Assembly (NCBI RefSeq): GCF_020283565.1 | Contig: NC_060059.1 | Location: 41,160,338 to 41,224,337, forward strand | Direction of reading: 5' to 3' | Source: Trifolium pratense | Lineage: Eukaryota; Streptophyta; Magnoliopsida; Fabales; Fabaceae | Length of the DNA stretch: 64,000 bases | Shown: piece after piece, positions 1 to 64,000 of the stretch | How the letters are laid out: every line of letters starts with the position of its first letter | How positions within the stretch are numbered: position 1 is the stretch's first letter | The notes under the pieces: model-generated | The model's database searches: none | Seen by the model: the letters and a program-made list of their open reading frames with translations, nothing else | What the model was told of the DNA's origin: nothing | Made by a program: the position numbers and the translations under genes

Positions 1-558
1 TTAAGCCATAAAAACCAAAGATATTTGAATAATGAGAAAACAAATATTGATACAATGTAATATCTCCCATAATAATTATTGCTCTTAGTGTACTGTTGTG
101 CGGAGGCTCATATCATGGCACTGTTGTGCATTGCCTTTTGCAGGTAACTATGGTCTAGAAAAACACTATTGCAAAAATAAAACAACTATAACTAATAGAT
201 GCATTACAAAAAGACTATTCTATAGAAACAAATTAAACTAATTTTATTCTGAAAAACTCATTGGGGTGGCTTGAAAAAAATAAAAAAGAACACTAATTCG
301 TATTAAAAGATTCACAAGAAATCCAGGCGGTAAATTTCAGATATGTTCAATAGCAGTCTGCCAAACCAAGAACTAAAACTGACATCTCTTACAGTTTGTT
401 AAAAGATATTGTTTTCACGTGACTAACTTCTAGAAGAAAAAAACAATATATCACAAGGATTTTACAATACAATTCCAAGACTTTGGACCACGTAAAACAA
501 ATAATCATACTAACATGCAGAAATATAACAATGTTTAGCACATAAAAAAATTACTCAC

Positions 559-1750
559 CCTGTTGACCTTTCAACCACATAATTTGCTATGTAAAGCCCA
601 ATAAATGTAGCCCAAAGTGAGTAGATGGGGGAAATCTCATCTGATGAACCAGGACATGAACCATTGCAGGCTATCTAAAACATAAAAATATTTCTTGCAT
701 CACAATATGTAAAGGACCACCACCGATAACAGATACTATGATTTAATACACAAGAAGGTATAAATTATATGATTATATTAATTAATTAGTCACCTCTCCA
801 TAAATAACCCACTTTGACAAAAGTGGATAATCACTTGCAGATCCAACTGGAGCAAACCACGATGAGCAAACCTGGTCCTTCAACTCATTCATCCGAAGAA
901 ACTTTGCAAGCCATGTGTTTCTCTCTTCTTTCTTCCAAAAAGAAGAAAACCAGTTTGAATTTTTTCGCTCAAGCGGTCTTTCTCTTAACATGGCACGGTT
1001 TCCACAATGACTATAAAATACACAGCATGCCACACTAAGTACCTATTATTTATTTAAAAGAAAGGCATCAGAATGATGTTGAGTCCTCTAAGGAACAAAA
1101 AAGCATGTTCCTAACTTACGGCGCAGTTTTGAAGAATAGTCAAGATCTCTGGTCTCTTTCCAGCTACACGTGAAACAAAGCCAATATACCAGAGGCCATA
1201 AAAAATAATGTGGAAAACAAGAAGAAACACAATGGATGAGATATATATCGTCAAAAACAAAGATAGATTCATTCTCATATCCACCCCCATTGACTGAAAA
1301 CTAGGAAGATGGTACACTGCTGCCACTAAAATCCAGGCTATGTACCTGCAAAGTGGACGCCAAATCATTTCCGATCCAGTAGATTATTTTTCATAAACAT
1401 ACATAATAACACATGTACATACACAGTGATACATTTGTTAAATAAACTTACCATCGACTGAAATTTGAATAACTCGGCTTGATAGTCTTAACCAAAAATG
1501 GTGATGAAAAGAAATAGAAGAACCCAAACAAGAAGACATACATAGACCACCATTTAATATTGTTATCTAATTTTTCTACAAGAGTATGCATATTGTCGGA
1601 TGAGATGAAAAAAAGGCAACCCACGGCAACAGCAATTATAGCATGGCGGGAATGTTCATGAGGGTAAGGATAAGTGTGGGTCAGAATAGTTCTGACCCTC
1701 TCCATTTTCAGTGTATCAAGAAGACCCGCAGAGTGCTTATCAGATACCAT
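559..1750 (-). CDS. N-terminal part of a multi-pass membrane protein, probably calcineurin-like metallophosphoesterase family (runs off left edge)
   Basis: Four coding exons on the minus strand join in phase: 1750-1452, 1345-1120, 1042-794 and 674-559, 890 nt in all (about 297 residues). All have GT donors and AG acceptors. The start ATG at 1750 opens a protein that reads MVSDKHSAGLLDTLKMERVR, followed by several hydrophobic stretches (around VGCLFFISS, WWSMYVFLFGFFYFF, YIAWILVAAVYH, FLTIYISSIVFLLVFHIIF and SLWATFIGLYIANYVV), so at least five membrane segments are likely. The order and wording match, from memory, the N-terminal membrane part of plant proteins of about 1000 aa that end in a calcineurin-like metallophosphoesterase domain. 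That catalytic domain would lie left of base 1 and cannot be seen. Bases 1-558 are the next intron; I found no further exon there. The family assignment is recall without a search; membrane topology and exon structure are read directly. Confidence 0.75.
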
Positions 1751-2848
1751 TTCCAATCTTTTAAAAATGACCAATACAATGAACCTAAATTCTTGCAGTA
1801 AAGCTTATTTTAGCAGTTCCAGAAAACCATAGAGAACGGCGACAGAAGAATCCTGCACAAGATGAAAATAATAATAGTCTCAGTCTCAGTATTAGTGGCA
1901 ACAGGGCGTCTCAGAACAATAATCTAACTTTAATTTTCTTTCTGGGAAAAAAAAGATAAACCAAGTTGAAATTCGATGTTTGATTAAGTACTATATGCAT
2001 GGCATAAAAACTCTATGTAAAGAAGAAAAAACAAGAATCGTCACAATAACTATCTACAAAACGCTAACACAGACACCATACACCATACAGACACTGTCAC
2101 GTCGACATGGGCAAAAAATTAAGAAAATGAATTAATTGAATGTAATCACACACGTTTTGGACACCTGACACGGCATCAATCAGAAGTGTCGGTGTTACAT
2201 GAGGTAACTAACTATTTAAGGCTATGTAAGTAAATCCTGTCAGTTCAACCGAAAACCTTTATCAATTAAACTAAAATACAACCGCAGGTGGTCCTTTTCC
2301 TATTCTATATATATACATCAAATTCTCCTCCAAGATTATGACAAATTCTTTGTCAATAATTAAAATTTTTTTCTTCCTAATAAATGAATTCCACTCTATA
2401 GTTCCATATCTAAACATTCTGACAACAAGTTTATAGTCGTGATTAAAAAATGTCAACATCAGAGTGCAACAGAACAACGGGGAAACGATCATGATTAAAA
2501 TAACAGAGTATCACAAGTTGTTAAGAACAATAACTAAATTTAAGAAAACAACAAACTTAGGTCCTATAAAAATAAAAAATACTTAACAGAAATTCAAATA
2601 ATCAAACAATAAATAAGAATTATTACAATAAAATTAGAGGTAAGAAAACAAAACCCTAATTCCTCTTGTATAATAATTATAAATCTTAATTTTGTTTATT
2701 ACCTTATTAGAAAATGTTGTAACAAGAATTGGGAAGGAAAATGTTTGAAAGTAAAAAGAAGCAAAAGCTTATTGACGAAATATATGTATACGTAAGAAGG
2801 AGATAGAAGAAGAAAACGAAGCATAAAGGAACATGTTCGAATGCAATC

Positions 2849-2892
<44 letters not shown>

Positions 2893-3060
2893 TTGATTGA
2901 TTGAAATTTGAAATTTGAATGAATGAATTGTTGTTGTTATTGAAACCTGTGAAAAAGCGTGCGATGTAAGAATTAAGAAGTTGGTTGGTTATGTTGTTAA
3001 GAAGAGGGAGAAGAGAAGAGGGTATCGACGTTGGGAATCTGAGAATGTCTGTGAGGAACA
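1751..3060 (-). other. 5' leader of the membrane-protein gene: leader exon, ~1-kb leader intron and short uORF
   Basis: A leader exon probably lies between about 3060 and 2892 and ends ATCAAG|GTTTCT. The leader intron would run 2891-1853, with acceptor TTGTGCAG. The second exon then has 102 nt of leader (1852-1751) before the main ATG at 1750. This leader contains a seven-codon uORF (MVFWNC then stop) about 55 nt before the main start. No spliced transcript was seen, and the transcription start is not located. Apparent ORFs here, including a Ser-Leu run, come from the GA microsatellite and from intron sequence. Confidence 0.5.
2851..2889. repeat. (GA)n microsatellite
   Basis: About 19 uninterrupted AG/GA dinucleotides. 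On the gene's strand this is a (CT)n tract starting a few bases inside the leader intron of the membrane-protein gene. CT-rich tracts near plant 5' leaders are common. Confidence 0.95.
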
Positions 3061-3206
3061 AAACAATACAACAATGGCATATTCTTTTCTCTTTTTAGTT
3101 TCTTAACTTCATTCATTCGCTTTCGCCCAAACCCCACAACACCCCCAATACACAAATCAAAAGCCAACCACCCTAATTTTATTTTATTTTAAATAGTAAA
3201 TTTGGA

Positions 3207-3258
<52 letters not shown>

Positions 3259-5047
3259 GTGTAATAAAAAATTTAAATCTGGATATTTGGAAGTTTTTTA
3301 TGGAAAGATTGGATATTAATTAATATTATAAAAATTGGATGGTAAATTGTATCAGCCATAAATATTTTTTTTTTATAAGCCATAAAATCTCTTACCCTAA
3401 ATTTTCTTTATACAATTTTATAAAAAAAAAAAAAAATCTATATACAAAATAAGAAAATTTATTTATACTTAAATACCATACAATTTCCTTTTTTTTTACG
3501 CAAATACCATACAATTTCTAATTGATCAGAAAATGAGTTTGATTCATGGGTAAAAACAATTTAAAAAGGCCGAATTATTCGGATTAAGTAGACTCGGATT
3601 TCATTCAATATAATTTTTGAAATATTGTACTTATCTTTCGACCAAATTTTAGATTATTATGGTCATTTTTTCTCTGATATCAAATAATTAATATAACATG
3701 TAAGAAAATTACAATAGAAATATAAGTAGACATAGTAAAAGAATGTTACACAAACAACCAATAATATTTTATCATGTATGGTTATTTTGAAACTACTTAT
3801 ATGACATGAAAGAGTGACGATTTCTAATTAGATATTCGTGTAAACTTTCATTACACCGACTGCTTACCATCTTTAAACTTTAGAAATATATAAACTTTTA
3901 TTTCTTCTGCCTTATATAATAAGTGTCATCATCAATATTTATAACAAAAATTGAAATAATTGTCATCCATCTATCTTTTTAAAAGATTTTTGTTGTAAAC
4001 AATAACTTCTTTTATCCTATAAAATAAACTTCTTTTAAAGGATCTTTTGAAAAGTTAATCATATTAATTTAATAATAAATTTCTTTAATGTATTTCTTTT
4101 TATGAAATAATTTATTGCATTTTACATCCACACGTTACTCCTCTATGAATTAATGTTTTTCTTTCTGTATTTAGCAAAACGTTGTAAAGAAAGAGCACAA
4201 GGATTAGATTGTCCAAAAATCTAATTCAGAGTTCTTATCCAAAAATAATAAATACTCTAAATTCTAATTCAGTTTCGGCGGCTTCCTTCCGCGTCTTTTC
4301 TTTCCGTCCAACTTGCGTTGTTTCAATCACCGTCCTCAACTTCCACAACAAATCGGTTAGCATTTATTTCATTGGGCTTTATAGGCCCAATTATGCAATT
4401 GTGGAATCACAACCAAGTCCAGCATTTTAGCTGAGGACATAACTTCTTTTCTCACCTCACATTTCTAAAAAAAAAATCACACATGTGTGGAAGTATATAT
4501 ATCTTTTTAAAAAAAAAATCACACATTTCTAACTTTTACTAAACATGTTTCTGGATAGTATAAAAATGATATAATTAAGATGTATTCTTTTATATGTTTC
4601 AATCCGTATAGTTTTTAACTTAAAGAGTCATACTAACTAATGTGTTCCTAGAGCACACGTTAAGATATATAAACATAGAAATTTTATATCAAATAATATG
4701 AATTGTTTAATTTTTTTAAAAAAAAAACACAAATTTTAAGAAAATGTTTGCATGTTAATTAACATTTTCCTAACTTAAAATACACCAATTTTTTTTTTTA
4801 CATATAACAAACTTTTGAGAAAATACGAATAACATGTAAGAAGATACACTTTGTAGGGAATTAAGAAATCAACCGGGGAGAAGAGCCCGAGAAAATATAC
4901 GCACATGAGGAAAAAGGGCAGTAAATAAATATGTTGATTTGTTTGATGTTTTTTACACAAAAATAATCTTCATTCAAATGACAAAATAAAAATAATACAA
5001 TTAAATGACCAAGTATATATTATCCATAAGATTTGACTCAATTGATG
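3061..5047. other. AT-rich intergenic DNA, no gene seen
   Basis: The right-hand flank and likely promoter of the leftmost gene. It holds an (AT)n microsatellite at 3219-3256 and several A or T homopolymers. ORFs here are short, with no recognisable domain. Confidence 0.7.
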
Positions 5048-5486
5048 ATGTTAGTATTATTATTATGTTGAACATCTTCACTTGAGTATAACTTAAAACC
5101 ATACGGCTCTCTGTTTGTGAGTTTTAAGTGATGTTATCACATCTAAAAAAAAGGACCAAATGTGGGGACATTTTCTATCCATTTTGCCAATGTGGAATTG
5201 CCAAACCAAAATCTTAATCAACAAAATCCAACAAATTTCTTCCATGTATGGGTGATGGTAAAAAATATGTAAATTCACAATCATTAAATTTCTCTATCTT
5301 TGAAATAAAATATTTGTCGGTGTTTCACTCATGTCTATTGCAGTTGATCTCTAACATGGTCAATTCAACCACATGTTAACAAGTTATTTGTGACGATGTG
5401 AGGAAGATGTTGGATTTAATGGTATACAAACTTTTTACTCAAGATACGGTACCAGCAAAACAAGTCTGTCTTTCTCATGCATCTCA
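5048..5486 (+). repeat. 440-bp direct repeat, left copy
   Basis: Starts ATGTTAGTATTATTATTA and runs to about CTTTCTCATGCAT. It matches 9491-9944 almost throughout, with only scattered substitutions and small A-run indels. The pair brackets 4 kb of other repeats, which looks like LTRs. However, I see no tRNA primer site after this copy, no purine tract before the right copy and no matching target duplication, so an LTR identity is not supported. Confidence 0.85.
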
Positions 5487-5862
5487 TGCATTTATTGCTT
5501 TTTTGGATAAAAAATATATTTTATTTCTAACTTTTATGGTGAATAATTTTTTTAACTATATTTTACAATTTAATTTTGTGAATAATAAACATAAATATAC
5601 ACTATGAATATTCAATAAATAGACGTAACTCAAACTCCGATGATGAACTCAGTTTCATAATAGTAATGGCGGATCAGTGGATGATGACTCTTTGAACCTT
5701 CAAATGGTGGAGTTTCACTGAAATTCACGTCTTCGTCCCCATTAGTGAGAGTGTGCCTACAAACAGTTTGGCACTTAATTAAGTTAGTAAGATCTTATGT
5801 CGATCTATAGTTTGAGAGGTTGACTTCAAATCTATATATGCAAAATGTCTTTTAGCTAGATC

Positions 5863-6968
5863 TCACATAATATAAGTTATTTCATAGAAAAGCTTTTACA
5901 ATTGAATGAAATATGTGATTGCGATTTGCGGTGATAACATGACGCCATCTCCTGGTGCTTCATTGGTTACCGGTAGTCCTACGTGTGAAACTTGTGGCAA
6001 TGCTATAATTGAGGCGTCCTCTAGCGGTAATATCCAACTTCACAAGGAAATTATGATCAATTCTATTGTTTCGACCTTTAACCACTAGTCATGCATTGTT
6101 GCCCAGAGCGTGGTAACAAGTCATCTGCAACTATTCCTACCAAATGGTCCTTAGTAAGCAATCAATTCATTATGGGGATGCAACTAACACACAGTTGCCT
6201 ATGAATTTGTCTTTGAAAACTAAAGGAGACCTAACTGGTTCTGAATATTTCAAAGAAAATATAACTGATGATTTTTGTGTATAATGATTGTTCATATAAA
6301 CTCCAATGATACGTTAATAGCTATATATATATATGCATGGCGATTTTGTTGCATCTGCGGCTGCTAATTTGGCCCTTCTTTCTTTATAGAATTCTAGATC
6401 AGAGGATACAACCTCAAGTCAAACACGTGACCATCTAATCTAGAATCCTCTAAAGAAAAAACGGTCAAATTAGCATCGACAAATGCAACAAAATCACCAT
6501 AATATAGTTATTAATGTATGACTGAGGTTTATAGGAACAACATGTATACACAAAATCATTTGTTCTATTTCTTTTGGACTTTCAAGAACTAGTTAGGTCA
6601 CCTTTAGTTTGAAAATATAAATGCATAGGCATCCCTGTATCAGTTGTAGGCCCATAATTAATAAATTGATTGCTTACCAAGTACCCCTTAACAGTAATAG
6701 ATGTAGATGTTTTGTTACCATGCTTTAGGCAATACATGGCAGACTGATGGTTAATAGACTAAACAACTGAATTCTTCACAGTTCCTTATTAATTATGATA
6801 TTCCTATTAGGGGACTCATTGGTTATAGCATTTGCCACCGGTTTCACAAGTTAGACTCCTGGTAACCGATGAATTACCAAGAGATAGAGTCATATTATCC
6901 TACAGATTCCATTCACATATCCCAACTAGTTGTATAAATTGTTCTATAAAATAACTTATATTGTGGGA
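5863..6968. repeat. Foldback repeat, copy A (diverged inverted repeat)
   Basis: Left arm about 5863-6418 and right arm about 6419-6968 are imperfect reverse complements, by eye about three-quarters identical. For example GTTACCGGTAGTCC...CTTGTGGCAATGCTAT on the left returns as the complement of ATAGCATTTGCCACCGG...TCCTGGTAACC on the right. The turn lies near the CCTCAAGTCAAACACGTG stretch. The left arm holds a short open frame (GDNMTPSPGASLVT...SPTCETCGNAI) that I do not recognise; the right arm's version is broken by stops. Copies B and C lie at 16147-17170 and 14841-15500. Confidence 0.75.
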
Positions 6969-6997
6969 TATAAAGAGTAATTTTTTATTTTTTTTTT

Positions 6998-9486
6998 TAA
7001 ATTAAAGAGTAAAAAGTATAATTAGTAATAGAAATTATAGTAAAACATAAAATGAAATTATAGCAATATATTAAATTTTTTTGACTAATTAGTAATAAAT
7101 TTATAATTTTTTTCAACTAACATATTATTGAAATTATTATATGGAAGTTATACAATACTAATACCGATTTCCTTAAAAATAAATAGTACAAATTTTAAAC
7201 TTTAATTATTAGTCAATAATATAAATATAGGAAAATGATAAATGATATTAATTAATATATAATTTTTTTGAACTAAATTAGTATTATATTATTTTATTTT
7301 GACTGAATAGTTTTCTTTTTATCGATTTGTAGTATTTTGATAAAAATATGTAAAGCATTAAAATTATATCTTTTTTTATTATTTAGAATTTCTTCTAAAT
7401 TAATAGCAAATTGCTATGTTTTTTGTTTATAGAATTTATACCATTGTAGTAATATTGTCTTCCTAGAATACAAAATAATACATATTAAAATTTAATTACC
7501 GATGAGTAATATTTATTGTCTTTCTGTGTAAAAAATATAATTTATTGCTATTTTAATTTTTTGTGTTGAATATTATTTTCTTTTATTTTTTTTTACGATT
7601 TAATTTTGTGAATAATAAAGATAAATATATTATAGCATGAATATTAAAATAAATGGACTTAACTTATTGTTTTGGCGGATCGGTGAATGATGAATCTTTG
7701 AACGTTTTGATGGTGGCGTTATTTGGCCGAATCCACCTATTCACCTCCGAAGATGGGTGTGTACCTGCAAATAATATGACACTCAAGTTAGTGTTTGCTA
7801 GTGGTGCTAAAAAAAAATCCCTCGCTATGGAAAATTTTAGATCCGGTGACCGGTGTCGATCTAGAGTTTGAGAGGTTTAACAACTTGAAATCTAGATCTA
7901 GGAAATGCCTTTCAGATCTGACATGATTGGGGGACCGGAAATTAAAATTATCTTAAGATTGAATTAAAAAATTATCATAATCAACAAAGAAAGAGAAAAC
8001 AAATATACCTGGAATGATGGTTTACAAAGGTGAAGGTGGACGAAGGTGGAAAAAAGAAGTAATCAAATCGTGGAATGGAAGTTCATGGTGAAATGATTCA
8101 ATGACGAGTTGTTGATGGAGGGTTCTACAACTATTGATTAAACTAGAGTTGTGCAAGAAAACTAGGGCACATAAAAATAAGAAATAAAAGGCTGCAATTA
8201 GATTTTTTTCATAAAATTCAAGGAAGCAAGCCACCCTTTAAATACTTAGATAACCCTAATTGATTTGGGCCAAACAATTGGGCCCTGGGCCACTTTGAAG
8301 GAAAATAACGATGGCTTCTCATTAGGCCCCCCGTGTTTCTTTTTCACCCCCTTTTAGCGCGCAAAAAAAAATTGGTTTAAGAGTGAAAAAAAAACATGGG
8401 GGGCGGGAAGAGAGCCTATCGAAAATAACAACAATGAAAATATTATAATTAAAAAATAAAATTATGCAGTCACTTAGAATTAAAGTTTTTCATCTACAAA
8501 GGTTTCTTGATTATTCTCTTGGGCTTGACATGATCTAGCCCACTATAAATAGAACATTGTCTTCGAGGTTGTGGTTGAAGTCCAATTGCGGTCCAGCAGA
8601 AAGCCTAAATTGTTTGGTGAGGAAGATCCCACAGTGTGGCCCACATGCTGGGTGAGGAAGGGTGTGAAGCTGACTTGGCCTTGGTTTCAAATGCAGCTGT
8701 CTATTTGACCATCTGTTTTTGGGTGATAAAATGTGTTATATTTCAAGGTTGTACCCTGGACTCGAAAAAGCAATCATGAGCAAAGACTTTGTGAGCTGTC
8801 ATTAAAGTGAACAATGACTATATTTGGTGTAGCATGCAATACTTGGTGGACAAGATACACAACGCAAACTGCATCTATGTAGCATGCAATATCACACTAG
8901 AAGAGCAAAAGTTCGAGCTACAACATAATACAAAACTAATTTTAATCTCATTGGTTTTCAAGCTATTATTTTATCACTCACACTCCATCTCTATTACTAT
9001 ATACTTGGGGTCTAAATATTCATTGAGTGTACTGGGCATATTTCATTTATGCTTCTCATATAGTTTGAGTTTCTTGTTAGCTTAGATCCAAACAAACTTC
9101 ACATATATTTGTTAGAACAAGCTCAAGTCAATACTTAGTTATTCTTTGAGTGTTGTAAAGTTAATTGAAACTAAGGTAGATAAGCTCTTAGAGCCCGAAG
9201 GTCTAGATATGAGTTTACATCATAATTCAAGATCTGTTGTATCTCAAGATTATAACACTGACAAACTTACAAACGTGTGGGCTGAACGTAGCTCAAGTTT
9301 AAGGGTGAACCATGATAAGTTAGTTGCGACTAAGGTAGATAAGCTCTTAGAGCTTGAAGGTCTAGATATGGGTTTGCATCATAATTCAAGACATGTTGTA
9401 TCTCAAGATTATAGCGCTGACAAACTTACAAACGTTGGGAGTGGACATAGCTCAAGTTTAAGGGTGAACCATGATAAGTTAGTTGC
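6998..9486 (+). repeat. 2.5-kb duplicated segment, copy A
   Basis: Collinear with 22457-24870: the same order of an AT-rich stretch, a short open frame beginning MDLTYCFGGSVNDESLN, a reverse-strand frame beginning MACFLEFYEKN, a G/C-rich hairpin at about 8310-8421 (GGCCCCCCGTG...CATGGGGGGCGGG), and the 53-codon tandem repeat. None of the frames matches a family that I know. The shared order shows one ancestral element copied as a block. Confidence 0.8.
8310..8421. repeat. Short hairpin MITE-like repeat
   Basis: Ends are complementary: CTCATTAGGCCCCCCGTGTTTC against GAAAAAAAAACATGGGGGGCGG, with an internal TAGCGCGCAAAA motif. A second copy lies near 23690-23795. The motifs (CACCCC, TAGCG-GCAAAA) recur in the MITE at 13752-13937, so the three are probably one family. 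Confidence 0.6.
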
Positions 9487-9489
9487 GAC
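9171..9489 (+). repeat. 159-bp (53-codon) tandem repeat, two units
   Basis: Two units start at 9171 and 9330 (CTAAGGTAGATAAGCTCTTAGAG), exactly 159 bp apart, so the reading frame is kept. The translated unit has the core KVDKLLELEGLDM, LHHNSR, VVSQDY and DKLTN, then SSSLRVNHDKLVAT. The frame runs through both units without a stop (9146-9514). I do not recognise the repeat as a known domain. Confidence 0.85.
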
Positions 9490-9490
9490 A

Positions 9491-9944
9491 ATGTTAGTAT
9501 TATTATTAGGTTGAACATCTTCACTTGAGTATAAACTTGAAACCATATAGTTCTCTGTATGTGAGTTTTAAGTGATGTTATCACATCTAAAAAAGAAAAA
9601 AAAAAAAAAAGACCAAATGTGGGGACACTTTCTATCCTTTTTGCCAATGTGGAATTGCCAAACCAAAATCTTAATCAACAGAATCCAACAAATTTCTTCC
9701 ACTTATGGGTGATGGTAAAAAATATGCAAATTCACAATCATTAAATTTCTCCATCTTTGAAATAAAATATTTATCGGTGTTTCACTCATGTCTATTGCAG
9801 TTGATCTCTAACATGGTCAATTCAACCACATGTTAACAAGTTATTTGTGACGATGTGAGGAAGATGTTGAATTTAGTGGTATACAAACCTTTTACTCAAG
9901 ATATGGTACCAGCAAAACGAGTTTGTCTTTCTCATGCATATCAT
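9491..9944 (+). repeat. 440-bp direct repeat, right copy
   Basis: Same orientation as 5048-5486, with a longer A run after ACATCTAAAA. Similarity ends about CTCATGCATATCA. Confidence 0.85.
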
Positions 9945-12339
9945 CAAACACAAAGTACAATCTTGAAACAAACTTAAAATAAAACAAAAGCAAAGTGTTG
10001 TTATAAATTATAAAATAAAATATACGTAGGATGTCATTTAAAATTATATTGTTAAAATATTGTGTTAGATCCTAAATATTGTTTCATTTAATATCAACGA
10101 CCTAGTAGCATATTAGTCCATTTACAAAAACAGCTTATATCAGTCGCCACTTTGAGAGTGGTATATGCTTTCACTAAAAAGAAAATCTAAAGTAGAATTT
10201 TAAACAAACTTTCAAACTTTAAAAATCAAACTATAATACATAATACTATTATTGTCGGTTTGGTAAACTAATATCAAACTTTGTTACACTTTAAACTTGA
10301 CTTTTAGGTAAAATAGTAGTATCTTTTTTTCCAATTTTTACGTAAGGTTTGGAAGAACTTTAAATTATCAAGATCACTTTCTTAAAAACTAGTATATCGT
10401 TGAGCTCTCTGGGACAAATTGTTCGGAAGAATTTGAGTTTGACTTTACGGGAGCAATTATTGTCTAAACTTTATATATTTTGCAGTCGAACTCAAAATTA
10501 TATCGGAGCTTCTTTCCCCGAACTAGAAGATTAACACACAAAATAATTATATAGTAAAGAAAGAAAAAAAACTTTGTTACATTTTTGTCATGCAAAACAT
10601 AGCCTAACAAATTTCCAACCTAATTTTACTAGTTACACATGAATCAAGCGTTGTCGTTGTATGCTATTAACACGGATGCTGTGAGTTTGTTCACAGATTC
10701 ATCCTTTTTATTTTTAGCGATGTTGAATGTGTATTTGAATCTGATGTACTATATCAATTATTGGAATGAATGAATATCGTTATCTTTTTAGTAAAAAAAA
10801 AAAAAACACACACAAGCAATGGACATAAATAAAAGTGGTGAGATTGGAGAAATGACCCCTACCATAAACAAGTTGTGCTCTGTGGTGGGACCTAGCTCCA
10901 TTCTTCATTCAGTGGTTATGAACTTCCCTGGCTTGAGGAGCCAACCTATGAGTTGAAGAAACCTCTCATGTTTCCTTTATGAAGCAAATTGGAATATAAT
11001 TATAGTATTCATTTGATTTGATTAATAATGGGAGTGAGGCAAAAGGGTCCACATGAAATCTAGTGGGGTTTAGAAGTGTATATACCTTTCTTTTGCTGCC
11101 AATTTGGTATTTCAAGTTTTAGTGGTGCGCATTTTGGTCAAGATTCCCTTGCACTTTTACTAGTAACATATCTAGGCATTGAGATTGAGAGAGGAAAAAT
11201 ATGCAATAGAGATCTGTCATTTAATTGAACTAAAGATATTTCTATTTCACAAAATACAGTATTTTTTATTTTAAGTTTTTGTTAACCAAATTTATATATT
11301 TGGCTAAATTATAATTTTGGCTCCTAACTTTCACAAATTTGCAATTTATGCCCTTTAACTTTCATAATAACACTTTTATCCCTTAACTTTAATTTCTTTT
11401 GCAAAATGCTAATTTTGACTAAATCAATGCACACATGAATATCACTTAAATGATTCACGTCACATCAACATGTTTTGCCACGTAAATAAATAAATAAATA
11501 AATATTTAAAAAAATTGTAGATTGCATGCCTTCTTTATTAGCTTTTTAATTTTTTTTTGGAACGGATATCTACCGTGTAAGAACATTTTATAGTTGGAAC
11601 ATGGATTAAACCAACAATTTTTCACTAATCAACATTTGCATGTATGGTTTTTGGAAATGGATTTTCTGCCATCAAATAATGACTGTAGGGTGATTTCAAT
11701 TGTTCGATCTACTATATAGTTTTTACTTATTTTTTATGTTATTAATCTTCACCATCCGTCTCAATTATAAGGTCTACAATATTCTGAATGCATGGCTCCC
11801 CATAGAATCCGTGGTTGTGTTAAGTAAGCCACTCAACAAAGAGAATATTCCATCCATAATTTGAAACTAGTCAAATGAATGAAGAGTGAGTGGTGAACTT
11901 AACTTGAAATATCTTAATTTCTCAAAGTACTATGGATTATGGAATCTAGCTTATAGCTACATTACACTAGGGGCTGCCAAACAAACTGGAAGTGTCATTG
12001 GAACCAGAAACGTCTATTCAAGACATATACGATAGTGGAAGTACGTTTGTGCAGTTGTGGAGCACTACAGACATATATTTATGATGATGAATGAAGTTTT
12101 TCCAATTGTAGTAGAAAGAGAAGCAAAACCACAATCGTGTCGTGTACAAGAATCACTGGAAGATACCCTCACTTACATGAGTTGTACGTCCCAAAATAGA
12201 CTTGTACACCAAAAGGGAAATTAAGTGGTGCTTCATCTTCATCTCTTGGCCTATACTTATAGACTCCAAATACAGTGTGTAAAGAACTTAAAAGGGAAAT
12301 ATGTCTAAAAAATAATGCATTTATGTAAAAAAGTTTTTA

Positions 12340-12396
<57 letters not shown>

Positions 12397-12861
12397 GAAA
12401 TTAAAATTAAAATATAATATTAATTTTTTTTTGAACCAAAAATATAATATTAATTTATTAATTAACATTTGATAATTGATATTCATATTTTTTTAAAGAG
12501 CCTAGCGTCAAATTCAACAAGTATAACTCTATCAACAAAAACAAAAATTCAACAAGTATAAACAATAAAAAGAAAGAAAAAAAATTGCATGTTATGGAAA
12601 AAATGTCCATACAAGTTAAAACTATTATTTAGTTATGGAAAATATTCATACTTTACATTCTAAAATAAATTAATTAGCAAAAGGGCATATATATGGTTCC
12701 CTCCCTGGGTCATGGAAGATTGACCTTTTGTAAAAAGAGAATCTTGAGGGAGTATAATCATGTTAAAGAATAAAGATCATCCACCACATTCTAAATTCTC
12801 ATTAAATATTGGTATATAGTATATTCTACTAGTGATAGATGTTGAACTTTTGAACTCAAGG
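9945..12861. other. Intergenic DNA upstream of the CEP gene
   Basis: No gene seen. At 10750-10812 a stretch ending in a long A run looks like a retroposed 3' end. At about 11300-11480 there is a repeat (CTCCTAACTTTCACAAATTTGCAATTT) shared with the inverted repeat in the carboxypeptidase intron at 39830-40150. A (TA)n microsatellite lies at 12342-12394. Confidence 0.6.
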
Positions 12862-12871
12862 CCTATATATA
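12862..12871 (+). promoter_or_regulatory. Probable TATA box of the CEP gene
   Basis: CCTATATATA lies about 95 nt before the start ATG, which fits a leader of 60-70 nt. It is the only TATA-like run at a suitable distance apart from the distant (TA)n microsatellite. Confidence 0.5.
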
Positions 12872-12965
12872 CCCTATGTACACGCATCAAATATAAAAAC
12901 ACATTACACATTCAAATATCAAATTCTCTTCTTTCAATTAAACCTCTCATTCTCAAAATTATACA

Positions 12966-13295
12966 ATGGCCAATTCTAAGCTTGTGTTCACAATAAGTTC
13001 TATTCTTCTAGTCTTAACTTTTTTCAGTTTATCTTTTTCAACTCTTGGAAGGCCCCTAATGAAAACAGAGAACAAGTTGGAGTACAAGCCAACATACGAA
13101 AACATAGTCCGTTGGCACCGTAACATGTTAGAAAATGAAGCCGTGAATACAGTAGATTCACATAATTCATATGACGGTGTTGAGGGTGAAAAATTGATCG
13201 ATGATTTCCGGCCAACGGATCCAGGTCATAGTCCCGGTGCTGGTCATTCCACTCCAACAATTCCCATGGACACCAACGTGCCTCCAAAGGCTTAA
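12966..13295 (+). CDS. CEP: CEP (C-TERMINALLY ENCODED PEPTIDE) hormone precursor
   Basis: A one-exon, 109-residue secreted precursor. Residues 1 to about 28 form a signal peptide (SSILLVLTFFSLSFSTLG). A variable acidic region follows. Residues 80-94 read DFRPTDPGHSPGAGH, a canonical 15-residue CEP domain with prolines at domain positions 4, 7 and 11 and the terminal SPGAGH. A short tail (STPTIPMDTNVPPKA) would be trimmed. Known family biology: the mature peptide is secreted, proline-hydroxylated and read by CEPR-type receptor kinases. In legumes CEPs limit lateral roots and promote nodulation in response to nitrogen. There is one CEP domain, whereas some family members carry several. The ATG is the first after the TATA-like site. 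The family is secure; which CEP paralogue it is cannot be told. Confidence 0.93.
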   Translation: MANSKLVFTISSILLVLTFFSLSFSTLGRPLMKTENKLEYKPTYENIVRWHRNMLENEAVNTVDSHNSYDGVEGEKLIDDFRPTDPGHSPGAGHSTPTIPMDTNVPPKA

Positions 13296-13751
13296 TTAAT
13301 CTTGCATAATATGGTTCATTAAATCAAGTATTAGTACTTCATTATATTCATAATGTAATATACATATAGATAGCCATGAAAACCATTTGATTCCAAAAAA
13401 AAAAAAAAAACCATGAACACCATTTAACAAATATATGGATTATATACTCTATAGTTAGTAGTATAGTTCATTCTCAGTATGTGTACCTTCCAAGCTTTTT
13501 GTGCATAGTCATTTGTAATTATATCCCTACATAGCTGGCTATTGAAAAAGCAGAGCCATTGCTGCTTTTCATCACACCTTGTTTATAAAAACCATCGATG
13601 CATGCTTTGACTGTTTTTTAATAAATATCAGTTATTTACTTCATAGCAATGTTTAAAAGACTGGATCAGAGATTAAACCACCGAGAGATCTCTGAGTCAT
13701 GATTTAATTGCCCAAGTAATGTATTTGTAGGCCTAAAACAAATTTTAAACA

Positions 13752-13937
13752 CAGTTTCTCTTCCCACCCCCACAGTTTTTTTTCACACCCCTAGCGTGCA
13801 AAAATAATTGGAAAACATTTTCTGAATTTTTTTTCAGTGTAAATTTTACATTAGAAAAACACGTCGGAATGTATTTTTTGAAATTTTTTGCATGCTAGGG
13901 GGTGAAAAAGAACTGTTGGGGGTAGGAAGAGAAACTG
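13752..13937. mobile_element. MITE with ~50-bp terminal inverted repeats
   Basis: The left end CAGTTTCTCTTCC is the exact complement of the right end GGAAGAGAAACTG. The repeats continue inward through CACCCC-CTAGCGTGCAAAA and TTTGCATGCTAGGGGGTG. Length 186 bp. The target duplication is unclear (ACA on the left, TCA on the right), so I do not assign a superfamily. Confidence 0.75.
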
Positions 13938-14058
13938 TCAATTTTAAATTGAGGCTTTTTAAGTGTGGTGACAAAGATATATGAAAATTAAGAACACTGA
14001 AGGTATAATTTTATTTGAGGCTTGTCGGACACTAAATATGAGTATCGCTCCGAGTCAG

Positions 14059-14180
14059 AGTTTAACATTGATTTGTAAATTACTTTTGCATATTTTGGAG
14101 TTTGAACATTGATTTGTAAATTACTTTTGCATATTTTGGAGTTTGAACATTGATTTGTAAATTACTTTTGCATATTTTGG
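14059..14180 (+). repeat. 41-bp tandem repeat, three units
   Basis: Three consecutive units built on TTGATTTGTAAATTACTTTTG and CATATTTTGGA, with starts 41 bp apart (14070, 14111, 14152 for GATTTGTAAAT). Non-coding. The rest of 13296-14840 shows only the neighbouring MITE. Confidence 0.95.
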
Positions 14181-14840
14181 TTGCACACGTTAATATATTT
14201 CCAACAACTAACACCGTATTGATAGAAATATGAAGAAAAAAAGAATTTAAATATGTATAACCTATAAAATAATTATCTTTGGGATCAAACTTGAAACATG
14301 AACTACAAAGATTTAGATCCTCTCCTGCTAAATGTATTGTGCCTTATCTCCATTTTCTAATTTAATGGTTGTTAGGAAAAAAATAATAGTGCGGAAGAGA
14401 GAAAAAAATATGAATAGATGGTTGAGATGGGACAGGATGAAAACATAAGAGAAAAGACCGGAGAGGATCTAGATCCTGAACTACAAGTGTACAAATTTCC
14501 GTGTAACTAATAACCAAGCTAGATTAAAAGATGTTTAAAGAATTTAACTTACAGAAATATATTTAAATCAAGGCCTAATATGAGGAATAAATAATTGGAG
14601 GGTTTAAAATCCTTGCTTGAGTGACAACTCTCTTAGGCCCGACCCTGTAATTGCTCTTGAACACCGTCTCTCGTTACGTAGCATGCGAACTACGGTGTTT
14701 CTGTTTTGCCATTTTACACAATCGCTTTCTAAATAGCGATAGAGATAAATTAGGAATATCAGGGGGCACACATGTATCCCGGAAGGTGCGAGAAGTAAAA
14801 CTCATAAATAAATACAGTATTGTAAAATATTGTAAAAAAA

Positions 14841-15500
14841 TGGTTCTGAATATTTCAAAGAAAATATAACTGATGATTTTTGGGTATAAGGGTTGTTCAC
14901 ATAAACCCAATGATACGTTAATACCTATATGCATGGAGATTTTGTTGCATCTGCGGCTGCTAACTTGACCATTCTTTCTTCATAGGATTCTAGATCAGAG
15001 GATACAACCTCAAGTCAAACACGTGACCATCTAATCTCGAATCCTCTAAAGAAATAACGGTCAAATTAGCATCGACAAATGCAACAAAATCACCATTCAT
15101 ATAGTTATTAATGTATAACTGAGGTTTATAGGAACAACCTGTATACACAAAATCATTTGTTATATTTCTTTTGGACTTTCAAGAACTAGTTAGGTCACCT
15201 TTAGTTTGAAAATATAAATGCATAGGCCTCCCCGTGTCAGTTGTAGGATCATAATTAACAAATTGATTGCTTACCAATTACCCCTTAACAGTAATAGATG
15301 TAGATGTTTTGTTACCAAGCTTTAGACAATACATGGCAGACTGATGGTTAATAGACTAAACAACTGAATTCTTCACGGTTCCTTGTTAATTTTGATATTC
15401 CTATTAGGGAACTCATTGGCTATAGCATTGCCACCAGTTTCACAAATTAGACTCTTGGTAACCAATGAATTACCAAGAGATAGAGTCATATTATTCTACA
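14841..15500. repeat. Foldback repeat, copy C (left part missing)
   Basis: Begins abruptly at TGGTTCTGAATATTTCAAAG, which is in the left arm of the complete copies, and continues through the turn and the right arm. The same sequence recurs 1679 bp downstream at 16520, so copies C and B form a tandem duplication with a unit of about 1.68 kb. Confidence 0.8.
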
Positions 15501-16146
15501 TATTCTATTCTACATATTATAAGTATTAAAACTATATCTTTTAAAACATATTCTATTCACAAGATATTTTACGTATTCTAAGTATTAAAACATATTCTAT
15601 TTACAAGTTATTCTACATATTGTAAGTATTAAACCTATATCTTTTATTATGATTTAGTGCTTCTTCTAAATTAATAGCCTATTATTATATTTTTTGTTTA
15701 TAGAATTTATACCTTGTTTTCCTAAAATACTAAACATTACATAATAAATCTAATTACCAATGAATAATATTTTTTGCTTTTTTGGATAAAAAAATATATT
15801 TTATTTCTAACTTTTATGGTGAATAATTTTTTTAACTATATTTTACAATTTAATTTTGTGAATAATAAACATAAATATACAATATGAATATTCAATAAAT
15901 AGACTTAACTCAAATTCCGATGATGAACTCAGTTTCATAATAGTAATGGCGGATCAGTGGATGATGACTCATTGAACCTTCAAATGGTGGAGTTTCCCTG
16001 AAATTCACGTCTTCGTCCCCATTAGTGAGAGTGTGCCTACAAAAAATTTGACACTTAATTAAGTTATTAAGATCTTACGTCGATCTATAGTTTGAGAGGT
16101 TGACTTCAAATCTATATATGCAAAATGTCTTTTAGCTAGATCTCGC

Positions 16147-17170
16147 ATAATAAAAGTTATTATATAGAAAAACTTTTACAATTGAATGAAATATGTGATT
16201 GAGATTTGCGGTGATAACATGACGCCATCTCCTGGGGCTTCATTGGTTACCAATAGTCCTACGTGTGAAACTTGTGGCAATGCTATAACTGAGGCGCCCC
16301 CTAGTGGTAATATCCAACTTCACAAGGAAACTGTGATGGATTCTGTTGCTTCGACCTTTAACCACCAGTCATGAAGTGTTGCCCAAAGCATGGTAACAAG
16401 TCATCTGCAACTATTCCTACCAAGTGATCTTTAGTAAGCAATCAATTCATTAATTATGGGGATGCAACTAACACGCAGTTGCCTATGCATTTGTCTTTGA
16501 AAACTAAAGGTGACCTAAATGGTTCTGAATATTTCAAAGAAAATATAACTGATGATTTTTGGGTATAAGGGTTGTTCATATAAACCCAATGATACGTTAA
16601 TACCTATATGCATGGAGATTTTGTTGCATCTGCGGCAGCTAACTTGACCATTCTTTATTCATAGGATTCTAGATCAGAGGATACAACCTCAAGTCAAACA
16701 CGTGACCATCTAATCTAGAATCCTCTAAAGAAATAACGGTCAAATTAGCATCGACAAATGCAACAAAATCACCATTCATATAGTTATTAATGTATAACTG
16801 AGGTTTATAGGAACAACCTGTATACACAAAATCATTTATTATATTTCTTTTGGACTTTCAAGAACTAGTTAGGTCACCTTTAGTTTGAAAATATAAATGC
16901 ATAGGCATGTGTCAGTTGTAGGCTCATAATTGACAAATTGATTGCTTACCAATGACCTCTTAACAATAATAGATGTAGATGTTTTGTTACCAAGCTTTAG
17001 GCAATACATGGCAGCCTGATGGTTAATAGACTAAACAACTGAATTCTTCACAGTTCCTTGTTAATTTTGATATTCCTATTAGACAACTCATTGGCTATAG
17101 CATTGCCACCAGTTTCATAAGTTAGACTCTTGGTAACCAATGAATTACCAAGAGATAGAGTCATATTATT
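16147..17170. repeat. Foldback repeat, copy B
   Basis: A full copy of the 5863-6968 foldback and closely similar to it. The upstream flank from 15786 also matches 5495 onward. Its left arm keeps the same short open frame (16186-16374, GDNMTPSPGASLVTNSP). The right flank has tandem TATTCTACATATTCTAAGTATT repeats. The tail was interrupted by the Helitron at 17363. Confidence 0.8.
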
Positions 17171-17362
17171 CTACATATTCTATTCTACATATTCTAAGTA
17201 TTAAAACTATATCTTTTAAAACATATTCTATTCACAAGATATTCTACATAGTCTATTCTACATATTCTAAGTATTAAAACTTATTCTATTTACAAGTTAT
17301 TCTACATATTCTAAGTATTAAACCTATATCTTTTATTATGATTTAGTGCTTCTTCTAAATTA

Positions 17363-20300
17363 ACTAGGGGTAAACCCGTGCGTTGCACGGGTTCGATTAA
17401 AATACATAATTAAAATATTCTTATAAATTAAAAATAATAATTGTGATAAGTATAATCACACATTCGATTAAAATACATTGTTAAATACTTTTTACGATAT
17501 GATGTATATTCAATTATGTTTAAAAATAAAAAAAGTTGTTATCAAAATTAAAATAATTTTTATTGAAATGATGTATCATATTGTATTTTAATTTGTGTCA
17601 TCGTATAAAATCTTAGTTTTCATTATATGAGTTGCAATTTTAGTCACAAATCACTTTGTTTTTTTTATTTTTAATGTATCCCTTATTTATTTATTTTTAA
17701 TAAGAGTTGGAGGTCATACATACTTATACTTGGTGAAATTATTGCTCATGAGTGATGTTGAACTAAGAAGTATGGTGGTTTTGACATTTTTTATCAGGTG
17801 ATCTCGTGTTCTGAAAATTACCTATCAAATAGCAACATTACTGCTTACTCCCTTCTATACAATTTAAGATGCCAAATAACTTATCTACTTACCTCCCTCT
17901 CGTTCTTATCAATTATTCACTTGGTGAAATTTTATCCCGATTTTATTAGTCTCGATTTTTTTTGTCTATTGTTTGTTTTTTTTATTTTTACTATGAGGTT
18001 TTTCTCCGCTCATTTTGCTTTGAATTTTTTTATTTAATAATCTTTATTCGGATTTAAACATAAGAAGGTTATTTAAAAAAAAATTGTTTAATATTAACCT
18101 ACATTGTAGATTTGTGTATATTAAGGACAATTAATATAATTTTTAGTGAATATCTCTTAATATTCATAAGTTTGAAGAGGTGCATTATATTTTATTCTAA
18201 TAGTGTAATAGCATGAGAACTTAATTTTCTTTTTATGCATCGTGGTAGTATAGTCGCAACTTGCTTTGCTTTCTTACTTTTTTTTTCTTACAGTTGTTTT
18301 TTTACTTTTGTATATTAGATGTAGTCATGCTTGCCTTGTGCTGATATATTGACTTTGTTGAGCTGAGTTTTATTTATTATTAAAATTTATTCTAAATTTT
18401 TTTTTGATCATTTTTTTTCATTTGTGCAATTTTTCAACAACTTTTTTCCTATACTATTAATAAAAAAATGTAAATAATTGATATTTTAATAAAATAAAAA
18501 TAGTTTGTAACTTACAACTTGCACCAATACATACACCATTTTCCAATCAGCAACATATCATTCTTCATAACACTGGTAACGATTGAAAATCATGAAATTG
18601 CAATGAATATTAGTGTTAATGGTGAGGTTGTCTATAAAACCATTTGTCTTCATCTATGTGTTCATATATAAAAATAACAAATATGTAAATTTAAAAACAC
18701 AATGGATAAAAAGTTGGTAAAAGGTGATCTACTTACTTGTTGACATTGTTTTAAGTGTAGCTGATAAGTTAGGAAATTATTCAAGGGATTGACAAAACTC
18801 ACTCAAGTTCTCCTTCAAATCTTCCTTACATTCTGAATATGTTTTTGAGATAAAAAGGAAAATAAGCAAAAAATACCACTTGAAAGATACAATTGAAAAT
18901 AATGGATTCATGAATCCATGATTACAGACGAACAAAAATAAAACTTTAGTTACATAGGTAAGAAATCAATTCATCATTTTTGACACCTACCCATCTGGTG
19001 ATTCCAAATCAACAGATTTATCTGTTCCATTGTTATCTTTGAACAATTTGAACCTTAACAAAGTAAGAAAAATGGACATGGATATTAAAAATAGAATAAG
19101 CTTTAAACTTGAAAACACACCAAAATAAAACCTACAATATGAATAGTTGAATACCAAAACATGTATGACTCTTCTTGCAAAAGTCTCAATATATATATAT
19201 GATAAAATCTCCATGCTAGCTAGTATCTATATATACTTACTATGTCTATGGTTTCTTAATTTTATGAACGTATATGTTTATTATTGAAATTCTTTGAGTC
19301 ACGTAGCATAATAACTTCCCTAATTATATTTATTGACCTTATGTATTCATTTCATAAGATGTGGGTAGATTGATTTTCCGTATTCTTTTTAATTAAATAA
19401 ACCCGTGCAACTTTGATTAAAAAGCACGTTTAAAATATTTTTTAAAATAAAATATAATAACTACGATAAGTATAAATACATATAATTAAATTTAATATTA
19501 GTCATGAGAAATATTGAAATAAGCTCATGTTATAAAATGTGATTCATATATGTTAGTTTTATCTTTTTCATCTTTTGATCTCATTCCTTGAAAGTACATA
19601 CCAAATAGCATAGCTTCTTACTCTCCTCTATGCAATTCAAGATCTTTCATATTTAACTAAATTTTAGTTCTTGTGTTGATATATCGACTTCTTTTAGAGG
19701 TTTTTTTTTAGTAATTTGCTTAATTCTTTCTTTCTTTTTTTGTTTAGATTTTTTTCTTTTGTTTAATTATGTCCCTCGTTTTTCTTGTTGTTTAGTTGGT
19801 CTTTTAATCATTTAATAATATTTAATTGCGAATTTGTTTTTAGTTTGGTTTAAGAACTTTCAATAATGACTTTCAAAGTACTCCAAAATAGAAATGAGAG
19901 AATGAAACAAAAAAATATATTGATTATTGGATATAAAAAAGAGTGAGTGAAATTAAATAAATCTCCAACATTGATTTATGATTCATCTTTGGTGGTTTTT
20001 GTCTTTCATCCTTTGGTCTTTCTTGTAAAATTACGCACAACTTGACGGAACTATTAACTTTACTCCTCTATGTAATTTAAGGTTTCTCATATTTATTGAA
20101 ATCTATGGTCATCCATAAACAAATTAGTATTCTTCATCTTTTAATTGAAATTGAAATACTACTTCAAATTGTAGACAATATTATATGGTGATATATTGTT
20201 TCACTAATTTTCTTGTTGTGAGATTCATATATTGGCATCATGCTTTATTTTGTATTTTGTTCTGACTTTTGCATACTTGTATTGCGCATGACACAGAGGG

Positions 20301-22273
20301 ATAAATATCCATATGAAGGGTACGAAAAAAGAGCTTCATCGGAGGATTCTGAAAATTCCTTACACTTGGATTGCTCTCAGTCTCGCGTCAATGTTTCCGA
20401 TGGTGATTTAGATGCTAATATCTGTCATAAAAAAGGCACAGTTTGGGACCTAATTCCTGAAGTGAGAGAAACTTTGTATCCTCATCAACAGGAAGGCTTT
20501 GAAGTCATTTGGAAAAACTTGGCAGGAATTAGGTCCCAAGTTTTTAAGACTGATGCTTCCTACCAAGTTTTTCCAAATGACTTCAAAGCCTTCCTGTTGA
20601 TGAGGATACAAAGTTTCTCTCACTTCAGGAATTAGGTCCCAAACTGTGCCTTTTTTATGACAGATATTAGCATCTAAATCACCATCAGAAACATTGACGC
20701 GAGACTAAGAGCAATCCAAGTGGAAGGAATTTTCAGAATACTCCGATGAAGCTCTTTTTTCGTACCCTTCATATGGATATTTATCCCTCTGTGTCATGCG
20801 CAATACAAGTATGCAAAAGTCGGAACAAAATACAAAATAAAGCATGATGCCAATATATGAATCTCACAACAAGAAAATTAGTGAAACAATATATCACCAT
20901 ATAATATTGTCTACAATTTGAAGTAGTATTTCAAATTAGACTAACAAATTATACCATATCGCTAAAATAGGAAGCCTTAAATATTTGTTGAATCTGCAGA
21001 TTGTCCCACATTCTAGCAATGCACACTTTTATACTACTTTCATTTGTCGCATTGTCGAGGTTATTGATCTCCAGCTCCTGTTGGCCTGTAAGGAAAACAA
21101 ACCAAGATTGTATATGTATAAAGGGTTAAGTCTTATGTAAGTGGAAATATTGCATGTGAAGAGCATAGGTGTATGAAATGTAAGAACAATATGCTTACTT
21201 ATTGGCATTACTTTGAGAAGCAGACATGATGTGGTAACTCTCTTAGTTGTGTAATTAAAATATTTCTTGGGTGTGAAAGGTGATGAGTATAGGAGGAATG
21301 GACACATTTATATAGGAACCAATTAATGTATGTTATGAATATAGGAAGAGTTAGGCTTGTTCAAAAAAAGAATATAGGAAGAGTGTTAGGATGTGACCCA
21401 AAAAAAAATACAAAGAGTTTGGCTATAGAGAGTCACACATGCAGTGGTTACAAATATTAATTACTTGGAGTTACATGATAAAGTAAATGGGGGAATGATT
21501 AAGTGGGAGTTACATAATAAAGTAGATGAGAGAAAGACAAAAGAGCCACAATTGATATGTTGTTATACGGACCACCAAAATGTTATATATCTTTCATTGT
21601 CAACAAAAAAGAATTCAATAATAGAAAAAAATAATCTTTTAGATCATCATAATAATTAAAGAACTCAATAGTAGGAAAAAAAAAACTAGTTCAGAAAAGA
21701 AAATTGTGTTGTAGATCATAATAAATAAAATAAATAAATAGTTGAAAATAAATTTATAAAATGTTATAATTTCAAACAATAAATAAATATAAAATAATTG
21801 AACAAATAAAAAAAAATTACATTTAATTATTTTAAATTTTGCATGAAATTTTTTTTGAGGTGCCACATCATCATCATATGAAAAGTAAAAAAAAAGTAGT
21901 ATAAATTTTTTATTAGTGAAACAAACAAATTATTTATTTTAGATTTTGCATTAGAACACTATTGAGTATGTAAATAGTTATGCAATGCAACATGATGAGT
22001 AAAAAAGAAGAGTATTCCGTATAAATTTTTTTATGGATTTGGTAGCCATAATTTGTAAGAAAGTTTTTTTTATGATAATTGTAAGAAGTTATATAGTGAT
22101 AATTTGATATATTGATAATTAAAATGATTTGATTAAAGGAGATGATGAAAAAGTTTTTTAATAGAGATTGTAAACTTTTCTTATAGAGTGCCACATCATC
22201 AAAATACTTGATTGTGAGTAACTCAACATTCCTTTTACTTGTAAATAAATAAATAAATAAATAAATTAAAAGA
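17363..22273 (-). mobile_element. 4.9-kb Helitron carrying a captured gene fragment
   Basis: Read on the minus strand the 3' end is a 9-bp stem hairpin (AACCCGTGC / GCACGGGTT, 17373-17393), then a short spacer and CTAGT, the Helitron 3' signature. The 5' end begins TCTTTTAATTT at 22273. Flanks are an A-T type junction. The flanking sequence CTTCTTCTAAATTA...TAGTATATTATTATATTTT is continuous, within a base or two, in the related repeats at 15650-15690 and at 7395-7425, which act as empty sites. No Rep/helicase protein is visible, so the element is non-autonomous. A degenerate internal copy of the 3'-end region occurs at about 19390. It contains the CLASSY-like inverted repeat at 20151-20934. 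Confidence 0.82.
20151..20934. pseudogene. CLASSY/DRD1-like SNF2 gene fragment arranged as a 378-bp inverted repeat
   Basis: Left arm 20151-20528 and right arm 20557-20934 are reverse complements with six mismatches and no gap, around a 28-bp loop. The left arm encodes, after an apparent intron end (ATGACACAG), residues RDKYPYEGYEKR, an acidic linker, and GTVWDLIPEVRETLYPHQQ followed by EGFEVIWKNLAG. That last segment is what I recognise as the stretch before the SNF2 ATPase motifs in plant CLASSY/DRD1 proteins, which help Pol IV and Pol V act in RNA-directed DNA methylation. No ATPase motif is present, so the fragment is not a working remodeller. The right arm has a TAG in place of a CAG codon, so the left arm is nearer the source. 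The retained intron edge shows DNA-level capture. The open frame that runs on through the loop to 20635 is chance read-through. Confidence 0.75.
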
Positions 22274-22456
22274 TAGTATATTATTATATTTTTTGTTGAT
22301 AGAATTTATACCTTGTTTTCCTAAAATACTAAACATTACATAATAAATCTAATTACCAATGAATAATATTTTTTGCTTTTTTGGATAAAAAAATATATTT
22401 TATTTCTAACTTTTATGGTGAATAATTTTTTTAACTATATTTTACAATTTAATTTT

Positions 22457-24870
22457 GTGAAATTAAAGAGTAAAAAGTATAATTAGTAATAGAAATTATA
22501 GTAAAACATAAAATGAAATTATAGCAATATATTAATTTTTTTTTGACTAATTAGTAATATATTTATAATTTTTTTCAACTAACATATTATTGAAATTATT
22601 ATATGGAAGTTATACAATACTAATACCGATTTCCTTAAAAATAAATAGTACAAATTTTAAACTTTAATTATTAGTCAATAATATAAATATAGGAAAATGA
22701 TAAATGATATTAATTAATATATAATTTTTTTGAACTAAATTAGTATTATATTATTTTATTTTGACCGGATATTTTTATTTTTATCTATTTTTAGTATTTT
22801 GATAAAAATATGTAAAGCATTAAAATTATATCTTTTTTTTATTATTTAGAATTTCTTCAAAACTAATAGCAAATTTCAATGTTTTTTGTTTATAGAATTT
22901 ATACCAGTGTAGTAATATTGTCTTCCTAGAATACTAATTTAATTTTTTGTGCTGAATATTTTTTTCTTTTACTTTTTTTTATGATTTAATTTTGTGAATA
23001 ATAAAGATAAATATATTATAGTATGAATATTAAAATAAATGGACTTAACTCATTGTTTTGGCGGATCGGTGGATGATGAATCTTTGAACCTTTTGATGGT
23101 GGCGTTATTTGGCAGAATCCACCTATTCACCTCCGAAGATGGGTGTGTACCTGCAAATAATATGACACTCAACTTAGTGTTTGCTAGTGGCGCTAAAAAA
23201 AAATTCATCGCTATGGAAAATTTTAGATCCGATGTCGATCTATAGTTTGAGAGGTTTAACAACTTGAAATCTAGATCTAGGAAATGCCTTCCAGATCTGA
23301 CATGATTGGGGTACCGGAAATTAAAATTATCTTAAGATTGAATTAAAAAAGTATCAGAATCAACAGAGAAAGAGAAAACAAATATACCTGGAATGATGGT
23401 TTACAAAGGTGAAGGTGGAAAAAAGTAGCAACCAAATCGTGGAATGGAAGGTCATGGTGAAATGATTCAATGACGAGTTGTTGATGGAGGGTTCTACAAC
23501 TATTGATTAAACTAGAGTTGTGCAGAAAACTAAGGTACATAAAAATAAGAAATAAAAGGCTGCAATTAGATTTTTTTTCATAAAATTCAAGGAAGCAAGC
23601 CACCCTTTAAATACTTAGATAACCCTAATTGATTTGGGCCAAACAATTGGGCCTTGGGCCACTTTGAAGGAAAATAACTACGGTTTCTCATTAGCCCCCC
23701 CCCCCCATCTTTCTTTTTCACCTCCTTTAGCGCGCAAAAAAAATTGGTTTAAGGGGTGAAAAAGAAACATGGGGGGCGGGAAGAGAACCTATCGAAAATA
23801 ACAACAATAAAAATATTATAATTAAAAAATAAAATTATGCAGTCACTTAGAATTAAAGTTTTTCATCTACAAAGGTTTCTTGATAATTCTCTTGGGCTTG
23901 ACATGATCTAGCCCACTATAGATAGAACATTGTCTTCAAGGTTTGGTTGAAGTCTAATTGCGGTCCAGCAGAAAGCCCAAATTATTTGGTGAGGAGGATC
24001 CCACAGTGTGGCCCACATGTTGAGTGAGGAAGGGTGTAAAGCTGACATGGCCTTGGTTTCAAATGCAGCTGTCTATTTGACCATCTGTTTTTGGGTGATA
24101 AAATGTGTTATATTTCAAGGTTATACCTTGAACTCGAAAAAGCAATCTTGAGCAAAGACTTTGTGAGCTGTCATTAAAGTGAACAATGACTATATTTGGT
24201 GTAGCATGCAATACTTGATGGACAAGATACACAAGGCAAACTACATCTATGTAGAATGCAATACCACACTAGAAGAGCAAAAGTTCGAGCTACAACATAA
24301 TCCAATACCAATTTTAATCTCACTAGTTTTCAAGCTATTCTTTTATCACTCACACTCCATCTCTATTACTATATACTTGGGGTCTAAATATTCATTGAGT
24401 GCACTGGGCATATTTCATTTATGCTTCTCATATAGTTTGAGTTTCTTGTAAGCTTAGATCCAAACAAACTTCACATATATTTGTTAGAACAAGTTCAAGT
24501 CAATACTTAGTTATTCTTTGAGTGTTGTAAAGTTAATTGAAACTAAGGTAGATAAGCTCTTAGAGCTTGAAGGTCTAGATATGAGCTTACATCATAATTC
24601 AAGATCTGTTGTATCTCAAGATTACAACACTGACAAACTTACAAACGTATGGGCTGAACGTAGCTCAAGTTTAAGGGTGAACCATGATAAGTTAGTTGCG
24701 ACTAAGGTAGATAAGCTCTTAGAGCTTGAAGGTCTAGATATGGGCTTACATCATAATTCAAGACATGTTGTATCTCAAGATTATAGCGCTGAAAACTTAC
24801 AAACGTTGGGAGTGGACGTAGCTCAAGTTTAAGGGTGAACCATGATAAGTTAGTTGCGACTAAGGTAGAT
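22457..24870 (+). repeat. 2.5-kb duplicated segment, copy B
   Basis: Collinear with 6998-9486. The upstream piece 22274-22456 matches 15672-15858, and the join at TTTTGTG|AAATTAAAG shows a deletion that removed the foldback between them. It contains the MDLTHCFGGSVDDESLN frame, the MACFLEFYEK reverse frame and a hairpin near 23690-23795 with a long C run. Confidence 0.8.
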
Positions 24871-25010
24871 TAGCTCTTAGAGCTTGAAGGTCTAGATATG
24901 AGCTTACATCATAACTCAAGATCTGTTGAATCTGAAGATTATAACGCTGACAAACTCACAGACGTGTGGATTGGACGTAGCTTAAGTTTAAGGGTGAACC
25001 AAGATAAGTT
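24543..25010 (+). repeat. 159-bp (53-codon) tandem repeat, three units
   Basis: Units start at 24543, 24702 and 24860. The first spacing is 159 bp. The second is 158 bp because of a one-base loss in GCTGA-AAACTTAC, which breaks the frame. The third unit also has TAG in place of the AAG that follows GTAGAT. The array has one more unit than the 9.2-kb copy. Confidence 0.85.
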
Positions 25011-25239
25011 AATTTTTTTGACAAACCAATATAAGTTATTTGAACACCAATTTTCAAACAAAAACATGACAATCTACGTATCGGTGTCACTTTTTGTTGT
25101 TTTTTTTTAAAATTTTGCACATTTCGGGAACCATGCATAGAAAGAGATAGAATAACAGATGTCATATTTTTGTCAATAGAAAGATGTTCATATAACATAG
25201 CTCCTATAAGAATATTCAGGGATGAAGTGGAGATAATTC

Positions 25240-26440
25240 TTGCAACACCACTTGTTGGCTCAGTCGGAGAAGATAAAGTGGTCTGGGAGGAGGGAAAAAA
25301 ATGGGTGTTATTCAGTGAAATTCGGGTATAAGTTAGCTATGCATTATATTATACGTAGTGACAAATATCATGTGGCAGAGAATTGGAATGGTATATGGCA
25401 AGCTCAAGCCCCACATAAAGCACAACATTTGCTTTGGCATTTATGTGGAGGTTGTCTCCCGACCCGTTATCGATTGTTACAGAGGCGAGTGGAGTGTACT
25501 CTCAACTGTCCCGTGTGTGACGAGGAGATTGAGAACGATCTTCACGTGTTCTTTAACTGTTCAATAGCTCATGACAGTTAATGTGCAACTGGTCTTTCTT
25601 CGGTCTTAAATAACAACACGTACCAGCAAACTACTGCTATGGATCGTATTTTCGCTTTGTGCAACAACGAGAATAGTGATAATGTTGGAAGAGTGGCTAT
25701 GTTACTCTGGTGCATTTGATACAATCGTAATGATAAAATTTGGAATGACAATGTCCAGATGTCGAGCCAAATTGGAAGACATGTCTTTGATGCTTGTAAT
25801 GATTGATACTCAGTTCATAAACTAGAGCATAACAGTGGGGAGTATGGCTACAGAACCAGACCTATTACAGTGGATAAAACCCAGGCTGGGTAAAATGTAA
25901 CGTTGATGTTGCTTTTGTTACTGGCTCTGGGAAAACTTCGGTGGGATTGTGTTTTCGTGATAGTAATGGACAGTTCATGGCTGGTATGACGTAATGGTAG
26001 CAGTCTGTGAATTCAACTTTAGAGGGAGAAGCATGAACATTTTTTTTTTTTGAAGAAGCTAAAATGAGATATATTAACAAACAGCTTTCTCCGCACAAGG
26101 TGTGCCAAAGTAGACTAAAAAAGTTTACAATTACTTTTAGCTATGCAAGAAGCTAGACATAGAGGATTAAATTGAGTTCAATTTAAAAGTGAATCGAAAG
26201 TGTTGATGCTATTCACATGAAGTTAGAGGCAATTCTGAGTTTCTTTCCATTGTTCATGATATTGTTATTTTTATATCATTTTTTCTAAATCTTGAGGTGA
26301 AGTTTGTTAGGAGACAAGCGAATTCGGTGACTCATACTTTTGCTATAGCGGCCAATTCTTGGGTTAACTTCCATAGATTTGAGATGATTTCCTTATGTAT
26401 TGAACATTTAATAGTTAATGAAATGCATTAAGTTTGGTTG
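25240..26440 (+). pseudogene. Degenerate LINE remnant: zinc-binding RT region and RNase H-like domain
   Basis: The frame at 25240-25581 reads like the zf-RVT region that ends plant non-LTR retrotransposon reverse transcriptases: WNGIWQAQAPHKAQHLLWHL, then PTRYRLLQRR, CPVCDEEIENDLHVFFNC. Further on are broken pieces of an RNase H-like domain: CNVDVAFVTGSGKTSVGL with FRDSNGQF at 25895-25980, STLEGEA near 26015, and VRRQANSVTHTFAIAANSW near 26310-26365. Stops and shifts separate the pieces, and the insertion at about 26035-26145 splits one of them. It is a dead retroelement and not a host gene. Confidence 0.8.
26035..26145 (-). mobile_element. Small poly(A)-tailed insertion inside the LINE remnant
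   Basis: Begins on the plus strand with a T run followed by GAAGAAGCTAAAATGAG, which looks like the reversed 3' end of a LINE. It interrupts the RNase H-like frame between GGAGAAGCA and TTAGCTATGCAAGAAGC, which read together in related elements. The exact right edge is uncertain. Confidence 0.5.
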
Positions 26441-26718
26441 ATTAAAAAAAGAATATCACATTTCCAAACATAACATTTTATTTTTATTTTCTTAATAAGG
26501 AAAAAAGATTTCTGGTCAAATAAGAAAAGGGAAAAAAAAAGTAATTATATTAGTATTTTCTTAAAAAGGAAAAAAAAAAAGAAAAAAGGAGTGATTAATC
26601 CCTTATGAGTTATGAGAACGAGGGTAACGAAAGAAGGTCCTGGCGGCGGATCCAGGTACTGAAACTGAGACATAACATAACACACAGTGTCGTACAATGC
26701 ATATCCCTGATACTTAAA

Positions 26719-26762
26719 TCTAACGGTTATTATGAAACCTATATCATTTAATCTAACGGTTA
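26719..26762 (+). promoter_or_regulatory. Two MSA-type (mitosis-specific activator) motifs upstream of RBP47
   Basis: TCTAACGGTTA occurs at 26719-26729 and at 26752-26762, both fitting the consensus YCYAACGGYYA bound by three-repeat MYB factors in plant G2/M promoters. They lie about 210-250 nt before the start codon. A CT-rich leader (26830-26910) follows. The motif match is direct; function is inferred. Confidence 0.45.
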
Positions 26763-26969
26763 TCCCTTCAACCGCGTTTACGAAGCCAACCCAATGAATC
26801 CTTCATCCTCTTATACCCTCCTTGCCGCGCCCTCTTTTCTCTCTCTTACTCTCATTCTCCAGATTCACCCTTTCTCTCTCTAAAACCGTTCTTTCTTTCT
26901 TTGTTCTTCACCATTTTCAGTTATAGAGAGAGAAAGAAAGAGAGAACAAACAACCGTTGATTTATAACG

Positions 26970-29900
26970 ATGCAACAATCAAACGGTTCTGATTCATCCA
27001 CGCAACCGGAGACCAACAAACAACGGCAACATACACCGCAACCGGTTGCGCTACCACAACAGTGGGTTCCGATGCAGTATCCAACGGCGATGGTAATGCC
27101 ACATCATATGATGCCACATCAGCATTACGCGCCGCCGCCTTATGTTCCTTATCATCACCATCATCACCACCAGTATCAGCAACCGTTGCACGTGCCACAT
27201 CAGCAGCATCAGAATCATCAACAACAACAACAACAACATGGATCCAATGGTGAAAATAAGACTCTGTGGATTGGTGATTTACATAGCTGGATGGATGAAA
27301 ATTATCTTCATCGCTGTTTTGCTTCCACCGGCGAGGTCGTTTTTTTCAAACGTTCATTAATTATAATTATATAGTTTATCTGTTAAGTTTGTTATTTATT
27401 ACTATTATTGTTATTGATTTGCTTTGTGTGTATATATATTTGTTACATTGTGTTAATTGTTTGCATGTTTCAATTTGGCATGTTGTAGATTAATTAGTTT
27501 CCATCGGTTACAATTGAAATTAATTTGTTTAAGATTAATTCATATAAACTTGTGTTTATGAAAAAGGTGAATGAGAGTGTTTTGAAAAAATTGAGATTTA
27601 AAAACTAATTTTAACTTGTACTAAAGGTTATAGTGATTTTGAAAAAAAAAAGAAGTTATAGTGATTATAATTTTTTTTAGTATTTATTTTATTTGTAAAT
27701 GATTCTCTTTATGTATACAAAGTGTGACAAGTGACAACCAAGGTTTTATGTGACAGTTACCAATAATAAATGTGGTCACGACATCAAAGTTTCTGATATA
27801 TTTTTGATATGCAAGGTATCTGAGATTGTGATTTAAAACCTAAGTGACACTTTATGAATGTAAAAATTCTACATTTCTAAATTTTTGAGAATTGATATAA
27901 ATTGCAATGATGATTTAAAATCTTGTGGTACCTCATTGATGGAAAAATTATACAATTCAAGTTTTAAGATTTGATATAAATTCTATTCTATTATTGTATA
28001 TAGTATTATATGTGGAAATAAATTTTGTTAACTCCCAACCTAGTACTCTCAACATGTTTTTAGTAGGATATTTGAAAAAATTTCCTTCCTATAAGAATGA
28101 AATATGGAAGGACCACAGTTAAAGTTGAAATAAATACATAACTTTTTTTTGTGAATTGAAGAATTGAAATTGAAATGTGCATGCCACCTTTAATAACCTA
28201 TCCTATTAATAGTATTATGTTTGCTTGCTTGGATATCTATTGAAGAGACATCAAATCAATGGCACTTTCTTTCCAACAAATTACCAAGCATGCATTAAAC
28301 ATAATTGTGATAAATGAAGCTGAAAATAGCTTAACTTTTCAAGCCTATTCAAAATAAACGTGTTTTGTATTTTTTTTACCATTGTGTTTCTAATGTTATA
28401 CCCTGGGATAAAATGTTATTAATTACTAAATTGAAGTATATGATATGCTCATCTAAGCTATACTCTATCTTGAGTTGTGATAAATGAAGTTCAATCTTTT
28501 ATTTCATTTTCTTACCTATTCATTAACTATATGGCAATAGAAGAAAATCAAAGACTAATAACTATAAGTCTATATTTTCCTTCTTTAGTTTTATTATCTG
28601 ACTTTTAATACTAGAAGTCTGTGGCTTAATGATTATGAAGCACGGACATCGGACACAACACGTCGACACTGATTATAATTTGACAAAATAACATAATTCA
28701 ATGTAATTGTATGTTTCGGTGTTGTGTCGGTGTCGGACACAGACACATGTTTGACGCCGGGACACTCATAATCCTAAGAGTGTCCGTGCTTCGTAGCTTA
28801 ATGATAATGATGTTGGAAACATGGCACCATTTGATGTATGTTAAAAGATAATCGATTGGAACTTTGGGATTTTGTGTTTGTTATGTTCATTTCTGAACTC
28901 TTTGAAGAGATCAGATTCTTTCAAGAGTAGTTCTGTTTCTCTAATGCTCTAATTTGACGAAAAATAAACTTATATTTTGAAAGCTTAATTTGTTATGACA
29001 GAAGATGTTGCTGGTGCTTTTTATATTGTTTCAGATATAGAATCCTATTAAGCTTTTAACTGTTATTGATTTTTTATTTTTGCAGATTTCCTCCATCAAG
29101 GTTATTCGCAATAAGCACAGTGGTATTTCAGAGGGTTATGGATTTGTGGAATTTTTTTCACATGCTACAGCTGAGAAAGTTTTACAGAATTATACTGGAA
29201 TTTTGATGCCAAATGCTGAACAAATGTTCCGTTTGAACTGGGCTACATTTAGCACAGGAGACAAGGGTTCAGATAATGTTACTGATCTTTCTATTTTTGT
29301 AGGAGATTTAGCTGCTGATGTTACAGATAGCGTATTGCATGAAACTTTTGCTAGTTCATATCCTTCTGTTAAAGCTGCAAAGGTTGTTTATGATGCCAAT
29401 ACTGGCCGTTCAAAGGGCTATGGATTTGTCAGGTTTGGAGATGAAAACGAGAGATCTCAGGCCATGACTCAAATGAATGGTGTTTACTGTTCTAGCAGGC
29501 CCATGCGTATCGGTGCTGCAACTCCAAGGAAATCATCTGGTCATCAACAAGGTATGGTAAATCACATTACTTGCTTCTGATATATGAAAGTATATTCTTT
29601 TCTTTTGGGAAAGAAAAGAATAGTGCATTATACATTCCATCCGAAGAAGATGCTTCTGGCCACCTATTTTACCTCATCATATTTATTGATTTGTTCTGCT
29701 GCAGGTTGTTACAGAAGAACTATGATCTCAACTACATTTCTTGCTTTTATAAACAGTAATTATAGTTTTATGGTTTAGCTTTTTATATCATGTTCTGAAT
29801 CCAAATGAACATTGAATCTGTTTGCTAGTTTCACTTGATTTTTTTTACACAACTAGTTTCACTTAATAGAAGTAAGGATAGTTGAAAAACCATCTAGTTT

Positions 29901-32900
29901 ATTAATTGCTTCTAATTATGTAAGGATGTTCAAATGTCAATTTGGTCCATTAGTGTGCGGCGTCATTTAAAAAAAAATTCTGATCAGGCAAGTATCTGTC
30001 TAATGAAAGTTCTTGGATTCCTTTTATCATTAACTTCCCAACTTGTCTTGGCTTTAGATCCCTTAAATTTGTTTTTGTCAAAACATGTCTCAAGTTTTTT
30101 ACTGGTATTTGTTTTTTTCATTGCATGCTATTGAAATAGTTTGAAATATCTGTTCCAGCTGTGTATTTATTTGTCCAAGGTTATACAATTCAGATTCGAA
30201 TAGTGAATCCAAACATCTATTTCCTGAATCATAAATTGAATCTTATTATGAATATAATATACACAATAAATTTGTTTTCCTGTTTCCTTATTTAGGAGGC
30301 CAGTCAAATGGCACATCCAGCCAATCTGAAGCAGATTCTACAAACACAACTGTGAGTTTTTCTGCTCTTATATTAGTATGTTTTCTATGTTAGCAACTTA
30401 CCATTTATTACTAATTTTAAATAGCTAATCAATGATTAATTATAGATATTTGTTGGAGGACTCGACCCTAATGTTTCAGATGAAGATCTTAGGCAGACAT
30501 TCTCCCAGTATGGTGAGATAGCATCTGTTAAGATACCTGTTGGAAAGGGCTGTGGTTTTGTGCAATTTGCAAACAGGTACAAGTTCTGAACTATCTCAAT
30601 TTTTTTAAATAGATCTGCTTTTAAATTTCTTCATATCACCACACAATATTAACATTATAACAACCTTTTCAGAAATAATGCTGAAGAGGCTTTGCAGAAG
30701 CTAAATGGGACAATGATCGGCAAGCAAACCGTTCGTCTCTCTTGGGGCCGCAATCCAGCAAATAAACAGGCAATCTCTCTCTCTCTCTCTTACACACACA
30801 GTCCCATATTCTCATTATGATTACATTAGGTCTGTGAATCTATTGAAACAAGTGTTGTAAGCAGTTTCTATGTTTATGTCATGAAGAAAAATAATGGAAC
30901 CCACGTGTTGAGTAGATTTTAATGGAAACTAGCAGGACACCCGTGCGTCCGCACGGGAGTCGCGGCTTTGCCGCTCCTCACTTGGTAACATGAAATAGTA
31001 ATTTATTGGGAAATAGATTAAAAGATAAAAGAAAATAGAAGTGATATAATATTTGGTAAAACAAAATAAAAAAAGAACAATGGTAAAACCAACCATCACC
31101 AAAAAAACCTTAGGTATCCCTATATTAAATACTCCCTCCGTCCCATTTTATAAGATTTTCTTTGACTAAATGCACTATTCATATATCTTGTTTTGATCGT
31201 ATTTTTTTAACAGTATATAAATGTAAATATTATCATATAAGATCTTGTTTGATTTGTTTCGATGAATATTTTTAAAATATCAAATTTCTATAATTTTTAC
31301 TAATAGAGAATTAAAGATATTCGTAATCGAAATTATGTATTAGCATACGTGCAGTGGTCAATGAGGTCTTATATTTTGGGACGGAGGGAGTATATGAGTA
31401 TAATATATAGTCCCCTAAAAAATATTAAAAAATAGACAACCTTATTAATATGTTAGTGAAAATACACGTCTTACAAAAATCATCAAAATAATTAGTTCAC
31501 TGTATTAAATATGAGTATAACACACAGATTCCGCAGAAATTACACAAAAGATTAGGTTATTGTATTGATATATGAGTATAAATATAGGTATCACAAAAAA
31601 TAGTAAAAAAATGGAAACTTTATTAATAAGAGTAAAAACATAAGTCATGCATCCCCGATGTTACTAAAAACACAAGTTCCGTGAGAATAATAAATATAGA
31701 TATGACCAATATATTCCAAAAGAATGGTCAATGATGACAAGTTAATTTTTTGTTGCAGTAAAATAAAAGAGAATTTATTTCTCAATAAATTAGTCCTTAT
31801 ATCAACAACAAAAAATATTAAAAAAAAAACTTCTAAAAAAATGTCATTTATTTTTCAACTATTTAAGAACATGAAATCTTATTAATAAGAGGAAAAACAT
31901 ATACAACTTTATGTCCTCGTATTAATATATGAGTATAACTCTTAAAATTATTTAAAATATATACAACTTTATTGATATATTAGTAAAAATATAAGGCCCG
32001 TAGATATAACCAAAAACATTAAGTTCCAGTATTAATATGAATATAACCCGTAAAATTATTTTTAAAAAATTGACGACATAATATATTAGTAAAAAAAAAT
32101 AAACAACATAATGCGTTACTAAAAACGTGTGAATAAATAAAGATTTTGCAGAATGTATTGATGGCCAATATATTCCAAAAGAATGGCGAATGATGAAAAA
32201 TTAATTTTTTGTTGCTGTAAAATAAAAGGGAATTTATTTCTAAAAAATTAGACCTTATATCAACAACAAAAATATTCCAAAAAAAAAAAACTTCTAAGAA
32301 AATGTCATTTATTTTTTAACTATTAAAGAACAGAAAATCTTATTAATAAGAGGAAAACATAGGTCCCTCATAATCACACAAAAGATTATGTCCTCGTATT
32401 AATATATGAGTATAACTCTTAAAGTTATTTTTTTTTTTGAAGCAAATATATAGATAGATTCAAAAAAAACCAGTTTTGTACAAGGTGATCAGCCAGGATC
32501 CAACCATCAAACGGAGAAGGAAAACAAAAGAGAAAGCTAAACTAAATAAGCAAATGAGCAATATGCTCCCTAAGTTTAGGACTTCTCCAACCTCTATAAA
32601 CTATAGTGTTGATAATATCTTCATCTATGTTTGTATTATATACTTGATTACCAAAACAAACATCATTCCTATATTTCCACAATGTGTAAACTGTTTCAGC
32701 AGCCGCACTTTTGAGCAGTTGGGCCTTCCACCCTTTTCCTTTGCTAGATCTAGTGATCCATCTTAATTCCTCATTCCACTCCATGGGGACATGATCGACT
32801 TTCAACCACCTGAGAACCTTATGCCAGATATTTTTCAACTCAATACAGCCAAAGAAAAGGTGGTTAATAGTTTCATCATTGTGACAGAAACAACACGTCA

Positions 32901-34657
32901 GGTTGACTATCACACCAAATTTCTGAAGCCTATCTTTGGTTGCCAGCCTGCAATGACACGCTAGCCAGAAAACAAAAAGCGCTCTAGGCCGAGCCATATT
33001 TTGATACATAGTTTGTCTCCAACCTACCACAGCATAATCCACTCTCAACATTTGATAAACTTTCCTTGTGATAATCTTACCCTTCATGTTGTTCCACCCC
33101 TGTACCTGTTGGAGCGAGTCCCTTTGCTGAAGGATAGCTTTAAGAATCCATGAAGAATTCTGCTTTACAGGCATAGTCAACTCTTAAGGCCCGTAGATAA
33201 CTCTTAAAGTTATTTAAAATATATACAACTTTATTAATATATGTGTAAAAATATAAGGCCCGTAGATATAACAAAAAAAATTAGGTTCCCGTATTAATAT
33301 GAATATAACCCGTAAAATTATTTTAAAAAAAATAAACAACATAATATATATTAGTAAAAAAAAATGAACAACATAATATGTTACTAAAAAAACACAAGTT
33401 CCGTGAGAATAAATATAGATTCTGCGGAATGTATTGATGGTCAATATATTCCAAAAGAATGGCCAATGATGACAAGTTAATTTTTTGTTGCGGTAAAATA
33501 AAAGGGAATTTATTTCTCAAAAAATTAGTCCTTATATCAACAACAAAAAATATTCCAAAAAAAAAACTTCTTAAAAAATGTCATTTATTTCTCAACTATT
33601 AAAGAACATGAAACCTTATTAATAAGAGGAAAAACATAGGTCCCTCAGAATTCTCACAAAAGATTATGTCCCCGTATTAATATATGAGTATAACTCTTAA
33701 AATTATTTAAAATATATATAACTTTATTAATATACGTGTAAAAATATAAGGCCCGTAGATATAACAAAAAAAAAATTATATTCCCGTATTAATTTTTTGT
33801 TGCGGTAAAATAAAAGAGAATTTATTTCTCAAAAAATTAGTCATTATATCAACAACAAAAAATATTCCAAAAAAAAAAAACTTCTAAAAAAATGTCATTT
33901 ATTTTTCAACTTTGTATTTAATTCTTTTTTTTTTTTTAACTAAACGTATCATTCGCGTGCACAACTAAAGAGACTAATCCCCTCGATATGACAAAGAATT
34001 CTTATTGTTTTAGTTAGTCTCATGATTTTTTAAGGGAGTTTTTCAATTTTTTCCCCCACCATATTCTCATATTAAATTAATTAAATTTATTTAATTGATT
34101 TAAAAATTCAAATTTAACTTAATTGAATATTGATTTCTTTCAATGTGGAGTGTGTAAACCACCAACCACCCATTAATGGGAAGTTTTTTTTCTACTAACT
34201 TCTAGAAATTAAAATAGGAATAACCATCATATAATAAGAAGTTTTTTTCTAATAACTTTTAAATTAAGACACAAAATAACCTTAAACTAAATGATGTGTC
34301 AAAAAATTAAACATGGGCAAATTGGGGATTTCATTCGTACTTTCTTTTCTTATATAGTAGATGCACTATGTTTTAAAATGTTTTTACACCGACATCCAAT
34401 GATAATTTTTTTAAAGTTCTAGAGTACTAGCTTGTTTCCACTCTGTTTGTCATGAAATTGAATTTGTGCTGATTTTATCTCAATGATGATAACAGCTTAG
34501 GTTTGATTTCGGAAGCTGGGCTGGGCCATATTTTCCATCCCCTATTTATGACGGATACGGATATGCAATGCCTTCTCCTCATCATGATCCAAGCACGTAC
34601 CCTCTAGCTTATGGAGGTTACCCCATTTATGGAGGCCACCAACAACAAGTAAGCTGA
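26970..34657 (+). CDS. RBP47: RBP47-type RNA-binding protein with three RRM domains
   Basis: Six exons join in frame: 26970-27335, 29086-29551, 30296-30351, 30446-30576, 30673-30769 and 34496-34657 (1278 nt, 425 aa). Residues 1-95 are Gln/His/Pro-rich low complexity. RRM1 (about 98-178) has RNP2 LWIGDL and RNP1 EGYGFVEF; RRM2 (about 190-268) has LSIFVGDL and KGYGFVRF; RRM3 (about 296-368) has IFVGGL and GCGFVQF. A Gly/Tyr/Pro-rich tail ends GGHQQQVS. The order matches plant RBP45/RBP47 poly(U)-binding proteins, which bind nuclear poly(A)+ RNA and enter stress granules. RRM1 is split by intron 1. The last intron uses a GC donor (AAACAG|GCAATC) with AG acceptor at 34494-34495; no GT fits the frame nearby. 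It also holds the Helitron at 30928-34361. Intron 1 carries a MITE. Confidence 0.95.
28634..28795. mobile_element. 162-bp MITE in RBP47 intron 1, 10-bp target duplication
   Basis: Ends TATGAAGCACGGACA and TGTCCGTGCTTCGTA are inverted repeats with one mismatch near the tip. A perfect 10-bp duplication GCTTAATGAT flanks it at 28624-28633 and 28796-28805. Duplication length suggests a Mutator-type element. Confidence 0.85.
31132..31390. mobile_element. Stowaway-type MITE inside the Helitron
   Basis: Starts CTCCCTCCGTCCCA and ends TGGGACGGAGGGAG, with TA on both sides. These ends are the classic Stowaway (Tc1/mariner-related) terminal repeat. Length 259 bp. Confidence 0.85.
32431..33196 (-). mobile_element. 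5'-truncated LINE with 19-bp target duplication
   Basis: On the minus strand the element ends in a poly(A) tail (T run from 32431) and is flanked by a perfect 19-bp duplication, ATAACTCTTAAAGTTATTT at 32412-32430 and 33197-33215. About 13-16 bases between the coding part and the right duplication (CTCTTAAGGCCCGTAG) copy a motif of the surrounding Helitron repeats, so the 5' junction carries filler from the target locus. This nests a LINE in a Helitron in an intron. Confidence 0.85.
32542..33180 (-). pseudogene. C-terminal LINE reverse transcriptase fragment (zf-RVT region)
   Basis: A 212-residue open frame with the zf-RVT signature: WRQTMYQNMARPRALFVFWL, CHCRLATKDRLQKFG, CCFCHNDETINHLFFGC and a Trp-rich tail. 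The reverse transcriptase core and endonuclease are missing, as expected for a 5'-truncated insertion. The frame is unbroken, which suggests a recent insertion. Antisense to RBP47. Confidence 0.85.
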
Positions 34658-35199
34658 TTGAAGTGCATTGCAGGAGTAGGACTCACAACAAGTTACAGCG
34701 AGATCACTTGAACGAGCAAATCATCTATTCTCATATGTAACTTGTTTTATTTGTCGAGTTCTTAAAGAATCCCTCCTAATTGTGGAGTGGAGCTGAATTT
34801 TGATAACACGAGCTAGAACTGTAGGGGTTCAATTAATCGTTATTTTAGACTTGTAGGATTAATTTCTACCAAAAGAAGACTTCTAGGAGTAATGATTATT
34901 GAGGAATTTGGAACTTAATTATCGGAATAATTTTCTTAACGGTGTGTGCTTGATTGAAATTTTATTTGTTTCCACAATTAATATTTGTTTTTTATTTGTT
35001 TGCGTAAACCGGATATTCTTGGTGTATAACAGCGGTGGAGACTAATCTCAAATTCTGTGAAATCCAAATGGGAGGAAATTTGCCCTAAGAGTTTTAATAT
35101 TGTTGCATGTCAACATTCGGGTTCGAACCGGAGCCCATTATTAAGATATAAGAGACTCATATAATCTCATTTAAGAGCTGTTGGGCATCATAGTTGATA

Positions 35200-35830
35200 C
35201 TCCCTCTATCCCATATAATAAACAAAAAAAAAGTTTTCACACTTATTAAGAAAAATTGAATATGATAATTTAAAGTATAACTTTTTGTGTTTTTCTTGAA
35301 ATAAGTTTCGCTGAAAGATGTAAAAACAATTTTTATTGGTTGTTGATTATGGAAATTTCATCGAATAAGTAAAAATAAATCTTGAAAAATATTTTTTTTC
35401 CTAATTTATTTGATTTTACTGCTGATGTCGGTAACCTAATTTTGCTCCTAATTTATTTCCTAATTAGGAAATAAATTAGGAGCAAAATCGGTCGACCAGG
35501 AACAGTGGCAATAGTCCTCTAATTTCTTTTATTCAACTACGAGTACCATGGTTCGATCCTCGTAACTGCGACCGGTAGGAGGCTGAAATCACTTGATGTC
35601 AGAATTGATCCCCGAACCAGATTAGGTGGTTCAGTGGACCAGATACTAATGGTGGAAAAAAATAACAAAAAAAAAATTGTTTTTACATCTTTCCATGCAA
35701 CTATTTTCAAGAAAAATACAAAAAGAAAAAAAAAGTGTTTTGTTTAATACTATTTTCTTAATATTATGTTTTGTTTTTTTAATAAGTGTGTTTTTATTTT
35801 TTTTACTTTTATAATTTGGGACGGAGGGAG
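35200..35830. mobile_element. Stowaway-like element with an internal SINE-like insertion
   Basis: Starts CTCCCTCTATCCCA and ends GGGACGGAGGGAG with TA flanks. About 35500-35665 contains a tRNA-like box B (GGTTCGATCC) and the tail GAGGCTGAAATCACTTGATG, shared with the SINE at 63546-63695. The last 60-70 bp, including the terminal repeat, are duplicated once more (ends near 35897). Confidence 0.65.
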
Positions 35831-36172
35831 TACATGTTAATAATTAGAGAGACAACATTTTTATTTTTTTTACTTTTATAATTTGGGACGGAGGGAGTAC
35901 ATGTTAATAATCAGAGAGACAACATTTATTTTTTACAACCGTGAGCATTTTAATAAGGTTAAATATCCGATCTATATAAATTATTCAATTATCTTAAAGT
36001 GAATTAGATTTTAATAAAATAATAGAATATTACAAAACTTTATACAATTATTCAAATATAATAAGTTACTCCATTCGTCTCAAAATGAATAGTGTACATG
36101 TTTAAGGTTTTTGTACACATATTAAGAAATTTAATTATGTTGAAAAAAAAACATAATACTTTTACTAAGACC

Positions 36173-36788
36173 ATCTCCAATGGTGTAGTATCTATTAGGT
36201 ACTTATGGTACTTATTAGGTACTACCATTGGAGTACCACCAATTTGAGTACCTATTAGGTACCACTCCTAAAATAAGAACTCCCTATCTCCTCTTGGACT
36301 CATCTTATTTTTTATTAAAATATTCTTTTCATGAGACCCACTTTATTTTATATATTCAATTTGAATTAATGAATATTTATAAAAAAACACAAATTTTTTT
36401 TGTACATCACAAAAGCACAATTTTTGAAATTATGTAATGTTATTTTGAATTATTTTTTAATTGTGTAATTCTTAAAATTTGCAATATTATTTTAAATTAA
36501 ATTTCGAATTTTAATTATTTTTTCGAATTATAAAAAAAATTAGTACATACTAATTTTATAATTTTATCATTCAATCAATTTATATTATAAAATAGATAAT
36601 TAAATAATAAGTTATTGTAATGATGTGAGGTTATTAATGTGACCCATTTTAGAACTTTTTAAGAAGTGCTCCATTGGAGGGGTTGAGTACCTATTAGGTA
36701 CTATTATTAAAAAATAATAAATTAGTGATGTGTCCATGTGAGACCCATTTAAGTACTCAAAGTTGGAGTGCTCCATTGTGGATGCTCT
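36173..36788. mobile_element. MITE with CCATCTCCAATGG-type ends
   Basis: The left end ACCATCTCCAATGG and right end CCATTGTGGATGCT are imperfect inverted repeats. Internal GAGTACCTATTAGGTAC motifs occur on both sides. Target duplication not resolved. Confidence 0.55.
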
Positions 36789-37563
36789 AAAATAACCCTA
36801 TAAGTTATTGGTTTGTTTCCTCGATAATAGTGCATAGAGTAATAATTATGGGTTAGAATTGGAAAATACTCCATTGTATTGGAAAATGAGAATGACATTC
36901 AATTTGAGACAAAATTTTATTACTAAAATGACACTTATTTTGGAACAGAGAGAGTATTTAATAAATAATATATACATAAATGTAATAGGGGTTTTGTAAA
37001 AATAAGTTAACAGGGGTTAAAATTTACAATACAATCATTTTATATTATAATCATGTATAATATTCATTCTTACATGCATGATTTAAAAAATCATATACAA
37101 CACATGAAGAAAAAAAGGATTTATAACATATATTGTGTATATAGTTGTTGGTGCTCTATGTTGGAAAAATAATGACTTTCAACATGATTATTTTCAACCA
37201 ACACCAACAATATTTGTAATTAAAATAAATGACTATATAGTTATATTTAATTCATGAGAATGAGAAAAAACCATTTGAGTGTGAGTTATCTAATATTTAA
37301 AATTAATGGTATATTAATTTTTTATATATTTTCTTTAATTAATATTTATATATAATACTTATATTTCTAGATTAAAAATTCTTAAAAAAAAATAAAAAAT
37401 TAAAAGTAAAATAAGTTATTGACTAAATTAGTTAACGTAAAAACTCGATTAATATACACTGAATAGAGTTAGAAATTGAACACATATTTTTTCATTAATA
37501 AATTATTGTACATGACACTCGAATCAAAGTTTTACACAGTTTACTAATATACACTGAATAGAG

Positions 37564-42999
<5,436 letters not shown>

Positions 43000-43012
43000 T
43001 TATATATATAAT
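43000..43012 (-). promoter_or_regulatory. Probable TATA box of the carboxypeptidase gene
   Basis: On the minus strand AATTATATATATAAC lies about 55-65 nt upstream of the preferred ATG at 42945. Confidence 0.55.
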
Positions 43013-43046
43013 TAGAGATTTCCAATATTTAAAAACTAGTACTAGG

Positions 43047-43048
<2 letters not shown>

Positions 43049-43090
<42 letters not shown>

Positions 43091-43390
43091 TTTTAAATCA
43101 AGAAAATCAACTTGATATATTTGACTACTATTTAGAATATATATTTTTAAAATAAAAATATATCCCAATTAGTAGTAAAACGTATTAAATTCATTTTTCT
43201 AAACGTAGTAAAATGAATCAAATTGATTTTCTTCATTTATTAAATTGTAATTTAGAAAAATCAATTTAATACATTTTGCTACTAATTAGGATATATTTTT
43301 ATTTAGAAAATATATACTCTAAATAGTAGTCAAATATATCAAGTTGATAAAAATCAACTTGATTCATTTTAGTACTAATTAGGATATATA
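43049..43390. repeat. (AT)n tract plus foldback in the carboxypeptidase promoter
   Basis: (AT)n at 43049-43088, then an inverted repeat. The left arm from about 43107 (ATCAACTTGATATATTTGACTACTATTTAGAATATAT, on to CAATTAGTAG) returns as the complement at about 43283-43350 (CTACTAATTAGGATATATTT...AATAGTAGTCAAATATATCAAG). Shorter palindromes such as AATCAACTTGATT follow. The foldback begins about 160 nt upstream of the start codon. Confidence 0.7.
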
Positions 43391-43399
43391 TCCATGCAC

Positions 43400-46300
43400 T
43401 TCAATAGGAAAACGTTGCCATAATGTAATTGTAAGAATGAATGTAGACCGGATGTTAATTGTTATGCGGACTTCACAATAAAGATGGGAATGTCTTCAAA
43501 AAAATAAAAATAAAGATGGTAATGAAAAAAGCCATTAGAATTTTGCCATGCATATTATCAATTGAAATTATCAATTCAAATTTCTAATAATTGGAGGATG
43601 AAATTATTTTTTGTTGTTTGGTAGTATCTAGACTAGAAAGTCCACCTCTATAGACTATAAGGTGAATAAATGAAATGTTTGGAATTCAAACTTTAGCTTA
43701 TAGATATAAAGTGTGATGTTCTTACTAACTGAGTTAAGTTCACGGAAACGGAGAATGAAATTATAATGCACAATAAAATTAATGTTGGATTATCTCCGTG
43801 AATTTAATTCATTTGTTATAGAATGACGCTTTACATTGGTTGCAGCCTTAAAAATTTGGTGTAATCTTATTTGAAATATGGAGGTAGGCATTTTTTTTAA
43901 CCGCAAATATAGATAAAAGATAAAATTAATATTGGAAAATAACTTTTTACATTTTTAAGATATTAAATGTACAAATTTTAAAATAAAATTTTCATATTAA
44001 TATGCTTAATTAGTGCTCGGAGATACTGTTTAGTATTTTCTCATATATATAACAAATGATATAATGATTTAATTATTTCGTTATTATTTATTTTTCTTTT
44101 GACAAAAACATTTTTATTTATTTTAAAAGTTGTTACCTTTTTATTTTTAATTAAAAAAAGGCTGTAACCTTCTATAAGAAATGATGTCACATCTATTATC
44201 TTGTCAAAATAAAAAGTTTCTATTATTAAAAAAAAAAAAGATAAGACGTCATGTCATGCCTAATTTTTTTTTTTTTTTGCACAATTAAGTCTGTTTTTTC
44301 AGCATTTTAATTTCTTCTATAAATAAGATTTTTTTTGTCGAATAGTTGAATTGTTAGAATTTTATTCTTTTTCTTTTTGTTGATAAAATAGAATTTTTTT
44401 TCTTTAAAGTAAATAAATGGGGACAAAGAAAATTTTAAGTACTGATGTGAAACAAACTTATACCATAATTTATACCATAAATTTTGCATTAGACTTTAAA
44501 TAAATAAAATGAATGTTACGTCAGGAGTGGTGTTAACATTTCTTATTCATCTTTTCTTTTGCTTTATAAACGTGGACACTCTTTGTATACTTCCTATCAT
44601 ATATAAATCACTAGCTTTGAATTTAAATTTTCATAAGCTAATAGTCAGCAAATGTTAATGAAATGAAAGACTAGAAATAATGAAAGAAAAACGGATAATA
44701 AATTGTACGGCTAATTGTCGCTTAAATGTAGCTCAAATGGTAGTTACCAGAGCGGAGTTCGAACCTCAGATTCGACATTTCTCCATATATTTGTGAGAGT
44801 CTAGCCACTAGTCCCTGCATTAAATTGTACTGCTAACTTTTTTAAAATGATAAAACTAATTTTCTTAAAAAAAATAAATAGACCTATAAAACACTAACAA
44901 TCTAACATTGACATGCATGACATTATCTTAATTATGAAAATAAGGAGAATTATTAACCTCTACTTCAATAAGACACCGTATGTATAATGAATGAAAAAAT
45001 GAAATGATGCTTATGCAAGTTATGCTTCGATGACGTGTTGATTCATGAGGTGATCGAAGTCTTTGTATTTTGAGTGTTTCATGCTTACAGGCTACAGATT
45101 TGTAATTTGCGAAGAAAGATTAATCATTAATTATCAATTAAGCCGTGTCAATCTGGATTAAGAAAAGCCATCGTCCAAACACGACTTGCCGTTTAAGAAG
45201 AATTAAGCTTTCTATGGTTAGAATATGTTCTAACATCTTGTCATAGTTTTGGGCCCAATTAAGTATTGTAGACTTGTTGTTGGGCTTCAGCCTATTAGAA
45301 TTTCTAGAGATTTCAACTTGGTATCCCACAGCTAATTAAACCATATACCCCCAACATTTCTTTTTCTTTTTTGAACGAGCAAAATGAACCATATATGAAA
45401 TATCACATCCAACCTCAAAGTGTTAAAGAACGACTAAGAGTGTGTTTGGATGGACAAATTAAACAATTTAGAGGATTTAGAATTATAAGCAATTCAAATG
45501 ATTCTATTTGAATTACCTTCATTCCTAAATGTGTGTTTGGATAGAGTGATAATTTTTTTTTTATTGTGAACAACTTTTAGCCAATTTTATAATTTTGAAA
45601 AATATGGACAAATTTACAATTTTAAAAAATTTAAATGACAAATTTGAAAATTTTTAAGGGCCAATTTGCAATTTTTATGAAGTTTAAAGGGGTCAATTTA
45701 AAAATGTTGAAACATATGGAAGGAAGAATTTCAACTTAGTAGTTTTTAAAAGTCATTTGAAATTTCTTAAATTTTTTTTTTTTTTTTGTTGGTAGGGGAA
45801 AGACCCACCGATAATTCATAGTTCTACCGCGAGGTAAGTAAAATATGACAAAAAATTGTTCCTACAAAGAATCGAAATTGGGTTTCCCCGAACAATTCGT
45901 TATAGGGAAAATTCATTAACCATTTGATCTCAATGTCTTTGTTAAATTCCTTAAATTTAGCTTGGGCGAAATATTTCATAAATTCCTATCATTTTAAAAT
46001 TTTTACAAATTAAGCATCAAAACAAGAGAATTTAGATAGAAAAATTTGAATTTCCTCAAAAAATTACTTAAGATTAAAACATTCCCCTATCCAAAAGCAA
46101 ATTCAAGATTAACACAAGTTAGCTGGAAAAAAAAAAAACAGAACAGGAAATATATTTAGTTACAAGCTTATTTCTTAAAATTGAATTAAATTCAATATTT
46201 CAATATAAAAACTTTATACACATGATTTTTTTTTTCCTGACAATTAAGATTGTATTAAAAAGGTATATCACAAAAGGAAAGACCACTTACATTGGAGCTG

Positions 46301-46777
46301 AGTAGAGCAGTACTAGTACTTCTTTGGCCATGATATATCACTATTATATTTTAATATTTTGTTAACAAATTCACGAGCTCTATGAAATTTGTACCGAAGA
46401 ATGAGGACCCCATTTTATTTTTCCTTCCTCAGCATAAGATCATTGGCAAGGTTCAATTCAAGGATAATAATTAAAAGCCATATACATGCTGACAAGTAAG
46501 TAAGGCCAGAAGTTGTATTTTATGTGAATTGTCTCATTCAACAACGCATGCGCAGGTATATATTATGTACCATCACCATTTTTAATTTACTGTTATTAAT
46601 TAACCATATTGTATGATTCCTCTCTAGTTAGTTTAATTTAACAAAAATTGAACACTTCGATACATATATTATGGTTCAAACCATTACAACAATAATCTTG
46701 AACCGTACTACAGAAGACTATGGCCCCTCAAACCCTCCAGTCATACCCCCACAACAAGTGTCACAAGTGTCAAAATA

Positions 46778-46781
<4 letters not shown>
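43400..46781. other. AT-rich intergenic DNA
   Basis: No gene seen. Around 44715-44815 there is a tRNA-like repeat (box A TAGCTCAAATGGTAG, box B GAGTTCGAACCTC), probably a SINE fragment. At 45765-45930 a T run precedes a repeat (GTAGGGGAAAGACCC...TCGAAATTGGGTTTCCC) that is loosely repeated near 63770-63925. Confidence 0.6.
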
Positions 46782-46826
<45 letters not shown>

Positions 46827-47022
46827 GTTGAATAATGCTAGGAACACACTCTCTAACAAACACATTCCAACACACTCTCTTTTATTGGTTGAAATTCACA
46901 TGAGTCCCATAAAAAAATGTGGACCCATATAATTTTTATGGGACCCATATAAATTTTAACCAATAGAAAAGAGTGTGTTAGAGTGTGTTTGTTAAAGAGT
47001 GTGTTGCTAGCACTCCTCTATA
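46782..47022. mobile_element. (TA)n tract and a ~195-bp foldback MITE
   Basis: (TA)n at 46782-46823. Then AATGCTAGGAACACACTCTC and TAACAAACACATTCCAACAC, on to TTATTGGTTGAAATT, return as the complement of AATTTTAACCAATAGAAAAGAG, TGTGTTAGAGTGTGTTTG and AGTGTGTTGCTAGCACTCC. The arms are about 75 bp. Confidence 0.75.
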
Positions 47023-48640
47023 GGGGTTTTCTAACTTAGACCCTAGTTAGGTCTAAGTTAGCAAGGTGCACCTTTTCAATTGGACCAAAATACCCATTCT
47101 TTTTAATTAATTAACCAAAATACCCATTAATAGACGCGGATCCAGTGTCGCGCGCGTACTGAAGGACCATGGTTACAGACCGTTGATTTCCATCAGACAG
47201 CCAATATCTGATCTCATCAAGACTGTCTGATCAATCCGACAGCCCAGATCATCCTGATCCATCAGATTCCAGCGCGTGCGCCACACTGGATTACACCCTG
47301 GAGAGAGAAAAATTTGCTTTTTAAAAGTAGGACACGTGTCACACAATGGTTGGCTGGACGTGATTTTTGTTCATTTAATACTTTGAACTCAATTATTTCG
47401 TTGTAAATTAATTTTTTATTTTTTATTTTTATACCAAAATTCATAATTTTTTTTTTTCTACAAATAGAGACTTGGTTCGTTTGATTTGGACACCGAAAAA
47501 AAAATGTAATTTTTCACTACCTTAATCTCATTTTTTGTCTACTAAATACGTTACTTGTGTGTTGTAATTTAACACGCACCACTCAACCAACTCACTGAAA
47601 CCATTATACCAGGAAAATAGTAGATAATATTCTGGAACTTTTGGTATATTTTATGAAATTTTTGGAGACCTGAAACTATTTTTAGTTAATTAAATGAGAT
47701 AAAACGGTAATTAAAAACTAATGTTTGCTTCTGAAACCATTTTACTGGTAGAATGGTTGCACATAGTTGTATTCTGAAACCATTTTACTGGTAGAATGGT
47801 TTCAATGAGTAATTTATTAATTGTGTTTGCTTCTGAAACCATTTATCTGGTACAATGGTTTCAGAGAGTTGTAATCTGAAATCATTTTGCTGATAGAATG
47901 GTTTCAGTAAGTTGATTATTAGTTATTTGCTTCTGAAACCATTTAGCTTGTAGAATGGTTGCACATAGTTGTACTCTGAAACTATTTTACTGGTAGAATG
48001 GTTTCAGTGAGTAATTTATTAATTGTGTTTGCTTCTGAAACCATTTATCTGGTACAATGGTTTCAGAGAGTTGTAATCTGAAACCATTTTCCTGGTAGAA
48101 TGGTTTCAGTGAGTTGATGTAAGGTAGTGAAAAATGAGATTAAGGTAGTGAAAAATTGGGTTTTTTTTTCTGTGTCCAAATCAAACGAACCAAGTCTCTA
48201 TTTGTAGAGAAAAAAAAATTATGAATTTTGGTATAAAATAAAAAAATAAAAAATTAATTTACAACGAAATAATTGAGTTCAAAGTATTAAATGGAAAAAA
48301 ATCACGCCCAGCCAATCAGACAGCGACACGTGTCCTGCTTTTAAAAAGTAGATTCTTCTCTCTCCAGGGTGTAATCCAGTGTGGTGCACGCGCTGGAATC
48401 TGATGGATTCGGATGATCTGGGATGTCTGATTGATCAGACAGTCTTGATGAGATCAGATCTTGGCTGTCTGATGGAAATCAACGGCCTGTAACCATGGTC
48501 CTGCGGTACGCGCGCGACACTGGATCCGCATCCATTGATGGTAATTTGGTTAATTAATTAAAAAGAATGGGTATTTTGGTCCAACTGAAAAGGTGCACTT
48601 TGCTAATTTAGACCCAACTGGGTCTAAGTTAGCAGCCCCC
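47023..48640. mobile_element. 1.6-kb foldback element with ~510-bp terminal inverted repeats
   Basis: The left arm is about 47023-47535 and the right arm about 48120-48640. Matching blocks include CTAACTTAGACCC, AAAATACCCATTC, CCATGGTTACAG, GTCTGATCAATC-type segments, ACTGGATTACACCCTGGAGAG and CACTACCTTAATCTCATTTTT. No transposase is visible. The ends are GGGG/CCCC with no clear target duplication, so Mutator-type or Foldback is only a guess. The core holds an array of small hairpins. Confidence 0.8.
47724..48118. repeat. Array of eight AACCATT...AATGGTT hairpin units
   Basis: Each unit reads CTGAAACCATT, about 9-10 bases, then AATGGTTTC or AATGGTTGC, so each can fold on itself. Four units (47724-47915) are repeated in the same order as four more (about 47930-48118), a higher-order repeat of about 205 bp. 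Confidence 0.85.
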
Positions 48641-49182
48641 ATATATATATATCAAGATGTCTATTTCTATTAATTTTAGACTTGTAAACTCGTTTATTGT
48701 GGTTAACTACACATATTATTAGTGTAGTTAATTGATTATAAAATATACTAACCTATTCAATTAAAATTATTTTTCTTGGAGTAGCCTCTTATGTTCCTAT
48801 ATATGAGCCATACTCAAAGAAGTTTCATATATTGATCGGTAAAAGTGAGTAAAGTAAAAAAAAATTCATGCAATGAAAATAATGAGGTATATAGGAATCC
48901 TAATCCGTGTAAGGTTGTGACAAGGGAACATAACATTCACACGTACAAGCAAGCTTATATTGCACAAATGTACCCCAAACTCAAAAATAATACCAAAAAA
49001 ATGGACCATAGTTTCTTTCTAACTAAGGTGGTGCTGCTTTTCACCTTTTATCAGTGATCACAGAAAAGTGATCATGTTTCGCATTCCTCATGTTGTATAT
49101 AGGACATGCATGTAGTACATAACTTGTCAGCTTCTAAACATATTATAGAGTACAAACACCTGGATCAGGGACGGATCTGGAC

Positions 49183-49501
49183 CAGGGACGGATCCAGGAA
49201 TTTATAAAATGGGGATCGAAATAACTAAATAATAAATATTAAATAAATAATAATTATAATAGTATTTAAATATACTCAATAAAAAATAAAAAATACATCA
49301 CATTGTTTAAATATACTCAGTAAATTGTTACAATTACTATGTTGTGGGTATATGTTTTGCACCAAATGATAGTTACTAATCTTTAAACACATCTCTCAAA
49401 TATCAATTTATGCGTACATATATATCAAAAATAAGTATATGAAAAAAAAATACGACAAGAGGGGGGCCTCAGCCCCTACTTACCCCTTATGTCCGTCCCT
49501 G
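49183..49501. mobile_element. hAT-like MITE
   Basis: Ends CAGGGACGGATCCAGG and TTATGTCCGTCCCTG are inverted repeats of the CAGGGACGGA type. Flanks ATCTGGAC and ACTTGGAC match at six of eight bases, as in an old 8-bp duplication. A partial extra end lies at 49166-49182. Confidence 0.65.
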
Positions 49502-50302
49502 ACTTGGACCCCGATGGATCTCCACCTATTTCATCGCATCACCACTACGTAAACATGAGTACCTAAATTGAAGTAACAATTTTCTTTTTTAGTTTTGAAT
49601 TTTGCTCCATTTATATATATACTTGCTCTATTTATTCTGAGGTATATTTTTATTGTGATTCTAAGAAACGCACCACAAATCTGAATATTTACACTTTATA
49701 CTTTATCCTAGGATCGTATGGTGTATAACTAAATAAACCACAAATAATTAAACATGTTAATATTATTTTTATCATCATTAACATAATTTTTAACTTTTCT
49801 TTATTAGTCATGTCCCTTTCGTTTTCCTTTTGCTTTTACTTCTTTTATCTAGCTTTTTATAGTGCTTTCACATTATTTTCACATCCTAAAAACAAAAGGC
49901 GATTTGATCTCAATAAGTTTAAAATTGAGTTTTTTTAGGCTAGATAGTGCTTATGATGGATCACATTTATAAGAGATTCATCGTAGATTAATGTTTAAAA
50001 TTATAAAAAATTGTAACAATTGTCTATAATATAAATTACTTAAAGTAATAATTAGAGCTCTTTAAATCTTTGCGACTATATAAAAGATATAATTCACGTT
50101 AATTTCATACGAGTTATATCCTAATTTTTGTTGTTTTAATCAAACAAATATCAATTAAATCATTATTTAAATTGTAAAAATAAAAATAACCATTAATTTA
50201 TATTTCAAAACAACAATATATGTCATCGTTAAAATTTTAAAAAATAATAATCAACTGTGAATCACTTGTTGATATTATTTATATTTGAATTTTCCTGATT
50301 CC

Positions 50303-50311
<9 letters not shown>

Positions 50312-50374
<63 letters not shown>
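50312..50374. repeat. (TA)n microsatellite
   Basis: About 31 TA units, preceded by a short CA run. The surrounding 49502-50644 is AT-rich with no gene seen. Confidence 0.95.
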
Positions 50375-50378
<4 letters not shown>

Positions 50379-50653
50379 GAAGTAAAGCACTACATTTGAT
50401 AGGATCCACTTAATGTTGGACCTACAATCTTCTTATGTCTATTCATCTCTAAATTGAATCCTCAATTATTTTGAGAGACAAAGAGGATCCCATGTTCAAT
50501 CTAATGCTATATACAATATCCAGACTCAACACTCTCGTGACATTTACATAAACATAGTTTTTCTCTATATGAGATAACCATATATAGAATCTTTAAAATT
50601 GTAATACTGAAATAAAAAATAAATAAAGACTAAATTGATTATCATTTTTTAAT

Positions 50654-51817
50654 GGGTAAATAGGGTTTTACCCCCTACAAAATAAGTCAATTTTGCATTA
50701 CCCCCTGCAAAAAAAAAAACTTGGGATTACCCCCCTGCAATATGAAGATTCTCTCTTTTTACCCCCTGCTTGACAACTTGGCATATAATCTTTATTTTTT
50801 ATGAGGTGGCATGCATATGTGGCATTTATTTATTTTTTATTTTTTTAAATTTGCACATGTCATTTTTATTATTAAATAAACTAAAAATTAAAAAAATAAT
50901 AATAAATTCTTTTCTAATTTCCCCTTCATCCCTACCACGATAACTTTCATCATTCAACAAGAACAACAACATCAACACCACCAAGAATAACAACAACATC
51001 AACAAAATCATCAACACCACCAAGAACAACAATCCAAAAAGAACCCAATTTTTTTTCTTCCAAAAATCAATCTCGGTAAACCCAGAAACATAATCATAAA
51101 TTTCTTTTGTTCTTCTATTCTTCATCCCTTTGCAACAACCCAATTTCTTCCTAACCCAAAAACATAATTCTTCTTCCCAATTCTTCATCCCATCAATTCA
51201 ATCCCTAACCCATAAATTCAAAAACCCAGTTTCTGCCTTTATAGGAAATCCGGTTCCTAGTTCCTGCCTTTGTTCTTCATCAATCATTTGTTTCGACGAA
51301 TTCGGCGGAGTGATTCGGCGGATTTCTAGGTTTTATTTTAGATAAAAAGGATTCTGAGATTCTGATTTTGTGTTAGAGAAAAAATAATTTTGTGTTTTGA
51401 GAAGAAGAATGGGAAGGAGAAAGATTTGTGTTATGTTACGGGAAAAGATTGTGATTTTTTTTTTTTTTTTTGCGTTAGAAACAATGGATTAACATATCTT
51501 TTTGAATTAACATATTTTATTTTTAATAATTTTTTTTTGACACAATATTTTTTTAAAAACTAATTAAGTGGAATTTTTTAAATATTTGTCACCAATTTAT
51601 TTAATAATAAAAATGACATGTGGAAATTAAAAAAATAAAAATGAAATAAATGCCACATATGCATGCCACCTCATAAAAAATAAAGATTCTATGCCAAGTT
51701 GTCAAGCAGGGGGTAAAAAGAGAGAATCTTCATATTGCAGGGGATAATCCCAAGTTTTTTTTTTGCAGGGGTAATGCAAAATTGGCTTATTTTGCAGGGG
51801 TAAAACCCTATTTACCC
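50654..51817. mobile_element. MULE-type element (possible Pack-MULE) with 9-bp target duplication
   Basis: The terminal repeats run about 226 bp on each side, starting GGGTAAATAGGGTTTTACCCC. Strong shared blocks include GGGGGTAAAAAGAGAGAATC and CCTCATAAAAAATAAAGATT. A perfect 9-bp duplication TTTTTTAAT flanks it (50645-50653 and 51818-51826). The unique middle, about 50885-51590, resembles a plant 5' leader and first exon: CT/CAA-rich, then AATTCGGCGGAGTGATTCGG, but I cannot name a source gene. No transposase is seen. Confidence 0.8.
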
Positions 51818-51826
51818 TTTTTTAAT

Positions 51827-53506
51827 ACATTGGACAAAGTTATCATTTTAAAAATGGGTCATGCTAACCAGTGCCCCCATAGCACTAGTTAAGGATACCA
51901 AAAGAAGTAATTTTTGCATTGAAAAAAACATTTTTTATACTTATAAAAAGTAAATTACACAATTTCCAATACATTCATACCTTATTTAACTCCTTAACAA
52001 GTGCCCCAGGAACACTAGTTAGCATTTTCCTTTAAAAATTTGGTGGACTAAAAAGAAGAAAATAGTGATTGACTCAAACTTAAAAAGTTGTTCCATATCA
52101 ATAAATTAACACTGATAACTTAAAAATAATCTAAAAATAGAAAGATTCATGTCGGTTAATGATGACATAAACTTTGGATTGAAGTTAACTAGGCAAGACG
52201 TGTATTATTTTTCTTTGATTCTGCAGCAGCACTCATTAAGGACCATCTAGGTTTGGATATGGAGGCTCATCTATCTTTTCTCTCTAGTCATTTTCTCATT
52301 ACTAAACTAGCTACCTAATTTATTTATTTTTTAAATAGAAAAACGGTACACACACGTGGCAACTAAGAAATTTCAATTTTTTTTTTAAACTTGGTATCCG
52401 GCCTTAGGACCGACTAATCTAAGGGGACCAATCTCACCGCCCACTTACGGGAGGCTCATTTAAAGCCAGAATTTTTTTTTACTAAGAAATTTCAATTACA
52501 TCGACGCTTTAAATAAAAATATCCTAATGAAATACATGTATTAAGTAAAAATAAAATAAGAACGACACAAAAATCTTATAGGAATTAGCCAAAATTCAGA
52601 GACCCATAAATCTAATAACTTTATTTTAATTAAATTTGAGGTTGAATATTTTATAAATGATAGGACTTATAAATTTAATACTTTAAGATTTTGGATAAAA
52701 ATGTAATCTTCAGCTCACATGCGTAAATTGGTCTTAAACCCAATGTAGATGATTCTTCTGGCCAACCACTTCACCACCCAACAGTATTAGAGCCGATAAT
52801 TTGACAAAGAGTTCAATCGGCTCCTTGTATTAATTAAAAGTCTTTATGAGTTGGTCAGACGACATATTCCGTTGAATGCAGCGACAACAACGATGCAAGT
52901 GGATGGATTAAAAAAAACTCCCGCTTGAGAGGAGCATAATGAATTGAGTGACTCACATTTGAGGAGGAGATTGTTGTGACAAGTGTGAGATGAGTTAAGT
53001 TTCGCATTGCTGAAAAAGTTTTCGATAAAGATATAATGTCTGACTCACTTAATTATATGGTTATTCTTGATCCAATATAGATGATTCTCCAGCTCCTCTC
53101 ATGGTCCAACAAATATAATTGTTGGATCATGAGGGGGTCCGAGTATCATCACATATGTTTATGGGTCCTCTAACTTATAAACCATTCAACATTCACTTTT
53201 CGATCCAATGTGGGACTCAACCCACACTTGAAATACCAACAATCTCGTCCCTAAGTGTGAGTCCATCCATTGTATATGAGTATGCTCCCCTCGAACGAAA
53301 GCTTTTTCATCCACCCTGGACACGTTGCTTGAACACCCTAGTTAGAAAGACTTTCGATACAAGGAGCTGGATCAACAACCAGGCTCTGACCACCGTTGGG
53401 TATATGAGGGGTCCGAGGATCATCACATCGGGCCTGGAGCTACACAATTGAGTTGAACACCACATTTTTACCGAAAATCTTAAGACGTTAGATTTGTGGA
53501 TCCTCT
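51827..53506. other. Intergenic repeats, no gene seen
   Basis: At 52385-52480 lies a repeat shared with 37805-37900. At 52780-53450 there is degenerate retroelement-like sequence. One block, about 53170-53240 (AACTTATAAACCATTCAACA...CAATGTGGGACTCAACCCAC), is repeated at 53863-53930, on the far side of the TRIM. Confidence 0.55.
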
Positions 53507-53858
53507 TGTTAGAAGTCCCATATTGAATAGAGATATGACATAAATAACCTTTATAAGAGTAGTGCAAACCCCAACTCTCAAACTAGCTTTTGTGGTTGAG
53601 TTTAGACCTCCCAAATTCTAATATGGTATCAGAGTCTATCCTAGATCCGTTTGTTGTTTGTTGTGGAGACCTCTCATATTTGGACCACTCGTTGTTGTTG
53701 ATTTCATGTTCCATCTTGTTCAGTCCTGGACGTGAGGGGTGTGTTAGAAGTTCCACATTGGCCAGAGATATGACATAGATAGTCTTTATAAGAGTAGTGC
53801 AAACCTCAACTCTCAAGCTAACTTTTATGGTTGAGTATAGGCCTCCAAAATTCTAATA
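53507..53858 (+). mobile_element. 352-bp TRIM (miniature LTR retrotransposon)
   Basis: Two 117-bp terminal repeats (53507-53623 and 53742-53858), both starting TGTTAGAAGT and ending AATTCTAATA. The primer site TGGTATCAGAG, matching the initiator-tRNA type, starts directly after the left repeat at 53624. A purine-rich GTGAGGGGTG precedes the right repeat. The 5-bp duplication CCTCT flanks it at 53502-53506 and 53859-53863. There is no coding capacity. Confidence 0.92.
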
Positions 53859-54731
53859 CCTCTCACTTATAAATCATTCAACATCAATTTTTTTCATCCG
53901 ATGTGAGACTCAACTCACACTTAAAACACCATAAATAATTACCTTGAATTATATCATTTCCTTAAATTATTATCTATATCGATGTCACATAGAATAATAC
54001 AGTATATTTATGTCACATAGAATAATACAGTATATTTCTCTCAATCTCTCTTCATTCACCACTAAGCATTTGCAAGCTAGCTACCTACTATTTTATACTC
54101 TTCCTATCTTTCTGTCCCATACAGAGTCATACACACACACACTTCACCATATTTCAAATATTTATTATATTATATAGTATTGTTAATTTGATTTCTTAAA
54201 GCGGTGGAACTGGCAACAACTGTATCTCATCTCAACAAACACTCCCTTTCACCATAACACTACCACACCACTATCCATTATTCAATACAAATTCAACATT
54301 ATTTGACTATTATATACTATTCAAAGTTTTGATCTTTATGCTTCTTGGATCACTGTTCTGAATCTTTTAATGTCTTCATAATAATAAAAAGGTTGGATCT
54401 TTAATTGATTCAAACAACTTCATCAAAAGTTTCATTCAATTTTTGTATTTCTTCAAAGTTGATTCTGTTGTTCTTGTTCATGTCATGATTTGACCAAAAC
54501 TTGACAATTGGGTTTGTTTCAGTGATGATTTTCTGATTAAATATGAACTAGAAAAGCTTAATCTTCAATATAGAACATGAAAATCTGATTAAAGTTGCTA
54601 TAATTCAGAAGCTTAAAAAAGTGTGCATTCTTGTCCTTTATGTGTTTGAAAAATGGCTTCAATAGTAAACAAAGTTCATGATTTTTTGTATTGATGGATT
54701 TTAACTTGTTTAGTTTTGAATGAAAAGGTAG

Positions 54732-57700
54732 ATGATGCAAGGAAGCTTGAGAAATGCAAGTAAAGGTGGAAAATCTTCAAGCATAGATAGAAAGCTGGCA
54801 TTGCAACAAGATGTATGTTATGCATACTATTTTTGCTTCAAGATTTTCAGTTTCTTGTATTGGTCATAATTTGAAACTGAATTGAATTATATGAATTTTA
54901 GGTAGATAGGTTGAAGAAGAAGCTTAAGCATGAGGAGAATATTCATAGGGCATTGGAGAGAGCTTTTAATAGACCTTTAGGAGCTTTACCTCGTCTTCCT
55001 CCTTATCTACCTCCATATGTTAGTAAATGAATCTTTTTAATCATTTTAAGTACTTTTCTGAATAAGTACTTTTGTCTATTGCTAAGTTGGAAAGGAAGGG
55101 ACTGTGTGGAAGAAACTTAAGTGATGAGTTTTTGTAATGTTGAAAAATTGTAGATACTAACACTTCTGGCTGAAGTGGCCGTTTTGGAAGAGGAAATTGT
55201 TAGGCTTGAAGAGAAAGTTGTGTATATCAGGCAGGATTTGTATCAGGAAGCTGTCTACATATCATCTTCTAAGCCTAAATCGGAGCATTCGCCTCTTCCG
55301 AACAATTCAAACATATCAGTAACAACAATGGACAGTCCTAAATTGGATAAATTGAAGTCTCTTTCACAAACAGTTGATAATCCAGCTGCAACATCTACAA
55401 CTAGGCCTACCATACCACTCCAAGGTGAGTAAGAGCAATTCATTGGTTATGTTTTAACTTATTCAGCTTAATTAATTGCCGTTTTTTAGTCCATGAAGTG
55501 TCAGCTTAGTGGTAAGAGTCTAACTTTGTAACTTCAAGTGACGGTGTTCAAATCCCTCTGGGATAGTCGTAAAATGATCATTAATGTCACTTTAATTAAT
55601 AGTAATTTGTTTTAGATTTTAGCCTGAAAAGTTCCCTTTGTGCCAAAAAGGGTGTAGTCCTTCCCTCATGGATTTTACTTTTTGTTTGGTGTGCTAGAGA
55701 ATAGACAAGGAAAAGAGAATAAATCCTGTACTAATTCTTTCAAGAAAAGGCTGCAACCCTCCAAACAAATGAGTAAAACTCCAATAAAAAATCTTCATGT
55801 TGACAATAAGTCATTGCATAAAAGGGCGCATTCTCCGAGAAGGAAGGTAATTTTCATCTGTATTTTTAGTGTTTAGCAGGTGAAAAGAAATTCCATAAGT
55901 CATTGATTGTGAAATGTGGTATTCCCAACTGTGCAGAAAGAACCAAGGGTAAAAGCTCCCCAAATGGCAGAACTAAGACATCCTAGTCCACACCAAATGT
56001 TACCAGAAGCTGACTGTCCAAATGTGATTTCTGAAAATATTCTAAAGTGCTTATCAAGTATTCTCTTGAGAATAAGTGCTGTGAAGAATCCAGGTTCTGC
56101 ATGCGACATATCATCACCCTTATGGACTCAAAAGCCTCAAAACCATGTTGAAGGACCAGAGTTTTGGGATCCGTACGGTATCTGTCTAGAATTTGGAAAG
56201 AGGGATATTGGTCCCTACAAGCATTTATGTGCAATTGATGCTAAATCTTTCAATGCAAAACGAACCACAAGCACTTTGTTTTTACTGCACCGGTTGAAGT
56301 ATGTCATTATCTATTCAACATAGATGACGGTTTATTTTAGATTAGTTGCTTTTTCTTTGGATTAGAAATATCTAACAGTTACAGTATTTTGATTATGGGA
56401 AATTTGCAGACTTCTGTTTAGGAAGCTAGCTTCTGTCAACTTGGAGAACCTCAACCATCAAGAGAAGCTTGCATTTTGGATCAACACCTATAACTCGTGT
56501 ATGATGAATGTAAGTCTTTTATGCCCACTATTCTGGTTTTTTCACAACTTCTCTTATTATTTTTCTCTTTAATCAGTTATAGTTCATTTCGAGGGATGCA
56601 GTTAATTTTCTTCTCAAACCATAATAAATAACAGTATTTAAAGTTATACTTTGATTCAGGCATTCGTAGAGAATGGCATACCGGAGAGTCCTGACATGGC
56701 TGTGGCAATGATGCGGAAGGTATGGATTATAAGATAATTTTGTTTCATTTGGCTAGGATGGTATTGCTTTGTGCCTGTTTTTCTGATTGAGTAAATAATA
56801 CAACAAAGCATACATATGTTCAACGATTTACGCAGTTTTCTTGTTTCGCAGGCAAAAATAAATGTAGGCGGACACATACTAAGTGCAACAACCATAGAGC
56901 ATTTCATTTTAAGACTCCCTTATCACTACAAATTTGTAAGTCTTGTCCATTTCAACTCCCACCATTTCAATGGCTGAGAATAAATAGTTAACTGCTGATT
57001 GCAAAACAGACATTTTCCAAGGGAGCGAAAAATCATGAAATGGTAGCAAGAAGCAAATATGGACTTGAACTGTCCGAACCCCTAGTGACATTTGCTCTCT
57101 CCTGTGGAACTTGGTCCTCTCCTGCTGTAAGTTGACGAGTAATCGACACAAATCTATTTTCTTCCACAACTCTACATTAGTTTGTCTCATTGCATTGATA
57201 AACTCGAGTTTTTTGTTAATTGGGGAACGGAGGAATTGTTATTAGTTAAAGCTAGCGGAACTAATAGTCATTTTACAATAGTCTATGAGGAGATTTAAAC
57301 TCCGTTCTTTTGGGTTACAAGGTCAAACTCTTACACTGAGCTGAGACCTTATGAACGCATCAATAAACTCCAGTTGAAAGTTCTATCCCCTTTTTAATGA
57401 ATATGTATATTTAAGGCTTTATAACGACCTATGCCGTCAAATGCAGGTGAGAGTTTACACAGCATCCCAAGTGGAGAATGAACTAGAAGCTGCCAAAAGA
57501 GAGTACTTACAAGCAACAATTGGAATTTCAACATCCAAGTTTGCTATTCCAAAGCTTTTGGATTGGTATTTACAGAACTTTGCAAAAGACTTGGAATCAT
57601 TGATGGATTGGATTTGCCTTCAATTACCAAGTGAATTAGGGAAAGAAGCTATTAAATTGCTTGAGAAAAGGAAAACTGAGCCCCTGTCACAATTTGTACA

Positions 57701-57746
57701 AATCATGCCATATGAGTTCAGCTTTAGATACTTGCTTTGCACATAA
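54732..57746 (+). CDS. Leucine-zipper (MIP1-type) and DUF547 domain protein
   Basis: Ten exons join in frame: 54732-54812, 54902-55018, 55154-55424, 55698-55846, 55937-56298, 56410-56509, 56660-56719, 56852-56935, 57010-57126 and 57447-57746 (1641 nt, 546 aa). The N-terminal third is a coiled coil ([20 protein letters not shown], then [18 protein letters not shown], about residues 22-105) that fits the ternary complex factor MIP1 leucine-zipper domain. A Ser/Pro-rich linker follows. The DUF547 domain, about residues 320-465, shows [15 protein letters not shown] and [18 protein letters not shown]. The C-terminus [15 protein letters not shown] is typical. Plant DUF547 proteins are mostly uncharacterised; some bind MADS-type factors in vitro. 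Two ATGs stand in tandem at 54732/54735; an earlier one at 54653 gives only a 13-codon uORF. A longer N-terminus from an unseen exon is possible. Confidence 0.92.
55490..55600 (+). mobile_element. SINE-like tRNA-derived repeat in DUF547-gene intron 3
   Basis: Box A-like CAGCTTAGTGGTAAGAG and box B-like GTGTTCAAATCCCTC at tRNA-like spacing. Confidence 0.55.
57260..57365 (-). mobile_element. SINE-like tRNA-derived repeat in the last DUF547-gene intron
   Basis: Read on the minus strand: AGCTCAGTGTAAGAGTTTGAC, then GGAGTTTAAATCTCC as a worn box B. Confidence 0.5.
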
Positions 57747-58479
57747 TTTTTCTCTATAGTTTTTTAGTATATTGTTTTATTGGTGTTGGGGATGCAATTT
57801 TGTATATCATTCAAAAAATAATGTATATGGCTCATTGGGTAGATATTTCATAAGATTCCTTCTTCACTATAATGAATAAAGTAAGCATTGCAATTTGCAT
57901 GTTGTTAGATATTGTTGGAGATTTGTTGAAGGTAGTTTACAAGTTGGTTAGTTTAGTTATGATCACTTTATAAAGTGTATCTTAAACTCATTGTAATTGA
58001 TTTTTTTTTCTCTCATTCTATCAATTTTAAATAATCAATTTTCTCTTTTGTTGGGCTCTACCATACTTTTCACCGCATGTTCAATAGAATTTGAACTATA
58101 TAATTGTATGACATCTTTTACAAATCTAGTTATATATGTTCCACTCTTCAAACTTTGTTATATCACTTAAAAATAAAAGGGCTTACATGGTCCAATTTTA
58201 AACTACCATAGACTGAAAGATGTATTTTAATTGACTTATTTAAGCTAATTTACTTGGAAAAGTACTAGCGAGACTGTTTGAAAGAGCTTGTCACGTGTTC
58301 ATAAGCTATTTTCAGCTTATTTCTATAAGCTTTTCAAGATAGCTTAGAAAAACAAACTGTTTGACTTAAATTTTTTATAAGAATAACATTTACTTATTTA
58401 TCCAAACAAGGTATATGAAAAGGGCAAATATGATTCTTTTTGTGTGGAACAAATGGACCAGCATTTATAAATTAAGGGT

Positions 58480-58815
58480 GTTAATCAATGAGGTATTATA
58501 ATATGGTAAGAAATCGTAGATGACCTGAATATGTGTTTATAAAGTAGAATCAATCATCACCTTATAAAATCGGCTTATAAGGTGAAGATTGTCTCTATTT
58601 TATAAACACTTATTCAAATCATCTCGCAACCGATGTGAGACTTCTCAACACACTCCCTTGCGCCCAGTGCTATTGGGTTTGGGGCGCGGATATAAACAGT
58701 TGACAGCCCGATAGCGAAAACCTGATGGCCCAACGAATTGTGGAGAGACTCTGATACCATGCATCTTAAAATTGTGAGTTGGACCTAACTCAACCGATCA
58801 TGAGACTTCTTAACA
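58480..58815 (-). mobile_element. Degenerate TRIM on the minus strand
   Basis: Read on the minus strand: a short 5' LTR relic TGTTAAGAAGTCTCATGATCGG (from 58815), the primer site ATGGTATCAGAGTCTC near 58757-58742, an internal part with GGGCGCAAGGGAGTG, then a 3' LTR starting TGTTGAGAAGTCTCACATCGG at 58650. The left end is not sharply defined. Confidence 0.7.
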
Positions 58816-59942
58816 TAATAGTATGAGTTGTATAAATTAAATGACTTTTGTTACGATGTCTATCAATGAATAGAGATGCAGTAACATCATGTACTGAAGA
58901 TCATTGTTCAACATCCAAAGCAAGAGTGCTGATAATGAAATATAGTGTGTGTTATAGTTGGCACGCACGAGTGTTGTGGTCCATTCCATAGAAGGTACAT
59001 TTTGTTGTGGCAGCACAATAAGAGGCCACTTCAATAAATATACTTGTAAACAGTTAAGTGTTTTCTCATTTCCAGCTCCATTAATATGGTATTCACTGCG
59101 ATTTGGTGGCATGCAGTTACATGCAGAAAAAAAGCTGGTGTAATTTTTTACTTAGTTTTCTACTTGTATATTATTGTTGTGGTTACAAGTTACAACAACC
59201 AAGAAAATACTTGCTAGAATAGCAAGTTTTGATTCCTTACTATGATATTTTTCTTGGTATATACTCCAGCCTTATTTTACTTTAGCAAATTCTACCTACT
59301 AGCTAGTTTCAATGTATATACCAACCAATTCAGATCTTGATAGCTTAGAATTAACTCAACAATTTATTTTATGTTTCGTACTAGACCAAGGCCAATTTCA
59401 AAGATCCCTTGATTAAAAAGATTAAGTATGCTATTGTGTTCCTTTGACAGAGAGACATACCGCGTGATTTAATCACCGTCCTCTAATTACTATCAGACGG
59501 TGATCCAAATCATGAGAACCACGCAAGCGTCTGATTTTGAGTGTCATTCTCTATACATCTCACATATAAAAGGAATCTGGCCCTCGATGAAAAGTACATT
59601 CTAATTAAATATTTGGCTCTCGCAAAACCCTCACTATAACTTGACCACTGAAGTCCGGTACAACATCGTTATGGAGTCACAACGCCATCCTCCATTTGTA
59701 TTAAACATATGTACCATGTGATTACCGAGTATAGTATGGTTTAATTTTACTAAATTAATTAAATTTTCCTAAAATTCATGTTAGTAAGGTTATGGAAGAT
59801 AAATTCCAGATGTGTTAAAAATAGTATCCTCAACCATAGGGATGCAGATTGGATAAGGCCTAGCATAGGTTTCAAAGAGGTCTAGTTACTCATACTATTT
59901 AGGATTTTACCATGGACTCGGATTCCGTGAAGTCACCTTTTT

Positions 59943-60091
59943 GGTGCAGTCATGCATTCAAATCATCTACAGCCGTCTGATCAAGATCAGACAGTTATGA
60001 TTTAAAAACTTATTTATTGACTGCATTTGTTTAAGCCGTCCGATTACGATCGGACGGCTATACAACGACTGCATGGAAAAGTGACTGCACC
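59943..60091. mobile_element. Small foldback MITE
   Basis: Ends GGTGCAGTCA and TGACTGCACC are exact inverted repeats. Inside, AGCCGTCTGATCAAGATCAGAC and AGCCGTCCGATTACGATCGGAC are each self-complementary near TGATCAAGATCA/CGATTACGATCG. Target duplication unclear. Confidence 0.65.
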
Positions 60092-63000
60092 AGATCCAAT
60101 TCCTTTTACCATCAATATCCAAATCATAAACCAACTAGTACTACTATATACTATGGTGAACAGATTTGGCATCTACTAACTTTGTCTTATGCTAAAAAAA
60201 TAGAGAAAAATACAGTATTTATAATAGCCTTTTAATTATAAATAAGTGTGTACTGTGTACTGGGTTTGAGTTTATTAAATTTAGAGTGGTCCTGATTTTG
60301 TCATTTACAATACTGGGGAACCATATCTACCACTACCAACCATAAAATGATTAGCATGATCCTTAAAAGATTTATCTAATGAATCATTCGCTTTGCCTAT
60401 TTGTGCTGTGGACTTTTGGGATTGAAAAATTAATCATTGGTTCTAAATAAAATTATTGTTAGTACTATTATTACTAATTTGATAAATAAAATGTTTAGTT
60501 AAACTTGACAAAAAAAAAATGTTTAGTTAAAATAACAACCTATTGAGACTAGCTAACTCCGGGAGTGATTTTCTTAATTATTTGACATAATCCATTATAT
60601 ATGAATTATTATCGATATAAATTATGGTTAATTGTTATTGTTTTGGTCTAATAGCCTAGTAGCAAAAAAATTACTCTTAAAATTGATAAGCAGAATGTTC
60701 GGAGTTCATACCGTAACTCTTACCTATAAAATGTTCCAAGATAAACACTATCAAAATTGACATCTACTAATTGAACAATAAGAATCATATCAAATGGCTA
60801 ATGTTCATCCTTTTCTTACTTATTGTGGTAATTAAATATGTGGCAGGCACTAATCAGCATTAATAAATTATACTTTCAACATTTATGGCACAGCAAAATT
60901 GTTAAACAATATTTTGTCTTTGACTTGAACGATTCCACAAACGCTAGTAGTGATATTCCATTATCATGATGATCAAATATTTCATCGTTACTATGTAGTC
61001 TTCATATTGTTGGATTGTAATGTTGGATACCCACCCTCTTCGTCTTATATTGCATTAGGTAATGGTGAACATCTTTATGCACATATACTATATAGTTTGA
61101 AATTTGAGGGGATGATGTCCCGGTCTAAAATAGGAAAGACCTTAGGACTTAAAGAGGGATAATTACATTTACCTCTCACTAAAGACACTAGCAAGGCTTG
61201 AATTGTTTTATTATATATATATAGTGAAAATAGTTTTCTTTGAGCTATTTTTCTTGTTTAAAAATTTTGCTAGACAGTAAATCTAAATTTATATTCTTAT
61301 TGTATAGTGAAAATAGTTTCCTTTGAGCTATTTTTCTTGTTTAAAAATTTTGATAGACAATAAATCTCAAATGGATTGGATCAACTTTTGCTGAACATGA
61401 GTATATAGTTTATGTTTTGTACGGAAATTTGCTTTTCTGACCCCTCATGTTGCTCTCAAACCCCTCAAAAATCCAAAAATACCCCTAACTTTGATTCCAG
61501 TTTGATTTGGATCCTAGAATATTAGGTTTGGAAAAGCAAAAAAAAAATATATATATATATTTAAAACAAGAGTATCCTTGATGGACATAATTTATAAACC
61601 TCATTTTGGGTTGCTTATTTCTTATTTAATGGGTTCCGGTGTGTCAAATCACATTTATATAACCCACAATAATTTTACACCAATAGTGTATATTTAAACA
61701 ACTTATAAGTATTATAGCTTTATTAATTCTTTTGTTGGTCGATTACAAGTACCTTAAATATACACTCGTATAAGTATTGCCACGTAAATATGCTCCAAGG
61801 GAAACAAAAGTCATGGTACAATTGCATCGTGTTTGAAACTCAATGGTGAAACATTTGTTGGAGATGCTCTAATAAGATTATATATATTTAGAAGATGTGT
61901 TAAGCTTGTTGAGCTGCTTATTGAGCTTTTGCAATTGTGACAGTTTTAGAAGATTTTTGGCAAATAATTACGAATGGGTAATTTGATTTCACTGTCACTC
62001 AAACCTCTGATTGACCGTGATCGGGGAGCAACGAATGACATAATGGTTATCTTAATAGTGCTTTTAATTTTGAAACAAAAACATACGACGGCAGTGTTCT
62101 TAGCGAAAATGGTTATCCATTTAAAGGTTTGGTGGTGTTCCTGGCGAAGCATGCCATTATACCCTAAATTTTATTTTTTTTACGGTTACCACTCACCAGT
62201 TTGTACCTCTTGATTATCAGTTCATACATCTTGGCCATTAGTCCAATAATAAGCTATGGTTAAGTAAATAATTTTGTTAGGGAATCGGGTCCCTACTTAA
62301 TTTTATTTTCAAGTAAATAATTTTTAGTTGTTGTTTAGTACTACTTGAGAAGTTAGTAAACTCTATTTGCATGGGTTTCACACATATTGTCCTTCTTCTT
62401 TGGTTTCTTAATTAAGCAAGTGTTTGCTTTGCGCTCACTTCAAATAAATTATAACGAAGCAATTCTAGAAGCCTTCTTCTGAACAAGTCTTCTACATATA
62501 ACACGTTTGGTTTGAAATCTTTGTGGCAAAAATAATAAAGTCAAAGCAATACAACAATAACTTGATGATAAATAAAAATAATAAATAAATAAATAAATAA
62601 ATAATTGTGCTTGTGTTCAAAAATGCCCCTTCTCAACAGCAACACGTGTAGCTTTTTTTTTTTATATTCAATAATACATTAATATATATTGTCTTGTATT
62701 TTTTTTTATTTTTAAAAATCTTGTCTTGTATTTAATTAGTGTTTTATTTCATGTTCCAATTGCGATGTTTGACATTTATTATTATTATTATTTTAATGAT
62801 TTTGACATTTATTATTTGTTAGCGTACTTATTTTTGTGTGTATATCAGACTTTTCAAATATATATATTCACGAAATTAAATGTTTCCAAAATAAAATTAT
62901 TTGTTTAAAACAATCCATATCTCTACACTATTGTTGAGTTGAGACTTTCACAATGCATCCTCATCAATCATCATCCTAATTCCTTCTAGATTAATTATTT

Positions 63001-63545
63001 TGTTGAATTTGCATGCTCTTTCTAGATTCTAATTTCACCTAGTTATTGTCAAAATAAAAACAAAACACAACTTGTCTCCATAAAATAATAATCCATGATA
63101 TATATATTTATTAGCAGCTCCAAATTGACCAAAAGTAATACATAAATAAGACAAATTTGCCATGATAATACATACCTAAGTACACTACTTACATGCACAA
63201 TAAATCAAAATATCAACGTATACTTAAGTATCAAATAATCAAAAGAATCTTTAAGCTTTGCTAACTAAAATAGAAAATATCTTTAGCTAGCAACCAAAAT
63301 AAGCAAGAAGTGCACAAAGTCTAGCTTATAGTATATGATGGAAATAAGAAAGACTATAGTATGGTAACCTTTTTAAGTGGTTTGGGTATAAATATATCTG
63401 CTTATTAAGGGCTCAAAGACTTTTTAGCTCGTCTAGTTTTATAACTATTTTAGTTAATCAAATAAAATTTTCAAATCAATTCCATATATAATACTTATTA
63501 CTAGCATTTCTACCCACCTCCACCTACAAATCAATCCCAATATCG

Positions 63546-63695
63546 TTAGTTAGTTCAGTGGTGATTGACATTGAACTTGGTAGGGAGGACCACAGTTTGA
63601 TCCCTGCAACTGCAATTGGGAGGAGATTGAAATCACTTGATGCTAGAACTGACTTCCAAACCAGATTAAACTGGTGGTGAAAGCCAAAAAATCAA
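63546..63695 (+). mobile_element. tRNA-derived SINE
   Basis: Box A TTAGTTCAGTGGTGATTGAC and box B CAGTTTGATCCCTGC are followed by a non-tRNA body GGAGGAGATTGAAATCACTTG...CCAGATTAAACTGGTGG. The same body occurs at about 35570-35650. No tRNA acceptor or cloverleaf is intact, so it is not a tRNA gene. Confidence 0.7.
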
Positions 63696-64000
63696 TCCCA
63701 AGACACAAAGTTTAATTTGTGCTACCAATGCAACACAAATTCATTACACCCTCTTGAAAAATAGTTTATTTTTTTATTTTTTATTAACCTTCTAATTTTC
63801 AGGAGAAGAGGTTTGGTAAATCAAAATTCGACCACAAAATAAGTAAAATTTATTCCCACCAAAAAGAAAATCCGGGTTCTCCCGATTCATTTTAATTTTT
63901 AGGGTAGTTCATTAACCACTTAAAGTCTTGAACTTTTTAATTTTAAAAAAATTATTTCTCAATGACCACAAACATACACCAAACAATTTTATTTCTCAAA

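Follow-up and report, generated by a model that had tools for sequence, protein, structure and literature searches.

A CLASSY3-like hairpin carried by a Helitron family of Trifolium pratense: a candidate source of siRNAs against its parent gene

What, if anything, does a transposon gain from carrying a long, near-perfect inverted repeat of a host silencing gene? The question arises from a 64,000-nt stretch of Trifolium pratense NC_060059.1 (hereinafter the window, whose positions serve as coordinates throughout). The initial annotation described there a Helitron-borne hairpin of a CLASSY/DRD1-type gene, with 378-bp arms, six mismatches, no indels and a 28-bp loop, and suggested that it might produce siRNAs against its parent gene or represent a young step toward a MIRNA-type gene. 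A repeat search of the window yields the inverted pair 20136-20528 / 20557-20949, and scripted comparison bears out the hairpin as described: the clean arms are 378 nt each with 6 differences and 0 indels, the loop comprises 28 nt, and the 15 nt immediately beyond the arms contain 6 further differences. The window holds one other inverted repeat with arms >300 nt (47101-48564, 91 %, 594 nt apart); of the two, only the CLASSY hairpin has a short loop. Its layout is as follows:

20151..20528, plus strand: left hairpin arm, gene-sense on the plus strand; 20196-20528 equals the parent gene (333 nt, 100 %)
20151..20195, plus strand: outermost 45 nt of this arm; non-gene DNA, from filler and the Helitron body
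20196..20296, plus strand: 3' end (101 nt) of CLSY3-like intron 2, acceptor included
20297..20528, plus strand: beginning of CLSY3-like exon 3, where the SNF2 domain is entered
20529..20556, no strand: loop built of inverted fragments from that exon, with short shared words at the joins
20557..20934, minus strand: right hairpin arm, gene-sense on the minus strand
20933..20936, no strand: junction lacking ~470 bp retained in other CLASSY copies; position ambiguous by a few bases

The predicted RNA fold has an energy of -688.8 kcal/mol, whereas 20 shuffles average -195.7. In a transcript of the minus strand, G:U pairing accommodates 3 of the 6 differences, leaving 3 mismatches per 378, whereas a plus-strand transcript has 1 G:U pair and 5 mismatches at these sites. 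Missed adapters in long reads can give long near-perfect palindromes, and a fold-back read might thus have been assembled as such a structure. This is extremely improbable here: there are 6 differences between the arms, rearranged filler occupies the loop, and three further places, two of them forming one segmental duplication, have related hairpins whose loops differ and which bear private changes; moreover, the outer 45 nt of the arms join Helitron sequence.

The carrier has the hallmarks of a Helitron:

17364..22273, minus strand: non-autonomous Helitron, 4910 bp, ends compared with other family copies
22272..22273, minus strand: 5' terminus TC, at 22273, host A adjoining
17364..17391, minus strand: 3' terminus, a CCCGTGC-AAC-GCACGGG hairpin and then 11 nt ending in CTAG, host T adjoining

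The element begins with TC and ends with CTAG, in agreement with the 5' TC / 3' CTRR pattern, and its GC hairpin (CCCGTGC/GCACGGG) lies 11 nt from the 3' end, within the usual distance of about 10-12 nt. Both in the window and at locus L010, insertion took place between A and T with no target duplication (A/TC and CTAG/T, the slash marking the junction); the 3' junction of L037, CTAG/G, is unlike the A/T rule. The TC end is found in 8 of the 10 loci scanned (missing from L009 and L035; L011 and L012 are one duplication), and the family CTAG end in 4 of the 10 (window, L009, L036, L037), that of L010 having been recognised by eye, outside the scan. The family has at least 92 matches to the 5' 1324 nt, at least 13 of them near full length, both counts being lower bounds from 40 scored candidates out of 471. 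Ten ORFs of at least 60 aa overlap the element, the longest being 137 aa (hairpin) and 123 aa; judged from ORF length, it is without Rep/helicase, the Pfam scan having covered the hairpin ORF, which gave no match above the cut-off. Termini, A/T target and many copies together uphold the claim that the hairpin is Helitron-borne; what was seen as a single locus is, rather, part of a mobile family.

CLASSY proteins are generally known as components of RdDM; CLASSY3 guides Pol IV to transposons, and CLSY3 and CLSY4 are active in Arabidopsis ovules. The place of CLASSY in RdDM is also stated in the accessible text of PMC8752594. The genome search for a parent gene, called for by the initial annotation, traced the arms to a single intact CLASSY3-like gene on C6, a different chromosome from that of the Helitron. 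This gene is open across three exons (1174 aa), contains SNF2 and Helicase_C domains, and has relatives named CLASSY. The captured part consists of the final 101 nt of intron 2 and the beginning of exon 3. Over these 333 nt the left arm and the gene are identical; the right arm bears the 6 differences, within a 330-nt core. The hairpin sense frame terminates in ...WDLIPEVRETLYPHQQEGFEVIWKNLAG. A PDB search with the gene fragment alone gave nothing informative; in the protein search, among the best 120 of 553 matches, the fragment's family-named relatives are mostly CLASSY 3 or CLASSY 3-like, in legumes. The source is accordingly a CLASSY-type SNF2 gene, and DRD1, the other half of the original attribution, is ruled out by these named legume relatives, among the matches listed. 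RNA-level capture is likewise ruled out: because the intron end is retained, the gene piece must have been copied as DNA.

The Helitron carries short filler and ~358 nt of the CLASSY3-like gene, which together replace 753-774 bp of Helitron sequence. In five of the 8 CLASSY-free relatives both flanks of the capture point can be aligned, and the flanks are separated by 753-774 bp of other sequence (L026, L032 and L033, in which both sides are not shown, were left out, and the middle sequence was examined for 3 copies). In an alignment of 13 near-full 5' regions, CLASSY copies separate from CLASSY-free ones with support of 0.936. Each arm combines 45 nt of element/filler DNA, 101 nt of intron and part of exon 3, and filler and microhomology junctions mark the capture in the window and in family copies. 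We infer capture via break repair with template switching; fold-back copying would then have formed the inverted repeat, which would have spread with the Helitron. A scenario in which two broken ends each invaded the gene independently was considered and rejected, as the inverted repeat of the window copy includes filler outside the gene. L010 was also rejected as a single-armed ancestor: L010 has an AC before AATTTGAAG in common with the hairpin copies, whereas the CLASSY-free copies do not have it, admittedly a weak argument.

Across the genome there are 9 CLASSY arms at 5 loci. Hairpins account for three insertions, of which segmental duplication has turned one into two loci (L011 and L012), and L010 is a single-armed insertion; L017 is a 131-nt CLASSY scrap. 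The hairpins outside the window lie at C1:28.10 and C2:48.16/48.20. Within the 10 kb examined, L011 and L012 have no recognisable Helitron 3' body and L009 no Helitron 5' end. Arms diverge within a copy by 2.4-4.0 % (junction bases included). Substitutions are more frequent in the arms than in the 5' region (21/1980 vs 15/3673, p=0.005; L012 left out as the segmental duplicate of L011), with C-to-T/G-to-A changes making up 9 of the 21 and 4 of the 15, respectively; a methylation scar in the arms was considered on this count and not adopted. The excess of substitutions speaks against constraint on the arms, and the hairpin is without sign of selection.

Helitrons habitually carry random gene pieces, and the main rival explanation follows this habit: the hairpin would be an inert by-product, a chance inverted duplication made during Helitron break repair, untranscribed or self-methylated, giving no effective siRNA and decaying as a hitch-hiker. 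The excess of arm substitutions, the one-armed L010 and the scrap at L017 all favor this view, as does the description, in the accessible text of PMC9263138, of perfect inverted-repeat hpRNA transgenes as methylated and self-silencing. Three insertions, however, retain hairpins that are ~96 % self-complementary, the window copy has both Helitron ends intact, and a TATA-like box is kept in all 13 copies compared. We regard inertness as a serious contender, if somewhat less than evenly probable. The box belongs to a module on the strand of the Helitron:

21305..21316, minus strand: TATA-box-like CCTATATAAATG, facing the hairpin; kept in 13/13 copies compared
21199..21227, minus strand: first-exon-like ATG...GTAAGC donor; exact ATG context in 12/13 copies
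21086..21090, minus strand: acceptor-like TACAG, followed in the direction of the hairpin by a second exon-like stretch; 13/13 copies

Neither Pfam nor the protein search found relatives of the exon-like module, and an RPA-like identity was discarded on the same grounds. As the module is without known relatives, its promoter role is guesswork from the TATA match.

If transcribed, the hairpin would be well matched to its parent: 526 of its 764 overlapping 21-mers match the gene, 345 of them its exon 3, and 175, 14 and 0 match the paralogues L016, L015 and L014, respectively. According to the accessible text of a review (PMC7544125), Pol II inverted-repeat transcripts can be cut directly to 24-nt sRNAs, independently of RDR. 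We propose that the Helitron's own TATA/first-exon-like module would drive read-through transcription and that the resulting RNA would form a near-perfect 378-bp duplex, from which Dicer-like enzymes would cut 21-24-nt siRNAs with no need of Pol IV or RDR2. Such siRNAs would perfectly match the CLSY3-like gene over exon 3 and intron 2, and one paralogue in part; mRNA cleavage and/or DNA methylation would then lower CLSY3 activity wherever the Helitron is transcribed. Since hairpin dsRNA would feed Dicer directly, the proposed silencing of CLASSY3 would bypass the very pathway that it shuts down. siRNA production against CLASSY3 is plausible, and the whole chain, from transcription through dicing to lowered CLSY3 activity, is the best explanation that we can offer, with about an even chance of being right. 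That the Helitron is a mobile RNAi construct against CLASSY3, gaining a phase of reduced RdDM, possibly in ovules, is a more speculative and rather unlikely extension. The duplex, the 21-mer matches, the promoter-like module, the RDR-independent route described in the review and the miR820 precedent are the points counted for silencing potential.

Conceivably, the hairpin might instead serve the host, its siRNAs methylating the Helitron family in trans, as natural inverted repeats such as maize Mu killer can initiate the silencing of the transposon family to which they belong. We consider this highly improbable: with only ~45 nt per arm being Helitron or filler and the remainder CLASSY gene, the main match of the hairpin is the gene and not the element.

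With respect to the MIRNA question, MIRNA genes are defined by a short precursor and one precise miRNA/miRNA-star pair, and plant MIRNA stems are far shorter than the near-perfect 378-bp stem found here. Rfam gives no family at gathering score; the 10 matches below it are to miRNA models only, as a long hairpin will give. Because of the far longer stem and the lack of a family at gathering score, a MIRNA is not the present state of the locus, and the suggested young step toward one survives as a possible future.

A close precedent is rice miR820, which targets OsDRM2 and is described in the accessible text of PMC3459959 as a CACTA-borne fold-back resembling an exon and intron of that gene and present in five copies. 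In both cases a multi-copy DNA transposon contains a fold-back that resembles exon and intron sequence from an RdDM gene; the rice system involves CACTA, DRM2 and a miRNA stem, whereas clover has a Helitron, a CLASSY3-like gene (the Pol IV side) and a near-perfect 378-bp stem, seen at the level of sequence. Given this precedent, the clover hairpin varies an already known theme. The literature searched, including the accessible text of works treating both Helitron and CLSY, has no description of a CLASSY hairpin in a Helitron. If active, the hairpin would add to miR820 another example of small RNA directed by a DNA transposon against DNA methylation in its host; the step attacked would be the recruitment of Pol IV, and the means a long hairpin for which RDR2 should be dispensable. 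Helitron gene capture would then be shown able to yield counter-defence without any protein. With related copies, an identical parent gene and CLASSY-free relatives at hand, the idea can be put to a direct test in a forage crop whose genome is sequenced. Should the hairpins prove inert, their loops still document clearly how template switching can assemble inverted repeats of genes, the material from which MIRNA genes arise.

MIRNA genes can also be born by inverted duplication of their target gene; the clover arms are likewise long target copies around a short loop, but for a miRNA precursor the hairpin is too long and too perfect, and it is transposon-carried and without a defined mature miRNA. 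Mu killer, the soybean I locus (CHS) and rice Lgc1 are, similarly, natural inverted repeats able to make siRNAs in trans; unlike the clover hairpin they are not mobile Helitron cargo, and they act on a transposon, a pigment gene and a storage gene. Finally, Helitron gene capture with filler DNA is a known phenomenon that the clover element shares in its host gene piece with intron, its filler and its deletion at the break; the difference is that the clover piece is inverted onto itself and has spread in that form.

The hairpin arms lie at 20151-20528 and 20557-20934 and differ at six positions, with no indels and a 28-nt loop (repeat search of the window and a script), confirming the 378-bp hairpin at 20151-20934 claimed in the initial annotation. 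Its predicted RNA fold has an energy of -688.8 kcal/mol, against a mean of -195.7 for 20 shuffles. A transcript of the minus strand, the direction in which the Helitron's promoter-like module reads, would form 372 Watson-Crick and 3 G:U pairs with 3 mismatches, and one of the plus strand 372 Watson-Crick pairs and 1 G:U pair with 5 mismatches. Elsewhere in the window lie a second long inverted repeat (47101-47535 and 48130-48564; 435-nt arms, 91 % complementary, 594 nt apart) and a fold-back at 43106-43348 (98-nt arms, 93 %, 47-nt loop) that adjoins serine carboxypeptidase ORFs.

The two further proposals of that annotation, that the arms derive from a CLASSY-like gene and that a Helitron carries them, both stand in sharper form. 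With respect to the gene, a DNA query with 20151-20540 returned 14 genome matches, namely the CLASSY cluster on C6, the Helitron copies and, on C4, a single short piece (L017); the CLASSY3-like gene at C6:27703328 matches 20196-20528 at 100 % over 333 bases. The coding sequence of this parent gene is open (3525 nt, 1174 aa) and falls into three exons.

Exons of the parent gene (positions in its locus, L013; borders placed by us using splice signals and tblastn with relatives)
2542-3981, exon 1
4173-4328, exon 2
4930-6858, exon 3, with the SNF2 and helicase domains

Among the best 120 of 553 protein relatives, the top three are clover proteins, unnamed or labelled 'SNF2 family', the closest being from T. 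repens (82 % identity), and the first with a family name is CLASSY 3 of Medicago truncatula (67 %). On C6 there are five CLASSY3-like exon-3 matches, one of which contains an internal stop. Another four exon-3 pieces, CLASSY-like but decayed and interrupted by stops, lie in both orientations at G000:C1:16647293-16656563. The captured stretch spans parent-gene positions 4829 to about 5186 and comprises 101 nt from intron 2 together with about 257 nt from exon 3; the retained intron end indicates that DNA was copied.

The carrier, on the minus strand from 22273 to 17364, is inserted between A and T; it starts with TCTTTT and ends with the 3' hairpin CCCGTGC-AAC-GCACGGG, 11 nt and CTAG. Of ten family loci scanned, eight have the TC end, L009 and L035 being the exceptions. 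The CTAG end and its hairpin occur in the window as well as in L009, L036 and L037, the last adjoined by G, not T; the CTAG end of L010 was read by eye. The 1324-nt 5' region has at least 92 genome matches, 13 of them near full length. Because the longest ORF outside the hairpin, 123 aa, is too short for a Rep/helicase, we call the carrier, judged on ORF length, a putatively non-autonomous element. A pattern search located a second Helitron-like 3' end near 30929-30960 on the minus strand (CCCGTGC...GCACGGG...CTAG, followed by T), and a Pfam scan found zf-RVT domains, as in LINE-like reverse transcriptases, at 25237-25581 (plus strand) and 32542-33183 (minus strand). An ORF with an internal repeat (VDKLLELEGLDMGLHHNSRHVVSQDY) is present in two copies, 9116-9514 and 24488-24832, the former with nothing above family cut-off in a Pfam scan. 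A small ORF at 12942-13295, with FRPTDPGHSPGAGH close to its end and no Pfam match, presumably resembles a CEP peptide precursor.

Nine CLASSY arms are present in the genome, at five loci.

Helitron copies carrying the CLASSY piece, with differences from the gene over a 330-nt core
The window (C1:41160338-41224337), two-armed: left arm 0, right arm 6
C1:28.103 Mb (L009), two-armed: 2 and 3
C2:48.165 Mb (L012), two-armed: 4 and 6
C2:48.195 Mb (L011), two-armed: 4 and 6
C1:26.629 Mb (L010), single-armed: 1

L011 and L012, 98.6-98.8 % similar outside the Helitron, are one segmental duplication, which leaves three insertions with a hairpin and one with a single arm. Within the 10 kb examined per locus, the window copy and L010 have both Helitron ends; the 5' end is absent from L009 and the 3' body from L011/L012. 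The C4 piece (L017:4961-5091; 131 nt in all, made up of filler and 73 nt of CLASSY intron, 98 % to L010), which lies close to Helitron-like sequence, is an extra scrap from the same capture. A tandem array of about 120-bp units (L010:519-2474) adjoins the single-armed insertion.

Five of the eight CLASSY-free relatives compared (L023, L024, L027, L028 and L030) align to L010 at both flanks of the CLASSY piece. At the capture point they hold 753-774 bp of other sequence (stretch inspected in L023, L024 and L030), replaced in the CLASSY copies by a short filler, which also occurs nearby within the same Helitron, and after it by gene piece, loop and second arm in that order. The loops are not alike: in the window and L009 they are built of inverted fragments of the captured exon, linked at short stretches of shared sequence, and in L011/L012 the loop is a simple turn-back. 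The window copy goes further: its second arm also repeats filler beyond the gene, its arms include 45 nt of Helitron element plus filler, and it lacks about 470 bp that other CLASSY copies have between hairpin and promoter region. We take these features to reflect break repair in which templates were switched serially, followed by fold-back copying. In an unrooted FastTree phylogeny of the 5' region, the five CLASSY loci split from the eight CLASSY-free ones (support 0.936), as predicted by a single capture.

One arm change is common to the second arm of L009 and to L010, and most L011 changes are common to L012; the others are private. With L012 left out, hairpin arms carry 21 changes in 1980 sites versus 15 in 3673 for the 5' regions of those copies (p = 0.005), a rough comparison because arm changes date from capture and 5' changes from the split of the copies; for the single arm of L010 the figures are 1/330 and 10/1271 (p = 0.48). 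The higher change is compatible with a lack of constraint, with error-prone copying or with methylation; C-to-T or G-to-A accounts for only 9 of the 21 changes, so that no methylation scar is shown. The six changes of the window copy are confined to one arm (p = 0.03), a pattern that would agree, weakly, with its error-prone back-copying.

A TATA-like CCTATATAAATG faces the hairpin from about 370 bp away; beyond it come an ATG with its GTAAGC donor and, further on, a TACAG acceptor. All 13 copies compared have the box, and 12 of them keep the exact ATG context; Pfam and protein searches found no relatives of the exon-like module, and promoter activity is putative. Transcripts of the hairpin would yield dsRNA directly, and a review (PMC7544125) describes inverted-repeat Pol II transcripts that DCL3 can cut into 24-nt RNAs independently of RDRs. 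Of 764 overlapping hairpin 21-mers, the parent gene locus contains 526 (its exon 3, 345), the paralogue L016 175, L015 14 and L014 none. Thus, siRNAs, if made, would match the parent gene and hit the gene for a Pol IV guide; CLSY3 and CLSY4 control Arabidopsis ovule methylation (PMC8752594). Perfect hairpin transgenes are methylated and self-silencing, with methylation persisting in Pol IV and AGO4 mutants (PMC9263138), and this counts against siRNA action on the parent gene. That the hairpin is an inert by-product is a serious possibility, somewhat short of an even chance. Whether siRNAs are produced and affect the parent gene to some degree seems to us evenly balanced, and within the affirmative reading a counter-defence selected in the Helitron is improbable.

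The accessible literature treating both Helitrons and CLSY contains no description of the clover hairpin. Its closest parallel in the sources consulted here is rice miR820 (PMC3459959). Five CACTA copies carry miR820, whose fold-back resembles a stretch of OsDRM2 that extends into exon 2 and intron 3; it yields 22- and 24-nt RNAs, and OsDRM2 mRNA undergoes cleavage. The clover hairpin, its function being putative, follows the same plan and differs in transposon class, in the RdDM gene involved and in its length.
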